From Mesorhizobium sp. L2C084A000 (GTDB lineage: Bacteria > Pseudomonadota > Alphaproteobacteria > Rhizobiales > Rhizobiaceae): DNA of 64,000 nt. Shown here in pieces: positions 1 to 64,000 of this stretch. The stretch's first letter is position 1. Every line of letters begins with the position of its first letter. The notes under the pieces are model-generated. The model saw only the letters and a program-made list of their open reading frames with translations, had not been told where the DNA came from and searched no databases. The stretch is taken from the NCBI RefSeq assembly GCF_000502875.1, contig NZ_AYWX01000001.1:665672-729671 (forward strand), written 5' to 3'. A program made the translations under genes and the position numbers.

Positions 1-45
1 AGCGCGGCGAAAACAGTTTTCTGACCGATGCCGACGTATTTTCGG

Positions 46-837
46 TCATGCCGAGAACCCGAGAATCTCGAGGATGTGCTGGCGTTGGGCTACGATGCGC
101 GGATCGTCACGCCGCCGGGGGTAGGGCAGATCGACCGCGACCTCGGCCTTGATGCGTGCCGGGCGCTCGGTCAGCACGATGACGCGCCCGGACAACAGCA
201 GCGCCTCTTCGACATCGTGGGTGACCAGAATGACCGTGTATTCGGCCTGCCGCCAGAGCGCCAAAAGCTCCTCCTGCATGGTCAGCCGGGTGAGTGAGTC
301 CAGCCGGCCCAGCGGCTCATCGAGCAACAGCAGGCGCGGGTCGTTGATCAGGGCACGCGCCAGCGCGGCGCGTTGCGCCATGCCGCCGGACAGCTGGTGC
401 GGAAAGGCGGAGGCGAAAGCCTCGAGCTTGACCAGGCGAAGCGCACCATCGATCCGCTTCTGACTGCCAGGCAGGACGCCGCGCGCTTCCGGCCCGATGG
501 CGACATTGTCGCGAACGGTCCGCCACGGAAACAGCGTCGGGTCCTGAAACACCAGGACGCGCGACGGATCCGGTCTGGCGACGATTGTCCCGTTTGCCAG
601 CACCTCACCGCTGCTTGGCCGTTCCAGCCCTGCCGCCAGCCGCAGCAGGGTCGACTTGCCGCAGCCGGACGGACCGAGCAGCGCCACGAACTCGCCTGGC
701 GCCACGGCCAGGTCGATCTGGCGCAGCACCGGCAAGGGTTGCCCATCCAGATCGTACTGATGCGAGACGCCGTGAAAGTCGACGGAAAGACCGGCAGAGT
801 TATCGACCGCGACGCGAGTGGTGCCGAAGGCTACCAT
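46..837 (-). CDS. ABC transporter ATP-binding protein (SsuB/TauB type)
   Basis: This is the cytoplasmic ATPase that powers the importer made with the two genes upstream. It is 263 aa. The Walker A GPSGCGKS lies at about 55-62, the signature LSGGMAQR at about 149-156, and the Walker B LLLLDEP at about 169-175, followed by the switch VTHDVEEAL. The FPWRTVRDNV segment after the Q-loop is usual in the nitrate/sulfonate/taurine group. I chose the ATG at 837 because it overlaps the end of the permease gene by 7 bases; the open frame runs further upstream, but there it only shadows the permease. It is the last gene of a five-gene minus-strand run beginning at 5346. The family also serves thiamine-precursor or nitrate uptake, so the substrate is inferred from context. 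Confidence 0.93.
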   Translation of the reverse strand: MVAFGTTRVAVDNSAGLSVDFHGVSHQYDLDGQPLPVLRQIDLAVAPGEFVALLGPSGCGKSTLLRLAAGLERPSSGEVLANGTIVARPDPSRVLVFQDPTLFPWRTVRDNVAIGPEARGVLPGSQKRIDGALRLVKLEAFASAFPHQLSGGMAQRAALARALINDPRLLLLDEPLGRLDSLTRLTMQEELLALWRQAEYTVILVTHDVEEALLLSGRVIVLTERPARIKAEVAVDLPYPRRRDDPRIVAQRQHILEILGFSA

Positions 838-1835
838 TGTACGACACCCTTCTGCCAACCGAGCAGCCGGTCGCGCGCGACGAACAGCAGCTTGACCAGA
901 CCCGAGCAGAGCAATGCCATGACGATCAGCATCGCGTAGACGTTGGCGTAGGCCGAATAGGCCGTCTGGAACTGCAGATACCAGCCCAGACCGTATTTCG
1001 CGCCGAGCATTTCGGCGACCACCAGCACGGCAAAGGAATAATACAGCCCCATGAACAGGCCGACGAAGACATGCGGCAGAGCGGCCGGTATCGCCACGCG
1101 AAGAACCAGATAGCGGCTGCTGGCGCCAAGCGTACGCGCCACGTCGTAGAAGGAGCGGTTGACCGAGTTGACGCCCGACGCGGTCAGGATCGCGACCGGT
1201 ATGCCGGATGCAAGCGCGACCAGGAACAGGCTCGCCTGGAACGTCGTGGGGAACAGGAAGAAGGTTGCCGGGATCCAGGCGCTCGCCGGCACGGGGCCGA
1301 TCAGCTTCAGCACCGGCATGCCCCAATAGGCGAAGTTTTTGGACCAGCCTAGCGCCACGCCGCCGATGAAGCCGACAATGATGCCGCTGAAGAAGCCGAT
1401 GGTCCACAGCCGCGCGGTGTAAGCGATGCAGATGAGGATGCGTTGCCAGTCGACGATATAGACATGCAGGAGGCCGTGCGGCGGCGTGAAGAATGGTTTC
1501 GGCATCCAGCCGAGCTTGGCGGTGATCAACTCCCAGACCGCGAACCAAAGGCCCAGCACAATCAGCCATGGACCGTAGTGCATCAGCCCGCGGCCAAATC
1601 TGCCAAGCTTTTCGACGCTGAATGCAAGACCGGCCAGGATCATCGCTCCGGCGACCAGCAGGGCGACGAAGACATCGCGGCTACCCCACGGAACGACATC
1701 GGGGAAGGCAATCGTGACAATGGCAGCGAGCAGCCAAGCCGAGGCGGCATAGAGCCCGTGCTTCCACACCGGCCCGGCAGAAGCGGAAGAAACACTCTTT
1801 TCGCCTGCGTCCTCGTCGATCGCTGCGCTCATCAC
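831..1835 (-). CDS. ABC transporter permease (SsuC/TauC type)
   Basis: Inner-membrane subunit of the importer, 334 aa with about seven to eight hydrophobic segments. The C-terminal half holds the binding-protein-dependent transport core, including the EAA-like stretch DVARTLGASSRYLVLRVAIP that contacts the ATPase. The N-terminal 80 residues add extra membrane segments, so it is longer than a typical 250-270 aa SsuC. The start is GTG at 1835 or ATG at 1832; both lie only a few bases after the binding-protein stop codon. It overlaps the ATPase gene by 7 bases, consistent with translational coupling. Confidence 0.92.
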   Translation of the reverse strand: MMSAAIDEDAGEKSVSSASAGPVWKHGLYAASAWLLAAIVTIAFPDVVPWGSRDVFVALLVAGAMILAGLAFSVEKLGRFGRGLMHYGPWLIVLGLWFAVWELITAKLGWMPKPFFTPPHGLLHVYIVDWQRILICIAYTARLWTIGFFSGIIVGFIGGVALGWSKNFAYWGMPVLKLIGPVPASAWIPATFFLFPTTFQASLFLVALASGIPVAILTASGVNSVNRSFYDVARTLGASSRYLVLRVAIPAALPHVFVGLFMGLYYSFAVLVVAEMLGAKYGLGWYLQFQTAYSAYANVYAMLIVMALLCSGLVKLLFVARDRLLGWQKGVVQW

Positions 1836-1843
1836 CGCAACCG

Positions 1844-2878
1844 TCAGGCCAGAATGTCGACCGTCACCCGCTGCGCGAGTTCCGCCGGGTCGGTGGTGGG
1901 ATCGAGCACCTTGATCAGCGACAGATCAGCGGCCGCATGCTTCACCTGATCCTGCAGATCCTTGCCGACCGGATGGTTGTGCAACACCCATGACGCAATC
2001 TCGTCGCGGATATCTTCAAAGGGGAAACCCGGGTTGAGATTGTCGACGAACCACTTTGCCACCTCATCTGGATGCGCCGCGGCATATTCGTGGATCTCGA
2101 TGTCGGCCTCGGCCAACCGCCGGATGGCATCCTTGTTGGCATCCAGGAAAGCCGAATTGACGCCAAGCACACAGCAGACTGCACCTTCGAACGAGCCGGT
2201 TTGCGTGTTGGCGACTTCCACAAGGTCGAACTTCTTCTTGTGGGAATAGGCCCACGGATCGAGATGCGCCAGCGCATCGGCCTGACCCTTGCCAACCGTT
2301 TCGCCGACCAGATCGAACGGCACGTTGAGCCAGTTCACATCATTTTCGGGATCGAGGCCTGCCTTGGCCAGCGCAACCTGGAAGGAGTGCTTTGGCGGGC
2401 TGGCGACGTCATAGGAGACGATGGTCTTGCCCTTCAGACCTTCGAGCGTGGTGACGCCGGAGGCCTCGGACGCCAGCAGCCTTGTACAGCCGCCATGTGA
2501 GCCGACGAACAGCTTGACGTCCAGCCCCTGCTCCAGCGGCTTGACCCAGTCATAGAGCAAGCCGGCGCCGGCATCCGTCTTGTTGGTGGCGATCGACTGG
2601 ATCAGCGTCTGGCCGCTGGCACCTTGATAGTAGAGTTCGATGTCGAGATCATGCCTGGCATAGATGCCCTTCGAAAGGGCGAAGGCGATCGGCGAATGGC
2701 AGGCCGCGAACTCGGTCCATGACAACCGCACCTTGGTCGCATTGCCGGCTATGGCGTAGCTGGTCGGCCTGGCGAGCAGGGCCACAGCCGCGGCGCCAAC
2801 ACCGAGTGTGCCGGCGGCGCGCAACACGCCGCGCCGCGAGATCTTCGATGTTGCCCCGATTTTCCTGCTGGAAGTCAT
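1844..2878 (-). CDS. ABC transporter substrate-binding protein (SsuA/NMT1-like, Tat signal)
   Basis: Periplasmic binding protein of the importer, 344 aa. The N-terminus carries a twin-arginine signal (ISRRGVLRAAG, then a hydrophobic alanine-rich stretch to about residue 43), so it is probably exported folded by the Tat system. The mature part has the SsuA/TauA/NMT1 pattern, with a WTEFAACHSPIAFALSKGIY start and a GQADALAHLDPWA segment in the second lobe. A strong ribosome site (AGGAGG) sits about 8 bases before the ATG at 2878. It leads the importer genes and follows an O-acetylhomoserine sulfhydrylase, which favours an organosulfur ligand. The ligand is inferred, not read from the sequence. 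Confidence 0.9.
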   Translation of the reverse strand: MTSSRKIGATSKISRRGVLRAAGTLGVGAAAVALLARPTSYAIAGNATKVRLSWTEFAACHSPIAFALSKGIYARHDLDIELYYQGASGQTLIQSIATNKTDAGAGLLYDWVKPLEQGLDVKLFVGSHGGCTRLLASEASGVTTLEGLKGKTIVSYDVASPPKHSFQVALAKAGLDPENDVNWLNVPFDLVGETVGKGQADALAHLDPWAYSHKKKFDLVEVANTQTGSFEGAVCCVLGVNSAFLDANKDAIRRLAEADIEIHEYAAAHPDEVAKWFVDNLNPGFPFEDIRDEIASWVLHNHPVGKDLQDQVKHAAADLSLIKVLDPTTDPAELAQRVTVDILA

Positions 2879-2938
2879 TGTACCCTCCTGTGACCGGATC
2901 GATGTGGAGCCGACGATTTGTTCGCCAGCAGAAATGCC

Positions 2939-4264
2939 TCAGGCGGCCTTCAATTCGCGATCGCCGACGGCCTGATCGAGCGCCTGTTCAAGATCGCGAA
3001 TGATGTCGTCAGGATGCTCGATGCCGACGGAAAGCCTGACATAACCGGGCGTCACGCCGGTCGCGAGCTGCTCTTCCGGCGAAAGCTGCGAGTGGGTCGT
3101 GGTCGATGGATGGATAGCCAGCGAGCGCGCATCGCCGATGTTGGCGACGTGATAGAGCAGCTTCAACCCGTTGATGAAGGAACGTCCAGCCTCGCGGCCA
3201 TCCTTGAGTTCGAACCCGACCAGCGCGCCGTAGCTGCCCTGACGGAAATAGGCGTCGGCCCGGCGCTTGCTCTCGCCGCTTTGGTAGCGTGGGAAGATGA
3301 CGTTGCTTACCTTTGGATGACCGCGCAGAAACTCCGCCACCTTGATGGCGTTCTCATTGTGTTGACGGAGGCGCAAGGGCAGCGTCTCCAGGCCCTGCAG
3401 CAGCTGGAAGGCATTGAACGGGCTGATCGCGGCACCGACGTCGCGCAGAAGCACGGTGCGGATGCGCAGTACATACGCCACCGGTCCAAGCGCTTTGGCC
3501 GCCTCGACCCAAACCTTGCCGTGATAGCTTGGATCGGGCTGGTTCAGCGTCGGGAAGCGTTCGGCATGGTCTTCCCATGGGAAGTTGCCGCCATCGATGA
3601 CGATGCCGCCGATCGAGGTTCCGTGGCCGCCAATGTATTTCGTCGCCGAATAGACCACGACAGCCGCGCCATGGTCGAACGGCCTGATGCTCAGCGGTGC
3701 CGCGGTGTTGTCGACGATCAACGGCACGCCGAGCGACCGGCCGATGTCAGCGACTTCCTTGATCGGGAAGACTTGCAGCTTCGGATTGGGCAGCGATTCC
3801 GCATAGTAGGCGCGTGTCCGCGCATCGGTGGCACGGCGGAAATTCTCAGGGTCGGACGGATCGACGAACCGTACTTCCACCCCCAGGTGCTTCAGGGTCG
3901 CGGCAAAAAGGGCCCAGGTGCCGCCATAGAGATCGGTGGCGGAGACGATGTTGTCGCCGGCGCCGGCAAGGTTCAGCACCGAATAGGCTGAAGCCGCCTG
4001 GCCGGAGGACACAAGAAGGGCAGCAGCACCCCCTTCCAGCGCCGCGATGCGGGTCTCCAGCGCATCCTGCGTCGGGTTCGAGACGCGCGTGTAGATATGG
4101 CCGATCTCATCGAGGGCGAACAGCCGGTCGGCATGGCCGGTGTCCTGGAACTGGTAAGACGTGGTCTGGTAAATAGGTACGGCAACGGCGCCGGTGGCGG
4201 GATCGGCGCGCCAGGAGCCGCCGTGAAGGGCAAGGGTCTCGGGAGAAAGATTTTCCAGGGTCAT
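2939..4264 (-). CDS. O-acetylhomoserine sulfhydrylase (Cys/Met metabolism PLP enzyme)
   Basis: PLP-dependent enzyme of the MetY type, 441 aa, close to the family length of 425-440. It joins sulfide to O-acetylhomoserine to give homocysteine (or to O-acetylserine). Visible marks are the YTRVSNPTQ phosphate-binding region near 58-66, SSGQAASAY near 86-94, VDNTAAP near 184-190, and the Schiff-base lysine K209 in YSATKYIGGHG. A -Cys/Met beta- or gamma-lyase role is possible, but MetY-like length and motifs fit better. Its place between an oxygenase and a sulfonate-type importer suggests it captures sulfide derived from scavenged organosulfur. Confidence 0.93.
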   Translation of the reverse strand: MTLENLSPETLALHGGSWRADPATGAVAVPIYQTTSYQFQDTGHADRLFALDEIGHIYTRVSNPTQDALETRIAALEGGAAALLVSSGQAASAYSVLNLAGAGDNIVSATDLYGGTWALFAATLKHLGVEVRFVDPSDPENFRRATDARTRAYYAESLPNPKLQVFPIKEVADIGRSLGVPLIVDNTAAPLSIRPFDHGAAVVVYSATKYIGGHGTSIGGIVIDGGNFPWEDHAERFPTLNQPDPSYHGKVWVEAAKALGPVAYVLRIRTVLLRDVGAAISPFNAFQLLQGLETLPLRLRQHNENAIKVAEFLRGHPKVSNVIFPRYQSGESKRRADAYFRQGSYGALVGFELKDGREAGRSFINGLKLLYHVANIGDARSLAIHPSTTTHSQLSPEEQLATGVTPGYVRLSVGIEHPDDIIRDLEQALDQAVGDRELKAA

Positions 4265-4293
4265 TTATCGTTCCTTCCTGATGGTTGTGGCGG

Positions 4294-5346
4294 TCAAGCG
4301 ACCGGGACAGCTTCGGCGCGTGCCTGGACGGCCAGCAGATCGGCGTGATGGCGCCGCGCGACGTCGGGATGCGAACGCAACCGGCTCTTCAGCGCGTTTT
4401 GCCCGGAATTGCGGTAGAGCGGATTCTGCGGATCGCGGGTGACCCCGTTCGCCTGCGCCTTCAGGTGCGGCGCCAAATCCAGGAGCGGAATCTCGGCATC
4501 GAACGGAGCGCCGAGGAAGAAGGCGACCGACAGCCGGTCGGTGCCGGCTGGCGGCGTTACGACCCGGTGCACGGTGGCCTTCAGGTAGCCATCGGTCGCC
4601 ATTTCCAGCAGTTCGCCGATGTTGACGACAAAGGTGCCGGCGCGCGGCTCGGCGTCAATCCAATCGCCATCGGCGCTTTCGACCTGCAGCCCCTTCTGCC
4701 TTTCCTGCAGCAGGAGCGTCAGGAAGCCGCTGTCCTTGTGCGCACCGACGCCTTGCTCGCTTTCGGTCGCGTCACGGCCGGGATAGCGGATGATCTTGAT
4801 GAGGTGGTTCGGCGTGCCGGCATAGATGGCTTCGAAAGCACCCTCATCCTGCTCCAGGACAATGGCAAAGGCTTTCAGCAGGCGCGTCGAAAGATCGGTG
4901 AGGCGATCCTGCCACTCCAGCAGAAGCGGCTTCAGCTCGGGCAAGGCGGTCGGCCATTGGTTTGGTCCCTGCAGGCGCGTCCAGGCCGGCAACGAGGCAT
5001 TGCGCGGCAGCGCCGGTGCCTCCGAGCCGATGTCGACCTGCTCGCGCCAGTCCCTCTGGCCTTTCGTCAGTTCCTGTCCAATCCGGTTGTAGCCGCGGAA
5101 ATGCGGCGAGTTGACCATCTCTATCTGGAGCTTGTCCTTGTCCGGCAAGGCAAAGAAACGTCGTGACGTGCCAAGCACATCGTCAATCAGCGATTGTGCG
5201 ATGCCATGTCCGGTCAGGTAAAAAAAGCCAACATCCCGTGCAGCGCGCCGCAGTCCCTCGATGAATTCTTTGCGAGATGCCGGATCGGCTTCATAGCGGG
5301 AAAAATCCAGCACCGGAATCGTTTGTTTACCAGCAGAACTGCTCAT
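4294..5346 (-). CDS. 2-oxoglutarate/Fe(II)-dependent oxygenase (isopenicillin N synthase-like)
   Basis: Non-haem iron oxygenase of 350 aa with the usual two-part layout: an N-terminal DIOX_N region (FFYLTGHGI near 41-49) and a C-terminal 2OG-FeII core. The iron ligands are H203 and D205 (GAHKDSGF) and H260 (ATVHRVV), and R271 (DRLSVAFF) should bind 2-oxoglutarate. The ATG at 5346 is preferred because AGAGG lies 7 bases upstream; the open frame continues upstream but that part resembles no protein. Members oxidise many small molecules; its position as first gene of a sulfur operon suggests an oxygenolytic C-S or related step. The substrate is unknown. Confidence 0.88.
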   Translation of the reverse strand: MSSSAGKQTIPVLDFSRYEADPASRKEFIEGLRRAARDVGFFYLTGHGIAQSLIDDVLGTSRRFFALPDKDKLQIEMVNSPHFRGYNRIGQELTKGQRDWREQVDIGSEAPALPRNASLPAWTRLQGPNQWPTALPELKPLLLEWQDRLTDLSTRLLKAFAIVLEQDEGAFEAIYAGTPNHLIKIIRYPGRDATESEQGVGAHKDSGFLTLLLQERQKGLQVESADGDWIDAEPRAGTFVVNIGELLEMATDGYLKATVHRVVTPPAGTDRLSVAFFLGAPFDAEIPLLDLAPHLKAQANGVTRDPQNPLYRNSGQNALKSRLRSHPDVARRHHADLLAVQARAEAVPVA

Positions 5347-5521
5347 TTCGACCTCTTGTTTGGTGATCGAAGCGTCGCACCGCAGGCGATGGAAACAAAG
5401 AAAACGCCATCCCTTTCGGTGGCAGGTGGGGAAATTCCAGTATCGCTCGGGCAAGACGGACAGCGCGTTTTTGTTAATTCTACAAGATTGGTAGATTTGC
5501 CCTGCGACCGGTATCACGCCT
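5347..5521. promoter_or_regulatory. Upstream region of the oxygenase-sulfhydrylase-transporter operon
   Basis: A 175-base gap between two minus-strand units. It holds a 17-bp inverted repeat, TCTAC-N7-GTAGA, at 5479-5495. On the minus strand the right part of this repeat gives TAGAAT, a plausible -10 element reading toward the oxygenase gene. I see no clear -35 element. A regulator bound here could control the sulfur operon; this is inference. Confidence 0.45.
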
Positions 5522-7159
5522 CTATTCCGCGGCGGCCCGGTCGATCTGGCTGCGGCTCCGCTCCCAGGACAGGCCTGGGACCGCCGCCAGCAGCGCACGC
5601 GCATAGTCGGATCCGGGACGTGTCAAAACCTGTTCGGCGGGACCGTCCTCGACGATCTTGCCGCTCTGCATGACGACGATGCGGTCGGCGATCGCCGAGG
5701 CGACACGAAGATCGTGCGTGATGAACAGCATCGACAGGCCAAGATCGCGTTTGATTTCCGCCAGAAGGTCGAGAATCTGCGCCTGTATCGAGACATCCAA
5801 GGCCGAGACCGGCTCGTCGGCGACGAGCAGGTCGGGCTCAAGCATGAGTGCTCGCGCCAGGCCAATACGCTGCCTTTGGCCGCCTGAAAAGGCATGCGGG
5901 AAACGATCGGCCGCACCGGGGTCAAGTCCGACGCGGACAAGGAGGCGGGACATGCTCTCCTCCGCCCTCTCGCGTGAAAGGCCGTTGACTATGGCGGCTT
6001 CGGTAAGGATGCGGCGGACGCGATGGCGCGGATTGAGGGAGGCGAACGGATCCTGAAACACCATCTGGATACGCGGACGTAAAGTGCGCTCCCGTGTCGT
6101 GCCGGCGAGATCGCCACCTTCGAAGCTCAGGCTGCCTTCATCCCAGTCGGCCAGTCCGACGACGCATTTGCCGAGCGTCGTCTTGCCCGAACCGGATTCA
6201 CCGACGAGGGCCACCGTCTCGCCGCGCCCAATCGTCAAATTGACACCGTCCAGCGCCTTGGTGGCGGAGGCCTGTCGCCGCCAAGGCGCGCGGCGATCAC
6301 GATAGGCCTTGCTCAGCCCGCGGACAACGAGAAACGGATCCCCTGCGTCCCGTCTTTGAATTGCACTGGTATGAAGAACCGGAACGGCTTCGATCAGGCG
6401 GCGTGTGTAGGGCTGCGATGGCGCTTCGAGGACGTCGTCTGCTCTGCCGCTCTCAATCACCCGGCCCTCCTTCATCACCACGACGCGATCGGCGATATCG
6501 GCGACCACGCCGATATCATGGGTGATGAACAGAACGGCGAGGCCGAGCCTTTCGCGGATTTCAAGGATCAGCCGCAGGATTTCCGCTTGCGTCGTGACGT
6601 CGAGCGCGGTGGTGGGTTCATCGGCGATCAGCAGGTCCGGATCATTGGCGATCGCCATGGCGATCATCACCCGTTGCCGCTGTCCGCCCGAGAGTTGGTG
6701 CGGGTAGCGGTGAATGATCGTCTCGGGATCCGGAAGCCTGGTTGCCCGCGCCAGTTCCAGCACGCGAGCGGTGCGCGCCTTGCGGTCGCCGTCATCATGC
6801 GCGGCGAGCGCTTCCTCGATCTGGCGGCCGATGGTCAGCACCGGATTGAGCGCGCTCATCGGTTCCTGGAAGATGAAGCCAATGCGCTTGCCGCGCAGCA
6901 GGCGGAACGAAGCCTCGCTGATCCCGGCAATGTCGCGGCCATCGAAACGGATCGCACCGGCGGCGATCCGGAGCTGCTTGGCAGGCAACAGGCCGGCAAT
7001 GGCCGCGGCCAATACCGATTTGCCGGACCCGGATTCGCCGACCAGGCAGAGCACTTCGCCACGATCGATACGCAACGACACGTCTTCGACGGCCAATGCT
7101 CGATCGGCGTGCTCCGGCAAGGCGATGGAGAGACCCGCGATCTCGACCAGAGCCGTCAT
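5522..7159 (-). CDS. Peptide-type ABC transporter, fused dual ATPase (DppD-DppF)
   Basis: Cytoplasmic ATPase of 545 aa made of two complete nucleotide-binding domains in one chain. Domain 1 has Walker A GESGSGKS at 41-48, signature LSGGQRQR at about 156-163 and LLIADEP; domain 2 has GESGSGKT at about 320-327 and FSGGQRQR at about 425. The oligopeptide C-terminal extension ([13 protein letters not shown]) follows domain 1. The ATG at 7159 overlaps the permease stop as ATGA. It is the last gene of a four-gene operon in the order binding protein, permease B, permease C, ATPase. The family carries peptides, nickel, glutathione or other solutes; the neighbouring sulfur genes make a sulfur-containing solute possible. 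Confidence 0.94.
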
Positions 7160-7998
7160 GCGCGCCCACCGCGATTGCTGTTGCGAGGGTTGAGCCAATG
7201 GTTCAGGCCGTCGCCGACGAGGTTCAGGGAAAGAACGGTGAGGAAGATCGCCAGGCCCGGAATGGTCGACAGCCACCAGTTGACGCGAAAGGCGGTCCTG
7301 CCGGTGCCGAGCAGATAGCCCCAGGAGACGAACTCGCGATTGCCCAGACCAAGGAAGCTGATGCCCGATTCGATCAGGATGACGGTCGCCGTCATCAACG
7401 AAGCGGCAACGATCACGGGCGACAGCACGTTGGGAAGGATGTGCCCCCAGATGATCCGGGCAGTCGACAGCCCGCCAACCCGTGCCGCCCGCACGAAGTC
7501 CTGGTTGACGAGGCTCAGCACCTCGGCCCGGACCAGCCGGGCGATCTGCGGCCAGCTGACGATTGCGATGGCCAGGATGATCGAAGCCAGCGAAGGCGCG
7601 ACGATCGCAACGATGACGACCGTCAGCAGGAAGCTCGGGATGGTCTGGAAGAACTCGGTGAACCGCATGGCGACGTCGTCGACCCAGCCGCCGAAATAGC
7701 CGGCGACAGCACCTATCGCCGTGCCGAAGGCGACGGCGAGCAGCGTCACCGCCAGAGCGATCAGCAGCGTGACCTGCGCCCCGTGGGCGATGCCGGCCGC
7801 AAGATCACGGCCGAGCATGTCGGTGCCGAACAGATGACCCGGGCTGAAGGGCGGCAGGTTCGGGCGCGCAACCATGCGCCAGGGATCGCCCGGAAAGAGG
7901 ATACCGGCGAAGATCGCCATCAGGAGGATCGCGATCAGGATCAGCGCGCCGGCGACGGCGCCCGGATGCCTAAGGAACGGGGTTCGCGGCAAGGCCAT
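7156..7998 (-). CDS. Peptide-type ABC transporter permease (DppC family)
   Basis: Inner-membrane permease of 280 aa. An N-terminal transmembrane helix follows HPGAVAGALILIAILL, then the family's FGTDMLGRDLAAGIAHGAQ segment near 70-90, and the EAA loop (DFVRAARVGGLSTARIIWGHILPNV) that docks on the ATPase. The start ATG at 7998 lies 4 bases after the DppB stop; the longer open frame runs back into the dppB gene and is not used. It pairs with the permease upstream to form the membrane channel. Confidence 0.92.
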   Translation of the reverse strand: MALPRTPFLRHPGAVAGALILIAILLMAIFAGILFPGDPWRMVARPNLPPFSPGHLFGTDMLGRDLAAGIAHGAQVTLLIALAVTLLAVAFGTAIGAVAGYFGGWVDDVAMRFTEFFQTIPSFLLTVVIVAIVAPSLASIILAIAIVSWPQIARLVRAEVLSLVNQDFVRAARVGGLSTARIIWGHILPNVLSPVIVAASLMTATVILIESGISFLGLGNREFVSWGYLLGTGRTAFRVNWWLSTIPGLAIFLTVLSLNLVGDGLNHWLNPRNSNRGGRA

Positions 7999-8002
7999 CG
8001 CC

Positions 8003-8980
8003 TCAAGCTCCCATTTCGATGCGCGGATCGGCGGCAACGTAGAGAAAATCCGCGGCCAGGTTGATGACGACGACGATTGTCGAGGTGATGAAGAAGATCG
8101 CCAGCAAGAGGTTGTAGTCCCGCTGCATGAGGGCATCGAAGGCGAGACGCCCGACGCCCGGCCAGGCGAACACCGTCTCGATCAGGATCGACCCGCCAAT
8201 CAGTTGTCCGGCCTGCAAGGAGGCGAAGGTGATGATCGGCAGCAGCGCGTTCCTCAGCACATGCTGGCGCCAGATCAATCCCGGTTTCAGGCCCTTGGCC
8301 CTGGCGGTACGGACAAAATCGCGATCGAGCACGTCGAGCACCGAGGCGCGCGTCACGCGCATGTAGATGGCCATGTAGAACAGGCCGAGCGTCAGAGCCG
8401 GAAGAATGAGATGAACGGCGACATCCCCGACAAGCGAGAGATCCGACCCGCCCTCGCCCACCGTCTGCATGCCGTAGGACGGCAGCCAGTTCAGCCAGAC
8501 CGAAAACAGCAGGATCGCCATCAGGCCGGTCCAGAACAGCGGCATGGCAAAGAACATCACCGAAATGCCGGTCAGCACGGTGTCGAGCAGACTGCCGGCG
8601 TGCCGAGCGGCGATAGACCCGAGCGCAATGCCGGTCCCCAACGCAAAGCAAAAGGCGGTCAATGTCAGAAGCAGTGTGGCCGGCAGCCTTTCCGCGATGA
8701 TATCGACAACAGGACGCTGGTCGCGGTAGGATTGGCCGAAGTCGAGACGCGCCAGCGACTTGGTGTAGATCCACAATTGCTCGGGCACGGAGCGATCAAG
8801 CCCGAGATCGTGGCGCAGTTCCGCGACAAAGGCCGGGTCGGCCGCACCCTGGTCTCCGGCCAGGACGGATGCCGCATCTCCCGGTGCGAGGCGCAGCAGC
8901 ACGAAGTTGAGCACGATAACCCCAAACAGGATGAGAACCGCGCGGGCGGCCCGTCCCGTCAGGAAGCCAAGACGATCCAT
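8003..8980 (-). CDS. Peptide-type ABC transporter permease (DppB family)
   Basis: Inner-membrane permease of 325 aa with six predicted helices. The N-terminal helix (RAVLILFGVIVLNFVLLRLAPGD) and the conserved RLAPGDAA turn are characteristic of DppB. The EAA loop is DFVRTARAKGLKPGLIWRQHVLRNALLP, and the tail segment ETVFAWPGVGRLAFDALMQRD is typical. The gene starts 18 bases after the binding-protein stop and ends 4 bases before dppC, so all are likely on one transcript. Confidence 0.93.
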   Translation of the reverse strand: MDRLGFLTGRAARAVLILFGVIVLNFVLLRLAPGDAASVLAGDQGAADPAFVAELRHDLGLDRSVPEQLWIYTKSLARLDFGQSYRDQRPVVDIIAERLPATLLLTLTAFCFALGTGIALGSIAARHAGSLLDTVLTGISVMFFAMPLFWTGLMAILLFSVWLNWLPSYGMQTVGEGGSDLSLVGDVAVHLILPALTLGLFYMAIYMRVTRASVLDVLDRDFVRTARAKGLKPGLIWRQHVLRNALLPIITFASLQAGQLIGGSILIETVFAWPGVGRLAFDALMQRDYNLLLAIFFITSTIVVVINLAADFLYVAADPRIEMGA

Positions 8981-8998
8981 CCTACCCAGCCCCGCCAG

Positions 8999-10576
8999 CT
9001 ATTTCGCCAGCCAGACATCGGCGAAGTTTTCATCTGTGCCGAGACCGGTCGCGATCAGATTGTGAACCTTGGTTCGGTAGAGCGTCGGAAAGACGATGTC
9101 GTGCGTCCAGATGAGCGGCACGTCGGCGGAGATGATCTTCTGGGCTTGCGAATAGAGCGCCTTGCGCTTGTCGAAGTCGTTCTCATGGGCGGCGTCGGCC
9201 AGCAGTCTGTCGACCTCGGGGTTGGAATAGCCATGGACATTGCCGCCGGTCGTGCCCGCATTGTCGCCTTCGAGCGTGGTGTAGGCATAGCTGATGCCGA
9301 TTGCCGGGTCGGGGGTGGTGTAGACAAAGTTTTCGGCAAGATCATAGTCGAAGGTGGTCAGCCGCTTGAACCAGCCCGGCACGTCGGTCGCCACGATGTT
9401 GACCTTGATGCCGACAGACGCCAGCGCCTCCCGGACATATTCCGCCTCGCGCTGCCACAGCTCGCCATAAGGCAGCGGAACGAACTGCAGTTCGAAGCGC
9501 ACGCCGTTGGCGTCGGGCTTCAGGCCGGCCTCGTCGAGGATGGCGTTCGCCTTGGCCAGGTCGAATTCATATTTCGTTTCGACCGATGTGTCCTTGAACC
9601 GCGACAGACGCGACAGCGGGCCGTTGGTCTCGTGGCCGAATCCACCAAAGATCGTGTCGATGATGAACTGGCGGTCGATCGCATGCGCGATCGCCCGGCG
9701 CACCCGCGCATCGTCGAGCGGCTTGTGGCGGTTGTTGAGGTGGATGTAGCCGACCGGTTGAAGAAATTCCCAGCCTGCCTCGGTCAGTTGCACGCCATCG
9801 AGCCCGGCCAACCGCGTAATGTCGAAGTTCTCGACGTCGCCTGCGCGCAGCACATCCACCTGACCGGTTTCGAAAGCGATGGCGCGGCTGTTGGCGTCAG
9901 GGATGACGTGGAAGAAGATGTCGTTCAGATGGGGCTTGCCGGCATCCCAATAGTCAGGGTTGCGGACAAGGTGGATGAAGGACCCCTTCTTCCACTCGGC
10001 GAATTTGAACGGCCCGGTGCCGATGAACTTGCTGTTTGCCTCGGCGGTGCGAAAGTCGCTCACCCCTTCATAGAGATGGGCCGGCAGCACGGCGGTGTTG
10101 TGGACGTAGATAAAGGCTGGGTACGGCGCCTTGAGCGTGAACACCACGGTGTGGTCGTCCGGCGTGGCGATGCCCTTCACCTCCGCCAGGTTGAGTCGCG
10201 AGCGGGCCTGAAGTGCCGGCAGAAACTTCTGGAAGCTGAACACCACGTCCTTGGCCGTGAACGGCTGGCCGTCATGCCATTTTACATCGCGGCGCAGGTT
10301 GAAGGTGTAGACGAGGCCGTCATCCGAAATCGACCAGCTTTGCGCCAGGCGCGGCAGCGGCTTCAGATCGGCCGAATAGGTCAACAGGCTCTCGTAGATC
10401 TTGTTGCCGACATAGGTCGTCGGCCCGAGGCGATTGACGCCGATATTGACCGTCGGCGGCTCAGGCTGGACGATCAGGTTGAGCGTCCCGCCCGCCTCCT
10501 GTGCCGCAAGTCCGGTCAGCGTCAGAAGCGTGGCTGCCAGAGACAGCATGATGGTTCGCAACAGGCGGGAGATCAT
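8999..10576 (-). CDS. Peptide-type ABC transporter substrate-binding protein (DppA/OppA family)
   Basis: Periplasmic binding protein of 525 aa (SBP family 5). A Sec signal peptide runs to about residue 25 (LTLTGLAAQEAGG). The cluster-C motif appears as LAQSWSISDDGLVYTFNLRRDVKWHDGQPFTAKDV in several short blocks, and YIHLNNRHKPLDDARVRRAIAHAIDR is also typical. The ATG at 10576 is preceded by AAGGTG. The first gene of its operon, it has a 238-base upstream region with a likely promoter. The ligand cannot be read from the sequence; peptides, glutathione-like thiols or other sulfur compounds are options. Confidence 0.92.
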   Translation of the reverse strand: MISRLLRTIMLSLAATLLTLTGLAAQEAGGTLNLIVQPEPPTVNIGVNRLGPTTYVGNKIYESLLTYSADLKPLPRLAQSWSISDDGLVYTFNLRRDVKWHDGQPFTAKDVVFSFQKFLPALQARSRLNLAEVKGIATPDDHTVVFTLKAPYPAFIYVHNTAVLPAHLYEGVSDFRTAEANSKFIGTGPFKFAEWKKGSFIHLVRNPDYWDAGKPHLNDIFFHVIPDANSRAIAFETGQVDVLRAGDVENFDITRLAGLDGVQLTEAGWEFLQPVGYIHLNNRHKPLDDARVRRAIAHAIDRQFIIDTIFGGFGHETNGPLSRLSRFKDTSVETKYEFDLAKANAILDEAGLKPDANGVRFELQFVPLPYGELWQREAEYVREALASVGIKVNIVATDVPGWFKRLTTFDYDLAENFVYTTPDPAIGISYAYTTLEGDNAGTTGGNVHGYSNPEVDRLLADAAHENDFDKRKALYSQAQKIISADVPLIWTHDIVFPTLYRTKVHNLIATGLGTDENFADVWLAK

Positions 10577-10814
10577 CGTGAATTCACCTTGTCGAGTAAT
10601 TGATCGCGGAGCCTGAGATGTCGCTCCGCAGGAGAGTGTGGCTCCACCGAATGACGCGGCCGATCTGCTTGCGAATTGCGGTGCGAATTTGTGTAGTAAG
10701 ATTATAGACAAAGGGGATTATGATAAGGGAACATGCTTCATCGATGTCAGCCAGAGCGAATATTTTTCCCAATATCCGTGCTGAAATGAGAGCGAATTGC
10801 CTGATGGCGGGCGG
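10577..10814. promoter_or_regulatory. Upstream region and candidate promoter of the first peptide-type importer
   Basis: A 238-base non-coding gap before the binding-protein gene on the minus strand. A perfect TATAAT lies on the minus strand at 10706-10701, about 125 bases before the start codon, with only a weak -35 match (TTCCCT) 19 bases further up. The area around it (about 10685-10740) is AT-rich compared with the genes on both sides. The left half shows nothing I recognise. Confidence 0.5.
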
Positions 10815-11807
10815 TCACGACAGGCTCGCCGGGTCGCGCCATCTGGTTGTGATGTCGACGGCGAAGGTGCAGAACACGAACGATGCCGCGGCGAAGATCG
10901 TCGTCCCGATGACGACCGGAAAATCGCCTTCAAGCGCCGAGTTGATCGCCAGCCGGCCGACGCCGTCCAATCCGAAGATCGTCTCCGTGACGATCGCCCC
11001 ACCCATGATGACGGCAAGCTCCAGGCCACCCAGCGTGATCACCGGATTGAGCGCGGCCTTCAACGCATGATCGTAATAGACCCGCCATTCCGGAACACCC
11101 TTGGCGCGCGCCGTCCTTATGTAGTCCTCGCCCAGAACCTCAAGCATGCTTGCGCGGATCAGCTGCTGGAAAATGCCGATCTCGGCAAGTGCCAGCGTCA
11201 GCCACGGCAGGGCCAGATGCCGGGCCCATTCGAACGGATCTTTCGTCAGCGGCACATAACCGCTGCTTGGAAACCAGAAGACCCCATGGTTGGAGAGCTG
11301 GAAGAACAGGAAATAGGAGATCAGGATGCCGGAGAGGAACGTCGGCACCGACAGGCTCGCATAGGCGAAGCCCGATATCAGCCTGTCCAGCCAGGAGCCC
11401 TGCCGGCGCGCGGCAATCACGCCAAGCAGGATCGACAGCGTCATCCAAATGACGACGGCACCAAGGGCGAGCGAAAGCGTCACCGGCACCTTGGACAGGA
11501 TGAGGTCTGTCACCGGTGTCTGCTTGCGGAAGGAGTAGCCCAGCGCCGGCGGCCAGTGAGCGATCCCCATCGGCGCGCCCTGGATGTCGGGGCCGCGGTA
11601 GAGATAGTACCACAACTGCAGATACCATGGCTCGTTGAGCCGCAGCGCGTGTGCTATGGCATCGATCGCCTGCTGGCTGGCGTTGCGCGGCGCCAGCATC
11701 GCGGCCGGATTGCGATAGGCTATGCGGGTGATGAAGAACGCGATCACCAGCACGATCAGCAGCGTCGAGAGCGCCCGGAAGATCAGCCCGCCTGTGTGCC
11801 GGATCAT
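10815..11807 (-). CDS. Peptide-type ABC transporter permease (DppB family), second system
   Basis: Inner-membrane permease of 330 aa. The first helix is followed by a periplasmic loop that includes RLNEPWYLQLWYYL, a family hallmark. The EAA loop reads DYIRTARAKGVPEWRVYYDHALK and the tail has ETIFGLDGVGRLAINSALEGDF. It is the last gene of the second importer, whose order is binding protein, ATPase, permease C, permease B, so the permeases come last rather than second. The start follows the DppC stop by 4 bases. Confidence 0.92.
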   Translation of the reverse strand: MIRHTGGLIFRALSTLLIVLVIAFFITRIAYRNPAAMLAPRNASQQAIDAIAHALRLNEPWYLQLWYYLYRGPDIQGAPMGIAHWPPALGYSFRKQTPVTDLILSKVPVTLSLALGAVVIWMTLSILLGVIAARRQGSWLDRLISGFAYASLSVPTFLSGILISYFLFFQLSNHGVFWFPSSGYVPLTKDPFEWARHLALPWLTLALAEIGIFQQLIRASMLEVLGEDYIRTARAKGVPEWRVYYDHALKAALNPVITLGGLELAVIMGGAIVTETIFGLDGVGRLAINSALEGDFPVVIGTTIFAAASFVFCTFAVDITTRWRDPASLS

Positions 11808-11811
11808 GGCG

Positions 11812-12769
11812 TCACCCGCTGCGGCGATGGGGGTCGAGGACGTTGCGCAGGCCAGCGCTCAGCGTGTTGAAGCCGGCCACAGTCAGAAACAGCGCGATGC
11901 CGGGTCCGAGCAGGAACCATGGCTGCAACTGGTAGAGGGATGAGCGCTGCGCCTCGGCGATCATATTGCCCCAGCTCGGCTGCGGCGCCTGCACGCCGAC
12001 GCCGAGGAAGGAGAGCGTCGCTTCGGCGATGATGTTGGTCGGCAGTTGTACCGCCCAGTAGACCAGGATGACCGGCGCGATGTTGGGCAGGATCTCGCGC
12101 ATGATGATCCTGGCCTTCGAGGCGCCGATCGTCTGCGCGGCTTCCACCAGCGGGCTGCGGCGCAGGACAAACACCAGGCCACGCGTCAGCCGGGCAAAGT
12201 AGGTCCAGGAAAACAGGGTTATGATCAGCACCACCACCAGGGAGGGCGCAACAAACGGCTTGCCATCGACGCCCCGGTTCAGCGACAGGAGGCTGAGCGC
12301 GGTGACGATGAACGGGAACGACAAAGCGACGTCCACCGCCTGCGAAATGACGCGGTCGACGCGACCGGCAAGAAATCCGCTGACGAGGCCGATGGCGGTG
12401 CCGATGATCATGGCAAGCGTGGTCGCCGGGATGGCGATGGCCAGCGATACGCGCGCGCCGTAGAGCGTTCTGACCAGCACGTCGCGGCCGTTGCCGTCGG
12501 CGCCAAGTGGAAATTCGAACGTGGGGCCAGTCGGCAGTCCCATCTCGGTCAACGCCGTATCGCGGAACTGCTCCGTCACCCCGTGCCCCAGCAGCCACGC
12601 GACCACTGGCGCCAGCAGCGCACCGGCGGTGACGAAGCCTATGATCAGCGCGCCGATGCGAAAGGACCGTTCGCGCAGCAGCGCTCGCAGAAGCAGCGAC
12701 CTGTAGGAATTCACCACCTCGCCATGCCCCAGCAGGACGTGGTCCTGGACGGACGCCAGGGCACGGATC

Positions 12770-12777
<8 letters not shown>
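11812..12777 (-). CDS. Peptide-type ABC transporter permease (DppC family), second system
   Basis: Inner-membrane permease of 321 aa. After an N-terminal helix near 40-65, the segment FPLGADGNGRDVLVRTLYGARVSL matches the DppC signature in which a freshly entered domain contacts the channel; the EAA loop contains EAAQTIGASKARIIMREILPNI. The start ATG at 12777 overlaps the end of the ATPase gene by 8 bases. The protein has about 35 extra N-terminal residues compared with the DppC of the first system. Confidence 0.91.
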
Positions 12778-14416
<1,639 letters not shown>

Positions 14417-14445
14417 GCGCGCCTCCTTTTGCCGGTCCGGCCTTG

Positions 14446-16203
14446 CTACTGCTTGAGAGCGATGTTGGTGATGTCGGCATTGACCGCCAGCGACGACCAC
14501 ACCCAGTTGGCGAGGCGATCGGAAGTGACCACGACCTTGCGCTTCTCGAACAACGGAATCCACGGCAGGTCGGCGGAGACGAGCTTGTCGGCCTTGGTCC
14601 AGATCGGCCCCGGATCGTCGGACGGATAGGCCTGCGCCGCTAGCTTGTTGAGTTCCGGATTGCTGTAGCAAATGGCGTGGACGTTGCCGGTGCCGCAAGG
14701 TGCCGCGTCCGAATTCAACCAGCCGCCAAGCAGCATGCGCGTGCTCGGTCCCTGCCAATCCGGGGAGAATGTTCCGCCCAGGGAAAGATCCCAACGGCTC
14801 TTCGGATCCTGGATGAAGGCGTACCACTGTGTCGGCGGGATCGGGATCAGGTTGAGCGTGATACCCGCTGCTTCCAGATCCTCCTTCGCGGTCACCGCAA
14901 TCGCTTCGAACTGTGCGTTGCCGCGATAGATGGCGTCGAAGGCGATGCCGTTCGGATAGCCTGCCTCGGCAAGCAATTGCTTGGCCTTGGCCGGATCGCC
15001 CCTGTAGCTCTCGGTCGGGTACGGATCGAACTTCTCGAAACCAAGGATGGTCGAGGTGATGATCTGGGTGAGCGGCACGGCGCCGATCGAACCGGCCTGG
15101 GTCTGCGCCAGATGTTCGCGGTTCACCGCATAGGTCAGCGCCTGCCGGACCTTCAGCTTGCGCAGCGCCTCGGTCCCGTCGCTCTTGACCTCCGGCCGCT
15201 GGTTGAAGGTGATGAAGTTCGCCGATCCACTGTTCGTCACATGGATGTCGGGGCTCTTCTGCGACAGGAAGCGCTGGATCGTCGGAATGGGCGGGATGTC
15301 GAGATAGAGCGACAGATCAGCCTCACCGGCGATGATCTTCTGGACGACGCTGTCCTCGCTGTTGGCGGTGAAATCGATGTCGATCTCATCGGCATAGGCC
15401 TTGCGCGCCTGGTCGGACTCCGGCTTGAAATTCTTTGCCTTCTTCAGGACCAGCTTCTGACCCTGCTCGTAGGTGTCGACATAGTAAGGGCCGCTGGACG
15501 GCAGGTTCTTGCGCGACTCCAGCGAGTCCGGGAAATATTTAGACGCGATCTCAGGCGCCACCGGCGACACGAAATTCATCGAAAGGATGTTGAGGAAGTC
15601 GTAGTTCTTGGTGTCCGACTTGATGACCAGCGTGTGCTCGTCGGGAGCCGAGACGCCGGCAATCTCGTGCGTGTCGGTGAAAGCCTTGGTCGCCGCGAGA
15701 TCGCCTGTCCGCACTTTCGCGAATTCCTTGCAATAGTCGACGAAGCCGGAGATCACGAGGTTGAAATAGTTGATGGCGGCGACCTGCTTGTTGGGATCGC
15801 AGAAGCGCTTGACGCCATAGACGAAATCGCTGGCGACGATCTTGCGCTCGAGGCTGCCGGAGAAGAACACGTCGTCCTTCAAATGGAAGGTGTAGACCTT
15901 GCCGTCGTCGCTGATGTCCCAGGACTTGGCGAGATCCGGCACGAGCGTGGTGTCCTCCTTGAGGCCGGCTGGCGAGCCGGGATAGGTCACCAACTGGCGC
16001 GTTGTCGCGCGCAGGATTTCCCAGGAATCGATGCTGTAGCCGGTGAGCGGATCGAACGCATCGAGATCGGACTGGATCGAAGCAATCCGCAGGACCCCGC
16101 CATGTTTCAGATCTTCCGCTTGCGCGGATGAACCAAGAACAGAAATCGACAGAATGCCACCTGCAATTCCCAATAATAACTTACGCGCAACATGTGTTGT
16201 CAT
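14446..16203 (-). CDS. Peptide-type ABC transporter substrate-binding protein, second system
   Basis: Periplasmic binding protein of 585 aa, on the long side for SBP family 5. The signal peptide ends near residue 29 (GSSAQAED). The mature part has LAKSWDISDDGKVYTFHLKDDV and KVRQALTYAVNREHLAQ, two family blocks. Five or six cysteines near CDPNKQ, DYCKEF and APCGTGNVHAICYS may form disulfides in the periplasm. A ribosome site GGAGAGAAG lies 4 bases before the ATG. It is the first gene of the second importer, next to the flavin monooxygenase operon. The ligand is unknown. Confidence 0.92.
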   Translation of the reverse strand: MTTHVARKLLLGIAGGILSISVLGSSAQAEDLKHGGVLRIASIQSDLDAFDPLTGYSIDSWEILRATTRQLVTYPGSPAGLKEDTTLVPDLAKSWDISDDGKVYTFHLKDDVFFSGSLERKIVASDFVYGVKRFCDPNKQVAAINYFNLVISGFVDYCKEFAKVRTGDLAATKAFTDTHEIAGVSAPDEHTLVIKSDTKNYDFLNILSMNFVSPVAPEIASKYFPDSLESRKNLPSSGPYYVDTYEQGQKLVLKKAKNFKPESDQARKAYADEIDIDFTANSEDSVVQKIIAGEADLSLYLDIPPIPTIQRFLSQKSPDIHVTNSGSANFITFNQRPEVKSDGTEALRKLKVRQALTYAVNREHLAQTQAGSIGAVPLTQIITSTILGFEKFDPYPTESYRGDPAKAKQLLAEAGYPNGIAFDAIYRGNAQFEAIAVTAKEDLEAAGITLNLIPIPPTQWYAFIQDPKSRWDLSLGGTFSPDWQGPSTRMLLGGWLNSDAAPCGTGNVHAICYSNPELNKLAAQAYPSDDPGPIWTKADKLVSADLPWIPLFEKRKVVVTSDRLANWVWSSLAVNADITNIALKQ

Positions 16204-16326
16204 TACTTCTCTCCGATTATAAATAATTCTTCAAAATACCATTGCATTTAGCGAGCATAATTTTGAGATAAAATTACCCATTTTTCAAACACACTTTCAA
16301 AATACATTTTATATTAGCTCCGCCTG
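16204..16326. promoter_or_regulatory. AT-rich upstream region with a 10-bp direct repeat
   Basis: This 123-base gap is far more AT-rich than its surroundings. TTCAAAATAC occurs twice in the same direction, at 16230-16239 and 16296-16305, that is 66 bases apart or about six helical turns. It lies upstream of the second importer and just after the end of the acetyltransferase gene. It probably carries the promoter of the second importer and a regulator site; I cannot fix the promoter elements. Confidence 0.45.
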
Positions 16327-17544
16327 TCAAAACATTGTTCCGGAATGAGGCAAGGCCGGCGCCGTGAACAGCGTGTCGAGCGTTTCGACCGCAGCCCGGT
16401 CGAAGTCGCCGAGGCGCCCCGTCTGCGCGAGCTGCCACCACTTCACGCCGCCGAGATAGGCCGCCGAAACCGCGGCCACGTCCGTCACCACGGCGGCGGA
16501 CAGATTGGTGCGCTCGGCTCCTTCTGGCGAGAGGCGCAGCCTGGTCGCGTTCTCGGGCAGGATGGCATCGGAGACTTCCAGCACGACGCTGCCCTGCCCG
16601 GCATAGGACCGGGCTGTAAGAGCCTTTTCAGCGTCCAGGAGCCGCAGCCATGTTTCGTCGCGCGCCGCCGAAACGCGAACGCTTCGAAAATCCTCGAACA
16701 GCCACGGCAGCAGATCGTCCGCGGGACGGCTCCAGAAGACGATGCGATGCGGCAGGTCGACCGCCAGCAGATGTGCGACCAGCGCGACATAGGCGGCCGG
16801 ACTGTAGGCCACGATATCATCGACCACGATGGTGCGTTCCGAGCTGGTGAACCAGCTGTCGAGGCCGACAGGGTGATAGCGCACGAACCCGGTTTCCGAA
16901 CCGTTGTCGCCGTGAACGGCGACGTAGTTAGGCGTGCCGCTGTGCGTCTGGCGCAACGCCTGAAAATCCCACCAATAGGCCGAGCGTGTGATGACGCCCG
17001 CGCGCGAAACAGGCTGATCCGCGTAGATGCGCGCCTGTATCGCCCAGGCATCGTCGCTGTCGATCAGCCGAATCTTGTCGGAGTACGTCAGCCCTGCCCG
17101 CAGGCGCGCGCGCTGGGTGTCGACTTCCAGGCTGACAGAAGTATTGGCGATCGCATAGCCAAAGTTGCCGTAGATGCGCGCGTCGGAGGCCCGCAAGGTG
17201 GCCGCCGCCTCGCCCTGTTCGCGCGCGGCGCGCAGCTGCGCCTTGAACAGCGCCGTGGCGGCGCCACGCCGCGTATGGGTGGGCAGCACGCCGACATGGG
17301 TGACCGCGGCCTGCGGCAACCAGGCGCCGCCGGGAACCGCGATCCGTCCCGAATAGGAGTCGGTTGTGCCAACGAGCGTCTCGCCGTCGAAGGCGCCCCA
17401 GGTGCGATCCGGCTCGAACAGTCTGTCGATCAGCGCGTCGTCGATCGGGCCGAGCGGCGGCAGGCCGACCATGGCCGTGCGGAAGGTGCGTGCGGCCTGC
17501 GCGAGTTCGGCCTTCCCGGTCAGCAGGCGCACATCCGATATCAT
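16327..17544 (-). CDS. GNAT acetyltransferase, Eis family
   Basis: An acetyl-CoA-dependent N-acetyltransferase of 405 aa with the Eis three-part layout: N-terminal GNAT, a second GNAT-like domain and a C-terminal sterol-carrier-like domain. The acetyl-CoA loop is VGVLPTHTRRGAATALF near 84-100. The IYGNFGY segment at 124-130 carries the tyrosine expected to act as general acid, and the chain ends in Phe, whose free carboxylate acts as base in known Eis proteins. Eis enzymes acetylate amines such as aminoglycosides or peptides. Here it is the last gene of a six-gene flavin monooxygenase operon (ATGA overlap with the previous gene), so the amine target is probably a small sulfur-containing compound; this is inference. 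Confidence 0.88.
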   Translation of the reverse strand: MISDVRLLTGKAELAQAARTFRTAMVGLPPLGPIDDALIDRLFEPDRTWGAFDGETLVGTTDSYSGRIAVPGGAWLPQAAVTHVGVLPTHTRRGAATALFKAQLRAAREQGEAAATLRASDARIYGNFGYAIANTSVSLEVDTQRARLRAGLTYSDKIRLIDSDDAWAIQARIYADQPVSRAGVITRSAYWWDFQALRQTHSGTPNYVAVHGDNGSETGFVRYHPVGLDSWFTSSERTIVVDDIVAYSPAAYVALVAHLLAVDLPHRIVFWSRPADDLLPWLFEDFRSVRVSAARDETWLRLLDAEKALTARSYAGQGSVVLEVSDAILPENATRLRLSPEGAERTNLSAAVVTDVAAVSAAYLGGVKWWQLAQTGRLGDFDRAAVETLDTLFTAPALPHSGTMF

Positions 17545-18803
17545 GATGCCTTCCGCGTGGGCACGGCTTCAGGCTTGTGCGCTTCCGGCTGCGGCGGCTG
17601 CGCATAGGTTCGCGGTCTCGGCAGCGTTTCGGCCAGCAGATATGTGCCGACCTCGCGCGCCCGGTAGGAGACCGGATCGTGGACGGTATGGGTGCGCGCG
17701 TTGCGCCAATAGATGTCGAGGCCATATTTGTTGGCCGTCGAGCGCGCGCCCGTCGCTTCGAAGATGCGCGCCGTCACGTCGAGCACGACGTCGTTGGCGA
17801 CGATCTTGCCCTGGTCGATGATCGTTGCGAGTTCGCCCCATTGCTGCGCCGTCACCGACGCTCCGGCATGCAGTGCCGCCTCGTAAAGCGCCGCGGCCTT
17901 GTCGGCGATTGCTACGCCCGCCGCAATGCCGGCGGATAGCCGGCCGAACAGCACCAGATGGTAGGGATCGTCGATCGCCCGTTCCAGCCCGGACTCCGGC
18001 CAGGGCCGGCCGAAGCGGCGGACATGATCGGCGGCGGCGGCAAGAGCGCCCTCGGCGATGCCGAGATAGAAATTGATGAAGATGAGCTGGCTGAACAGGA
18101 CGCGCAGGCCGTCGCGCAATTCGACATCGCCCTCATAATCGTCGAGGGCGCTGAGCAGCTCATCCTCGAAGACTTCGACACGGTCGAAAGTGACACTGCC
18201 GCTCGCCGTCAGTCTCTGGCCGAGATTGTCCCAGTCGCCGCCGAAGCTGATGCCCTTGCGCGTCGGCGGGATCTGATAGTGAGCGCGTTTGCCGTTGTCC
18301 CAGAGGCTGACGGTGATGACTTGGGCCACCGAGGCGCCGGTTGCGAAGGTGCGTCTGCCGTTCAGGAAGCGGCGGTCGCCGACATGCTCGATCTCGTTCC
18401 ACTGGTCGCGCGGGTTGCTGACGCCGCCCTGGAACCAGCCTTGTGCGCCGACGCCACGCGCCGTCTTTTCCCACTGCTGACGCGTGCCGAGAATGTAAGT
18501 CCAGACACCGTTGGAATAATGATACGCGATCAGTTGTCCGATCGAGCCGTCGGCGGCCGCGATGATGCGGCTGATCTTGAGCGCCTGGACGAGGTTTGCG
18601 CCGGCGCCGCCGAATTCGCGTGGCGCAGCCAAGCCGAGCAGGCCGCTTTCGCGCAGCAGCGCCAGTTCTTCCACCGGGTCCTTGTTTGCCCGGTCGCGTT
18701 CGAGCGCCGTTGCCGCGAGTTGCCGCGCCACGTCGCGGGCCTTCTCGGCCCAGGTCTCGAATTCGGCGTCGCTGAGGCCCGGATAGATCTGAATGTCCGA
18801 CAT
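17541..18803 (-). CDS. Acyl-CoA dehydrogenase-fold flavin monooxygenase (DszC/SfnC-like)
   Basis: About 420 aa with the acyl-CoA dehydrogenase fold: N-terminal helical domain, beta domain (FATGASVAQVITVSLW near 150) and C-terminal helical domain. Enzymes of this branch, such as DszC and SfnC, use reduced flavin and oxygen for S- or N-oxygenation rather than CoA-ester oxidation. GDWDNLGQRLTASGSVTFDRVEV and the TGARSTANKYGLDIYWRNARTHTVHDPV ending are typical of that branch. The likely start is ATG at 18803; an ATG at 18824 would add 7 residues. It is paralogous to the gene at 21429-22667. It sits between an SsuD-like monooxygenase and the Eis-like acetyltransferase. Confidence 0.85.
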   Translation of the reverse strand: MSDIQIYPGLSDAEFETWAEKARDVARQLAATALERDRANKDPVEELALLRESGLLGLAAPREFGGAGANLVQALKISRIIAAADGSIGQLIAYHYSNGVWTYILGTRQQWEKTARGVGAQGWFQGGVSNPRDQWNEIEHVGDRRFLNGRRTFATGASVAQVITVSLWDNGKRAHYQIPPTRKGISFGGDWDNLGQRLTASGSVTFDRVEVFEDELLSALDDYEGDVELRDGLRVLFSQLIFINFYLGIAEGALAAAADHVRRFGRPWPESGLERAIDDPYHLVLFGRLSAGIAAGVAIADKAAALYEAALHAGASVTAQQWGELATIIDQGKIVANDVVLDVTARIFEATGARSTANKYGLDIYWRNARTHTVHDPVSYRAREVGTYLLAETLPRPRTYAQPPQPEAHKPEAVPTRKAS

Positions 18804-18853
18804 TGTCTTCTCGTCATGCTCCATTGTCGCGACCACCAAAGGCCGCACATGTT

Positions 18854-19999
18854 TCAGGCTGCGAGCAGCCCCTTCGATTTCAAGACCGCCAGCGCGCCTT
18901 CGGCGAAATGATAGGCTTCCTCGACATGCGGCTGGCCCGACAGGATGAAGTGGTCGAAACCGACGGCGTGGTACTCCTCGATGAGCGACGCCACCTGCTC
19001 GTGGCTGCCGACGATCGCGGTGCCGGCGCCGCCGCGAACCAGGCCGTAGCCGGCCCACAGATGCGGCGATATTTCGAGATCGCGCACGCTGCGCGCGGTG
19101 AGCGCCGCGGTGCCGCTGTCGCTATGCAACGCGTTCATCCGGCGCTGGCCGGCCGATTCCGTGCGCGCCAGGATTGCCTGCGCCTGCGCGATCCGCTCCG
19201 GCGTCAGTCTCTCCAGCAGCCTCTCGGCCTCCTCCCAGGCCTGCGCCTCGGTATCGCGACTGATGACATGCAGGCGTATGCCGAAGCTTAGTTTGCGGCC
19301 CTGCGCGGCGGCGAGTTCCCGCACATGGCCTATCCGGGCAGCCTCGGTTGCCGGGCTCTCGCCCCAGACCAGATAGGTGTCGACATGGCGCGCGGCGACC
19401 GCTTGCGCAGCACCACTTGCGCCACCGAAGAAGATATCGGGAAGCGGCCATTTGCCGAAATCGATCTGGGCGCCTTCGATGTCATAGTGCTTTCCCCTGA
19501 AATCGAAGCGCCGGCCCGAACCGGCTGGCAGGACCACGCCGCGCAGGATCTCGAGGAACTCTCCCGTGCGTTCATAGCGCTGGTCGTGGCCGAGATGATC
19601 GCCGAAGCGTTTCTGCTCCCGCGGATCGCCTCCGGTGACGACGTTGAGCAGCAGCCGCCCACCCGATATGCGCTGAAGGGTCGCCGCCTGGTGGGCGACC
19701 AGCGTCGGCGAGATCAGGCCGGGACGGAAGGCGACGAGGAACTTCAACCGCGTCGTGACCTGCGCCAGTGCTGCCGTGACTATCCAGGCATCCTCGCACC
19801 AGGTTCCGGTCGGCGTCAGCACGGCTTCGAAGCCTAACGTCTCCGCGGTCTTGGCGACCAGCGAGAGATAATCGAGGCTCGCTTCCCGAAACCGCGATCG
19901 TGACGGGCCGTTGCCGAGATGGGAATCATCGCCAGAGCCGACGATTTCCCGGCTGTCGCCGTTGGTCGGCAGATACCAGTGGAGATGGATGCCGCTCAC
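18854..19999 (-). CDS. LLM class flavin-dependent alkanesulfonate monooxygenase-like protein (SsuD type)
   Basis: 381 aa, the usual SsuD length. The start IHLHWYLPTNGDSR and the region FLVAFRPGLISPTLVAHQAATLQRISGGRLLLNVVTGG, seen in short blocks, match SsuD; SsuD uses FMNH2 and O2 to cleave alkanesulfonates to an aldehyde and sulfite. The GDHLGHDQRYERTGEFLEIL stretch is also typical. ATG at 19999 overlaps the preceding gene as ATGA. The protein needs reduced FMN from a partner reductase that is not encoded here. Confidence 0.88.
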   Translation of the reverse strand: MSGIHLHWYLPTNGDSREIVGSGDDSHLGNGPSRSRFREASLDYLSLVAKTAETLGFEAVLTPTGTWCEDAWIVTAALAQVTTRLKFLVAFRPGLISPTLVAHQAATLQRISGGRLLLNVVTGGDPREQKRFGDHLGHDQRYERTGEFLEILRGVVLPAGSGRRFDFRGKHYDIEGAQIDFGKWPLPDIFFGGASGAAQAVAARHVDTYLVWGESPATEAARIGHVRELAAAQGRKLSFGIRLHVISRDTEAQAWEEAERLLERLTPERIAQAQAILARTESAGQRRMNALHSDSGTAALTARSVRDLEISPHLWAGYGLVRGGAGTAIVGSHEQVASLIEEYHAVGFDHFILSGQPHVEEAYHFAEGALAVLKSKGLLAA

Positions 20000-21420
20000 T
20001 CGGCCGCCTCGACGATGGTACCCCAGTTCGAGCGGTCGCGTGCGGCTGTTCCCGGGTGGTCGTCGCGCAGCAGCCGCTGGCCCGCTCCCTGGAAGCGCTC
20101 GCGGATCGTGGTGCCGGGCGCGCCACGTTCCCGGATGCGACCCCGCCGCCGCAGCTCCGGGACGACGAATTCGATGAAGTCCTCGAACGTGCCCGGACTG
20201 ACGACATAGGCCAGGTTGAAGCCGTCGACGCCGGATTCATCGGCGATGCGTTCGAGCTCGTCGGCGATCCTCTGCGGTGAGCCGACCAGCTTGGGATGGA
20301 TGCCGCCGAGCCCGATATACTCGGCGATCCCGGCCACGGTCCAGCGCCGGTCGGCATCGATCCGCGTCAGATTGGCAAGGGCTGAACGGCCGGCATTTGT
20401 CTCGATATATTCGAGCGGGTGGTCGAGTGGGTATTGCGACCAGTCGACGCCGGTCCATGCCGAAAACAGCGCCAGGGCCGCTTCGACACTGGTGTAGGAT
20501 AGATAGTCCTTGTGCTTGGCCTCGGCCTCTTCGTCCGTGGCTCCGGTGATGACGGTGACCGCGGTGATAAACTTTATCGCATCCGGCGCCCGTCCGAGTT
20601 CGACGGCGCGGGCACGGATCGCCTCGACCGAGCGGCGGATGGAGGCCGTGCTGGTGCCGCCGAGGAACACCACCTCGCCGTTGCGAGCAGCGAATTCGCG
20701 CCCGCGCGGCGAGGTTCCCGCCTGGAACAGAAGCGGCGTGCGCTGCGGACTGGGCTGCGCGAGATGCGCGCCGGGCACGGAGAAATATTTGCCGTGATGG
20801 CCGATCGGATGGACTTTGGAAGGGTCGGTGTAGAGCCCCTTCTCGCGATCGTGCACGACCGCCCCGTCCTCCCAGGATCCCTCCCAGAGCTTGTAGGTGA
20901 CATCCAGGAATTCCTGCGCCAGATCGTAACGCTCGTCATGGTCGATCTGGCGCTCCAGGCCGAGATTCTTCGCCGCCGATTCCAGAACCGAGGTGACGAC
21001 GTTCCAGGCGATGCGGCCCTTGGTCAGATGATCCAGCGTGGTGAACTTGCGGGCCAGGAGATAGGGCTGCTCGTAAGTGGTCGACACGGTGATGCCGAAG
21101 CCGAGATGCCTGGTGGCGGCGGCCATTGCCGAGACCAGCAGCAGCGGGTCGTTGACCGGCGACTGGGCTGCGGTGCGCAGCGACGCATCCGGTGTCCCCC
21201 GGAAGACATCGAGGTGGCCAAGCGCGTCAGCGAGGAACAGCGCGTCGAAGCCGCCGTCGTCGAGCAGCTTGGCCAGCGAGGTCCAGTATTCGAGGCTGGT
21301 GTAGGTGTTGGCGCGGTCGCTCGGATGACGCCAGAGGCCCGCCGACACGTGACCGACCACGGTCATACCGAAGCCGTTGAGGATGAGAGGCTTGACCGCC
21401 TTATGGGTGGAACTTGCCAT
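19996..21420 (-). CDS. LLM class flavin-dependent monooxygenase (NtaA/DmoA/SnaA family)
   Basis: 474 aa, typical for the NtaA/SnaA/DszA/DmoA branch of luciferase-like monooxygenases. Blocks ILNGFGMTVVGHVSAGLWRHP at the start, STTYEQPYLLARKFTTLDHLTKGRIAWNVVTS, and PVLFQAG-like LLFQAGTSPRGREFAARN support this. Members oxidise dimethyl sulfide, dibenzothiophene sulfone or chelators. The ATG at 21420 is preferred; a GTG at 21432 would overlap the upstream stop as GTGA. It is a paralog of 22664-24073 and the two alternate with the DszC-like genes in the operon. Confidence 0.9.
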   Translation of the reverse strand: MASSTHKAVKPLILNGFGMTVVGHVSAGLWRHPSDRANTYTSLEYWTSLAKLLDDGGFDALFLADALGHLDVFRGTPDASLRTAAQSPVNDPLLLVSAMAAATRHLGFGITVSTTYEQPYLLARKFTTLDHLTKGRIAWNVVTSVLESAAKNLGLERQIDHDERYDLAQEFLDVTYKLWEGSWEDGAVVHDREKGLYTDPSKVHPIGHHGKYFSVPGAHLAQPSPQRTPLLFQAGTSPRGREFAARNGEVVFLGGTSTASIRRSVEAIRARAVELGRAPDAIKFITAVTVITGATDEEAEAKHKDYLSYTSVEAALALFSAWTGVDWSQYPLDHPLEYIETNAGRSALANLTRIDADRRWTVAGIAEYIGLGGIHPKLVGSPQRIADELERIADESGVDGFNLAYVVSPGTFEDFIEFVVPELRRRGRIRERGAPGTTIRERFQGAGQRLLRDDHPGTAARDRSNWGTIVEAAE

Positions 21421-21428
21421 GCTTCGGC

Positions 21429-22667
21429 TCACGAATAGTAGGTTGGCGGCGGCACACGGCCGTTAAGCGCGAAGTCACCGACTTCCAGCACCTTGTAGTG
21501 GACGGGATCATGCAGGCTGTGGGTGCGGACGTTGCGCCAGTAGCGGTCGAAGCCGAACGAGCGCGCCGTCGAGCGGGCGCCGGTGAGCTCGAATATCCGC
21601 GACGTCACTTCTAGGGCGACCTCGGTCGAATGCACCTTCGACTGGTAGGCGATTGCCGCGGCATGGCCACGCTCTTCCGCGGTGAGATCCCTGCCTCGCT
21701 CGAAGGCGCGCTGCACGGCCTCGCCGGCGGCGTCCGCGAGCGCCTGCGCGGACGCCAGCGCGATCGAAAGCCGGCCGAAGCGCTCGACAACCAGCGTGTC
21801 CTCGGAGGCTTTCTTTGCCGGCGAGGACAGCCATGGCCTGCCGCGTTGGGTGATGTAATCCCTGGCGTCTTCCAGGGCGGCAAGGGCGGTGCCGAGATAA
21901 AGTTCGCCGAAGGCTGCATGAACGATCGGCACATGCAGCGTGGCATGCGGCGGATGAACCGTATCATCAGGCCAATGCCCGACCAGATCGTCGGCGGATG
22001 CGGCGACATTTTCGAGCGCCGCACTGCCGCTCACCGTCAGCCTCTGGCCGATATTGTCCCAGTCATTGCCGAAGCTGAGGCCGGACGTGGGGTTGGCGAC
22101 GATGAACTGGCCGATATGACCGCTGGCATCGGTGCCGGCGATCCGCGTGCTCCCGGCAAAGCGCACCCAGACCTGCAGCGTGTCGGCCACCTGCGCACCA
22201 CTGGTGAAAGGCTTGGCGCCGTTGAGCACGAAACCGCCGTCCACCTGCCTCGCCTCGACAAGCGGCTCATAGGCGGCCTGCGCGATGCCGGCATGAAACC
22301 AGCCCTTGGAGAGAAAGCCTTGAAGCCGTCTTTCGATCAGGGACTTGTTGTCGCCGTCCAATCCGATTGCCGTGCCGAAGAGATGGTAGATGACGATCTG
22401 GGCTATCGATGTATCGCCCCTGGCCAGGATGCGGACGATCCTGAGCACTTCGGCCGGCGTCGCGCCACCGCCGCCAAATCGCTTGGGAATATAGATCGTC
22501 AGCAGGCCGGCCAGACGCAAAAGGTCTATCTCGGCATGCGGGGCGGCCCCGGCCAGATCGCGCGCGGCCGCGGTGCGCTTGAGCTCGCGTGCCACCTCCT
22601 CGGCCTTCTCGGCCCAGCCCTGGAAATCGCTGCGCTGCTCGCGCTGAACGGTGGCGTGGATGGTCAT
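21429..22667 (-). CDS. Acyl-CoA dehydrogenase-fold flavin monooxygenase (DszC/SfnC-like), second copy
   Basis: 412 aa, same fold and layout as the gene at 17541-18803. Recognisable blocks are FTSGAQVADTLQVWVRF, GNDWDNIGQRLTVSGSAALENV, and the end TGARSTARSFGFDRYWRNVRTHSLHDPV. It lacks a clear acyl-CoA dehydrogenase glutamate context, in line with an oxygenase role. ATG at 22667 overlaps the NtaA-like stop as ATGA. Its pairing with an LLM monooxygenase mirrors DszC-DszA in dibenzothiophene desulfurisation, where one flavoenzyme oxidises sulfur and the other cleaves the C-S bond. Confidence 0.87.
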   Translation of the reverse strand: MTIHATVQREQRSDFQGWAEKAEEVARELKRTAAARDLAGAAPHAEIDLLRLAGLLTIYIPKRFGGGGATPAEVLRIVRILARGDTSIAQIVIYHLFGTAIGLDGDNKSLIERRLQGFLSKGWFHAGIAQAAYEPLVEARQVDGGFVLNGAKPFTSGAQVADTLQVWVRFAGSTRIAGTDASGHIGQFIVANPTSGLSFGNDWDNIGQRLTVSGSAALENVAASADDLVGHWPDDTVHPPHATLHVPIVHAAFGELYLGTALAALEDARDYITQRGRPWLSSPAKKASEDTLVVERFGRLSIALASAQALADAAGEAVQRAFERGRDLTAEERGHAAAIAYQSKVHSTEVALEVTSRIFELTGARSTARSFGFDRYWRNVRTHSLHDPVHYKVLEVGDFALNGRVPPPTYYS

Positions 22668-24073
22668 GATGCCAACGCCTCCGGCCGGCGGACCTGCGAG
22701 AAGGCATGCCGCGCCGCCGGATGATCGGCGGGCGGGCGGCTGTCACGCCCGAAGAGCCTGGAGCGCAGCGAGGGACCGAGATCCTCGCGAAGGCGCCCGC
22801 GCCGCCGCAACTCGGGAACGACATAGGCGGAGAAATCGATGAAGCTGCCGGGGCTGACCACATGCGTCAAATTGATGCCGTCGGTATCGGTGGCTTCCAG
22901 CCATTGCTCGAGCTCGTCGGCAACGGTCTTCGGACCGCCGACAAACGACTTGCCGCGCCCAAAACCGCCCTCCGGGGAAAACGCCTGGCGCAAGGTCCAC
23001 TGGCGGCCCGACGACGGGTCATCGAACATGCGCAGCAGGGAGCGGTTGGAATCGGTTTCGGTGTAGCGGATAGGCTGGTCGAGATCGTGCCTGGAAAAAT
23101 CGATGCCGGTCGCTGCCGAATAATGCACCAGCGCGCCTTCGACATCGTAGTGCGACCTGTAGTCAGCGAGCTTGGCGGCCGCGGCGGCGTCGGTTTCATC
23201 CGTGATCACCGAGACCGCGGATATGAACTTGATGCTGCCTGGAGCCCTGCCTTCATCGCGGGCAAGCCGCTTCACCTCAGCGACATTGTGGCGGATGCCA
23301 TCGACATCGGCACCGGCGACAAAGACCACCTCCGCGTGACGAGCGGCAAAGCGCTGGCCGCGCGGCGAACCGCCCGCCTGGAACAGCACCGGCACCCTCT
23401 GCGGACTGGGCTCCGAGAGATGCGGACCCGGAACGTTGAAGTAGCGACCGGAATGACCGATCGGATGGACCTTTTCCGGATCGGTATAGAGACCGTCCGG
23501 GTTGGCGGCGCTGCCGCGATCACGCACCAGGGCACCGTCTTCCCAGGAACCCTGCCAGAGCTTGTAGGCGACATCCATGAACTCGTCGGCGGTCTCGTAG
23601 CGCTCGTCATGCGCCACCTGCCTGTCGAGACCGAGATTGCGCGCCGCGCTGTCGAGCTGCGAGGTGACGACGTTCCAGGCGATCCGCCCCTTGGTGAGAT
23701 GATCGAGCGTGGTGAATTTGCGCGCCAGCAGATATGGCTTTTCGTAGGTCGTCGAAACGGTGACGCCGAAACCCAGCCGGCTTGTCGCGCCGGCAAGCGC
23801 TGAGACCAGCAACAGCGGATCGTTGACGGGGGACTGCACGCCCTTTGCCAGCGAGGCGTCGTATCCACCGCCATAGACGTCGAGAAGGCCCAGCGCGTCG
23901 GCGATGAACAAGCAATCGAAGCCGCCCTCCTCCAGTGCTTTGGCAAGTTCGATCCAGTAGTCGAGCTCGGCATGTCGATAGGCCTGGTCGGCCGGATGAC
24001 GCCAAAGGCCGTAGGCGACATGGGAGACGGCATTCATGGTGAAGCCATTGAGAATAATAGGAGATTTTGCCAT
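22664..24073 (-). CDS. LLM class flavin-dependent monooxygenase (NtaA/DmoA/SnaA family), first gene of operon
   Basis: 469 aa. Starts SPIILNGFTMNAVSHVAYGL and repeats the LARKFTTLDHLTKGRIAWNVVTS and PVLFQAGGSPRGQRFAARHAE blocks of its paralog at 19996-21420. The ATG at 24073 gives the expected N-terminus; the open frame upstream is not supported. It heads a six-gene operon reaching 16327, in which most junctions overlap by 4 bases, so stoichiometric expression is likely. Reduced flavin would come from a reductase elsewhere. The exact substrate is unknown. Confidence 0.9.
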   Translation of the reverse strand: MAKSPIILNGFTMNAVSHVAYGLWRHPADQAYRHAELDYWIELAKALEEGGFDCLFIADALGLLDVYGGGYDASLAKGVQSPVNDPLLLVSALAGATSRLGFGVTVSTTYEKPYLLARKFTTLDHLTKGRIAWNVVTSQLDSAARNLGLDRQVAHDERYETADEFMDVAYKLWQGSWEDGALVRDRGSAANPDGLYTDPEKVHPIGHSGRYFNVPGPHLSEPSPQRVPVLFQAGGSPRGQRFAARHAEVVFVAGADVDGIRHNVAEVKRLARDEGRAPGSIKFISAVSVITDETDAAAAAKLADYRSHYDVEGALVHYSAATGIDFSRHDLDQPIRYTETDSNRSLLRMFDDPSSGRQWTLRQAFSPEGGFGRGKSFVGGPKTVADELEQWLEATDTDGINLTHVVSPGSFIDFSAYVVPELRRRGRLREDLGPSLRSRLFGRDSRPPADHPAARHAFSQVRRPEALAS

Positions 24074-24414
24074 ATGACAACCCAGACAAACGCGCTCAGC
24101 ACGGGATCGATCTTTGTCTATGGATTTAGTGTAATTCAAAGCATCGCGCGTGGAGATTTTTCCTAAAGATCGCGGTGTTTGTGACAATCCATTACTGGAT
24201 GGTGTCGAAGCGGCCAGTGTCGAGCCGCATCACCAAGTTTGTCGTCAAGCCATGCGGACAATCCATGCCCAGCTTCGCCGAACTGCGGCAGCGCATGGCT
24301 GCCCTGGCGCGATGCGGCCCAGGGCGTTTCTCATCAATGTGGCATATAAGCACCGCGGGAGTGCAAAAACGGCGCGATAGTTTCAGATCCTGCCAGCCGA
24401 ATTGAGGGAACCAC
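24074..24414. promoter_or_regulatory. 341-base intergenic region before the flavin monooxygenase operon
   Basis: No convincing gene is present; open frames on the plus strand here (for example 24150-24380) lack a good ribosome site and look like chance. The right end follows the mannonate dehydratase stop. The left end, nearest 24073, should hold the operon promoter. A GC-rich imperfect hairpin (GCCCTGG at about 24299-24305 with CCAGGGC at about 24319-24325) is visible but has no T-run, so I do not call it a terminator. Confidence 0.5.
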
Positions 24415-25599
24415 TCAAGCCAGTTCGAACCGCTCGATGGCGCGCATGATGCCACGCAGCTCGGCGAGGCCTTTCAGCCGGCCGATCAGCGAATAGCCGG
24501 GATTGATCCTGGTCTTGCCGATATCGTCGGCGAGCAGATGGCCATGGTCGGGCCGCATCGGAATACGCCAGTCGGCACGGCCCTCCCGGCGGCGGCGCGC
24601 CTCTTCCTGCATCAGAGCCAGGATCACATGCGCCATGTCGGTGCCGCCCTCGAGATGCTCGGCCTCGTGGAACGAGCCGTCATCCTCGATGGTGATGTTG
24701 CGCAGATGGACGAAATGGATGCGGTCCGCGAACTCCTTGACCATGGCGACGATGTCGTTGTCGGCGCGTGTCCCATAGGAGCCGGTGCAGAACGTCAGGC
24801 CGTTGGCGGGGCTGTCGACGGCGTTGAGGATGAAACGCGCATCCTCGGCGGTCGAAACGATGCGGGGCAGGCCGTAGAGCGAGAAGGGCGGGTCGTCGGG
24901 ATGGATGCACATGCGCACTCCCTCCTCTTCGGCCACCGGAATGATCTCGCGCAGGAACCAGGCAAGGTTATCGCGCAGCTCCTTTGGTCCGATCGCGTCG
25001 TATTCCGCCAGGGCCTCGCGAAAACTGTCCCTGTTATAACTGCGCTCGGTTGCCGGCAGGCCGGCGATCAGGTTGCGCTCGATCCTGTCGATAGCTTCGC
25101 TGCTCAATTCCTTCAGCCGCGCTTCCGCCTCGGCGATGCGGGCGGGGGTATAGCCGGCCTCGGCATTGACGCGCTTCAGCACGAACAAATCGTAGGCCGC
25201 GAAATCGATGGCGTCGAAACGCAGTGCATAACCGGTCGTGGGAAGCCGATAGGCGAGATCCGTGCGCGTCCAGTCGACCACCGGCATGAAATTATAGCAG
25301 ACCGTCGCAATGCCGGCCTTGGCGAGCGCGCGGATTGAGTCGCGATAGTAGCCGGCGTAGCGCTCGCGTTCCGGCGTGCCGATCTTGAAGGAGTTGTGGA
25401 CCGGGATGCTCTCGACCACCGACCATTTCAGGCCGGCGGCCTCGATGACACGCTTGCGCTCCAGAATGCTCTCGAGGGCCCAGGCGCGCCCGTCATAGAT
25501 ATCGTGCAAGGCGCTCACCACGCCGGTCGCACCGGCCTGCCTGACATGATCGAGCGTTACCGGGTCGTTCGGTCCATACCAGCGCCAGCACTGTTCCAT
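24415..25599 (-). CDS. uxuA: Mannonate dehydratase
   Basis: 394 aa, the family length. Converts D-mannonate to 2-keto-3-deoxy-D-gluconate in hexuronate breakdown. Visible marks: [16 protein letters not shown] at the start, [10 protein letters not shown], the metal and substrate region [18 protein letters not shown] near 230-247, [15 protein letters not shown], and RPDHGHLL near the end; the histidines and aspartates of HPDDPP, VHLRN and RPDHGH form the metal site. It is followed by a non-coding stretch and lies divergently to an SDR that could supply mannonate from fructuronate. No uronate isomerase is seen in the window. Confidence 0.95.
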
Positions 25600-25697
25600 T
25601 GCCGCTTCCTTCTGCGAGAGAACGGCAACCTATTGTTGGACCACGATGGGTGTCAAACTAGGAACGGTTTCGGACAGCGAATGAAGGAGTTTTCCCA

Positions 25698-26483
25698 ATG
25701 AAGGATTTCGACGGCAAGGTGGCTTTGGTGACGGGCACGACCGGGATTGGCCTCGCAACCGCCAGACGCCTCGCTGCAGGGGGTGCTGCGATCGTCGCCT
25801 GCGGCATCGACCGCGCGGCCAACGCTGCGCTGAAATGGGAACTGGAAAGCTCCGCAGCCGGGGCGCTGGTCATAGACGCCGACGTCTCCGTGCCCGATCA
25901 GGTTCGCGACGCGGTCGCGACTGGCGTCGAGCGGTTCGGCGGCCTCGATATCATCGTCAATTCGGCGGCGGTGCATCCGTACGGAACCGCGACCAGCACC
26001 GATTTCGAGACCTGGAACAAGGCGATGTCGGTCAATGTCGGGTCGATCTATCTGACAACGCATTTCGGCATCCCGGAAATGGTCCGAAGGGGCGGCGGCG
26101 CCATCGTCAACGTCGCTTCGGTGCAGGGCTTTGCCTGCCAGCAAAACGTCGCCGCCTATGCCACCACCAAGGGCGCCATCCACACGCTGACGCGTGCCCT
26201 GGCCCTCGACCATGCGCGCTCGGGCATCCGGGTCAATTCCGTCAGCCCCGGCTCGATCCGCACTCCGATCCTGGAAAAGGCCGCGCGTGGCGACAATGGC
26301 AGCGATGCCGATGTAGAGGCCGCCTACAAGCGCTTCGGCGAAGCGCATCCCATCGGGCGCATCGGCGAGCCGGAGGAGGTGGCGGAACTCATCGCTTTCC
26401 TGTGTTCGTCGAAGGCCGGCTTCTGCACCGGCGCGGACTACAAGATCGATGGCGGCCTGACCGCCGGCATCGGCGTGAAGTAA
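25698..26483 (+). CDS. SDR family oxidoreductase with a shortened nucleotide loop
   Basis: Cytoplasmic short-chain dehydrogenase of 261 aa. Catalytic residues are S141 (NVASVQG), Y154 and K158 (YATTK). The glycine-rich loop reads VTGTTGIG at 11-18, one residue shorter than the classical TGxxxGIG. NSAA at 88-91 stands in place of NNAG. The C-terminus has the SPGSIRTPIL and IDGG blocks typical of SDRs. AAGGAG lies 8 bases before the ATG. It is divergent from uxuA (99 bases apart), so a hexonate or hexuronate reductase role is possible; the substrate is not shown by the sequence. Confidence 0.9.
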   Translation: MKDFDGKVALVTGTTGIGLATARRLAAGGAAIVACGIDRAANAALKWELESSAAGALVIDADVSVPDQVRDAVATGVERFGGLDIIVNSAAVHPYGTATSTDFETWNKAMSVNVGSIYLTTHFGIPEMVRRGGGAIVNVASVQGFACQQNVAAYATTKGAIHTLTRALALDHARSGIRVNSVSPGSIRTPILEKAARGDNGSDADVEAAYKRFGEAHPIGRIGEPEEVAELIAFLCSSKAGFCTGADYKIDGGLTAGIGVK

Positions 26484-26588
26484 ATCATGAGGGGTCGGGC
26501 GACCGGGAGTCGTTGACGTCCGACTATTTACACTTCGCCATTGAAGGCCGAGACAGGCTGCACGGTGAGCGCGCCCCGGCGCCGCACC

Positions 26589-27395
26589 CTAGCGAAACTT
26601 CGGAAACGCGCCGCCAGCCGGCGCGTTGGCCCAGCTCTGCAAGGTCTGGCCGCCGTCGATCAGCCAATCCACGCCTGTGACGTGCCTCGCCTCGTCGGAG
26701 GCCAGGAAAGCCACGGCGGCCGCGACATCGTCCGGCTGGCCGATGCGGCGCAACGGAATGCGGTCGGCGAAATGCTGGACGCTGCTCTTGAATTCGCCGT
26801 CGCCGGAAACCGGCACGCCAAGCGTCGTCTCGATCACGCCGGGGCAGATGGCGTTGACGCGTATGCCGTAAGGCGCGGCATCGAGCGCTGCGACCCGCGT
26901 CAGGCCGACCACCCCGTGTTTGGAAGCGACATAGCCGGCACCACCCGAAAGGATGTCCCAACCGGCCATGGACGAGCCCATGTTGACGATCGAGCCTTCG
27001 GTCCCGGCCTCGATCATCGCCCGAAGCGACGCCTGCAGCACGAGGAAGATGCCGCGCAGATTGATGCGGATGGTCGTATCCCAGTCTTCGACCGGCAGGT
27101 CGTGAACGGGAGCGACGACGCCGGAAATTCCGGCATTGTTGAACACCACGTCGAGGCCGCCGAACGCCTCGACGATCGTTGCGACGGCGCGCCGCACATC
27201 CGCTTCATCGGTGACGTCAGCCTCGATCGCCAGGGCGTCGTCGCCGAGGGAGCTGGCCAATTGCCGCGCCGCCGCGCCATTGCGGTCGACAATGGCGACC
27301 CGCGCGCCTTCGTCAAGGAAACGCCGCACCGCTGCGCTGCCGATCGCGCCGGCGCCGCCGGTGACGAGGACCTTTTTCTGGTCGAACCGTTTCAT
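26589..27395 (-). CDS. SDR family oxidoreductase
   Basis: 268 aa. NAD(P)-binding TGGAGAIG at 12-19, NNAG near 86-89, catalytic S141 or S142 (NMGSS), Y155 and K159 (YVASK), and a typical CPGVIETTLG after strand beta-6. The start ATG at 27395 overlaps the epimerase stop as ATGA, so the two are co-translated; the longer open frame is antisense filler. It lies tail-to-tail with the previous SDR gene, 105 bases apart. It probably belongs to the four-site regulon through the epimerase promoter. The substrate is unknown. Confidence 0.9.
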   Translation of the reverse strand: MKRFDQKKVLVTGGAGAIGSAAVRRFLDEGARVAIVDRNGAAARQLASSLGDDALAIEADVTDEADVRRAVATIVEAFGGLDVVFNNAGISGVVAPVHDLPVEDWDTTIRINLRGIFLVLQASLRAMIEAGTEGSIVNMGSSMAGWDILSGGAGYVASKHGVVGLTRVAALDAAPYGIRVNAICPGVIETTLGVPVSGDGEFKSSVQHFADRIPLRRIGQPDDVAAAVAFLASDEARHVTGVDWLIDGGQTLQSWANAPAGGAFPKFR

Positions 27396-28246
27396 CCTTC
27401 GGTCTCCGGCTTTGGATAGGAACGCCATGAATACTTTGGTTCGAAACCGATCGTTTCGCGCGCATGGACCGTGTCGAGCACGGCGCCGAAGCCGGCGATC
27501 GGCCGCGACAGAGCGACATCAGGATAGACCCGGCGCACGAGCGCTTCGGTCTCCTCTTCCATGAATGTGTCGGCGGCGCTCAGGAGGACGCGCAGATGGC
27601 CATCGCCTTGCCATTCAAGCGCCCGCAGGAAGCCCTGCCCGGCGTCGCGCGCATCGAGATAGGCCCACAGGTCGCGGGCACTGTCGGCGGTGGCGCGGCG
27701 CGGCCCGACGCCCTCGAAAAAAGAACCCGGCGTCTGGATCCACGGCATGCGGATACTGACCGCCGAGAAGGCCCCCCGGCGCACCGCCGCGTCGACGATT
27801 TCCTCGCCCAGCCATTTCGACAGGCCGTACGGGTCCTGCGCGCCGACCGGATGGTTCAAGTCGACCGGCAGATAGGGCGGCCGCACAGGTTTCTCGAAAA
27901 AGGGATAGCCGAAAACGCTGAAGGACGAGGCATAGACGAAGCGCCTGGCGCCGGCCATGGCAGCTGCCTCGACCACATTGTAGGCGGTCGTGATGTTGGT
28001 CTTGAACACCTCGCCGCCGGCCCGGCCGGTCGGCCGCGGAATGGCCGCGACATGCACAACGGCATCGCAATCGCGCACCAGCTGCAGTGTCGATCCCAGA
28101 TCGGTCAAATCGGCGGTTGCGTGGCGCCATGCGACCTCACCCGGCACCACGGCATCGACACCAAGCACATCGTGGCCGGCCGCAACCAGAGCCTCGGCCA
28201 CATGGCGGCCAAGCAGGCCGCTGGCTCCGGTGACGATGGTTTTCAT
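27392..28246 (-). CDS. NAD-dependent epimerase/dehydratase family protein
   Basis: Extended SDR of 284 aa. Nucleotide loop TGASGLLG at 6-13, the HVAAIPRP segment, S/YxxxK catalytic block with SSFSVFG and YGLSKWLGEE. Family members epimerise, dehydrate or oxidise nucleotide sugars, aldonates or similar. The ATG at 28246 gives a canonical MKTIVTGASG start. First of a two-gene minus-strand unit (with the SDR at 26589). Its promoter region shares a 16-bp motif with three others in the window. The substrate is unknown; a uronate-dehydrogenase-like role was considered but is not supported by the motifs. Confidence 0.87.
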   Translation of the reverse strand: MKTIVTGASGLLGRHVAEALVAAGHDVLGVDAVVPGEVAWRHATADLTDLGSTLQLVRDCDAVVHVAAIPRPTGRAGGEVFKTNITTAYNVVEAAAMAGARRFVYASSFSVFGYPFFEKPVRPPYLPVDLNHPVGAQDPYGLSKWLGEEIVDAAVRRGAFSAVSIRMPWIQTPGSFFEGVGPRRATADSARDLWAYLDARDAGQGFLRALEWQGDGHLRVLLSAADTFMEEETEALVRRVYPDVALSRPIAGFGAVLDTVHARETIGFEPKYSWRSYPKPETEG

Positions 28247-28285
28247 ATCTCGGCCTCGGCTCCGCAATTAAGCGGCTTGAATATT

Positions 28286-28301
28286 GTTGATGGTCATACA
28301 A
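28286..28301 (-). promoter_or_regulatory. Regulon motif copy A1
   Basis: On the minus strand this reads TTGTATGACCATCAAC. It lies 40 bases before the epimerase start codon at 28246. It matches the three other copies (A2, B1, B2) best in ATGACCATCAAC. Probably a repressor site; the protein that binds it is not known, but the MarR regulator at 29173 is the only transcription factor gene nearby. Confidence 0.75.
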
Positions 28302-28441
28302 ATCGAGCACATGCCTGACAAGCGTTGTCAAGGCCATTTCGCGATGGACAAATAGCGCATACGCTTGTCGGAGCCCGGTGCGCAAGGCCGACCAGCACGC
28401 TTTGCGTCGAACGGGATTGACTTGGCATCCGCTAGGGTTTT

Positions 28442-28457
28442 TTGTATGAGCATCAAC
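28442..28457 (+). promoter_or_regulatory. Regulon motif copy A2
   Basis: Plus strand TTGTATGAGCATCAAC, 22 bases before the chosen start of the isochorismatase gene and starting 25 bases after the -35 TTGACT. It covers the probable -10 and start-site area, which fits repression by blocking RNA polymerase. Confidence 0.75.
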
Positions 28458-28478
28458 GATCGGTCAAAGGAGCTCGCC

Positions 28479-29123
28479 ATGTCCGTGGACAGTTTTTCCT
28501 CACATCGGCACGATGACGCGGTGCGCCTCGATCCACGCCGTGCAGCCGTTATCGTCATCGATATGGTCAATGAGTTCTGCAAGCCCGGCGGGGCCATGGT
28601 CCTGCCTGGGTACGAGACGCTGATCGCGCCGCAACTGGCCGTGATCGAGGCCGCGCGCGCCGCCGGCGTGCCGGTGATCTGGGTCCATGACAGCCACCGG
28701 CCGGGCATGCGACGCGAGCGCGAATGGCTGAAGCGCACACCGCATTGCCTGGATGGAAGCTGGGGGCCGGAGATCATCGAGGATCTCGGCGCCCGCGATG
28801 ACGAGATCCATGTGATCAAGCGGCGCTACTCGGCCTTCTTTCAAACCGACCTCGACCTGACGCTGAAAGACATGCAGACCGATCAGTTGATCATCTTCGG
28901 CGTGGTCACCAACATCTGTGTGCGCTCGACCGTCCATGATGCCTTTTTCGAGGGCTATGAGGTGGTGGTGCCAAGCGATTGCTGCGCGGCGACGGGACCA
29001 CGCGAGCAGGAAAGCTCGCTCTATGACATAGCGACCCATTTCGGCGTGGTCAGCGATTCGGCTGATGTCGTCGCAGCCCTCCGCGACGGGAGGTCGCTTC
29101 AACCAGCGGAGGTCGCGGCTTGA
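28479..29123 (+). CDS. Isochorismatase-family cysteine hydrolase
   Basis: 214 aa, alpha/beta hydrolase-like fold of the isochorismatase superfamily. Triad: D28 (VIDMVNEF), K114 (VIKRRYSAF) and C147 (VVTNICVRSTVHDA). Many members are amidases, for example maleamate, ureidoacrylate or N-carbamoyl-sarcosine amidases and nicotinamidase-like proteins. The ATG at 28479 has AAAGGAG 6-8 bases upstream; an upstream ATG at 28446 would add 11 residues and overlap the motif. It is followed by a MarR gene and an enamidase-like amidohydrolase, so an amide-cleaving step in a catabolic chain is likely. Confidence 0.92.
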   Translation: MSVDSFSSHRHDDAVRLDPRRAAVIVIDMVNEFCKPGGAMVLPGYETLIAPQLAVIEAARAAGVPVIWVHDSHRPGMRREREWLKRTPHCLDGSWGPEIIEDLGARDDEIHVIKRRYSAFFQTDLDLTLKDMQTDQLIIFGVVTNICVRSTVHDAFFEGYEVVVPSDCCAATGPREQESSLYDIATHFGVVSDSADVVAALRDGRSLQPAEVAA

Positions 29124-29172
29124 GCTTTTTTCAAACCGGCGACATCCAAGACAGCGGCGATAGGAGTCCGGT

Positions 29173-29724
29173 GTGACGACTGAAAAGAAACCGCAATCCG
29201 AAAAAGGCGCGACGCCGAAAACGCCGAGCGGCGATGCACCCCCGAGCCGCGAGCAAGTGCTGCAACAATACGCCGAGACCGGCTATGAATTGGACCGCCA
29301 CCCGGCGCACGTCATCCGCCGGGCGCATCAGCGCGCGACGTTGCGCTTCCAGCAGGTGATGGCCGGCGAAGACCTTTCGCCAACGCAATTCGCGGCGCTC
29401 GCCACGATCCTCAAGCATGGCGAAGTCTCGCAGAACCATCTCGGCCGGCTGACGGCGATGGACCCGTCGACCATCAGCATCGTCATGCGCAAACTGCTCA
29501 AACACGGGCTGATCACGCGCAGCGCCTCCGAAACCGACCAACGCCTGACGATGATCGCGCTGACCGGCAAAGGGACCGACTATACGCTGGAGCGGCTCGA
29601 ACGCAGCGTCGAGGTCGGGCGGCGGTTCCTGTCGCCGCTCTCACCGGCTGAGCAGGCGACGCTGCTTCGCCTGCTCCAGCGCATCAACGACGACGACCCA
29701 TCGAATGGCGACGGCGGCAAATAA
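29173..29724 (+). CDS. MarR family transcriptional regulator
   Basis: 183 aa. A winged helix-turn-helix spans about residues 60-135: HLGRLTAMDPSTISIVMRKLLKHGLI is the recognition helix and following wing, with RSASETDQRLTMIALTGKG as the wing tail. A basic, low-complexity N-terminal arm of about 25 residues precedes it. The start is GTG at 29173 with TAGGAG upstream. MarR proteins are usually dimeric repressors released by aromatic or heterocyclic ligands. Its neighbours suggest it controls the local catabolic regulon, binding the 16-bp motif; this is inference. Confidence 0.92.
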   Translation: MTTEKKPQSEKGATPKTPSGDAPPSREQVLQQYAETGYELDRHPAHVIRRAHQRATLRFQQVMAGEDLSPTQFAALATILKHGEVSQNHLGRLTAMDPSTISIVMRKLLKHGLITRSASETDQRLTMIALTGKGTDYTLERLERSVEVGRRFLSPLSPAEQATLLRLLQRINDDDPSNGDGGK

Positions 29725-29768
29725 GCCGCGTCCAGTCCTTTTTTCCATAACAGCAAAAGTGAGAACCG

Positions 29769-30962
29769 ATGTCGTCCGACTCCCAGTCGTCTGCCAACAC
29801 GCTCGTCGTCCGCAATATCGGTCTCATGCTGAGTGGCGATCTCGCACAACCGATCATCGACGCCGACACCATCGTCGTGAGCGATGGACGCATCACCAGC
29901 ATTGGCAAGGCAGGCGACATTGATGGCGGCAGCGCGGCGACGATCATCGATGCGATGGGCTGTGCGGTCTCGCCGGGTCTTATCGATAACCACGCCCATC
30001 CGGTGGCCGGCGACTGGACGCCTCGGCAGAACCAGATCGGCTGGATGGATTCGACTGTGCATGGCGGCGTCACCACCATGATCTCGGCGGGTGAAGTCCA
30101 CACGCCGGGCCGACCGCGCGACCTTGTCGGGCTGAAGGCGCTGGCGATCGCTGCCCAACGCACCTTCTCCAACTTCCGTCCGAACGGCATGAAGATCCTG
30201 GCCGGGGCACCGATCCTGGAACCCGGCCTTACCGAGGAAGACTTCCGCAGTCTCGCCGAGGCCGGCGTGACGCTTGTCGGCGAGGTCGGACTTGGCGGCG
30301 TCAAGGACGGGCCGACCGGCCGGCAGATGATCGCCTGGGCGCGCAAATACGGCATGACCTCGATGACCCACACGGGCGGTCCATCCCTGCCCGGCTCCGG
30401 CCGCATCGGCGCGGATGTCGTGCTGGAGGTCGACGCCGACATCGTCGCGCACGTCAATGGCGGGCCAACCGCCCTGCCCGACGCGGAAATACGGCAGATC
30501 TGCGAGAAGGGCTCGAGGGCGCTTGAAATCGTCCATAACGGCAATTTGCGCACCGGACTGTTCGTGCTCGACCTGGCAAGGCAGCGCGGCGAACTTTCGC
30601 GCGTCATCCTCGGCACCGACAGCCCGGCCGGATCCGGCGTGCAGCCGCTTGGCATCCTGCGAACCCTGACCATGCTGGCTTCGCTGGGTGGTATCGCGCC
30701 GGAAGTGGCGTTCTGTCTTGCCAGCGGCAACACGGCGCGTGTGCGCGGACTGGATGATCGCGGCATCATCGAGGCCGGTCGCGCCGCCGACCTGATCTTC
30801 ATGGATCAAGCGATCGGCGGTGCCGGCGACGGGCTGCTCGACAGCGTGGCGCTGGGCAATCTTCCAGGCATTGGAATGGTCGTCATCGACGGCGTGGTGC
30901 GGACCGGCCGGAGCAGAAATACGCCTCCGGCGATGCGGGTGCCGGAAGTCCTGGCGGCCTGA
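29769..30962 (+). CDS. Enamidase-like amidohydrolase
   Basis: 397 aa, amidohydrolase superfamily. The metal-binding histidines H75 and H77 are in DNHAHP, E172 lies in VGEVGLGG, H201 in MTHTGG, H228 in AHVNGG and D284 in LGTDSPAG. The pattern of VHTPGRP, VGEVGLGG, MTHTGG and NGGPTA resembles enamidase of nicotinate-fermenting Eubacterium barkeri, which opens 6-oxo-1,4,5,6-tetrahydronicotinate. Here the ring could differ. It follows the MarR gene by 44 bases and ends 3 bases from the convergent AA_synth gene. Other heterocycle hydrolases of this superfamily remain possible. Confidence 0.85.
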   Translation: MSSDSQSSANTLVVRNIGLMLSGDLAQPIIDADTIVVSDGRITSIGKAGDIDGGSAATIIDAMGCAVSPGLIDNHAHPVAGDWTPRQNQIGWMDSTVHGGVTTMISAGEVHTPGRPRDLVGLKALAIAAQRTFSNFRPNGMKILAGAPILEPGLTEEDFRSLAEAGVTLVGEVGLGGVKDGPTGRQMIAWARKYGMTSMTHTGGPSLPGSGRIGADVVLEVDADIVAHVNGGPTALPDAEIRQICEKGSRALEIVHNGNLRTGLFVLDLARQRGELSRVILGTDSPAGSGVQPLGILRTLTMLASLGGIAPEVAFCLASGNTARVRGLDDRGIIEAGRAADLIFMDQAIGGAGDGLLDSVALGNLPGIGMVVIDGVVRTGRSRNTPPAMRVPEVLAA

Positions 30963-30965
30963 CGG

Positions 30966-31550
30966 TCAGCCGACGCCGTCAATCCCGACAATCTTGTCCT
31001 TGGTCAGCCCGCCGACGCGCGGGTGCGGCCTGCCGGAATCGGTGACGGCGATAGCGACGACGATCTCGTCGGCCCGCGGTGCGTCGGGAACACGAACCTC
31101 CATGCCGTCGAAATGGCTGCGCACCCGCGCCGCATCCTTGTGACCGAGCGGAATATCGAGCGGCACGCCGAGGCCGCCGCGCTTCTTCGATGAAGGAATG
31201 AGCGCGGCCCCCTTGCCGAGCACATCGCGGAACGGGGCACCGAGCTTTGGATGAAGGATGGCGGCGGCATGTTCGAGCTCACCGTCGGCGCCGACGGCGG
31301 CGGCCTTGCCGAAGCTCTCGACCCGGTCGCCGGCAATGCCCAGAGCAGCGACGGCGCGCTTGGGCAAGATATCTCCCAATGCTTCGCCTATGGCGCTCAG
31401 TGCCGACAGGTCCTCGACGTAGGTACCCGCATAGGGGTTGCGGATCACCGCGATGGCTGCGGCACGCCGCGTCGGCGGATCGACGGGCCGCCCGCCTTCG
31501 ATCCGGGTTTCCTCGACGATGGTGATGATACGGCGGATTTCCGGGTTCAT
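30966..31550 (-). CDS. AA_synth (DUF1185) family protein
   Basis: 194 aa. The family, named amino acid synthesis protein without a proven role, is recognised by MNPEIRRIITIVEETRIEGG, the AAIAVIRNPYAG block, GELEHAAAILHP and SSKKRGGLGVPLDIPL. The gene overlaps its paralog upstream as ATGA and the two share the same length. Lysines in SSKKRGG and the GxELEHA region look conserved between both copies. Its membership in a unit with a nucleoside transporter and amidohydrolases suggests a step on an N-heterocycle; no activity is established. Confidence 0.88.
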   Translation of the reverse strand: MNPEIRRIITIVEETRIEGGRPVDPPTRRAAAIAVIRNPYAGTYVEDLSALSAIGEALGDILPKRAVAALGIAGDRVESFGKAAAVGADGELEHAAAILHPKLGAPFRDVLGKGAALIPSSKKRGGLGVPLDIPLGHKDAARVRSHFDGMEVRVPDAPRADEIVVAIAVTDSGRPHPRVGGLTKDKIVGIDGVG

Positions 31551-32131
31551 CGCAATCCGTCCTCGCCCTTGATGTCGGCGGCGGCAAGGCCGCCGACCCG
31601 TGCATGAACGCGTGCGCCGGTGGTCATCGCCAGGATGACGGCCATTTCGTCGCCGCGCGGCGCATCGGCAATGCCGATCTCGATCGCATCGAAATGGCTG
31701 CGCACATAGGAGGCGTTTATGTGCGTGATCGGGATATCGATGCGCGTTCCGGGGCCGCCGACCTTCTTGGTCGAAGGCACGATCGCCTTGGCATTGCCGA
31801 GCAGTTCACGCATCGCATAGCCGCCCGGATTATGCCAGAGCGCGCCGTGTTCAAGCTCGCCGGCGGCGCCGACTATGGCACCCTTGCCATAGCCTTCGAT
31901 GGCCTGGCCGCCTTCACCAATGGCGTCGATCAGGCGCCGAGCCATATCGAGACCGAGCGGCTTCAGGTCTTCCATGAAGCCAGTGATCTCTTCGACATAA
32001 CGTCCGGCAAAAGGGTTGGCGATGACCGCGACGACCGCGCCCCGCTTGAGCGGGCGTGCCGCGTGGGGTCCGCCCTCATGGAATATCTCTTCGACCTGAA
32101 CCAGAAATTTCCTGACCACCACAGCCGGCAT
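31547..32131 (-). CDS. AA_synth (DUF1185) family protein, first of a pair
   Basis: 194 aa. Shares with its downstream partner the blocks VAVIANPFAGRYVEE, GELEHGALWHNPGGYAMRE, PSTKKVGGPGTRIDIPITH, and HFDAIEIGIADAPRGDEMAV. The two proteins differ clearly, so a hetero-oligomer or two sequential activities are both possible. AAGGAAG precedes the ATG at 32131. The promoter region 32132-32385 carries motif B1 at 32166-32181. Confidence 0.88.
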   Translation of the reverse strand: MPAVVVRKFLVQVEEIFHEGGPHAARPLKRGAVVAVIANPFAGRYVEEITGFMEDLKPLGLDMARRLIDAIGEGGQAIEGYGKGAIVGAAGELEHGALWHNPGGYAMRELLGNAKAIVPSTKKVGGPGTRIDIPITHINASYVRSHFDAIEIGIADAPRGDEMAVILAMTTGARVHARVGGLAAADIKGEDGLR

Positions 32132-32165
32132 CGTTCGCTTCCTTCATCCCGTCGTTCATAAAAAC

Positions 32166-32181
32166 TCATTAGAGTATCAAC
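32166..32181 (+). promoter_or_regulatory. Regulon motif copy B1
   Basis: Plus strand TCATTAGAGTATCAAC. It lies 35 bases before the start codon of the first AA_synth gene on the minus strand. It is the most divergent copy but keeps GA-N2-ATCAAC and shares AAACTCAT just upstream with B2. Confidence 0.6.
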
Positions 32182-32288
32182 AATTATGCCCATGGACATT
32201 TGTCAAGCGCAGACGTCGAGCAAGTGGGCGAAGGGCCAAGAAAACTGCATCGGATGACGATTGACAGCCTGTTAAGCCGCTCCTAAAC

Positions 32289-32304
32289 TCATATGACCAT
32301 CAAC
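32289..32304 (+). promoter_or_regulatory. Regulon motif copy B2
   Basis: Plus strand TCATATGACCATCAAC, starting at the last base of the -10 TAAACT of the BMP operon promoter and 82 bases before its first start codon. Repressor binding here would block initiation. Confidence 0.72.
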
Positions 32305-32385
32305 GAACTCGCCGTTGTCCCGGCGGACACGTGGGGATGGTCAAAGCGTGGCTTCAAAAGCTGAAAAAAGCTGAAGGGGAATGAC

Positions 32386-33390
32386 ATGAAAAGGGCGCTC
32401 AAGAGTTTATTTCTGGCCGGCACGATGCTTGCCATTTCGTTCGGACCGGCCGCGGCACAGGCCAAGGTTTCCGTGGCCGCCATCTCGGGATATTTTGCCC
32501 AGGGCTTCGGCGTTTCGATCGTCAACGGCCTCAACAAGGCCAAGACCGATTTCGGCATCGACCTCAAGCTGGTCGACACCGGCAATCGCGCGCTCGACTA
32601 CCAGCAGCAGTTCGAGAATCTTGCCAAGGGCAAACAGTACGACCTCATCTTCGTGATGGGCTGGGAGCTGGTGGACTCGCTGCAAAAGGTCAGCGCCGAA
32701 TATCCTGACCAGCGCTTCGTGTTCATCGATGGCGTCCTCGACAACCCCAAGATGATCTACGCCAATTTCGCCGAGGAGCAGGGATCCTTCGTCGCCGGCG
32801 CGCTTGCCGGCATGATCGAAGCCAAGGGCACCGCCTTCGACAAGATCGGCGACGGCAAGGCGATCGGCTTTGTCGGCGGCCGAGATATCCCGGTGATCCG
32901 CAACTTCCTGGGCGGCTACGAGCAAGGCGCCAAATATGCCGCGCCCGACGTCAAGGTAAACTCCGTCTTCGCCGGAACCTTCGACGACCCGGCCAAGGGA
33001 AGCGAACTTGCCCAGGCGCTTTACGGCCAAGGCTCCGACATTGTCTACAACGTCGCCGGCCCGACGGGTGAAGGCGTGATGCAGGCAAGTGCCGCGGTCG
33101 ACAAATATTCGATCGGCGTCGACATCGACATGTGCGGCTCGGCTCCCGGAAATGTGCTCGCCAGCATGCTGAAGCGCGGCGACATCGCCGTCTACACGCT
33201 GATCAAGGACGAGGTCGAGGGCCGCAAGATCACCGCCGGCACCCGCACTTTCGACCTCGCCTCGGGCGGTGTCGAGGTCAAGGTCTGCGATGACATCGCC
33301 GCCAAGATCCCGGCAGAGATGACCGCCAAGCTCGATGAGATCAAAAAGGGCATCGTCGACGGCAAGATCGTGATCGCCAAGGCAAAATAA
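32386..33390 (+). CDS. BMP family ABC transporter substrate-binding protein
   Basis: Periplasmic basic-membrane-protein-type binding protein of 334 aa. The signal peptide ends near residue 25 (FGPAAAQAKV). AAISGYFAQGFG, VMGWELVDSLQK, VAGALAGMIEA, VGGRDIPVIRNF and VYNVAGPTGEGV are family blocks. Relatives bind purine or other nucleosides. AAGGGGAA lies before the ATG. It is followed by a 17-bp hairpin and then the ATPase and permease genes; the downstream nucleoside hydrolases support a nucleoside ligand. Confidence 0.92.
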   Translation: MKRALKSLFLAGTMLAISFGPAAAQAKVSVAAISGYFAQGFGVSIVNGLNKAKTDFGIDLKLVDTGNRALDYQQQFENLAKGKQYDLIFVMGWELVDSLQKVSAEYPDQRFVFIDGVLDNPKMIYANFAEEQGSFVAGALAGMIEAKGTAFDKIGDGKAIGFVGGRDIPVIRNFLGGYEQGAKYAAPDVKVNSVFAGTFDDPAKGSELAQALYGQGSDIVYNVAGPTGEGVMQASAAVDKYSIGVDIDMCGSAPGNVLASMLKRGDIAVYTLIKDEVEGRKITAGTRTFDLASGGVEVKVCDDIAAKIPAEMTAKLDEIKKGIVDGKIVIAKAK

Positions 33391-33424
33391 GCCAACAACA
33401 GCGCCTCCCTCCCAAGAAAGCGCT

Positions 33425-33462
33425 ACACTGATCCGCCGCGGCTTGCCGCGGCGGATCAGTGT
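33425..33462 (+). other. Perfect 17-bp hairpin between binding protein and ATPase genes
   Basis: Stem ACACTGATCCGCCGCGG at 33425-33441, loop CTTG at 33442-33445, complementary arm at 33446-33462. There is no T-run, so it is not a classical terminator. Such hairpins after a binding-protein gene can protect that part of the mRNA and let it be made in excess over the membrane parts. Confidence 0.85.
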
Positions 33463-33481
33463 CCAATCTGCGAGAGCCACG

Positions 33482-35056
33482 TTGTCGAACACGCCGGGGT
33501 CGCCGACCCTCCACAGCAATGCCGCGATGGCCGTCGAGTTGACTGGCATCACCAAGCGTTTTGGCGCATTCGTCGCCAATGACGGCATCGACCTTGCGGT
33601 CCGCCGCGGCGAGATCCGCGCCATCATCGGCGAGAACGGTGCCGGCAAGACGACGCTGATGAACATCCTGTTCGGCCTCTTGCAGCCGGACGAAGGCTCG
33701 ATCCGGCTGAACGGTGAAGAGATCGTGATCGCCGACCCGTCCGTGGCGATAAAGGCCGGCCTCGGCATGGTTCACCAGCACTTCAAGCTGGTTCCCTCGC
33801 TCTCGGTCGCCGACAACGTCTTTCTCGGCATGGAAATCCGTCGCCATGGGCTGATCGACCACGCTGCACAGGTTGAGCGCACGCGCGAACTGTCGAAGCG
33901 CTTCGGCTTGCAGGTCGATCCGACCGAGCGCGTCGGGCTGCTCTCGGTCGGCATAGAGCAACGCATCGAAATCCTGAAGGTCCTGGTGCGCGGCGCGCGC
34001 ACCATCATCCTCGACGAACCGACCGCCGTGCTGACGCCGCAGGAGAGCCGTGAGCTGTTCCAGACGCTGCGCAGCTTCGTGGCCGAGGGCATGACGGTGA
34101 TCTTCATTTCGCACCACCTGGAAGAAGTGATGGAAGTGTCCGACACGGTGACGGTGCTGCGCAATGGCAGGAAGGTGGCGACCCGGCCGACGGCCGAGCT
34201 CAGCAAGGACGAGTTGGTGCACATGATGGTCGGCCGCGAGGTCAGCTTCGACCGCCGGGCGCGTGCGTCGCTGCACGGCGACGTGGTGCTCGAAGTCAAG
34301 GACCTGTGGGCGCGCGACGATCGCCTGCTGCCGGCCCTTCGCGATGCCAGTTTCACGGTCCGCTCCGGCGAGGTGGTGGGGATCGCGGGTGTGGCCGGCA
34401 ATGGGCAGACAGAGCTGGCGGAAGTGCTTTCGGGCCTGCGACCGGCAAGCCATGGCGGGGCGTGGCTGAAGGGCCGGAATCTCACCGCTCTCTCCCCCGC
34501 CGCGATCCGCCAGGCAGGCCTCGCCCATGTTCCAGGCGACCGCATGGTGCGCGGGGTCGATCGCAACGCTTCGATAGCGGCCAACACCCTGATGGGCCGC
34601 CAGCATCGCGCACCATGGAGCCGCGGCGGCATGCTCAACTGGAATGCCATAAATCAAAACGCCGAAACGCTGATCAAGAGCTTCGATATTCGCGCGCGCG
34701 CAGCCGGCGATGCGGTCAAGCGGCTTTCGGGCGGAAACATCCAGAAGGTCGTTCTGGCACGCGAATTCACCAATGGCGCCGATTTCCTGCTGATCGACCA
34801 GCCGACGCGCGGCGTCGACATCGGCGCCCAGGAGGCCATTCATGACGAGATCATGCGCCAGCGCGCCGCCGGCCGCGCAATCCTGCTGATTTCCGTGCAG
34901 CTCGACGAACTGGCCGCCCTTGCCGACCGCATCCTGGTGATGTTCAACGGGCGGATCATGGGCGAGGTCGCCGGCGACGATGCCGACGAGGAGCGCATCG
35001 GCATGATGATGGCAGGCGTGGCCGCGCCGGAATTCGCCGCGGAGATCGCATCATGA
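33482..35056 (+). CDS. BMP-type ABC transporter ATPase (two domains)
   Basis: Dual-domain ATPase of 524 aa as started at TTG 33482, with GAGAG upstream; an ATG at 33527 would give 509 aa, the more usual length. Domain 1 has Walker A GENGAGKT and signature LSVGIEQR, with IILDEPTAVLTP. Domain 2 has a degenerate P-loop (GVAGNGQTEL), LSGGNIQK and LLIDQPTRGVD; this asymmetric pair is usual in RbsA/BMP-type importers. It overlaps the first permease as ATGA at 35053-35056. Confidence 0.9.
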   Translation: MSNTPGSPTLHSNAAMAVELTGITKRFGAFVANDGIDLAVRRGEIRAIIGENGAGKTTLMNILFGLLQPDEGSIRLNGEEIVIADPSVAIKAGLGMVHQHFKLVPSLSVADNVFLGMEIRRHGLIDHAAQVERTRELSKRFGLQVDPTERVGLLSVGIEQRIEILKVLVRGARTIILDEPTAVLTPQESRELFQTLRSFVAEGMTVIFISHHLEEVMEVSDTVTVLRNGRKVATRPTAELSKDELVHMMVGREVSFDRRARASLHGDVVLEVKDLWARDDRLLPALRDASFTVRSGEVVGIAGVAGNGQTELAEVLSGLRPASHGGAWLKGRNLTALSPAAIRQAGLAHVPGDRMVRGVDRNASIAANTLMGRQHRAPWSRGGMLNWNAINQNAETLIKSFDIRARAAGDAVKRLSGGNIQKVVLAREFTNGADFLLIDQPTRGVDIGAQEAIHDEIMRQRAAGRAILLISVQLDELAALADRILVMFNGRIMGEVAGDDADEERIGMMMAGVAAPEFAAEIAS

Positions 35057-36093
35057 AAGACCATTTGCGTGCCGTTTCCGGCCAGGTCATCGCCATCGGC
35101 GTGGCGCTGCTGATGGGCGCGATCATCATCCTCATGGTCGGCGAAAGCCCGTTGCGTGTGTTCATGACGCTGTTGCGCGGCGCCTTCGGCGATCAGGAGA
35201 AGATCGCCGGGACCTTGCTGCAGACGACGCCGATCCTGATCTGCGGTGTCGCCGCCTGCATCGGCCTGCGCGGCGGCATGTTCAACGTCGGCATCGAGGG
35301 CCAGCTGTTCCTCGGCGGCTTCGCTGCCGCCTGGGTCGGCTTTGCCATGCCCCTGCCCGCGGGCATTCACACGCTGGCCGCGCTGGCGCTCGCGGTCGTG
35401 GCAGGCGCGGCCTGGGTCGCCATCCCCGCCTACTTCCGCGCCCGCTACAACACCAACGAGGTCGTCTCGACGATCCTGTCGAACTACGTGGCGGTGCTGC
35501 TCACGTCCTACTTCACCATCTTCCTGTTCAAGCGGCCGGGTGGCTGGTCGGAGACGCCGCCGATCCTGGCGACTTCCTATCTGCCGGAGATCTTCACCTT
35601 TTCGCGGTTGAACTGGGGCCTGGTCATTGGCCTGGTGCTGGCGGTCGGCGCAGCCCTTGTCTTCCGCTACACCAAATGGGGTTACGGCGTCACGATGGTC
35701 GGTTCGGCGCCGAAATTCGCCGAATATGGCGGCGTCAACGTGAAACGGCAGGGTTTCCTGGTCCTGCTGCTTTCGGGGGCCGTCGGCGGGCTGGCCGGCG
35801 GCGTCGAGACGCTCGGCGTCCATCACCGCTTCATGGAAGGATTTGCCCCCGGTTTCGGCTTCGACGGGCTGATCGCCGCCCTGCTTGCCAATGGCTCGCC
35901 TGTCGCCACCATCTTCACCGCACTGTTCTTCGGCGCCCTGCGCAACGGATCGCTGCTGCTCGAGGTCGATACCAGCGCGTCGCGCGAGATCATCACCGTG
36001 ATCCAGGCGCTGATCATCCTCAGCGTGTCGGCCCAGGTGCTGGTGAGAAAGCGCGGCGACAGCCAGGCAGGGGAGCGGCGATGGAAATTCTAG
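35053..36093 (+). CDS. BMP-type ABC transporter permease 1
   Basis: 346 aa, ten or so hydrophobic segments, BPD_transp_2 family (sugar/nucleoside permeases). GGMFNVGIEGQLFLGGFAAA is the family signature near 75-95; YNTNEVVSTILSNY lies further on and ASREIITVIQALIIL near the C-terminus. It overlaps the ATPase end and the second permease start by 4 and 13 bases. Confidence 0.91.
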   Translation: MKDHLRAVSGQVIAIGVALLMGAIIILMVGESPLRVFMTLLRGAFGDQEKIAGTLLQTTPILICGVAACIGLRGGMFNVGIEGQLFLGGFAAAWVGFAMPLPAGIHTLAALALAVVAGAAWVAIPAYFRARYNTNEVVSTILSNYVAVLLTSYFTIFLFKRPGGWSETPPILATSYLPEIFTFSRLNWGLVIGLVLAVGAALVFRYTKWGYGVTMVGSAPKFAEYGGVNVKRQGFLVLLLSGAVGGLAGGVETLGVHHRFMEGFAPGFGFDGLIAALLANGSPVATIFTALFFGALRNGSLLLEVDTSASREIITVIQALIILSVSAQVLVRKRGDSQAGERRWKF

Positions 36094-37067
36094 ACAAGCT
36101 CATCAACGTCGCGCTGATCGCGGCGACGCTTCGCACCACCGCGCCGATCCTTCTGGTCGCGCTTGGCGGCTCGTTCACCACCAAGGCCGGCATCTTCAAC
36201 ATCGGCCTCGAGGGGCAGATGCTGGTCGGCGCCTTCTTCGCCGTCCTTGGTTCGATCTGGACGGGTTCCGCACTGGCGGGCGTCGCCTGCGGCGTTGCGG
36301 CGGCGCTTGTCTTCGCCCTGATTTTTGCCGTCCTGGTGGTGAGCTTCAAGGCGAATGAAGTGGTCGTCGGGCTGGCGCTCAACATCCTGGCCGGCGGCAT
36401 GACGATCTCGCTGATGAAAGCGATCTTCGGCACGCGCGGCTCGATCGTCGGCCACGGCATCGTCGGCCTGCCGAAAGTCCAGCTGCCCGGTGCCCGCGAC
36501 CTTCTCGGCTCATGGGCGCCGCTGATCTCCGGCTTCACGCCACTCGTCTATGTCGCCTTCATCGCCGTGCCGCTGCTGGTCGTCTGCTACAACCGGACGC
36601 GGCTCGGCCTCTATATCCGCGTCGTCGGCGAAAAGCCGGAAGCCGCCGAGGCGCTCGGCATCTCGATCACCCGCGTCCGCTACATCGCGTCCCTGCTGTG
36701 CGGATTGCTGGCGGGCCTCGCCGGCGCTCATCTGTCACTCGGCTACATCACCATGTTCACGGAAAACATGTCTTCGGGCCGTGGTTTCATGGCGGTGGCG
36801 ATCCTGATCTTTTCCAACGGCGATCCGCTGAAGGTGCTGGCCGGCTGCCTGCTGTTCGGCTTCGCCGATGCTTTTTCGTTGCGCCTGCAGACGTTCGGCT
36901 ATCCGTCCTACCTGGTTCTCACCGTCCCTTATGTCGTCGCGCTGATCGCATTGTTCGCGCTGTCCTACCGGGCGCGTCCAAGGGTTATCGCCGAGACGCT
37001 GGAATCGATGCGCAAGCTGCTGTCGGTAGACAAGAACACTGAACCCGGCCGCAAAAATCCCCAGTGA
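36081..37067 (+). CDS. BMP-type ABC transporter permease 2
   Basis: 328 aa with many hydrophobic segments. The signature GSFTTKAGIFNIGLEGQMLVG near 30-50 repeats that of permease 1, and FKANEVVVGLALNILAGG and SSGRGFMAVAILIFSNGDP are family blocks. The ATG at 36081 is preceded by GGGGAG; a longer open frame into the first permease gene is not used. Together the two form the membrane pore. The nucleoside hydrolase gene starts 12 bases after it. Confidence 0.91.
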   Translation: MEILDKLINVALIAATLRTTAPILLVALGGSFTTKAGIFNIGLEGQMLVGAFFAVLGSIWTGSALAGVACGVAAALVFALIFAVLVVSFKANEVVVGLALNILAGGMTISLMKAIFGTRGSIVGHGIVGLPKVQLPGARDLLGSWAPLISGFTPLVYVAFIAVPLLVVCYNRTRLGLYIRVVGEKPEAAEALGISITRVRYIASLLCGLLAGLAGAHLSLGYITMFTENMSSGRGFMAVAILIFSNGDPLKVLAGCLLFGFADAFSLRLQTFGYPSYLVLTVPYVVALIALFALSYRARPRVIAETLESMRKLLSVDKNTEPGRKNPQ

Positions 37068-37078
37068 AGGAAGCCTCT

Positions 37079-38092
37079 ATGGAACGCATAATCCTCGACG
37101 TGGATTCGGCCGGCGACGATATTCTCGCCGTGCTGTTTGCAGCGGTCAATCCGAAGCTCCGGCTCGAGGGGGTGACCACCGTGACCGGTGCGGCCGGCCC
37201 GATCGAACAGGTCACCAACGTCGTCCTCAACACGCTGACGCTCGCCGGGCGTGACGACATCCCGGTTCACGCCGGCGCGTGGCGGCCGATCGTCGGCAAC
37301 GCCAAGGCCGACATGGAGGCGCCGGTGCATTTCGAAAAACGGCTCGTTGCCCGTTTCGGCGACCGCCTGAAGAAGTTCAACCCGCCGGCGCCGACGCCGG
37401 TGCGCCAGGCCACATCGGGACATGCGGTCGATTTCATCATCGGCACGGTCATGGCCAATCCGGGCGAGATCACGCTGGTGACGACCGGCCCGCTGACCAA
37501 CGCGGCGATGGCGCTGTTGCAGGAGCCGGGATTGACCGCTGCACTGAAGCGGCTGATCGTGCTCGGCGGCAATTTCCAGACACCGGGCAACATCACACCC
37601 CTGTCGGAGTACAACATCTGGGCCGATCCGGAAGCCTCGCGCATCGTGCTCAACGCCGATGTCGAGAAGATCCTGGTCCCGCTCGACATCTGCGAGGACA
37701 ACCGCGTCGCCGATTCGATGCTGACACGCGACGACATCGCCGACATGCAGGCGGTGGCAAGGGACAATCCCGTCCTTGAGATGATCGCCGACAGCTTCCC
37801 GATCTACATCGACATCTGGCGCGAATTCTTCGACCTCGTCGGGTTCCCGATGGACGACGTGATCACCGTGGCGCTGGCTTTCGATCCGGGCCTGGCGACG
37901 ATGACCGAGCCGCTGTTCGCCGACGTCGTGCTCGACGGCCGGCTGGCGCGCGGCCAGACCGTCGCCTATCGCGGCCGGCAATTGCTGCCCGGCGGCGGGC
38001 CCAAGACCACCCGCATCTGCACCGGCCTGGACGGCCGGCGTTTCCTCGACGGCTTCAAGAAAACCATAGCGCGCTACGAGCGGGCGGCGTGA
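37079..38092 (+). CDS. Nucleoside hydrolase (IU-nucleoside family), copy 1
   Basis: 337 aa. Cleaves the N-glycosidic bond of nucleosides. The calcium-binding aspartate cluster reads LDVDSAGDD at the start, a variant of DxDPGxDD; ITLVTTGPLTNAAMAL, VLGGNFQTPGN and EYNIWADPEASRIVL are typical. The ATG at 37079 has AAGGAAG 5 bases upstream. Its DVDSAGDD motif differs from copy 2 (DCDPGHDD), so the two may prefer different bases or sugars. Confidence 0.91.
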   Translation: MERIILDVDSAGDDILAVLFAAVNPKLRLEGVTTVTGAAGPIEQVTNVVLNTLTLAGRDDIPVHAGAWRPIVGNAKADMEAPVHFEKRLVARFGDRLKKFNPPAPTPVRQATSGHAVDFIIGTVMANPGEITLVTTGPLTNAAMALLQEPGLTAALKRLIVLGGNFQTPGNITPLSEYNIWADPEASRIVLNADVEKILVPLDICEDNRVADSMLTRDDIADMQAVARDNPVLEMIADSFPIYIDIWREFFDLVGFPMDDVITVALAFDPGLATMTEPLFADVVLDGRLARGQTVAYRGRQLLPGGGPKTTRICTGLDGRRFLDGFKKTIARYERAA

Positions 38093-38100
38093 AAGACGAC

Positions 38101-39036
38101 ATGATGATCAAGCCAACTCCTATCCTGTTCGACTGCGACCCCGGCCACGACGACGCCATCGCGCTGGTCATGGCGCATCGCTCGCCGGCCATCGAGCTAC
38201 TCGGCGTCACCACGACCTGCGGCAATGCGGAAGTCGAGAAGACGACCGCCAATGCCTTGCGCATCCTGGAGTATATCGGCGCCGGCGACGTGCCTGTCGC
38301 GCAGGGCTGTCACCGTCCGCTGGCGCGCCCGCTGGTGCTCGGCACCGCCGATGGCCCGAGCGGGCTCGAGGGCTCGCCCTACCTGCCGCAGGCGACGATC
38401 AAGCCGGTCGACCAGCACGCCGTCGATTTCCTGGCCGACAGACTGCGCGCCGCGCCCGAACCGATCCTGGTCGTCGCCACCGGCCCGCTCAGCAATATCG
38501 GGCTGATGATCCTCAAGCATCGCGACGTGCTGCCCAAGATCAAGGAGCTGATCTGGATGGGCGGCGTGTTCTACCGCAAGAGCGAGATCATCACGCCGAC
38601 CGAGTTCAATGCCTTCTGCGACCCCGAGGCGCTGAAGATCGTTCTGGACAGCGGCGTGCCGATCCTGATGGTCGGCCTCGACGTCACCATGCAGGTGCTG
38701 ATCGAGGCGCCGCAATATGCCGAACTGGCCACCATCGACACGCCGCTCGGCCGGCTCGTCAACGACTGGCTGCTGTTCTACGAGAAGCTGCACCGCAACT
38801 CGATGGGCGTCGGCGGCGCCATGCACGATCCGCTGGCGCTGGCGCTGGCCATCGACCCGACATTGGTGCGCACGCGCCCTGCCCATATCGGCGTCGATCT
38901 GTCCGGCACCTACGCCTTCGGCGCGACCATCGCCGACTACTGGGGCGAGCGCGGCGAGAAGGACAATGCCCGCATCGCCCATGAGGTCGATGCGGACCGC
39001 TTCTTCAAGCTGATGTTCGATCTGCTGCGGGATTGA
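38101..39036 (+). CDS. Nucleoside hydrolase (IU-nucleoside family), copy 2
   Basis: 311 aa from ATG 38101; a GTG at 38089 would overlap the stop of copy 1 as GTGA. The canonical DCDPGHDDAIAL lies at the start, then VVATGPLSNIGLMI, IWMGGVFYRKSEIITPTEFN, NAFCDPEALKIVL and GGAMHDPLALALAID with the family's conserved aspartates and histidine. It is the last gene of the transport operon and is followed by a terminator at 39143-39165. Confidence 0.92.
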   Translation: MMIKPTPILFDCDPGHDDAIALVMAHRSPAIELLGVTTTCGNAEVEKTTANALRILEYIGAGDVPVAQGCHRPLARPLVLGTADGPSGLEGSPYLPQATIKPVDQHAVDFLADRLRAAPEPILVVATGPLSNIGLMILKHRDVLPKIKELIWMGGVFYRKSEIITPTEFNAFCDPEALKIVLDSGVPILMVGLDVTMQVLIEAPQYAELATIDTPLGRLVNDWLLFYEKLHRNSMGVGGAMHDPLALALAIDPTLVRTRPAHIGVDLSGTYAFGATIADYWGERGEKDNARIAHEVDADRFFKLMFDLLRD

Positions 39037-39083
39037 ACGGAGTGCGAGCAGCGCCGGCAGCGTTTCACGATAGGAATTCTTTC

Positions 39084-39113
39084 TTGACTCCCTGCCCTCA
39101 GCTATGGTACATT
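39084..39113 (+). promoter_or_regulatory. Candidate promoter before an orphan terminator
   Basis: TTGACT at 39084-39089 and TACATT at 39108-39113 with an 18-base spacer. It lies after the nucleoside hydrolase stop and before the terminator at 39143-39165, which would give a transcript of about 45 bases. No gene follows on this strand. Confidence 0.35.
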
Positions 39114-39142
39114 TTTGTCTATGGTGCAGATTTACGCCAATG

Positions 39143-39165
39143 ACCCGCCGCACAGGCGGGTTTTT
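39143..39165 (+). terminator. Rho-independent terminator
   Basis: Stem ACCCGCC (39143-39149), loop GCACA, stem GGCGGGT (39155-39161), then TTTT to 39165. It should end the BMP transport operon, or a small RNA starting at the candidate promoter at 39084. Confidence 0.8.
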
Positions 39166-39220
39166 CGTTTGATGCTCCGTCAAATCTCCCTGACAAATTC
39201 AGCCGCGTGAGATGTCAGGG

Positions 39221-39760
39221 TCAGTTGAGCTGGTTGAGGATTCCAGAGCTGCTCGCGACCATCAAACTCCTGTAGATCAGGAACGCCAGTGTACAGATCG
39301 CGGCTAGCGCGATCGGCACGCCGAACGGCACCACGCCCTTGCGGTCCAGATGCTGCACGACAAGCCGAAAAGCGCCCGCGGGCAGCATGAACGGGTTTTT
39401 CACGATCGCCGCGGTCGCCAGGGCGAAAACCAGAAGCAGCACCGAAAACACCGCGAGAGCGCCGCCGCTGATCAGGAATGGCACGACTGCCAGCAGCTTG
39501 ACATCCCCGGCGCCGATCTTGCGCAAGACCCAGAAGGGCAAGAGCGCGACGAACAGCAGAAGCCCTGCACCGGCGCTCAGCGCCATGTCCCACCACGATC
39601 CGGACTGGAGCGAGAGCAGCAGCAGGCCCCCAGCGCCCAGGCAGAGCAGCAGCAGCACGTCGCGATTGGAAATCTTCTGCGTGGTGAAGTCGAGCCAGGC
39701 AATCCTGCCCAGCAGAGGGATGGCGAGCACTTTCAGCAACAGCGCTTCGACGAGCAGCAT
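39221..39760 (-). CDS. cpaA: Prepilin peptidase (CpaA/TadV)
   Basis: 179 aa, inner-membrane aspartate protease that cleaves Flp prepilin and the TadE/TadF pseudopilins. Five or six hydrophobic segments; catalytic aspartates lie in IAWLDFTTQKISN near 24 and in the GxGD-type KIGAGDVKLLA near 90. The gene starts a single base after the tadD stop. It is the last of the leftward tad unit. Confidence 0.92.
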   Translation of the reverse strand: MLLVEALLLKVLAIPLLGRIAWLDFTTQKISNRDVLLLLCLGAGGLLLLSLQSGSWWDMALSAGAGLLLFVALLPFWVLRKIGAGDVKLLAVVPFLISGGALAVFSVLLLVFALATAAIVKNPFMLPAGAFRLVVQHLDRKGVVPFGVPIALAAICTLAFLIYRSLMVASSSGILNQLN

Positions 39761-39761
39761 G

Positions 39762-40301
39762 CTAGCGCTCGACGTTCTGCACGCTTGACGACAAAAGCTT
39801 CAGATTGTTGGCGACGGTCGGGTCGTTGGGCGCCAGTTCGTAAGCCTTGAGGAAGTTCGAGCGGGCATCCTGCAGCTTGCCGCGCAGCAGGTAGGAATAG
39901 CCGACATTGTTGTAATATTCGGGCGTCGCGCCGACCAGCTTGAAGGCCCTGGCATAGGCCTTGTCGGACAGGTCGAAGCGGCGGATCCGGTCGGTGCAGG
40001 CGGCAAGTCCCATCCAGGCGTTGCCATCATTGGGCGCCAGCTGCGTCGCCTTGAAGAACAGCGCGCCGGCATTGCCGTAATTCTCGGCGCGAAACTGGTT
40101 CTTGGCTTCGGCGACAGCCTGGTCCGAGGCATAGTATTCGACGTCGCTGACCGTTTTCAGCCCGTCGAAAGCATCGCCAAAAGACGTCACGTCGCCCTTC
40201 GACGGTTCGTTGGTGCGCACGACCCCGTCGGTGGCGTCCGTCTGGCAGCCGGCAAGCATAACCGTCAACAGGCAGCACGCCGCCGCGATAGCCCTCTTCA
40301 T
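39762..40301 (-). CDS. tadD: TadD, tetratricopeptide-repeat pilotin lipoprotein
   Basis: 179 aa lipoprotein. The lipobox LAGC gives the modified Cys at 19. Three or so TPR units span about 60-165 (YGNAGALFFKATQLAPNDGNAW, YYNNVGYSYLLRGKLQDARSNFLKAYELAPNDP, in parts). TadD assists secretin assembly in Tad systems. The ATG at 40301 is preceded by GGGGGA. Confidence 0.9.
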   Translation of the reverse strand: MKRAIAAACCLLTVMLAGCQTDATDGVVRTNEPSKGDVTSFGDAFDGLKTVSDVEYYASDQAVAEAKNQFRAENYGNAGALFFKATQLAPNDGNAWMGLAACTDRIRRFDLSDKAYARAFKLVGATPEYYNNVGYSYLLRGKLQDARSNFLKAYELAPNDPTVANNLKLLSSSVQNVER

Positions 40302-40355
40302 ACAGATTCCCCCAAGGGTCTCGGACCTCATATTAGAATCACATCATACACGCAA

Positions 40356-41291
40356 TTAGAAGATAATGCCCCTCATACGGATGATCACCGGTAGCATGAT
40401 AACCATCATAACCACAGGGAAGATACAAAGCCCCAACGGAATCATCATCTTCACCGGTAGAGAATTGGCGCGTTCCTCGGCGCTCAGAATTCTCTGCCCA
40501 CGCATCTCGGCGCTATAAACACGCAAGGCATCGGTAAGGCTGGTGCCGAGTTCTTCCGATTGACGGAACAGGACAGCCAATGCCCGCGCCTCGTCAAGTC
40601 CGATGCGATCTGAGAGTTCGCGTAGTGCTTCCCGCAACGGCTTGCCAGCACGCAGTTGCAAATTCATGATCGACAGCTGTATTCCCAGCCATTTGTGGGT
40701 GGCGGCCATTTCATGGCTGACGCGTTCGACTGCCCCCTCCAGGCTCATGCCGGCATCGGCGCAGGTGATCATCATGTCCATGAAGTCGGGGAAAGCCCGG
40801 CGATAGATCTGTTTCTGGCTGTTCTCGAAACGGTCGAGCAGAATGGAAGGAAGCACGATGCAGGCCAGGCCGAACAGGGCAGAACCGGCAAAGGTGAGAA
40901 AACCTGGCAGGTGCGGCGGCAGAGCGCGCGACAGGAGTGCATACATTGCCAGAAAGCCGACGCAGACCGCGATCAGGCGGCTTAGCGTATAAATCAGCGG
41001 TGCGCTTGATTGATAAAAGCCGGCGCGGAACAGCTTCGCCTCCAGGGCGTTTGGTTCTTCCCGCTCCTTCTCGATCGACTTGAAGTAGGCATCGACCGGC
41101 CGTTGCGCCGCAAGTTTGGCAAGCTGGTCTTGTCCGAGCATCGATCGGCGGTCTGTAATTCCTTCGCCCATCAGGCTCTGCGCGACGAGTTTTCGTGTCT
41201 GCAGAGCCGGGAGGAAGACAAGCGCACCGAACAGGAAGAGGGACACCGCCGCCACAAAGACGGCAATAGACACCAAGAAGCCCAGGTCCAT
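40356..41291 (-). CDS. tadC: TadC, Tad inner-membrane platform protein
   Basis: 311 aa from ATG 41291; TTG at 41303 with GAAAG upstream is an alternative. T2SSF-type domain near 150-280 (FPDFMDMMITCADAGMSLEGAV, LGTSLTDALRVYSAEMRGQR, in parts) flanked by membrane helices. Works with TadB as platform for the ATPase motor. It lies 31 bases after the tadB stop. Confidence 0.92.
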   Translation of the reverse strand: MDLGFLVSIAVFVAAVSLFLFGALVFLPALQTRKLVAQSLMGEGITDRRSMLGQDQLAKLAAQRPVDAYFKSIEKEREEPNALEAKLFRAGFYQSSAPLIYTLSRLIAVCVGFLAMYALLSRALPPHLPGFLTFAGSALFGLACIVLPSILLDRFENSQKQIYRRAFPDFMDMMITCADAGMSLEGAVERVSHEMAATHKWLGIQLSIMNLQLRAGKPLREALRELSDRIGLDEARALAVLFRQSEELGTSLTDALRVYSAEMRGQRILSAEERANSLPVKMMIPLGLCIFPVVMMVIMLPVIIRMRGIIF

Positions 41292-41322
41292 GTTCGAAAA
41301 CAATTTCTTTCGTCGCTCCCAG

Positions 41323-42294
41323 TCAAAAATCGAAAGTAACCATCCGGTACATGATGAAGTCGCCAAGCAGCGCCCACAGCCCAAAAATCAGGAATACCGG
41401 GAAGATGAGCGGGTTACCCCAGACGGTGCCGTAGTAGGCCGGGGCAACAATTTGAAGTATGAAGAACATCACGACAGGAAACAAGGAGATGATCCATGCG
41501 GAGACGCGACCCTCGGCCGAAAGCGCCCTGATTTTCATTCGCAATTTCTGCCGTTCACGCAGTACGGAGGAAAGATTAGTCAGAATTTCGGTCAAATTGC
41601 CGCCCGTCTTGGCCTGGATCGACAGCGATACCGACAGCAGCTGAAGGCCCTCGAAGCCGACACGCTGCGAAAGCTTTCGCACGGCCTGCTCGATGCTGAG
41701 GCCAAAGGTGATTTCATCGGAGACGATGCCAAACTCCGTGCCCAACGGATCCGGCATTTCGCGCCCGACCAGACCGATCGCTACCGAAGCGGGGTGCCCG
41801 GCGCGCAGCGAACGGACGATCATGTCGAGCGCATCCGGCAGCTGTTTGGCAAACTTCCGGATTCGCTTGTTGCGTGCACGCCGGAGGACGAGAAGCGGCA
41901 AGACAAGCCCTACGACCAGAAAGACAATGAGCGATGCCAAAGCGGAAAAATTGAAGAGGATCGCCAGCAGCAAAGCCATAGCCATCCCCGCAAGCAGGAA
42001 AGTCGCGGCGAACGTCAGGGGATTTCCGGTGATACCGGATTGGGTATAGAGCCTGTTCAACCAGACCATTCCAAAAAGAAAGTCGCCGGAGTCCGTGAGG
42101 CCGCGTTCTCGCAGCAACCCTTGCAACGTTTGTTCGGCCGGAACCTCGCCGGCGAGCCGCTTCAGCCGGCGATTAACTGCTAGAGACCGGGAGCGGCGTC
42201 CGGCAAATGAAAGATAAAGGGCTTCTCCGGCGAGAATGACCGAAGCCGCCGCCAGCATATAGATAAAGTAAAGTAGAGCTTGACCCGTCGGCAT
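41323..42294 (-). CDS. tadB: TadB, Tad inner-membrane platform protein
   Basis: 323 aa. Two N-terminal membrane helices, a cytoplasmic T2SSF domain near 140-260 (FAKQLPDALDMIVRSLRAGHPASVAI and TGGNLTEILTNLSSVLRERQK, in parts) and two C-terminal helices. Its start codon at 42294 touches the tadA stop, so it is translationally coupled. Confidence 0.93.
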   Translation of the reverse strand: MPTGQALLYFIYMLAAASVILAGEALYLSFAGRRSRSLAVNRRLKRLAGEVPAEQTLQGLLRERGLTDSGDFLFGMVWLNRLYTQSGITGNPLTFAATFLLAGMAMALLLAILFNFSALASLIVFLVVGLVLPLLVLRRARNKRIRKFAKQLPDALDMIVRSLRAGHPASVAIGLVGREMPDPLGTEFGIVSDEITFGLSIEQAVRKLSQRVGFEGLQLLSVSLSIQAKTGGNLTEILTNLSSVLRERQKLRMKIRALSAEGRVSAWIISLFPVVMFFILQIVAPAYYGTVWGNPLIFPVFLIFGLWALLGDFIMYRMVTFDF

Positions 42295-43682
42295 CAGAGG
42301 GCAGCCTGCGGGTTGAAGGCGTCCTTGGCAAAATGATGGCCAAGAGTCGCGGCCTCCGGAGCGAAGCGCGGACGGACACCGGTTGCGCGAAAGTCTCCGA
42401 TGACCTTGCCCTCGGCTGTGACTTCACGGCGGACGAAATGATAGATTTCCTGAAGCTGGACGACATTGCCCTCCATGCCAGTCAGTTCCGATATGGAGGT
42501 GACACGCCGGCCGCCGTCCGAAAGACGCTGTGTCTGGACGATGATGTCGATGGCGGAGGCGATCTGCGCCCGGATCGAGTCGTGCGTCATCGGCATGCCG
42601 GCCATGCCGACCATCTGCTCGAGCCGCGAGATAGCATCGCGCGGCGTGTTGGCATGAATGGTGGTCATCGAGCCTTCATGGCCGGTGTTCATCGCCTGCA
42701 GCATGTCGAAAGCTTCCTCGCCACGCACCTCGCCAACGATGATGCGATCCGGCCGCATGCGCAACGCGTTCTTGAGCAATTCGCGCTGGCGCACCTCGCC
42801 CTTGCCCTCGACATTAGGCGGACGCGTCTCCAGCCGCCCGACATGCGGCTGCTGCAATTGCAGTTCGGCCGCATCCTCGATGGTGATTAGCCGCTCCTTC
42901 GAGGGTATGTAGCTCGACAATGCATTGAGCAACGTCGTCTTGCCGCTGCCCGTGCCGCCCGAAACCAGGATCGATTTGCGCGACTGGACGGCGATCCGCA
43001 GCAGATCGACCATCGGCGGCCGGATGGAGTTGAAAGCCATCAAGCGTTCGAGCGAATAGGGGTTCTTGGAGAACTTGCGGATCGACACCAGTGGGCCGTC
43101 CACAGATACCGGTCGCACCGCGATGTTGACGCGGGAGCCGTCTTCCAGCCGCGCATCGACCATCGGCGACGATTCATCGACGCGGCGGCCGATGGCGGAG
43201 ACGATCTTGTTGATGACGCGCAGCAGATGCGCCTCGTCACGAAACCGAATTGGCGTCTCTTCGACTAGGCCACGCCGCTCGATAAAGACGCGCTTATGCG
43301 TGTTGATCAGGATGTCGGTAATGGAATCGTCCTTGAGCAGTGGTTCGATCGGCCCGAGACCCAGCATTTCGTCGGCGGTGTCGCTGGTCAATTGATCGAG
43401 TTCGCGGGCATTCAGCGGCACGTTGCGGCCGCGAACGAACTCGCGGACGATCGGACGGATCTCATTCAGGATCTCATCCTTGGACGCGCTTTCGAGAGCG
43501 GTCAGGTTGAACCGATCGATAAGGTGGCGATGAATCTCGACCTTGAGCGTCAGGAAATCGTCGCCATACGATTCGATTTCGGCCGCCGGCGAAAGGGCTA
43601 GAGCAACAGGCGGCACTGCCAGCGGCTCGACCTTTGTCACTACCTGCTGCTCGCCTGGCCCCTTGATGAACCGCCCCAGCAT
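42294..43682 (-). CDS. tadA: TadA/CpaF secretion ATPase
   Basis: 462 aa hexameric motor ATPase of the Tad pilus. Walker A GGTGSGKT at about 242-249, the Asp box and the Walker [24 protein letters not shown], and the His box HANTP. The N-terminal region to about 110 holds the usual CpaF helical part. First gene of the leftward unit; its upstream region is the shared 529-base gap. A possible ribosome site AAGGGGAG lies 12 bases before the ATG. Confidence 0.95.
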
Positions 43683-44078
43683 AATTGCTTATACTCCCCT
43701 TAGTCCCTCATTAGCGGAAACTAACTGTTAACCACGGGAGGCACAAGCGCCCAAGTGATCGGCGTTCCCTGAATACTTTCTACATAGTTAAGATCAGAAG
43801 CCTGTAATAACGCGCTTATTTGATATGGCTGCCAGTTCGTGCTCAGCGCGTCGGCACCGCTTTTCAGGCTCTTCCGATTTTTGGGGGCAAACCGCCTGGA
43901 AGGCGCTGCTAAGCCCCTAGATATAAAGGAATATGCGGTATTACTAATGCTTTCTCAATCTTGCCACATCCGGGGCCAAATTGTGAACGAATGGTTAAGG
44001 CGCTTGAAAAATGAGAAGAATCAAGCTGTTGGGTAAAATCAGAACTGTGATCTTCTTGCCGAATCATGTACATGAAAG

Positions 44079-44093
44079 TTAAGGAACCCTTAA
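44079..44093 (+). promoter_or_regulatory. CtrA-type box upstream of flp
   Basis: TTAA-GGAACCC-TTAA, a perfect TTAA-N7-TTAA site, six bases before the -35 TTGACT. CtrA is the cell-cycle master regulator of alphaproteobacteria, and pilA transcription in Caulobacter is CtrA-dependent. It lies about 119 bases before the flp start. Confidence 0.7.
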
Positions 44094-44099
44094 TCTCGT

Positions 44100-44128
44100 T
44101 TGACTCCGCGTTTTCTCGGGACTTAGAT
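44100..44128 (+). promoter_or_regulatory. Candidate flp promoter
   Basis: TTGACT at 44100-44105, 17-base spacer, TTAGAT at 44123-44128. Immediately downstream of the CtrA box, as expected for CtrA-activated promoters. It would give a leader of about 75 bases. Confidence 0.55.
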
Positions 44129-44211
44129 CGAGATGACGGGGGATGCTTGGGTATGGATTTCATCCTTTGCTCTGTCTCGTCGGGTTCCAACCTCCAAAGG
44201 GAGAAATTGAC

Positions 44212-44430
44212 ATGAACAAGCTCATGACGATGACCCGGCAGTTCCGCGACGATGAAAACGGCGCTGCCATGGTCGAATATTCCATCCTTATCGGCATTAT
44301 CGCCGTTGCATCGATCCTGACTGTCCTCGCCATTGGCGGATGGGTGAACGGTCGTTTCTCGGCACTCTGCACCGCCCTCGACGGGCATCCGACCGGCACC
44401 TGCAATGCCGGGGCCGGCACCGGTTCCTGA
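44212..44430 (+). CDS. flp: Flp-type pilin
   Basis: 72 aa prepilin, the subunit of the Tad pilus. The processing site is in ENG-AAMVEYSI: cleavage after Gly, then Glu at +5 and Tyr at +6, the Flp motif. The hydrophobic stretch SILIGIIAVASILTVLAIGGW forms the pilus core helix. The ATG at 44212 has AAAGGGAG upstream; an upstream in-frame start would spoil the leader. Two cysteines near the C-terminus (CTALDGHPTGTC) may form a disulfide. Confidence 0.95.
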   Translation: MNKLMTMTRQFRDDENGAAMVEYSILIGIIAVASILTVLAIGGWVNGRFSALCTALDGHPTGTCNAGAGTGS

Positions 44431-44442
44431 TGAGCTAGCGAT

Positions 44443-44473
44443 TTTCAGGCCCGGATCAAATCCGGGCCTGAAA
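44443..44473 (+). other. Hairpin after the pilin gene
   Basis: Perfect 14-bp stem, TTTCAGGCCCGGAT at 44443-44456 and its complement at 44460-44473, with a CAA loop. No T-run follows. It probably stabilises the abundant pilin mRNA or reduces read-through into cpaB. Confidence 0.82.
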
Positions 44474-44522
44474 CCATTCAAGTCACTCGGCCGTTCTTCT
44501 GCCTTTTTCGGGGTTTGGGCTT

Positions 44523-45545
44523 ATGCGCGCCAACACACTTATCATGATCGTGCTCGCCGGCGTGTTCGGCGTCCTGGCGGTGGTTCTGGTCAATATCTGG
44601 CTGGCTGGCCAGCGTAGCGCCATGGCGCAAACGGGCCTCGTTCAAGGCAGCACAGTCGTCGTAGCGGCAATGCCGCTGAAGTTCGGCGACGCGCTCGCCG
44701 CAGATAAATTGCGCGAAGTCGCGTGGCCGGCAGGTGCGGTCCCAGCCGGAGCGTTCAAGTCAACTAAGGACCTGTTAGCTGGTGACGCCAAGCAGGCATT
44801 GCAAGCGATCGGCGTCAATGAGCCGATTCTTGCTACCAAGATTACTGGCCCCGGCCAACGCGCCACACTATCGGCAGTGCTTGGCGAAGGCATGAAGGCC
44901 GTTTCGATCCGCGTCAACGACGTGCTCGGCGTCGCCGGCTTCGTTTTCCCGGGCGATCGAGTCGATATTCTACTCACCCGCACAGCACGCGGCGATGATG
45001 GCACGGATAAGAGTTTCGTCGACGTGCTGCTGCAGAGCATGAAGGTGCTCGCCATCGACCAGGTGGCCGACGAAAGCAAGGACAGCCCGACGGTGGTGAA
45101 GTCCGTGACGCTCGAGGCCAGCACCAGGGACGCGCAAAAGCTGACGCTGGCGGCAGGCGCCGGCCAATTGTCGTTGGCGCTTCGCCAGGCCGCAGCCAGC
45201 CAGGGAGAAACGACCGAACGGGTGACGCTTTCGGACCTGACCGGCGAAACGCCGGCCGATGTCGCCGCCAGGCAGGCGGAGCTCGACAGGAAGGCGGCAG
45301 CGGAAGCCGAAGCTGCAGCCGAGCGCAAGCGCGCCGAGGACAAGATTGCCGGGTTGACCCAGGCAGTGGAGCGGGTGGGAAGCCGTCTCGACGAACTGGG
45401 CAAGGTAAAGCCTGCTCCGGCCGTGGCGCCCGAAGTCGTTAAGGAAGTGGTCAAATATGTCACACCCGAGCCACCGGCGCGTGCTACTGTGGGCGTTTTT
45501 CGGGGCGTGAAGCTTGAAACATACGACGTGCCGCGACAACAATAA
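44523..45545 (+). CDS. cpaB: CpaB/RcpC, Tad pilus assembly protein
   Basis: 340 aa. One N-terminal membrane helix, then a SAF-like domain (VVVAAMPLKFGDALAADKLREV) near 45-110 and an RcpC/CpaB domain to about 220. A coiled-coil alanine- and glutamate-rich stretch (about 245-290) follows, then a VKYVTPEPP linker to a short C-terminus. CpaB helps secretin function or anchors it to the peptidoglycan. Confidence 0.9.
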   Translation: MRANTLIMIVLAGVFGVLAVVLVNIWLAGQRSAMAQTGLVQGSTVVVAAMPLKFGDALAADKLREVAWPAGAVPAGAFKSTKDLLAGDAKQALQAIGVNEPILATKITGPGQRATLSAVLGEGMKAVSIRVNDVLGVAGFVFPGDRVDILLTRTARGDDGTDKSFVDVLLQSMKVLAIDQVADESKDSPTVVKSVTLEASTRDAQKLTLAAGAGQLSLALRQAAASQGETTERVTLSDLTGETPADVAARQAELDRKAAAEAEAAAERKRAEDKIAGLTQAVERVGSRLDELGKVKPAPAVAPEVVKEVVKYVTPEPPARATVGVFRGVKLETYDVPRQQ

Positions 45546-45599
45546 CAGAGTGCGGCGAAACGGAACGGGCTGCCGCCGGCAGCGAGTGGGGAGACGGGG

Positions 45600-47042
45600 A
45601 TGCAGGGGTCTTGGTTGAGGGTGGCGGCCGCGTTGTCCTGTCTGGCAGCGCTGTTTCTGTCGAGCCTGGGGGCTGGTGCGGCCGACCGTTTCATCGACGT
45701 GTCTACCCCCAGCGTCCATCGTATCTTCCTGCCGATGTCGCAATCGGTAACGATCCAGGTGAGTGCCAATCTGGGCGATATCGTCGTCGGCGACGAGAAG
45801 ATCGCCGATGCCCAGCCGATGACCGACCGAACGCTTTATGTCATAGGCAAGGGCGCCGGCACCACCACGGTCAATCTGTTTTCCACGGACAAGCGTTCGC
45901 TGGGCGCCCTCCAGATCGAGGTCGGCGTCGACGTCAGCGACATGGCGCAGGCGATCCGCCAGGTGGCGCCAAAGTCGCGCATCGAAATCGGCTCGGTCAA
46001 CGGCAGGGTCAGGCTTGGCGGCCATGTCAAGGATGGCGCCACGCTGGCGTCCATCATGGAGGTGGCGCAGCAATATGGTCCCGACGCCATCATAAATTCC
46101 GTCATCGTCGACGACAGCCAGCAGGTGAATCTCGAGGTCCGCGTGCTCGAGGCCAAGCGCAATACCGGGCGCGACCTCGGCGTCTCGATCAGGAGCACAA
46201 ACGGTAGCGGCACGTCGCGCACCGGAACCGGCATTGCCGCCGTCGACGAAGACGATGTGGTGCTTGGACCGGGCGGTCTGCTTAGCGGTCTACTGTCGAA
46301 CAGTAGTCCCTTCGCGGCGCTGATCACCCGCGTTATTGACAGCAACATCAAGGTCGACCTGATCATTGAAGCGCTTGAGGCCAAGGGGGCTGTGCGCACG
46401 CTGGCGAACCCCAATCTCACCACCCTTTCCGGTGAGCCGGCCAGCTTCAACGCCGGCGGCGAAGTGCCTATCCGTGTCATCGGCACCGATGGCGAGGTAA
46501 CCATCACGTACAAGCAATTCGGCGTCAATCTGCTGTTCACGCCGGTCGTACTCGACGACGGCAAGATCCATATGAAGCTGGCGCCGGAAGTGAGTGACCT
46601 CACCGGTTTCACCACTGCCGGCGACCCGATCTTCACCAACCGCAAGCTGGAAACTGTCGTTGAGCTGCGCGACGGCCAGAGCTTCGCCGTCGGCGGACTT
46701 CTGTCCAGCAAGACCACCAAGCTCCAGAACCAGGTGCCCTGGCTTGGCCAGGTGCCTGTCATCGGGACGCTGTTTCGCAATTCGAGCAACCAGAAGGAAG
46801 AAACCGAGCTCGTGGTCATCGTCACGCCGCATATCGTGCGGCCGGTGAAACCCGGCGAGCAGCTGGCGACACCGTTCGACAAGACCCGGCCCGCCAACGA
46901 TCCGGAATTCTTCGTGCTCGGCCAGCTCGAGGTGAACAAGGACATGATCCGAAAATACGAAACGGGCGACGGCGTCACCGGCCCCTATGGCCACATGCTC
47001 GACTTCAAATCGAAGGACAAGATGCTCTATGTCAAGAAATAG
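45600..47042 (+). CDS. cpaC: CpaC/RcpA, Tad secretin
   Basis: 480 aa outer-membrane secretin channel. Signal peptide to about residue 27 (SSLGAGAADR). N-terminal pilus-assembly domain near 35-105 and BON-like region, secretin core from about 240 (VEVRVLEAKRNTGRDLGVS type block, LIIEALEAKGAVRTLANPNLTTLSGEPASF in parts) to about 430 (TELVVIVTPHIVRP). Its tail overlaps the lipoprotein gene by 14 bases. Confidence 0.93.
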   Translation: MQGSWLRVAAALSCLAALFLSSLGAGAADRFIDVSTPSVHRIFLPMSQSVTIQVSANLGDIVVGDEKIADAQPMTDRTLYVIGKGAGTTTVNLFSTDKRSLGALQIEVGVDVSDMAQAIRQVAPKSRIEIGSVNGRVRLGGHVKDGATLASIMEVAQQYGPDAIINSVIVDDSQQVNLEVRVLEAKRNTGRDLGVSIRSTNGSGTSRTGTGIAAVDEDDVVLGPGGLLSGLLSNSSPFAALITRVIDSNIKVDLIIEALEAKGAVRTLANPNLTTLSGEPASFNAGGEVPIRVIGTDGEVTITYKQFGVNLLFTPVVLDDGKIHMKLAPEVSDLTGFTTAGDPIFTNRKLETVVELRDGQSFAVGGLLSSKTTKLQNQVPWLGQVPVIGTLFRNSSNQKEETELVVIVTPHIVRPVKPGEQLATPFDKTRPANDPEFFVLGQLEVNKDMIRKYETGDGVTGPYGHMLDFKSKDKMLYVKK

Positions 47043-47319
47043 CGCCTTGATCCTCATTGTGTGCGTCGGTGCGCTGTCGGGCTGCGCCGCGGACTATCTG
47101 AATCACTACGATTCGGTGACCTTGGCCGCCGGCGACACGCAGAAATTCAATTCGATGCTGCAGACGGTCGACCCGCTCAACCCGGCGTCCCGGAACACCC
47201 ATATCGAAGGCGACGGCACGCGCGCCGCCGCTGTTGCCCACAATTACAAATTTCCACCGCCACCCCCGCCGCCGCCGGCGATCACGGTCAATGTCGGCGG
47301 GTCGGGTGTGACACCGTGA
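47029..47319 (+). CDS. Small lipoprotein in the tad operon, proline-rich
   Basis: 96 aa. Lipobox LSGC with Cys at 19, then a short outer-membrane or periplasmic part ending in eight consecutive prolines (76-83) and a ITVNVGGSG tail. It overlaps the cpaC gene and is followed by tadG. It occupies the position of CpaD in other tad operons but is less than half its usual size and I see no similarity. Perhaps a secretin-associated pilotin-like protein; function unknown. Confidence 0.8.
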   Translation: MSRNSALILIVCVGALSGCAADYLNHYDSVTLAAGDTQKFNSMLQTVDPLNPASRNTHIEGDGTRAAAVAHNYKFPPPPPPPPAITVNVGGSGVTP

Positions 47320-47390
47320 ACTGAACGGAAGGATGCGGAGGGCGCCAGGCATGCGAGGAGCCCTGGCGCGAGGTGAAAGAGAGTAGGGTC

Positions 47391-48914
47391 ATGTTGGGGA
47401 CCATTCGAGCCTTCTGGAACGATCAACGCGGCGTCGCGATGATCCTCGTGGCTATCATGCTGCCCGTGCTTATCGGCTTCGCTCTGTTGGCTATCGATAT
47501 GAGCCGGGCCAACGGACTGCATAACGATCTGCAGAAGGGTGTCGATGCGCTCGCGCTTGCGACCGCTGCGGAACTGGATGGCAGAGCGGATTCAATCGAC
47601 CGAGCGAACCGGGCGATGACGACCCTACTCACCAACAAAACCAAGTTTTCTACCTCTGACGATCCCACTTCTCACGATCACACGCTCGCCGTGGCTGATG
47701 TGACCGTCACATATCTGACGGGAATACCCGCCGACGACAGCACCACTTTGAGCGCCGCCGGTGTCGATTCTACCGGCCATGACTGGTCAAGCACCGATCC
47801 CAAAGCTGTGACATTCTCCCTGGTGACGGTGAACGCTTCCGGCTTGGCGGATGGCGCAGGTGCCTTCGCGACGATATTCCCGGCAAGCTTTCTAGGCGGC
47901 AGCGACACCATGGATTTAAGGCCACAGGCTGTGGCCGGATTTGTCCAGTCGATCTGCGAAACGGTGCCGATCTTCATGTGCAATCCGTTCGAGACGACCG
48001 ACCCGTCGACCAGCAAGACCATCCAGCAAGCTTTTGCAGCCGGGCTCACCTACAGCCGCGAACTCCGCGTCCTCAAGGTCGACAGCAACCCCGGCCCCGG
48101 CAATTTCGGACTGATCGACAACAATCTCGCGTCACTGCGGGACGCGCTCGCTGTCGGAACCGCGGGCACCTGCTATCAACGCGATAAGCTCACCACTAAG
48201 ACCGGCGTCACCCTGGGCCAGGTCAACGCTGGTCTCAATGTACGCTTCGACATCTACAGCACTTCGCTGAAGAGCCATGACACCGATTGGCAATATCGGC
48301 CGGCGAGCAATGTGCGCAAGGGCGTCGATAAGACCGCGAACTGCAACAAATACAAGACCAACACAGACGGAACAGCGATGGCGCTGCCGCCGGGCGACAG
48401 CTTCGATTCCGCCACCGGGATGACGAATTCGACCTGGGATCGCACCAATTACTGGCTGATCAACCATGGTGCCGCATATCCCTCCGTCCCTAGCACCACC
48501 AACCCGACCGGCGCCTCTGTGCCGGCTTCCAGATATGACGTCTACAAATACGAGATTGCGAACGGACTCGTCGGGGACAAGTCCCCCGCGCCGACAAAGG
48601 AAAGCGGCGTTCCAGCCTGTTTCAAAGGCACAACGCCGACCTCGGATCCCGATCGCCGTCTGCTCAACATGGCGATCGTCGACTGCATCGCCAACCAAGC
48701 CAAGATCAATGGCCATGTCCAACTCAAGCCTGATGGCTATGCCAGTGTCTTTATAAACAGCCCCATCCAGAAGCAGGATAACAGCAAGGACGATGAGGAC
48801 ACCACGGCCGGTGAGAAACCTATCAGCCTGGAGATCGCCGATGTCGATGGAGGGTTTGCCAACAACACCCTTTTAGACAAAGCATTCCGCAACGAAGCCC
48901 AGTTGTATCGGTAG
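47391..48914 (+). CDS. tadG: TadG-like pilus assembly protein
   Basis: 507 aa. An N-terminal prepilin-like segment (DQRGVAMILVAIMLPVLIGFALLAIDMSRA in parts) anchors it; the rest is a periplasmic domain with several cysteines (CNPF, CYQRDK, NCNKYK, ACF, DCIANQ) that could form disulfides. It lacks the Glu at +5 seen in TadE/TadF. Usual TadG proteins are of similar length and may help pilus retraction or assembly. The ATG at 47391 has AGGG upstream. Confidence 0.85.
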   Translation: MLGTIRAFWNDQRGVAMILVAIMLPVLIGFALLAIDMSRANGLHNDLQKGVDALALATAAELDGRADSIDRANRAMTTLLTNKTKFSTSDDPTSHDHTLAVADVTVTYLTGIPADDSTTLSAAGVDSTGHDWSSTDPKAVTFSLVTVNASGLADGAGAFATIFPASFLGGSDTMDLRPQAVAGFVQSICETVPIFMCNPFETTDPSTSKTIQQAFAAGLTYSRELRVLKVDSNPGPGNFGLIDNNLASLRDALAVGTAGTCYQRDKLTTKTGVTLGQVNAGLNVRFDIYSTSLKSHDTDWQYRPASNVRKGVDKTANCNKYKTNTDGTAMALPPGDSFDSATGMTNSTWDRTNYWLINHGAAYPSVPSTTNPTGASVPASRYDVYKYEIANGLVGDKSPAPTKESGVPACFKGTTPTSDPDRRLLNMAIVDCIANQAKINGHVQLKPDGYASVFINSPIQKQDNSKDDEDTTAGEKPISLEIADVDGGFANNTLLDKAFRNEAQLYR

Positions 48915-48921
48915 AGTCGAC

Positions 48922-49410
48922 ATGACCAGGTTCGGCAAAATCATCAGGCGGTTCCGAGGCGACGAAAATGGCGCTGCTTTGGTGGAAGCCGCGATCACCA
49001 TACCACTCGTGTTGCTGTTGTCGGCCGGTGTGTTTGAGTTCTCCAACATCCTGAACACGCGCCTGCTTCTCGAAGCCGGTGTTGAGGATGCGGCTCGCTA
49101 CATGGCACGATGCAGTAGCGATTGGGCGACTTGCAAGGGCCGGGCCGAAAACCTTGCAGCCAATGGGGCGGTCGCCAACGGCAGCGCCAGAGTGACCGGA
49201 TGGCTGCCGACGGCAGTTGAGATCACCACGGCGGCCTCGCTGGACGCGGTTGATGTGGCCACGGGCACGCAGCTTTATCTTAGCAGCAAGAGCACTGTCG
49301 ATGTCGTGGACGTCACTACCTCCTATTCTTATTCAGGCGTCTGGTCGTCTCTTGGCTTTGGTGCTGTCACGCTGAGCGTGTCCCATCAGGAACGAGTTAT
49401 TGGATGGTGA
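48922..49410 (+). CDS. tadE: TadE-type pseudopilin
   Basis: 162 aa. N-terminal prepilin-like motif ENG-AALVEAAI with Glu at +5, followed by a 20-residue hydrophobic helix; the remaining mature part is a small globular domain with two cysteines (RCSSDWATC). Processed by CpaA. It overlaps the next gene by 7 bases. Confidence 0.9.
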   Translation: MTRFGKIIRRFRGDENGAALVEAAITIPLVLLLSAGVFEFSNILNTRLLLEAGVEDAARYMARCSSDWATCKGRAENLAANGAVANGSARVTGWLPTAVEITTAASLDAVDVATGTQLYLSSKSTVDVVDVTTSYSYSGVWSSLGFGAVTLSVSHQERVIGW

Positions 49411-50027
49411 CGGAGCGCATCAAGTTTTGGGCCAACCAGTCCGGAGCGACTATGGTCGAAATGGCCATAGTGATGCCGCTACTGTTGACGCTTCTGCTTG
49501 GCTTCGTCGATTTCGGCTACGCCTTTTACCAATGGAATGCAGGGAACAAAGCGGTGCAAGCCGGCGCAAGGCTGGCGCAGATTTCCACCCCCGTCGCCAG
49601 CGGGCTGCTACTCGAAACAATTACGCAGAGCGATGCAACCAAAGTCGGAACAGCGGTTCCCGCAAACACTTACAATTATGTCTGTACGGCCAATTCCGCT
49701 GGAAGCGTTACTTGCACTTGTGGCACAGGCGCCACGTGCCAGAACCTTAATGTGAGCCAGGCCGCCTTTGATTTCATTTTCAGCGGCAACAGCAACCGGG
49801 CAGGAATGCAGACATTCCTGCCGATGCTGGCGAAGTCCGAGGTGCGGATACAATATCAAGCGTCCGGCCTCGGCTACTGGACGCGCCCCAGTGGACCGGT
49901 GCCGACCATCACCGTCAGCATCACCAATCATCCCTTCCAGTTCTTCTTCCTCGGATTCGCAAACATCACCATGCCCTCCATGCTGAGCACGGTCACGGGC
50001 GAAGACATGAAGAGTACCTGGCCATGA
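49404..50027 (+). CDS. tadF: TadF/TadE-type pseudopilin
   Basis: 207 aa. N-terminal QSG-ATMVEMAI with Glu at +5 and a hydrophobic helix; three cysteines in a short cluster (CTCGTGATC). Together with TadE it makes minor pilins needed for Flp pilus biogenesis. Overlaps the cpaE gene by 4 bases. Confidence 0.87.
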   Translation: MVTERIKFWANQSGATMVEMAIVMPLLLTLLLGFVDFGYAFYQWNAGNKAVQAGARLAQISTPVASGLLLETITQSDATKVGTAVPANTYNYVCTANSAGSVTCTCGTGATCQNLNVSQAAFDFIFSGNSNRAGMQTFLPMLAKSEVRIQYQASGLGYWTRPSGPVPTITVSITNHPFQFFFLGFANITMPSMLSTVTGEDMKSTWP

Positions 50028-51187
50028 ATGCCATCAACACCAAGGTTACACCGACCAAGCGCAAGCAGGTGGCGCTGTTCTCGTCGGATCCGAATTTCAA
50101 GCGCGATGTTGCAACGCGGCTCGATGCGCTGGCGATCTATGACGTCAGGGTTTCCGAGACGAGCGACTTTCTCAAGGGGCCGCCCGCCGACACGCGCCCG
50201 GGCATCGTCATCCTCGATCTCGGCAACGGCGAGCTGCTCGGCAGGCCCGGCATCGTCGAGGCGCGCGCGCTGTGGGCCAGCGTGCCGCTGATCGCTGTTT
50301 CCGACGAGCTGACCCCGGAGCAGACGCGCGTTTTGGTGCGCATGAACGCTTCGGACTGGCTGCACAAGCCGCTCGACGGCAAGGAGCTGCTCAATGCGGT
50401 GACCTTCCACGACACCGGCAACCAGGGAACGAAGAGCCGGATCATCACCTTCATCAGCGCCAGCGGCGGCGCCGGCGCCACGACGCTGGCGCTGTCGGCG
50501 GCCGAATTCCTGGCGTCGAAATCGGCCGAGCGCGCGGCGTCCACCTGTCTCGTCGACCTGGATTTCCAGAGCGCCAATTGCGGCGCCTATCTCAATTTGT
50601 TCAACCAGTTCGATCTTGCCGGCATCATCGGCCAGCCGGAACGGCTCGACGTCGAGCTGATGGATGTCATCAAGTTGTCGCGTCCGTCCGGCCTCACCCT
50701 CTACGCGTTCGAGCGGCCGCAGCTGCCATTCGAGCCGCATGGCAGCGATTTCGTCTTCCGGCTTCTGGACCTCGTCGCCTACCGCTTCGACGACATCGTC
50801 ATCGACCTGCCCAATCTCGAAACGCCCTGGCACAATTCCGTGCTGTCGACGAGCGACGAGATCTTCATCGTCTTCGAACTCAATGTCGCGTCGCTGCGGC
50901 AAGGCAAGCGGCTCTACAAGAAGATCCGCGAGCTGCGCGGCAATGCGGTCTCGATCACGCTGGTCGCCAACAAGCACAAGCGCAAATGGTTCGGGAACCA
51001 TTTTTCGCGCAGCGAGCTCGAAAAGATCTTCAAGGCGCCGCACATCAAGTCGGTGGCGCTGGACAATGCGCTTCTGACCGATGCGCTGAACAGGGCCATC
51101 CCGCCATCGGAAGTGGATGGGCGGGCGCGCTTCAACAAGGATCTGAAGCGGATGTTCAAAGAGCGGCTCGATGATGCTGCCCGATAG
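50024..51187 (+). CDS. cpaE: CpaE/TadZ, ParA/MinD-like localisation ATPase
   Basis: 387 aa. A receiver-like N-terminal domain (VILDLGN, Asp65) precedes a MinD/ParA ATPase domain from about 138. The Walker A reads ISASGGAGATT at about 144-154, lacking the signature lysine and the GKT lysine of active MinD proteins; deviant loops occur in TadZ. It places the pilus machinery at a pole in related bacteria. It overlaps the L,D-transpeptidase gene by 17 bases. Confidence 0.9.
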   Translation: MNAINTKVTPTKRKQVALFSSDPNFKRDVATRLDALAIYDVRVSETSDFLKGPPADTRPGIVILDLGNGELLGRPGIVEARALWASVPLIAVSDELTPEQTRVLVRMNASDWLHKPLDGKELLNAVTFHDTGNQGTKSRIITFISASGGAGATTLALSAAEFLASKSAERAASTCLVDLDFQSANCGAYLNLFNQFDLAGIIGQPERLDVELMDVIKLSRPSGLTLYAFERPQLPFEPHGSDFVFRLLDLVAYRFDDIVIDLPNLETPWHNSVLSTSDEIFIVFELNVASLRQGKRLYKKIRELRGNAVSITLVANKHKRKWFGNHFSRSELEKIFKAPHIKSVALDNALLTDALNRAIPPSEVDGRARFNKDLKRMFKERLDDAAR

Positions 51188-51761
51188 GTATCGGATCGGC
51201 CCAAAGCTCGCCGGCGCCTGCGTGCTCGGCGTGGCGCTGGCGCTGTCCGTCCACGACTTCGCCGAGGCGCGATCAGCACTTTCGGAGCGGCCGCCGCTGC
51301 CGGCGATGGGACCCAGCCTGCGCAAGGCGGTTGCCTTCGCGACCGCCGAGCAGCCGGGAACGATCATCATCCGCAAGGACGAGAAGGCGCTCTACCTGGT
51401 GACCCGCCAGGGCCAGGCGCTGCGCTACCAGATCAGCGTCGGGCGCGACGGGTTCGGCTGGACCGGAATCGTCAAGGTCGGGGCGAAGACCGAATGGCCG
51501 GAGTGGCGCCCGCCGCAGGAAATGCGGGCCCGCCAGCCGGAGCTGCCGAAAATGGTGCCCGCCGGCCCCTACAACCCGCTCGGCGCAAGGGCGCTCTACC
51601 TGTCGCGGGACGGGCGCGACACGCTCTACCGCATACACGGCACCAACGACCCATCGGGTGTCGGCTTCGACGGGACATCGGGTTGTTTTCGTCTCACCAA
51701 CACGGATGTGATCGATCTTTTCAAACGCGTCGCGGTCGGCGCAAAGGTGGTGGTCCAATGA
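51171..51761 (+). CDS. L,D-transpeptidase (YkuD family)
   Basis: 196 aa. Signal or anchor helix near 12-30, then a YkuD domain. Catalytic Cys172 lies in GTSGCFRLTNTD, with His156 in IHGTN. The canonical SHGC is varied to TSGC, as in many rhizobial ErfK-like proteins. These enzymes crosslink or modify peptidoglycan. It is fused into the tad operon by a 17-base overlap, unusual for tad loci, and may open the cell wall for the pilus or anchor it. Confidence 0.87.
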   Translation: MMLPDRYRIGPKLAGACVLGVALALSVHDFAEARSALSERPPLPAMGPSLRKAVAFATAEQPGTIIIRKDEKALYLVTRQGQALRYQISVGRDGFGWTGIVKVGAKTEWPEWRPPQEMRARQPELPKMVPAGPYNPLGARALYLSRDGRDTLYRIHGTNDPSGVGFDGTSGCFRLTNTDVIDLFKRVAVGAKVVVQ

Positions 51762-52351
51762 CGATGATCAGCGAACCGGACATGCCGGCGATCGACATCG
51801 GAAACCAGGAACAGCGCGAACCGGCTGCCGCCGAGAAACCCAGCAAGGCAAAGACGATCGGCGTCATCGTCGCCGGTGGCGCGCTTCTGATCACCGCGGT
51901 CAACATGGCGGCCGCGGTCTATCTCTATCGGGGCATGAGCGACCTGCGTTTCGTCGAGGCGCGGCTGGAGCAGCTCGGCGCGTTCGAGCAGCGGATCGCG
52001 GCCCGGCTCGACACGGTCAACAACGGCTTCCAGAGCCGTTTCGAGAAACTGGACAGCCAGTTGCAGGGCAGCTTCAACGAGATCGATGGCAACATCGCCC
52101 GGTTGGGGCAGAATGCGCCTGTCGCCGGCGGCGAGACCATGCCGGGTGCGCAAGAACCGTCCGAGATCGCCACCAGCACGCTGGCGCAAGCGCCCGAAGC
52201 CCTCGACGGCGACAGCGCGAGCGAACCCGGCGTCATCGAGGCGCCCGCACCCAGGAAGAGAATCGCATCGGCCTCGCCCCCTGCCCCAAGCTCCAACTAC
52301 CAGCGCATCCAGCAGCCCGACGGCAAGGTCTATTACCGCCGGATCAACTAG
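51758..52351 (+). CDS. Single-pass membrane protein with coiled coil, unknown
   Basis: 197 aa. Cytoplasmic N-terminus of about 30 residues, one transmembrane helix (TIGVIVAGGALLITAVNMAAAVYLY in parts, about 33-56), a coiled-coil-like heptad stretch about 60-110 and a low-complexity, proline- and alanine-rich tail ending VYYRRIN. Its ATG overlaps the transpeptidase stop as ATGA. I recognise no family. It is the last gene of the rightward tad operon, so a structural or anchoring role is plausible. Confidence 0.75.
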   Translation: MTMISEPDMPAIDIGNQEQREPAAAEKPSKAKTIGVIVAGGALLITAVNMAAAVYLYRGMSDLRFVEARLEQLGAFEQRIAARLDTVNNGFQSRFEKLDSQLQGSFNEIDGNIARLGQNAPVAGGETMPGAQEPSEIATSTLAQAPEALDGDSASEPGVIEAPAPRKRIASASPPAPSSNYQRIQQPDGKVYYRRIN

Positions 52352-52387
52352 ACTTCAGGCATAGCTGGCGAACGCCGCCTGGAACGT

Positions 52388-52921
52388 TCAGAGATCGCGC
52401 TGCAGCGCCAGGATACGGATGGCCCGGACGGACCGCTCCCGCGCCTCAGTGAGGAAGGCGATGTGGCAGTAGGCACAGGCCACGATGCCCAAAAGCAGAA
52501 CCAGGCTGTTCTTCAAGGTGAAATCGACGGCCAGCGAATACGGAAGACCCTTGGGCGAGGTGAATTCGGCAATCGTGCTCGCCGTTTCCGAATGGCTGCC
52601 GACGGCGATCATCAGGCCAGCGAAAATCAAGGCGACGTGGTTGGCGAGGAACGAGAATGCCGACTTTTTGGTGTGGCACGCCACCCAGCAGACGATCGCT
52701 GCCGCGGCAAGAACGACGGCGTCGACAGCCATGGAACCACCCAGCCAGACATCGACCTGCTGCCAAAGCACCGTCGACAGAGGGCGCAGTTCAAGCCATA
52801 GCCACCATGCGGTGGGGCTGGCTGGATAGGTGCCCAGCAACAAGGTCGCCACGCGCTCCCCTGCCAGGACCGCCAGAATGAGAAACGGAAAGGCGAAAAG
52901 CAGAAGCGGCTTGCGTTTCAT
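52388..52921 (-). CDS. Small integral membrane protein, unknown
   Basis: 177 aa with about four hydrophobic segments (near 5-28, 60-80, 88-108, 135-155). ATG 52921 is chosen because GAGGGAAC lies just upstream; a longer open frame adds 16 residues with no ribosome site. Cysteines and histidines occur at about C78, H80, C148 and H151 (CWVACHT, CAYCHIAFL), which could bind metal or haem, but I see no known motif. Monocistronic on the minus strand, convergent with the tad operon. Confidence 0.7.
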   Translation of the reverse strand: MKRKPLLLFAFPFLILAVLAGERVATLLLGTYPASPTAWWLWLELRPLSTVLWQQVDVWLGGSMAVDAVVLAAAAIVCWVACHTKKSAFSFLANHVALIFAGLMIAVGSHSETASTIAEFTSPKGLPYSLAVDFTLKNSLVLLLGIVACAYCHIAFLTEARERSVRAIRILALQRDL

Positions 52922-52980
52922 GTTCCCTCGACAATCTGCAAGCCAGGATAGGCCGTATAGATTGCTCAAGGCTTAACAGC

Positions 52981-53895
52981 CTACTTCCGGCCCTCTCCCG
53001 ATTGCGAGCGTTCGAGGACGGCGAAGAAGATCACGGTGAGCAGAAGGACGATCAGCAGCAGCACGAACGCGGCCGCCGCGCCTTCGTTGAGCGAAAGGCC
53101 GAGAAAGGCACGGCGATAGGCAAAGAAGCTCAGCACTTCGGTCGCGTTGCCCGGCCCGCCCTTGGTCAGGACATAGGGCAGATCGTAGGTCCGGAACTCG
53201 TTGATCAGCTGGATGATGATGGTGATCGCCGCGACCGGCCGAAGCATCGGCAGCGTGATGTAGACGAATTGCTGCCAGCCGCGTGCGCCATCCACTTCAG
53301 CTGCCTCATAGGGATCGCGCGGCAGAGCGGCGAGCCCCGCGGCGAGGATCAGCACGACGAAGGACATTTGCTGCCAGATGTCGATCGCCGCCATCGTCCA
53401 GAGCGCCATGCCTGGCGTGCCCAGCCAGTCGAGGCGCGGCAGGCCGAACGTTTCCATCAGATGATTGGCGATGCCGAGATTGGGCTGGAGCAGCATGCGC
53501 CAGATCAAGGCGACGCTGATCGGCGACATCGCCATGGGAATGGTCAGAACCGCGAAATAGACCGGCTTCATCCGGACCGTCCGGTTGAGCATCAGGGCAA
53601 TACCGAGCCCGATCACGAATTCGCCGACAACCGTCACCGCCGAATAGCGCACGGTGAGCCAGAGCGCGTTCCAGAACAGCTCATCGCCGATCATCGAGGC
53701 GAAATTCTTGAACCCGACAAGCGGCAGAAGCTGCGGCTTGATCAAGGTCATCGAGGAGATCGAGAGGATGCAGGCATAGGCCAGCGGAAAGCCCATCACG
53801 ATCGCCAGCAGCAGCAGGCCGGGCAAGGCAAAGGCCCAGCCGGTCCGCCACTCGCGGCCACGGGCAGCCCATCCTTTTTTGATCGCATTGTGCAT
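52981..53895 (-). CDS. Sugar ABC transporter permease (MalF/UgpA type)
   Basis: 304 aa, six hydrophobic segments. EAA loop EAAEVDGARGWQQFVYITLPML near 200-225. It is the last gene of a minus-strand unit ordered ATPase, MalG-type permease, binding protein, MalF-type permease. It pairs with the permease at 55400. Confidence 0.91.
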   Translation of the reverse strand: MHNAIKKGWAARGREWRTGWAFALPGLLLLAIVMGFPLAYACILSISSMTLIKPQLLPLVGFKNFASMIGDELFWNALWLTVRYSAVTVVGEFVIGLGIALMLNRTVRMKPVYFAVLTIPMAMSPISVALIWRMLLQPNLGIANHLMETFGLPRLDWLGTPGMALWTMAAIDIWQQMSFVVLILAAGLAALPRDPYEAAEVDGARGWQQFVYITLPMLRPVAAITIIIQLINEFRTYDLPYVLTKGGPGNATEVLSFFAYRRAFLGLSLNEGAAAAFVLLLIVLLLTVIFFAVLERSQSGEGRK

Positions 53896-53955
53896 CGTAG
53901 CCGAGCCTTGGTCGGGGTGGCGTTGCTGATCTCGTCAGGATCCGGGGTCTGGACA

Positions 53956-53990
53956 AGATCCGGCGCGGCTGACACCGCCGCGCCGGATCT
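53956..53990 (-). other. Hairpin after the sugar-binding-protein gene
   Basis: Perfect 14-bp stem, AGATCCGGCGCGGC at 53956-53969 and its complement at 53977-53990, loop of 7 bases. It lies between the binding-protein stop and the MalF start. No T-run. Likely an mRNA-stabilising structure or partial attenuator. Confidence 0.82.
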
Positions 53991-54008
53991 CCTTGCCGAG
54001 CCGGACCG

Positions 54009-55304
54009 CTATTTATCGAGGAGCCCCTGCAGGCCGTCGGAAGCCGCCTTCAGCGCTGCGTCCGATGTCGCCTGGCCGCCAGCCGCCAGCGAGAGCTGGG
54101 TACCGAGCAGATCCTCGTATTGCGCCGAATAGGTGAAGATCGGGAACGACTTGCCGGTCGCCACCACATCCTCGGCGGTCTTGTAGAAGGGATATTTCGC
54201 CAGCACCGCCGCATCGGCATAGACATCGCTGCGCACGGGCGCGTGGCCCTCGAGCGCGCGCTTCACCGAAACATCCTTGCTCTGCACCCACTGGATGAAG
54301 GTCCAGGCGGCTTCCTGCTCTTCCGGCGACGTGTTCTTGGGAATGCCCCAGCCCCAACCGCCGCTTTCGCCGTGGCCACCCGGCATCACTGACAGGCCGA
54401 CCTTGCCGGCGACCGTCGGACACTTCACGGCATCGTCCATCTGCGGCAGCATCCACCAATAGGTGACCATGCTGAAGGCCGAACCGCTGCACATCAGGCG
54501 CATGGTGTCATCGAGCGTCGCCGACACGGCACCCTGCTGGGCGCCGTGCTGGATGTTGTCGACATAGAGATCGAGCGCCTTCTTGGCCTCTGCCGTGTCG
54601 AGGCTCGCCTTGCCGTCGGCATTGAGATAGCTGCCGCCGGCGGAGAACAGGTAATTGGAGAATTCCATGCTGTTGGGATCGCCGCGCTGGCCCTGCATCG
54701 CGGCTCCGGCGACGCCGGCATTGGCCTTCATGAATTTGGAAATCGTCACATAGTCTTCGAGCGTCGTCGGCAAAGCGAGCTCCTTGCCGGTTGCCGTCTT
54801 GTAGGCGGCCTTGAGCTTCTCGTCGCCGATCAGGTCCGTGCGGTAGAGGAGGCCCATCGAGTAGTTGTACATGGGCACCAGGAACAGCTGGTCCTTGGTC
54901 CGGCCGAGCAGGTCAAGCGTCGAGGGAATGAAGGGGCTCAGATCGTATTTGGATTTCTCGACGAAGGGTTTCAGGTCGGCCAGCCAGCCGGCCGCCGGAA
55001 ATTCGCCGGCCCACAGGAAGTCGACCTCGAGCACATTGTAGTAGCTCTGCGACGCGGTCAGCTGGGACACCAGCTTGTCGTGCATGTCGGGATAGCCGAT
55101 CTTCTCGAACTCGACCTTGATGCCGGTCTGCTTCTCGAATTCGGGCAACAGCGCTTCGATGATCTTGGTTTCCGGCACGTCCTCCATCAAGGCGTGCAAG
55201 GTGATGGGCTCAGCCGCCCTGGCCGGAAGCGATGCGCTGACAACAGCTGCCCCGCTCACGGCCGTCATCAGCATTTTGATCAAGGTCTGCTTGTTCCAAG
55301 TCAT
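54009..55304 (-). CDS. Sugar ABC transporter substrate-binding protein (SBP family 1)
   Basis: 431 aa. Signal peptide to about residue 29 (LPARAAEPITL). VNFEKIGYPDMHDK-like and EQEAAWTFIQWVQSKDV blocks are typical of the SBP family 1 that binds polyols, glycerol-phosphate or mono- and disaccharides. Its ribosome site AGAGGAGTAGAGAG precedes the ATG. Positioned between two permease genes; a hexitol or ketohexose ligand is suggested by the downstream enzymes. Confidence 0.9.
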   Translation of the reverse strand: MTWNKQTLIKMLMTAVSGAAVVSASLPARAAEPITLHALMEDVPETKIIEALLPEFEKQTGIKVEFEKIGYPDMHDKLVSQLTASQSYYNVLEVDFLWAGEFPAAGWLADLKPFVEKSKYDLSPFIPSTLDLLGRTKDQLFLVPMYNYSMGLLYRTDLIGDEKLKAAYKTATGKELALPTTLEDYVTISKFMKANAGVAGAAMQGQRGDPNSMEFSNYLFSAGGSYLNADGKASLDTAEAKKALDLYVDNIQHGAQQGAVSATLDDTMRLMCSGSAFSMVTYWWMLPQMDDAVKCPTVAGKVGLSVMPGGHGESGGWGWGIPKNTSPEEQEAAWTFIQWVQSKDVSVKRALEGHAPVRSDVYADAAVLAKYPFYKTAEDVVATGKSFPIFTYSAQYEDLLGTQLSLAAGGQATSDAALKAASDGLQGLLDK

Positions 55305-55399
55305 AACTCTCTACTCCTCTTTCCCTCTGGACGCGGCGGTGATCCCGCCACGATTTCCTAACCGGCTAGCGAGCCATGTCGGCTCTCGGAGCGGCCGGC

Positions 55400-56224
55400 C
55401 TATTTCACGCTGCCGAACGTCAAGCCCTGGACGATGAAACGCTGGATGAAGCGGGAAGCCACGACCAGCGGCAGGATGGCAAGCACGACGCCGGCAGAAA
55501 CCTTGGCGATCTGGACGCCGTTCGAGGTCTGCAACGCGGCGAGCGCAACCGGTATGGTCGCCGTCTTCGGCCCGCTCAAAACCAGGGCAAACAAAAACTC
55601 ATTCCACGCCAGGATGAAACCGAGCACGCCGGCGGCCGCGATACCGGGCATCGACACCGGCAGCACAATGCGCCAGAAGGCGCCCCAGGCGGTCGCGCCG
55701 TCGGTCATCGCCGCCCACTCCAGATCGACTGGAATGCCTTCGAAGAAGCCCATCAGGATCCAGGTCAGGAAAGGCAGGTTGAGCGCGGCATAAACGATGA
55801 TCAGCCCGGTCAGCGAATTGCTGAGCTCCAGGCTTCGGAACAGCGTGAAGGTCGGCAGCACCAGCGCCACGGGCGGCAGCATTTGCGTCGCCAGAACGGC
55901 AAAGCGCGCCCAACGACCGCCCGTACGGAAGCGGGCGAAGGCATAGCCGGTGGTGGCGGCGAAAGGCAAAGCGAGCAGAACCGAGCCGAGCGCGACGATC
56001 AGGCTGTTGAGGTAGGACTGACCGAAGCGACCTGACAGCAGCGCCGAATAATTGTCCGTCGTAAAGGCCGGCATCAGCTCGTTGCTGTAGGATAGCTGCT
56101 CGGGCACGAAGCTCGTCCGCAGCACCCAGAGCGGCGGCAGCAGCACGATGGCGCAAACGACAATCAGCCCGAAATGCAGGCCGAAGCGGCGGCGAAAGGC
56201 AGGCCGTTCGTTTCTGTCCATCAT
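55400..56224 (-). CDS. Sugar ABC transporter permease (MalG/UgpE type)
   Basis: 274 aa, six hydrophobic segments. The EAA loop is EWAAMTDGATAWGAFWRIVLPVS near 175-198, and the tail GRFGQ and FIQRFIVQGLTFGSVK is typical. Start codon ATG at 56224, doubled as MM; overlaps the ATPase gene end by 4 bases. Confidence 0.91.
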   Translation of the reverse strand: MMDRNERPAFRRRFGLHFGLIVVCAIVLLPPLWVLRTSFVPEQLSYSNELMPAFTTDNYSALLSGRFGQSYLNSLIVALGSVLLALPFAATTGYAFARFRTGGRWARFAVLATQMLPPVALVLPTFTLFRSLELSNSLTGLIIVYAALNLPFLTWILMGFFEGIPVDLEWAAMTDGATAWGAFWRIVLPVSMPGIAAAGVLGFILAWNEFLFALVLSGPKTATIPVALAALQTSNGVQIAKVSAGVVLAILPLVVASRFIQRFIVQGLTFGSVK

Positions 56225-57396
56225 CGAGTGGCCCCCATGAGGCTCGGCCGCGCGATGCCCAGTTCGGTCTCGGGATCAAACAGGTGCATTGGCAGCGGGT
56301 CGATGTAGAGCTCGACGATCGAGCCGACGGGCGCCGTGAAATAACGGCTCAGGCGGGCGGCGATCTCCAACGGCTTGTCGTCTCCGGCGGGGTGGGCATG
56401 ATCCTTGCCGGTGGCCTGACCCGCGATCTGGCCGATCAGGACGTTCTCGGCGCCGAGAGCCTCGACGGCCACGACCCGTACGGCAATCTTCTGCCAGTCC
56501 GGCTTGTCGGCGCGTTCGTGGAAATCTTCGGCTCGAACGCCCAGAATGACGCGGCGCCCGACACGCTCGCCATAGGCGTTGCGGTGGCGGGCGGGGACGG
56601 TAAGCACGGCACCACTGTCGGTCACGACGGAGAGCCCTTCGCCAGGTGCGGGCTGAAGCGTGGCCGGAATGAGGTTCATCGGCGGCGTCGCCAGGAAGCG
56701 CGCGACGAAGGTGTTGACCGGGTCGGCATAGACTTCAAGCGGCCGGCCGGCCTGGACCAGGCGACCATCGCGCATGATGCATATGCGATCGCCCATGGTC
56801 ATGGCCTCGACCTGGTCATGCGTGACATGGACGATGGTGCGGCCAAGGCGCCGGTGCAGCTTGACGAGTTCGAGCCGCATCTCTGCACGCAGCTGCGCAT
56901 CGAGGTTGGACAGCGGCTCGTCAAGCAGGAAGGCCGCCGGTTCGCGAACGATCGCCCGGCCGAGCGCGACACGCTGCCGCTGGCCGCCCGAAAGCGCTGC
57001 CGGCTTGCGGCCGAGAAGATTCTGCAGCCCGAGCAGGTTAGCGGCGTCCGCAATCTTGGCATCGATGACCGCTGCGTCGGTGCCGCGCATCTTCAGCCCG
57101 AAGGCCATATTCTGCCGCACCGACATATGCGGATAGAGCGCGTAGCTCTGGAAAACCACCGCGACGTTGCGGTCGCGCGGCGCGACATTGGCGACGCTCT
57201 TGCCACCGATGCGGAGATCGCCGGAAGAGATACTCTCCAGGCCGGCAATCATCCGCAGCGTCGTCGACTTGCCGCATCCCGACGGGCCGAGAAAGATCAC
57301 GAATTCACCGTCAGGAATGGTGAGATCGACCTCATGCACCCCGTAATTGCCATTGCCGTAGAGCTTGGAAACGCGATCGAGCTCGATAGACGCCAT
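56221..57396 (-). CDS. Sugar ABC transporter ATPase (UgpC/MalK type)
   Basis: 391 aa. Walker A GPSGCGKS at about 37-44, signature LSGGQRQR, Walker B AFLLDEPLSNLD. The C-terminal third is the TOBE/OB regulatory region (ILGVRAEDFHER near 280). ATG 57396 is preceded by a short 5' region. It shares the operon with MalG, binding protein and MalF. Confidence 0.93.
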   Translation of the reverse strand: MASIELDRVSKLYGNGNYGVHEVDLTIPDGEFVIFLGPSGCGKSTTLRMIAGLESISSGDLRIGGKSVANVAPRDRNVAVVFQSYALYPHMSVRQNMAFGLKMRGTDAAVIDAKIADAANLLGLQNLLGRKPAALSGGQRQRVALGRAIVREPAAFLLDEPLSNLDAQLRAEMRLELVKLHRRLGRTIVHVTHDQVEAMTMGDRICIMRDGRLVQAGRPLEVYADPVNTFVARFLATPPMNLIPATLQPAPGEGLSVVTDSGAVLTVPARHRNAYGERVGRRVILGVRAEDFHERADKPDWQKIAVRVVAVEALGAENVLIGQIAGQATGKDHAHPAGDDKPLEIAARLSRYFTAPVGSIVELYIDPLPMHLFDPETELGIARPSLMGATR

Positions 57397-57571
57397 AGAC
57401 TTTCCTCATGAACCCGTCTGACCCGGCTGAACGCCGAAGGCCGGAGTCGAGCGAACGGTCATCTTAGAGAACAAAATATAACATTGAAAGCCTGCCTTCT
57501 GATCATATGTGTTCACTTTTTTTGGATGGCGCGTGCCAGCATCAGGATCCGGTTACAGCCGCCAAAAGCCG
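57397..57571. promoter_or_regulatory. Gap between the SDR and the sugar ABC operon
   Basis: 175 bases on the minus strand between the SDR stop and the ATPase start. It is AT-rich near 57465-57520 (ACAAAATATAACATTG at about 57471-57486). It may hold the ABC promoter and a second DeoR site, weakly resembling the operator at 58448. Confidence 0.4.
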
Positions 57572-58372
57572 TCAGGTCATGTAGACGCCGCCGGTCACGT
57601 TGACCCCCTGGCCAGTCATGAAGCGGGCTTGATCCGAACAGAGGAAGACGACGACGTCGGCGACATCCTCCGGCAGCTCGAGCCGGCCGAGCGGCGTCTG
57701 CGCGATATAGTCGGCGACCACCCGTTCGGGCGTGACTTGCCGCAGATGCGCCTCCCACTCGACTTCTCGCGATTGCATGCCGGTCTTGACGAACCCCGGG
57801 CAGACGGCATTGACGCGTATCCCTTTGGGCGCGAGCGCGCGGGCAAAGGCCTGCGTCCAGCCGAGCACGGCGAACTTGGACGCCGAATAATGCGCCAGGA
57901 GCGGCGCACCGACCTTCGCGGCAAGCGAGGCGGTGTTGACGATGCAGCCCGTGCCCTGCTTGACAAAATGCCGTCCAGCGATCTGATTTGCGAGGAACAC
58001 CCCGCGCGCATTGACCGAGAAGTTGAAGTCCCACTCCTCGTCGGTCAGATCCAGCGCATGCTGCATGGTGGACACGCCGGCATTGGCGATCAGGATGTCG
58101 CAGCCGCCAAGCGCTTCCAGTACGGCGGCAAAGGCCGCCTCGACGGAATCGCGACGGCGAACATCGACCGTGACGGCGACGGCACCGCCGCCAATCTCCT
58201 CGGCCGCCTTGCGCGCCGCGTCGGGATCCAGATCGCCGATCGCCACGGCGACACCCTGCCGCGTCAGGGCGGTCGCGATCGCGCGACCGATCCCCGCGCC
58301 GCCACCCGTCACAAAGGCACGCTTGCCCGCGAGTTCGGCAAGCACTGGAGGAATGACGGAGACAGCCGGCAT
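57572..58372 (-). CDS. SDR family oxidoreductase, candidate alditol dehydrogenase
   Basis: 266 aa. TGGGAGIG at 22-29, NAG near 97-99, S149, Y162, K166 (YSASK). Starts at ATG 58372 with AGAGAG upstream. The neighbourhood of an alditol-type ABC importer and tagatose-bisphosphate aldolase suggests oxidation of a hexitol to a ketose such as tagatose; the exact substrate is unproven. Divergent from the DeoR regulator. Confidence 0.9.
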   Translation of the reverse strand: MPAVSVIPPVLAELAGKRAFVTGGGAGIGRAIATALTRQGVAVAIGDLDPDAARKAAEEIGGGAVAVTVDVRRRDSVEAAFAAVLEALGGCDILIANAGVSTMQHALDLTDEEWDFNFSVNARGVFLANQIAGRHFVKQGTGCIVNTASLAAKVGAPLLAHYSASKFAVLGWTQAFARALAPKGIRVNAVCPGFVKTGMQSREVEWEAHLRQVTPERVVADYIAQTPLGRLELPEDVADVVVFLCSDQARFMTGQGVNVTGGVYMT

Positions 58373-58447
58373 GGTCGTATTCTCTCTGCTTGGTGGCGGA
58401 ATGCGATCTGTTGATATCGAGATGCATACCAATAAATTCGAACGCTG

Positions 58448-58465
58448 CAAACATATTTTTGTTTG
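58448..58465. promoter_or_regulatory. Candidate DeoR operator, nested palindrome
   Basis: CAAAC-N8-GTTTG at 58448-58465, nested within TCGAAC (58438-58443) and GTTCGA (58471-58476). The two dyads share nearly the same centre. It lies between the divergent SDR and DeoR genes, where a DeoR-family repressor would be expected to act on both. Confidence 0.55.
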
Positions 58466-58537
58466 AAAATGTTCGATCATGCGGTAGAGTTGAAGTTGCA
58501 GACCGCTTCGTCAGCGGCTTACCCACCGGATACATCG

Positions 58538-59398
58538 ATGGCCGACGACACCGCCTCTCCCCTATCGTCCACGCATGGCGCACCGCGTGATGCCGATCGT
58601 CAGCGCCTTCTCGCGCACGATCGACAAGCCCGCATCCTCGCTTTCCTGCGCCGGACGGGGTCGCTCACCGTCGCCGCGGCAGCGGCCGAACTCGCCGTTT
58701 CCGACATGACGATCCGCCGCGATCTCGTCGAACTGGAACGCGAGGGCAGGCTTGTGCGAATCCACGGAGGTGCGATCGAGGCGGACAACCCGCCGCTGGT
58801 CGCCATGGACAGTGAGGAGCCGAGTTTCGATTCGCGCTTGCGCCAGCGCCGCGACCCGAAGGCCGCGATTGCCGCCGCCGCGGCCGGCTTGGTTTCGGGA
58901 TACCGCACGATCGCATTGGATGTCGGCACCACCACCTATCTGATGGCCGAGCACCTCAAGGACCTTCCGCACGCCAAGGTGTTCACCAACAGCCTCAGGA
59001 TCGCGGCGGCGCTGAACGGCGGTATGCCCGAAGTCTATGTTGCCGGCGGCCGCGTACGAGCCGACGAGATGTCGACCGGCGGACCCGCGGCTATCGCCCA
59101 GTTCGAGGCGCTGTGGTTCGACGTCGCCGTGATCGGCGTCTCCGGCATCACGGCGGACGGCCTTTTCGACTATTCCTTCGATGATACCGATATGAAGCGC
59201 GCCTATCTGAGACGCTCAGGCACCAAGATCGTGCTCTGCGATTCCGCCAAATTCCTGCGCATGTCGCTGGTGCGGATAGCGCCACTATCGGACATCGATA
59301 TCCTCATCACCGATGCCGAGCCGCCGGCCAAGATCGCCGCGGCGCTCGCCGCGGCCAAGGTCGGCCTGCGCATCGCGCCGCCACTGACGCGCGACTGA
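58538..59398 (+). CDS. DeoR family transcriptional regulator
   Basis: 286 aa from ATG 58538; an upstream ATG at 58463 would add 25 residues and overlap the operator, so I disfavour it. N-terminal helix-turn-helix RQARILAFLRRTG, with VSDMTIRRDLVELEREGRLVRIHGG as recognition and following helix in parts, then the DeoRC sugar-phosphate sensor (IALDVGTTTYLMAEHL, FTNSLRIAAAL). It probably represses the sugar regulon and is released by a phosphorylated sugar intermediate. Confidence 0.92.
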   Translation: MADDTASPLSSTHGAPRDADRQRLLAHDRQARILAFLRRTGSLTVAAAAAELAVSDMTIRRDLVELEREGRLVRIHGGAIEADNPPLVAMDSEEPSFDSRLRQRRDPKAAIAAAAAGLVSGYRTIALDVGTTTYLMAEHLKDLPHAKVFTNSLRIAAALNGGMPEVYVAGGRVRADEMSTGGPAAIAQFEALWFDVAVIGVSGITADGLFDYSFDDTDMKRAYLRRSGTKIVLCDSAKFLRMSLVRIAPLSDIDILITDAEPPAKIAAALAAAKVGLRIAPPLTRD

Positions 59399-59437
59399 GG
59401 CGCAACATTCTCACTTTATCCCCAAGGAGACGACTCG

Positions 59438-60238
59438 ATGGTATTTGAATTTTTCGGCGACAAGAAGAAGGCTGTCATCTCGATGGCACATATCGGTGCC
59501 CTGCCGGGAACGCCCCTCTATGATGCCGATGGCGGCCTCGACAAGCTGATCGATGGCGTACTCTCCGACATCCGCAAGCTGCAGAGCGGCGGCGTCGATG
59601 CCATCATGTTCGGCAACGAGAACGACCGCCCCTATGTCTTCAAGGCGCCGCCGGAAGGCATTGCCGCCATGACTGCGATCGTCCAGGCGGTGAAGCCCGA
59701 ACTGAAAGTGCCGTTTGGCGTCAATTATCTCTGGGATCCGACCGCCAGCGTCGCGATCGGGGCTGCCACCGGAGCCCGTTTCGTGCGCGAGATCTTCACC
59801 GGCCTGTTCGCTTCCGACATGGGCTTGTGGGAGCCCGATTGCGCCGCCGCCTCGCGCCTGCGGCACAATCTTGGCCGCGACGACATGAAGCTTCTCTTCA
59901 ACATCAATGCAGAGTTCGCACACTCGCTCGACCAGCGTCCTATTGAATTGCGCGCCAAGAGCGCGGTGTTCTCGTCGATGGCCGACGCCATCCTCGTTTC
60001 CGGTCCGATCACTGGCCAGCCGGCCGACCAGTCCCACCTGCGCAGCGTCTGCGAGACGATCAAGGACGTGCCGGTCTTCGCCAACACCGGCGTGAACATC
60101 GACAATGTCCGCGATGTCCTTTCGCTGGCGAGCGGCGTCGTGATCGGCACCCATTTCAAGATCGATGGCAATACCTGGAACGCCGTTGACGGCGATCGGG
60201 TCAAGCGCTTCATGGATGTTGTCGCCACCTTGCGCTGA
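59438..60238 (+). CDS. BtpA/SgcQ family protein
   Basis: 266 aa TIM-barrel-like protein. MAHIGALPGTPLYD near 16-29, IMFGNENDRPY near 56-66, PFGVNYLWDP near 91-100 and NTGVNIDNV near 215 are family blocks. BtpA has a role in photosystem I in cyanobacteria; SgcQ lies in an E. coli sugar cluster with unclear function. Gene follows the DeoR regulator and precedes the FGGY kinase, so a sugar-related aldolase- or isomerase-like role is plausible but unproven. Confidence 0.86.
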   Translation: MVFEFFGDKKKAVISMAHIGALPGTPLYDADGGLDKLIDGVLSDIRKLQSGGVDAIMFGNENDRPYVFKAPPEGIAAMTAIVQAVKPELKVPFGVNYLWDPTASVAIGAATGARFVREIFTGLFASDMGLWEPDCAAASRLRHNLGRDDMKLLFNINAEFAHSLDQRPIELRAKSAVFSSMADAILVSGPITGQPADQSHLRSVCETIKDVPVFANTGVNIDNVRDVLSLASGVVIGTHFKIDGNTWNAVDGDRVKRFMDVVATLR

Positions 60239-60400
60239 GGGCGGCTTCCACAGCGATGCCGGCCATCGCGCCGGCTCGCGGTGATCATATCGATCGTTGC
60301 AGGCCGGCGTCCGGAATGATCGACTGGTATCGAGCAGCGGGACACAACGAGGCAGACGGGTTCGCCCGCCGGCCGTTCCCAGCATTTCAATGGATTCGAC

Positions 60401-61921
60401 ATGGCGTTCGTTCTAGGGCTCGATATCGGCACCACCTCGACGATCGGCATTCTGATCCGGCTTCCCGATCAGGTGCTGGGCCTCGCCTCGCGCCCCGTCA
60501 CGCTACATTCAGAGCACGCGGGCTGGGCTGAGGAAGACCCCGCGCAATGGTGGACCAATGTCCGGGACATCGTGCAGGAGCTGCTCAGGACCAGCGGCAT
60601 CAAAGCCGAGGAGATCGTGGCATTGGGCACAACCGGCATGCTGCCAGCGGTCGTTCTTCTGGATGACCAGGGCGAGGTGCTGCGGCCGAGCATCCAGCAG
60701 AGCGACGGCCGCTGTGGCGCCGAAGTTGCCGAACTGCGGACCGAATGCGATGAGACGGCATTCATCGCCAAGGCCGGCAACGGCATCAACCAACAGCTCG
60801 TCACCGCAAAGCTGCGCTGGATAGAGCGTCACGAGCCGGAGGTGTTCAGCCGCATCGCCACCGTTTTCGGCTCCTATGATTATATCAACTGGCGCCTCAC
60901 CGGCGAACGCGCGGTCGAGCAGAACTGGGCGCTGGAGGCCGGCTTCGTCGATGTTTCGACACACCGGATCGACGGCGATCTGGTGGCGCTCGCGCACATA
61001 CCGCGCTCGGCCGTGCCACGGAAGATCGCCTCGCATGAAATCCTCGGTTCCGTCTCGGCGAAGGCCGCGGATGAGACCGGCCTGGTAGCGGGAACACCGG
61101 TTGTCGGCGGTGCGGCCGACATGATCGCCTCCGCGCTCGGCGCCGGCGTCGCCAAGGCAGGCGATGTCCTCCTGAAATTCGGTGGCTCGGTCGATATCCT
61201 GATCGCTACCGACCAGATCAAGCCCGATCCGCGCATGTATCTCGATTACCATCTGGTGCCGGGCCTGTTCATGCCCAATGGCTGCATGTCGACCGGCGGC
61301 TCGGGCCTCAACTGGTTCGTACGCAATTTCGCCGGCGGCGAGATGGTCGCGGCACAGGCCGAGGGTATTTCGGTACACCAGCGGCTCGATGCGCTGGCGG
61401 CAGAGCGTCCCGCCGGTGCCGATGGCCTCACCATCCTGCCCTACTTCCTCGGTGAGAAGACGCCGATTCATGATCCAGCGGCTCGTGGCGTGATTGATGG
61501 GCTGACGCTGTCGCACGATATCGGCCATGTCTGGCGCGCTTTGCTCGAGGCCTATGCCTTTGCCATCGCGCATCATATCGAGGTGCTCAACGACATGGGT
61601 CACCGGACCGAGCGCTATCTCGCCTCCGACGGCGGCTCGAGCAGCAAGGTCTGGATGCAGATTGTCGCGGATGTCCTGCAAAAGCCGGTCCAACGACTGA
61701 CGGGGCACCCCGGCTCTTGCATCGGCGCTGCCTGGACGGCGGCGATTGGCGTCGGCCTAACCGACGACTGGTCGGGCGTTTCCGGTTTCGTCAGCTTCGC
61801 CGACCGGCTCGATCCCGACCCGCGCAAGGCTGACATCTACCGCGACGGCTATCGCCGCTATCGCGATCTTTATGCGCGCCTGTCGGCTCCTGGCGCGACC
61901 AGAGCGGGATCGTCATCGTGA
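60401..61921 (+). CDS. FGGY family carbohydrate kinase
   Basis: 506 aa, sugar kinase with two actin-like domains. GLDIGTTSTIGIL at the start, the phosphate-2 region GGAADMIASALGAG near 235-250, and GGSSSKVWMQIVADVLQKPV near 405-424. Members phosphorylate pentuloses, hexuloses or glycerol. A ketohexokinase role, for example on tagatose, is likely from context but not proven. A 162-base gap separates it from the BtpA gene. Confidence 0.91.
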   Translation: MAFVLGLDIGTTSTIGILIRLPDQVLGLASRPVTLHSEHAGWAEEDPAQWWTNVRDIVQELLRTSGIKAEEIVALGTTGMLPAVVLLDDQGEVLRPSIQQSDGRCGAEVAELRTECDETAFIAKAGNGINQQLVTAKLRWIERHEPEVFSRIATVFGSYDYINWRLTGERAVEQNWALEAGFVDVSTHRIDGDLVALAHIPRSAVPRKIASHEILGSVSAKAADETGLVAGTPVVGGAADMIASALGAGVAKAGDVLLKFGGSVDILIATDQIKPDPRMYLDYHLVPGLFMPNGCMSTGGSGLNWFVRNFAGGEMVAAQAEGISVHQRLDALAAERPAGADGLTILPYFLGEKTPIHDPAARGVIDGLTLSHDIGHVWRALLEAYAFAIAHHIEVLNDMGHRTERYLASDGGSSSKVWMQIVADVLQKPVQRLTGHPGSCIGAAWTAAIGVGLTDDWSGVSGFVSFADRLDPDPRKADIYRDGYRRYRDLYARLSAPGATRAGSSS

Positions 61922-62550
61922 TGTATCGCGCCGTCGCCTGGGACATCGACGGAACGCTAATCGACAGCGAGCCGTTGCATCATCAATCCCTCCTCGCCGG
62001 CTGCCGCAACTGGAACGTCGATCTTGACGACCTGCCCGACCAAGCCTTTCGCGGCATCCATATGGGCGACGTCTGGACAATGCTGCGTCCGCGTCTCCCA
62101 GTCGGGCTCGACCAGGCGGAGTGGCTCGCCGCTATCAATGCCCACTACGTCGCGAACCGGGCGAACGCCGTCCCAATCCCCGAGGCGGTCGAGACGATTC
62201 GGACCCTGGCTGACCGCGGCGTCCCGCAGGTCTGCGTCTCGAATTCCGGCCGGCAAGTCGTCAATGCCAATCTCGATGCGCTCGGCGTGCTCGATCATAT
62301 GAGTCTCACAATCAGCCTCGACGACGTGTCGGCCGGCAAGCCCGACCCCACGCCCTATCGCGAGGCCTGCCGGCAGCTCGCCGTAGCTCCAGAGTCGGTG
62401 GTGGCCGTGGAAGACAGCCGCACCGGCACTAAGGCAGCACGAGCCGCCGGTCTGTTCGTGGTTGGCTATCTCCCCAGCGGCGGCCTGCTCGGCGACGTCG
62501 ATCTCAGCACCAGCCGTCTGTCGTCGATCCTGGATCTGTTTCCAGGCTGA
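61921..62550 (+). CDS. HAD family phosphatase
   Basis: 209 aa. Motif I WDIDGTLIDSE near 7-17 with nucleophile Asp8 and acid Asp10, motif II VSNSGR near 105, motif III lysine in AGKPDPTPY, motif IV VEDSRTG. A HAD of the beta-phosphoglucomutase or sugar phosphatase type. The ATG overlaps the kinase stop; a GTG at 61918 is the alternative start. Its role could be sugar-phosphate dephosphorylation or a repair function. Confidence 0.9.
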   Translation: MYRAVAWDIDGTLIDSEPLHHQSLLAGCRNWNVDLDDLPDQAFRGIHMGDVWTMLRPRLPVGLDQAEWLAAINAHYVANRANAVPIPEAVETIRTLADRGVPQVCVSNSGRQVVNANLDALGVLDHMSLTISLDDVSAGKPDPTPYREACRQLAVAPESVVAVEDSRTGTKAARAAGLFVVGYLPSGGLLGDVDLSTSRLSSILDLFPG

Positions 62551-62706
62551 GGGTTTGCGCGTCGTTACCTTCCAGGTGTGCGCTTGACCATGCATTCAGG
62601 ATCGTAGCGTGATGGCAACTGATCGATTCACATCGACCGGTAGGAATCCCCCTTGCGCCTCGGCGTCGTGAAACCGCAAACGACACCACACCAGGATGGA
62701 CGCTTG

Positions 62707-63693
62707 ATGAACGACCTCCCCCAAACACTTGCAGCGGACTCGCTCGGGCCAACCGTGGCGATTGGAGAAATCCTGGTAGAGATCGTCGCGAGGCAGACAG
62801 GCACCGGCTTCCGGGAACCTATCGACCTCATTGGCCCCTTTCCGAGCGGCGCGCCCGCCATCTTCATCGATCAATGCGCACGTATGGGCGGAGCGGCCGC
62901 AATGGTGGGCGTGGTCGGCGACGACGATTTCGGCGTCGTCAACGTGGAGCGCCTGAAGCGGGACGGCGTAGACACTTCCGCCATCGCTGTTTCCCCGGAT
63001 TATCCGACGGGCAGCGCCTTTGTTCGCTACCGCACGGACGGAAGCCGCGATTTCGTCTACAACATCGCCAAATCCGCCGCCGCTCGATTGGAATGGACCC
63101 CGCAGGTCGAGGCGCTGATCGCGCGTTGCGGGCATATCCATGTCATGGGAACGGTGTTCGCAAGTCCCGCAGCCTGGGCGATCACCGAACGCGCGATCCC
63201 GCTGATCAAGGCACGCGGCGGCACGATGTCGCTCGATCCGAACCTGCGCAAGGAATTGCTGGCGCACGGCCAGACCGAGGAGAAATTCGCCGGTCTGGTG
63301 GACGAAGCGGACCTGCTGCTGCCGTCGGGCAATGAATTGTTCCTGGCCGCCGGCACGGACGGCGAGGAACGCGCGATCGAGGCGCTGTTCAGACGAGGGG
63401 TCAAGGAGATCGCCGTGAAGCGCGGCGAACATGGCGCGTCAGCCCGTCAAAGCACCGGAGCCCGCGCCGATTGCCCCGGCCTGATCGTCGAGGAAACGGA
63501 CCCCACCGGGGCCGGCGACTGTTTCGGGGGAGCCTATGTCGCATGCCGGCGGCTGGGCATGGCGCTGCAGACGGCGCTCGAATTCGCCAACGCGGCAGGG
63601 GCGCGCAACGTCACACGCCACGGTCCCATGGAGGGAGCCGGCACGCCGGCCGAGCTGGAAGATTTCATGGCAAGAACGGCGAGAAGAAATTGA
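62707..63693 (+). CDS. PfkB family carbohydrate kinase
   Basis: 328 aa ribokinase-fold kinase. N-terminal VAIGEILVEIVA and GPFPSGAPAIFIDQCARMGG; C-terminal DPTGAGDCFGGAYVA near 280 carries the catalytic Asp of GAGD. ATG 62707 is preceded by AGGATGGA; an upstream start would add 18 residues. Next to a GatZ-type aldolase subunit, it may be a tagatose-6-phosphate kinase or tagatose kinase. The overlap with the aldolase gene is one base (TGATG). Confidence 0.9.
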   Translation: MNDLPQTLAADSLGPTVAIGEILVEIVARQTGTGFREPIDLIGPFPSGAPAIFIDQCARMGGAAAMVGVVGDDDFGVVNVERLKRDGVDTSAIAVSPDYPTGSAFVRYRTDGSRDFVYNIAKSAAARLEWTPQVEALIARCGHIHVMGTVFASPAAWAITERAIPLIKARGGTMSLDPNLRKELLAHGQTEEKFAGLVDEADLLLPSGNELFLAAGTDGEERAIEALFRRGVKEIAVKRGEHGASARQSTGARADCPGLIVEETDPTGAGDCFGGAYVACRRLGMALQTALEFANAAGARNVTRHGPMEGAGTPAELEDFMARTARRN

Positions 63694-64000
63694 TGCGTGT
63701 GGCGATCGAAGATTTGCCGGCCCTGCACAGGGACGGGAAGAAAATCGGGGTGACCTCGGTGTGCTCGGCGCACCCGCTGGTGCTTAAAGCCGCACTACGC
63801 CACGGCCGGGAAACCGGCACCACCGTGCTGATCGAGGCGACGTGCAATCAGGTCAATCATCTGGGCGGTTATACGGGCATGACGCCGGCCGATTTCGCGG
63901 CGATGGTGGAAGCGCTCGCGGCAGCCGAGCGGTGCCCGGAAGAGCTGATCGTGCTTGGCGGGGATCATCTCGGCCCTAATCCCTGGAAAGACCGGCCCGC
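63693..64000 (+). CDS. Tagatose-bisphosphate aldolase non-catalytic subunit (GatZ/KbaZ), partial
   Basis: The gene starts at ATG 63693 and runs off the window end, so only about the first 102 residues are visible. They contain VTSVCSAHPLVLKAAL, LIEATCNQVNHLGGYTGM and LGGDHLGPNPW, characteristic of GatZ/KbaZ. The protein supports class II tagatose-1,6-bisphosphate aldolase (GatY/KbaY). It is cotranscribed with the PfkB kinase. Confidence 0.9.
   Translation, partial: MRVAIEDLPALHRDGKKIGVTSVCSAHPLVLKAALRHGRETGTTVLIEATCNQVNHLGGYTGMTPADFAAMVEALAAAERCPEELIVLGGDHLGPNPWKDRP

Follow-up and report, generated by a model that had tools for sequence, protein, structure and literature searches.

A flavin-monooxygenase operon with an Eis-like acetyltransferase and a predicted role in organosulfur scavenging in Mesorhizobium sp. 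L2C084A000

Introduction

Much of the sulfur in soil is organic, and the compounds that bacteria can use are incompletely known. Acetyltransferases of the Eis type are best known from mycobacteria and have as their hallmarks a catalytic Tyr and the C-terminal carboxylate on a Phe; the Bacillus acetyltransferases of S-alkylcysteine salvage are short GNATs and not of this type. In Bacillus subtilis, S-alkylcysteines are acetylated and then S-oxidised, after which the C–S bond is cleaved (PMC10863075; PMC12757645). The sets used for dimethyl sulfide and dimethyl sulfone have a single reductase that serves all of their monooxygenases (PMC13352529). The window analysed here is the whole stretch of 64,000 nt taken from contig NZ_AYWX01000001.1 of Mesorhizobium sp. 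L2C084A000, and no description of its gene set was recognised by title or abstract in the open-access literature searched.

Operon organisation and enzyme families

Six genes occupy positions 16327–24073 on the minus strand. The initial annotation had described their common direction and frequent 4-base overlaps, and neighbouring genes do overlap by 4 bp at all but one of the five junctions. Their order is NtaA1 (22664..24073), DszC1 (21429..22667), NtaA2 (19996..21432), an SsuD-like gene (18854..19999), DszC2 (17541..18803) and an Eis-like GNAT N-acetyltransferase (16327..17544). The NtaA1 ATG is backed by conservation that reaches up to it in five Mesorhizobium sequences, while DszC2 may start at 18803 or 18824, the first of which leaves a gap of 50 nt after the SsuD-like gene. 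Profile scores bore out the families assigned earlier, giving two NtaA/DmoA-type, two DszC/SfnB-like, one SsuD-like and one Eis-like GNAT protein. However, an LLM and a DszC-like gene had been said to alternate twice, followed by SsuD and the GNAT, whereas SsuD actually separates NtaA2 from DszC2, which leaves no two LLM–DszC pairs in succession.

Both NtaA proteins, predicted to cleave C–S bonds, belong to the NtaA/DmoA family (TIGR03860; 498.6 bits for NtaA1 and 542.4 bits for its paralogue NtaA2, curated cutoff 279.7). The best PDB match of each was the dimethyl-sulfide monooxygenase DmoA, 6ak1 (E 5.9e-147 and 3.4e-163, respectively), and in the PDB ranking both were nearer to DmoA and LadA than to DszA or YtnJ. 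They share 59% identity and form sister clades (SH-aLRT 99), with DmoA itself falling outside. Catabolism of chelator-like compounds for carbon or nitrogen, in the style of the NTA and EDTA monooxygenases with peptide-type importers, could be considered, as TIGR03860 includes NTA-type enzymes and peptides are among the substrates served by family 5 solute-binding protein (SBP5) importers. It is nevertheless extremely improbable, because, of the full-length family matches to NtaA1 and NtaA2, those with NTA and EDTA monooxygenases belong to the weakest, and the presence of DszC-type partners, SsuD and MetY speaks for sulfur. A third NtaA of the island, with its best matches to 7e36 and YtnJ-type structures, adjoins cystine-type transport genes.

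The two DszC-like proteins, predicted S-oxygenating FMN monooxygenases, scored below the cutoffs of both the DszC equivalog NF043015 (268.3 bits for DszC1 and 259.8 for DszC2; cutoff 850) and the SfnB equivalog TIGR04022 (255.6 and 257.4; cutoff 430.9). DszC1 best matched MsuC (6u76), with DszC next, and the closest solved relative of DszC2 was 8cda (493 bits; entry title MAB_4123). The AlphaFold2 model of DszC2 superposed on 8cda with Z 51.0 and rmsd 2.2 over 389 aligned residues at 56% identity; the literature search found no text on 8CDA, only unrelated matches. A simple duplication of a DszC–DszA pair was rejected, as an exclusive DszC1 + DszC2 clade had an AU p of 0.0004 in the tree including 8cda, which holds 25 of the 39 rows of an earlier tree and leaves out the MsuC and DszC structures. 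A wider clade of DszC1, DszC2 and 8cda against other rhizobial DszC sequences was not rejected (p 0.06), and both DszC trees carry long-branch warnings. The duplication proposed earlier applies to the NtaA sister clades but not to DszC1 and DszC2, which are 38% identical and not sisters. The notion of two duplicated DszC–DszA-like pairs was not supported, given the different closest relatives of the DszC proteins and NtaA proteins nearer to DmoA/LadA than to DszA.

The SsuD-like protein is specific to the module and, with 416.7 bits, lies below the cutoff of the SsuD equivalog TIGR03565 (518.2). At the sulfonate site, the equivalents of E. coli C54, W196, R226, H228, R297 and H333 are kept in all seven module SsuDs, which form their own clade (support 100/100). 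The position of Y331 is occupied by Q in all seven and by Y in 17 of 17 others, and their C-terminal tail measures 20–27 aa, whereas the 15 others whose ends are complete have 37–51 aa. Interpreted against the MsuD structure paper (PMC8234197), the module proteins are without the long C-terminal arm that in SsuD reaches into the active site of the neighbouring subunit. This set leaves out L083, L094, L095 and L097, which are a near copy and fragments.

The GNAT combines GNAT domains with an SCP2-like C-terminal domain (PF13527, PF17668 and PF13530, all above cutoffs). Its best PDB match was 6yca (E 3.6e-82, 44%), which we take to be M. abscessus Eis1, MAB_4124; MAB_4123 and MAB_4124 are consecutive locus tags. 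The Tyr of the IY motif and the C-terminal Phe are present in all 16 Eis rows aligned, with a second Tyr nearby in 15. In the RNA-seq Table 2 of PMC13340314, expression of MAB_4123 and MAB_4122 falls in step with that of SsuA/SsuB and other sulfonate-type genes, and MAB_4124 is absent from that table. In the same paper sigH complementation failed to restore MAB_4123, whose regulation there is therefore indirect. An eis1 mutant had a modest loss of survival in macrophages (PMC6839843), for which a role in sulfur nutrition does not by itself account.

Importers and the surrounding island

Directly downstream of the operon, a peptide-type ABC importer is followed by a larger sulfur island; the importer and island genes listed here lie on the minus strand. 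The linked importer comprises SBP5a (14446..16203; PF00496, 215.6 bits), the fused ABC ATPase OppDFa (12770..14440, 5' end approximate; PF00005 twice) and the permeases OppCa (11812..12777; PF00528) and OppBa (10815..11807; PF00528 and PF19300). A second importer consists of SBP5b (8999..10579, start approximate; PF00496, 311.5 bits), OppBb (8003..8980; PF00528), OppCb (7156..8136; PF00528 and OppC_N) and the ATPase OppDFb (5522..7276; PF00005 twice), the 5' ends of the last two being approximate. Comparing SBP5a and SBP5b with binding proteins of solved structure did not fix a ligand.

Domain and family models confirmed the MetY, 2OG oxygenase and sulfonate-type importer genes that the initial annotation had placed nearby, the last of these being of SsuA/SsuC type. 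These are a DIOX_N-type 2OG-Fe(II) oxygenase (4294..5604, 5' end approximate; PF14226 and PF03171), the O-acetylhomoserine sulfhydrylase MetY (2939..4264; TIGR01326, 583.6 bits, cutoff 495.1), an SsuA-like (NMT1) solute-binding protein (1844..2878; PF09084, with TIGR01728 at 79.8 bits below the cutoff of 163.5) and an SsuC-like permease (831..1835; PF00528), named from its position beside the SsuA-like gene. The Pfam scan of window proteins extended up to position 35,056. A flavin reductase had been reported as missing from the window, which holds for the two families searched genome-wide, PF01613 and PF03358: all their matches lie elsewhere in the genome. One reductase can serve several such monooxygenases (PMC13352529).

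Conservation of the module in relatives

The module is rare yet conserved, being found in Mesorhizobium, Labrys, Rhizobium, Pararhizobium and one Paracoccus plasmid. Eight of the 14 related loci compared preserve the order NtaA1, DszC1, NtaA2, DszC2, Eis, which exceeds chance, and SsuD is missing from six of these eight full modules. The comparison left out L010, whose contig ends inside SsuD and which agrees as far as it is present, L016 (a 25% match with the module absent) and the genus match G1452.

Relatives of SBP5a are present at 13 of the 14 loci. In Mesorhizobium G1481, Eis occurs without SBP5a, and another SBP5-type protein (27% to SBP5b) directly precedes it. The Pantoea locus has both NtaAs, one of them on the opposite strand, and DszC2 only, and in Paracoccus an M20 deacetylase is encoded two genes upstream, beyond an intervening divergent gene. 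In the plasmid collection, the five records with an SBP5a relative of at least 60% are all among the 14 that also hold an Eis relative, while none of the 11 records with a weaker SBP5a relative does. The SBP5 importer had been left unlinked in the initial annotation; it and Eis are what the relatives compared conserve best. The stable core is thus Eis plus the importer, with the surrounding flavin monooxygenases exchanged between genomes.

The presence of two NtaA and two DszC enzymes within one operon, and the differing closest relatives of DszC1 and DszC2, would fit two independent DszC–DszA-like pairs acting on separate substrates; in that case SsuD would finish off sulfonates and the GNAT would be incidental. 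We consider this unlikely, since loci with differing oxygenase sets retain Eis and the SBP5a importer, which makes the GNAT look integral; moreover, the four-oxygenase set is complete in 8/14 relatives, and a lone NtaA–DszC pair of the operon's kind was found at none of the 14 loci.

Candidate regulatory motif

The candidate cis-element ACTAAATCCATAGAC (24116..24130, minus strand) is part of a conserved upstream block and lies 43–57 bp before the NtaA1 start; a weaker copy with three mismatches (10695..10709, plus strand) is located upstream of SBP5b. With up to two mismatches, 16 sites were found in 521,422 bp, compared with a mean of 0.7 (maximum 4) for 60 shuffled patterns. The three own-genome sites with at most one mismatch precede the NtaA1 operon, an ssuA-ssuD-type operon and a redoxin/FAD/ABC-NMT1 set. 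At two mismatches there were eight own-genome sites, none before a gene recognised as sulfur-related, and the reversed-motif control gave four. Across nine genomes, 12 sites had at most one mismatch, two of them unclear. The search of eight further genomes gave no match in G1431 or G236. Within the 521,422 bp, the stretches from Paracoccus, Pantoea, Rhodococcus, the Rhizobium MAG, Pararhizobium and G1481 held no site with up to two mismatches, and in the R. gallicum stretch the motif occurs near several operons. The motif would be a candidate regulatory element for organosulfur genes in rhizobia.

Alternatively, the operon could detoxify an antibiotic or xenobiotic with an amine group, which Eis would acetylate and the flavin enzymes oxidise, sulfur being irrelevant. 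Some Eis-family enzymes acetylate aminoglycosides, but no confirmation was obtained that Eis1 contributes to aminoglycoside resistance (PMC6143652). Detoxification is very unlikely, as ssuA-ssuD operons carry the motif too, the island contains SsuA-like, MetY and SsuD-like genes, and the linked transporters have binding proteins and are therefore importers.

Proposed pathway

The role of the operon in sulfur acquisition, proposed earlier as organosulfur oxidation for sulfur supply, is well supported by the enzyme families, the neighbourhood, the cis-motif in common with ssuA-ssuD operons and the published expression of MAB_4123. The operon probably serves to scavenge sulfur from an amine-bearing organosulfur compound that is imported, N-acetylated, S-oxygenated and cleaved at the C–S bond. 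The family 5 (oligopeptide-type) importer would take up a fairly large amine-carrying compound, and the Eis-like GNAT would acetylate its amine. The DszC-type enzymes may then oxygenate the sulfur, from thioether to sulfoxide or sulfone and/or from sulfinate to sulfonate, and the DmoA-like NtaAs, together with the modified SsuD where present, would cleave the C–S bond to release sulfite or thiol. The sulfur would finally be assimilated, possibly via the island-encoded MetY, with reduced FMN provided by reductases encoded elsewhere. Gene content, synteny, family membership, the cis-motif, the SsuD changes and the conserved Eis landmarks were observed directly; the class of substrate, the need for acetylation, the reaction order and induction by sulfur limitation are parts of this scheme that we infer. 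By analogy, the acetylate–oxidise–cut sequence may be seen as parallel to the S-alkylcysteine pathway of B. subtilis. If a conserved system does link a peptide-type importer and an acetyltransferase to exchangeable monooxygenases, bacteria may draw on a class of sulfur source that has gone unrecognised.

The operon could instead recover cysteine from S-substituted derivatives of cysteine or glutathione by acetylation, S-oxidation, cleavage and deacetylation, as in Bacillus Cmo/Scm. This reading partly overlaps with the scheme above, except that the carbon part would be regained too. It follows the same logic of acetyltransferase, S-oxidase and C–S monooxygenase (PMC10863075, PMC12757645), and would suit the YtnJ-type matches (with 7e36) and cystine-type neighbours of the third NtaA. 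We regard it as rather improbable, as the Pfam scan of the island, which covered its proteins except for a few small or overlapping ORFs, found no M20 deacetylase, NtaA1 and NtaA2 are nearer to DmoA and LadA than to YtnJ, and the GNAT is of the Eis type, unlike the Bacillus ones.

Comparison with known systems

Like 4S DszABC, the Mesorhizobium operon unites DszC-like and NtaA/DszA-family enzymes; however, its NtaAs are nearer to DmoA than to DszA, its DszC proteins score far below the equivalog cutoff, and no dszB was named among the island proteins scanned, which include an NMT1-type protein at 1844–2878. The B. subtilis CmoO/CmoJ and Scm/YxeK clusters also combine an acetyltransferase with S-oxidising and C–S-cleaving flavoenzymes (PMC10863075, PMC12757645), whereas Mesorhizobium has DszC-type enzymes and an Eis-type GNAT, with no M20 deacetylase among the proteins scanned. 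The plasmid islands of R. gallicum and R. etli, with SfnB/DszC-like, LLM and MetQ or SsuABCD genes, contain enzymes of the same classes, but in the two stretches read they carry no annotated GNAT and have other transporters. The Dms1-3/SfnG/MsuC/MsuD/SsuD sets for dimethyl sulfide and sulfone likewise pair S-oxygenating with C–S-cutting two-component FMN monooxygenases (PMC13352529), to which the Mesorhizobium unit adds an acetyltransferase, oligopeptide-type importers and an altered SsuD.

The M. abscessus proteins MAB_4123 and Eis1 (MAB_4124) are the closest solved relatives of DszC2 (56%) and the GNAT (44%), respectively. We tentatively suggest that Eis1-type acetyltransferases, including MAB_4124 beside MAB_4123, might be sulfur-nutrition enzymes that pass an N-acetylated organosulfur amine to exchangeable monooxygenase cassettes for oxidation and cleavage, in a modular desulfurisation system spanning two phyla, which would give Eis1 and MAB_4123 a testable role.

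Organisation of the operon and its enzymes

The six genes that the initial annotation had claimed for positions 16327-24073 are present, all on the minus strand, and the enzyme families it had given for them are correct. Read from right to left, they encode NtaA1, DszC1, NtaA2, SsuD, DszC2 and an Eis-like GNAT acetyltransferase (Eis), with 4-bp overlaps at four of the five gene junctions; the SsuD–DszC2 junction is a 50-nt gap, given a DszC2 start at 18803. The proposed alternation of LLM-type and DszC-type enzymes in two successive pairs is not the actual order, as SsuD lies between NtaA2 and DszC2. The DszC-type enzymes belong to group D and the LLM-type enzymes to group C.

At the sequence level, both NtaA1 and NtaA2 matched dimethyl-sulfide monooxygenase best and the alkane monooxygenase LadA second, with DszA, YtnJ and the NTA and EDTA enzymes as weaker matches. 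DszC1 matches MsuC and DszC. Among solved structures, DszC2 is nearest to that of Mycobacterium abscessus MAB_4123 (PDB 8cda), with which its predicted structure (mean pLDDT 78.0, 6 sequences) aligned at a Z of 51.0; the next structural matches were MsuC (Z 43.3) and TdsC/DszC (Z of about 42).

The idea that the operon arose by duplication held for one of the two enzyme types. NtaA1 and NtaA2 (59% identity, 10 rows each) form sister clades with an SH-aLRT support of 99, leaving DmoA and nine rhizobial LLM rows outside. DszC1 and DszC2 are 38% identical; DszC2 groups with 8cda (support 99 in one tree, 100/100 in the second), and the placement of DszC1 with rhizobial DszC is less well supported (91 and 72/61, respectively). 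Long branches were flagged in both DszC trees; in the second, a single clade of DszC1 and DszC2 without 8cda was rejected (p 0.0004), and one uniting all three was not (p 0.06). Since the NtaA proteins are sisters but the DszC proteins are placed apart, the operon looks assembled rather than made by the copying of a pair.

The surrounding island

Directly downstream of Eis, on the same strand, lie genes for a family 5 solute-binding protein (SBP5a) with OppDF, OppC and OppB and then a second set of the same type, its binding protein being SBP5b; further genes on this strand encode a 2OG oxygenase, MetY, an SsuA-like binding protein and a permease. The island extends to the left of the window with a second 2OG oxygenase, cystine-type transport genes, a third NtaA-family enzyme (NtaA3, best matches 7e36 and YtnJ) and a CurA-like reductase. 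The YtnJ-like NtaA3 adjoins the cystine-type transport genes (L009:11043-15861, left of the window), which were matched by tblastn in Mesorhizobium G1419, with no tblastn match in the stretches from G1410 or G1403. A single N just left of the window start (L009:17672, next to window:1), apparently between copies of a short repeat, is probably an assembly joint. Outside the operon, the other strand carries an amidohydrolase-family gene (window:29769-30962), in principle a deacetylase.

The reported lack of a flavin reductase in the window was borne out for the two families searched, all genome matches to PF01613 (6) and PF03358 (12) being located elsewhere. Enzymes of this kind are known to share a reductase: a single one is reported to supply the monooxygenases of a pathway for dimethyl sulfide, whose group D enzymes form S–O bonds (PMC13352529).

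Module architecture and distribution

NtaA1, DszC1, NtaA2, DszC2 and Eis occurred together in eight of 14 relatives: Mesorhizobium G1410, G1403 and G1419, two Labrys loci that are close to each other, a Rhizobium MAG, Pararhizobium and Paracoccus. Because each of the 14 loci was retrieved with DszC1, DszC2 or Eis, the presence of these genes in them is partly a result of selection. SBP5a and its OppDF were present in 13 of 14, the exception being Mesorhizobium G1481, in which another SBP5-type protein (27% to SBP5b) stands directly before Eis. The module SsuD was found in six of 14 (G1431, Rhizobium MAG, Paracoccus, Pantoea, K84 and RAC02) and in two of the eight full modules. In Pantoea, NtaA2, SsuD, DszC2 and Eis are present, and a relative of NtaA1 is encoded on the opposite strand; K84, Sinorhizobium sp. 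RAC02 and Mesorhizobium G1431 carry SsuD and Eis without the four-gene set within the stretches compared.

G1431, RAC02 and Rhodococcus have a different trio instead, consisting of DszC-like, diverged LLM-like and NtaA-like proteins, which are 80-90% identical between G1431 and RAC02, 35-65% to Rhodococcus and at most about 38% to the window proteins. The trio lies near Eis and SBP5a at L073:4461-8058 (Mesorhizobium), L057:1409-4906 (Sinorhizobium) and L055:2813-6460 (Rhodococcus), its LLM-like member being strongly diverged. Co-occurrence of SBP5a and Eis in plasmid records is a more independent check than the query-selected loci: all five records with an SBP5a relative of at least 60% identity were among the 14 with an Eis relative, and none of the remaining 11 records with an SBP5a relative (31-35%) was. 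The importer and the acetyltransferase are the stable core, and the oxygenases are exchangeable.

Searching genome contigs with DszC1 yielded seven loci, six of them with at least 60% identity. Among sampled whole genomes, DszC1 was matched at E 1e-80 in 19/297 of the family (above 60% in two, own genome included), and at E 1e-120 in 3/397 of the order, own included, and 1/385 of the class, the own genome. At E 1e-50, an Eis relative was present in seven of 146 genomes of the genus, own included, and in one of 398 of the phylum, again the own. With so few matches, the module is rare and patchy. Plasmids carry it in Paracoccus and, in a reduced version, in Pantoea, which suggests horizontal spread.

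Features of the module SsuD

The seven module SsuDs form one clade (100/100), separate from 17 other SsuD/MsuD sequences. All seven retain the equivalents of E. coli C54, W196, R226, H228, R297 and H333. The Y331 equivalent is Q in 7/7 and Y in 17/17 others, position 53 is W in 7/7 and 0/17, and the H11 equivalent is N in six, with a gap in RAC02. Position 52 (T or S in all seven) is not diagnostic, because nine of the 17 others also depart from R. The tail past the PH motif is 20-27 aa long in all seven; in the 15 other sequences whose ends are complete (two PDB rows being cut), it measures 37-51 aa. In MsuD, the C-terminal arm reaches into the active site of the neighbour and contacts Y330, R296 and R51 (PMC8234197). 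The missing arm and the changed residue at the position of Y330 together suggest that the active site is altered and perhaps more open.

The N-terminus of the RAC02 SsuD (L057, about 10881) is unlike that of its relatives, possibly through a frameshift. At least one further SsuD relative (E 1e-40) was present outside the module in 10/10 genomes searched; a module without SsuD therefore does not imply that the genome has lost sulfonate cleavage.

A candidate cis-element

Approximately the last 120 bp before NtaA1 are common to five Mesorhizobium upstream regions, with some variable positions, and the regions diverge further out. The conserved block contains ACTAAATCCATAGAC (24116..24130), with one mismatch in G1419. 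In 18 loci (521,422 bp), the pattern ACTAAATYYATAGAC had 16 sites at up to two mismatches and 42 at up to three, some of the three-mismatch sites lying within coding sequence and orthologous promoters not being independent; 60 column-shuffled patterns gave means of 0.7 (max 4) and 8.6 (max 20), respectively, on the same sequence.

The own genome had 11 sites at up to two mismatches versus four for the reversed control. Of the three at up to one mismatch, one lies before this operon, another before an ssuA-ssuD-type operon and the third before a redoxin/FAD/ABC-NMT1 set; downstream of the eight two-mismatch sites, no recognisably sulfur-related gene was found. Eight further genomes had nine sites at up to one mismatch (reversed control 0): three at this operon, three at ssuA-ssuD operons, one adjoining a Labrys module and two unclear. 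The motif was derived from this operon, whose own promoters are therefore no test of it; the ssuA-ssuD sites do test it, though they are orthologues of one another.

The redoxin/FAD/ABC-NMT1 set (L117:4899-10414, contig C24 of the own genome) encodes a redoxin, an FAD protein resembling fumarate reductase and an ABC importer of the NMT1 type, and may be another organosulfur operon. In the ssuA-ssuD-type operon of the chromosome, the ssuD (C15:49239-50317; L095, L097, L118) is split across two reading frames, which may reflect a frameshift or a sequencing error.

Mycobacterial relatives

For the GNAT, the nearest solved structure is 6yca, described in its entry only as an uncharacterised N-acetyltransferase, which we take to be M. 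abscessus Eis1. In the Eis tree, 6yca groups with Rhodococcus Eis (98/93) within the set of module-linked proteins. The eis1 gene is MAB_4124 in PMC6839843 and PMC6143652, and its consecutive locus tag suggests that it neighbours MAB_4123. In drug tests, Eis2 but not Eis1 was confirmed to act in aminoglycoside resistance (PMC6143652), and an eis1 mutant lost about one log10 CFU in macrophages at day 5 (PMC6839843).

In a sigH mutant, MAB_4123 and MAB_4122 were down (log2 -4.92 and -4.40) alongside SsuA, SsuB, other sulfonate-transport genes and an alkanesulfonate monooxygenase; MAB_4124 is absent from the same table (PMC13340314 Table 2). For MAB_4123, MAB_4122 and the sulfonate genes alike, the mutant did not differ significantly from the complemented strain (PMC13340314). 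The pattern shows MAB_4123 and MAB_4122 varying together with sulfonate genes and does not prove control by sulfur.

Proposed function and comparison with known systems

Sulfur acquisition is very probably the role of the system. That it scavenges sulfur from an amine-bearing organosulfur compound by import, N-acetylation, S-oxygenation and C–S cleavage is, taken as a whole, somewhat favoured; rival readings partly overlap with it, and the probabilities assigned do not sum to one. Whether the pathway depends on acetylation is evenly balanced. The carbon part may be discarded and sulfur alone kept, because no M20 deacetylase was found among the island proteins scanned.

Both the classes of enzyme and the concept of organosulfur islands are already known. 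What is new is a variation on this theme, in which Eis and SBP5 join the enzymes, the SsuD is altered and oxygenase sets are exchanged. The nearest tested logic is the S-alkylcysteine salvage of Bacillus, which proceeds through acetylation, S-oxidation, C–S cleavage and deacetylation (PMC10863075, PMC12757645).
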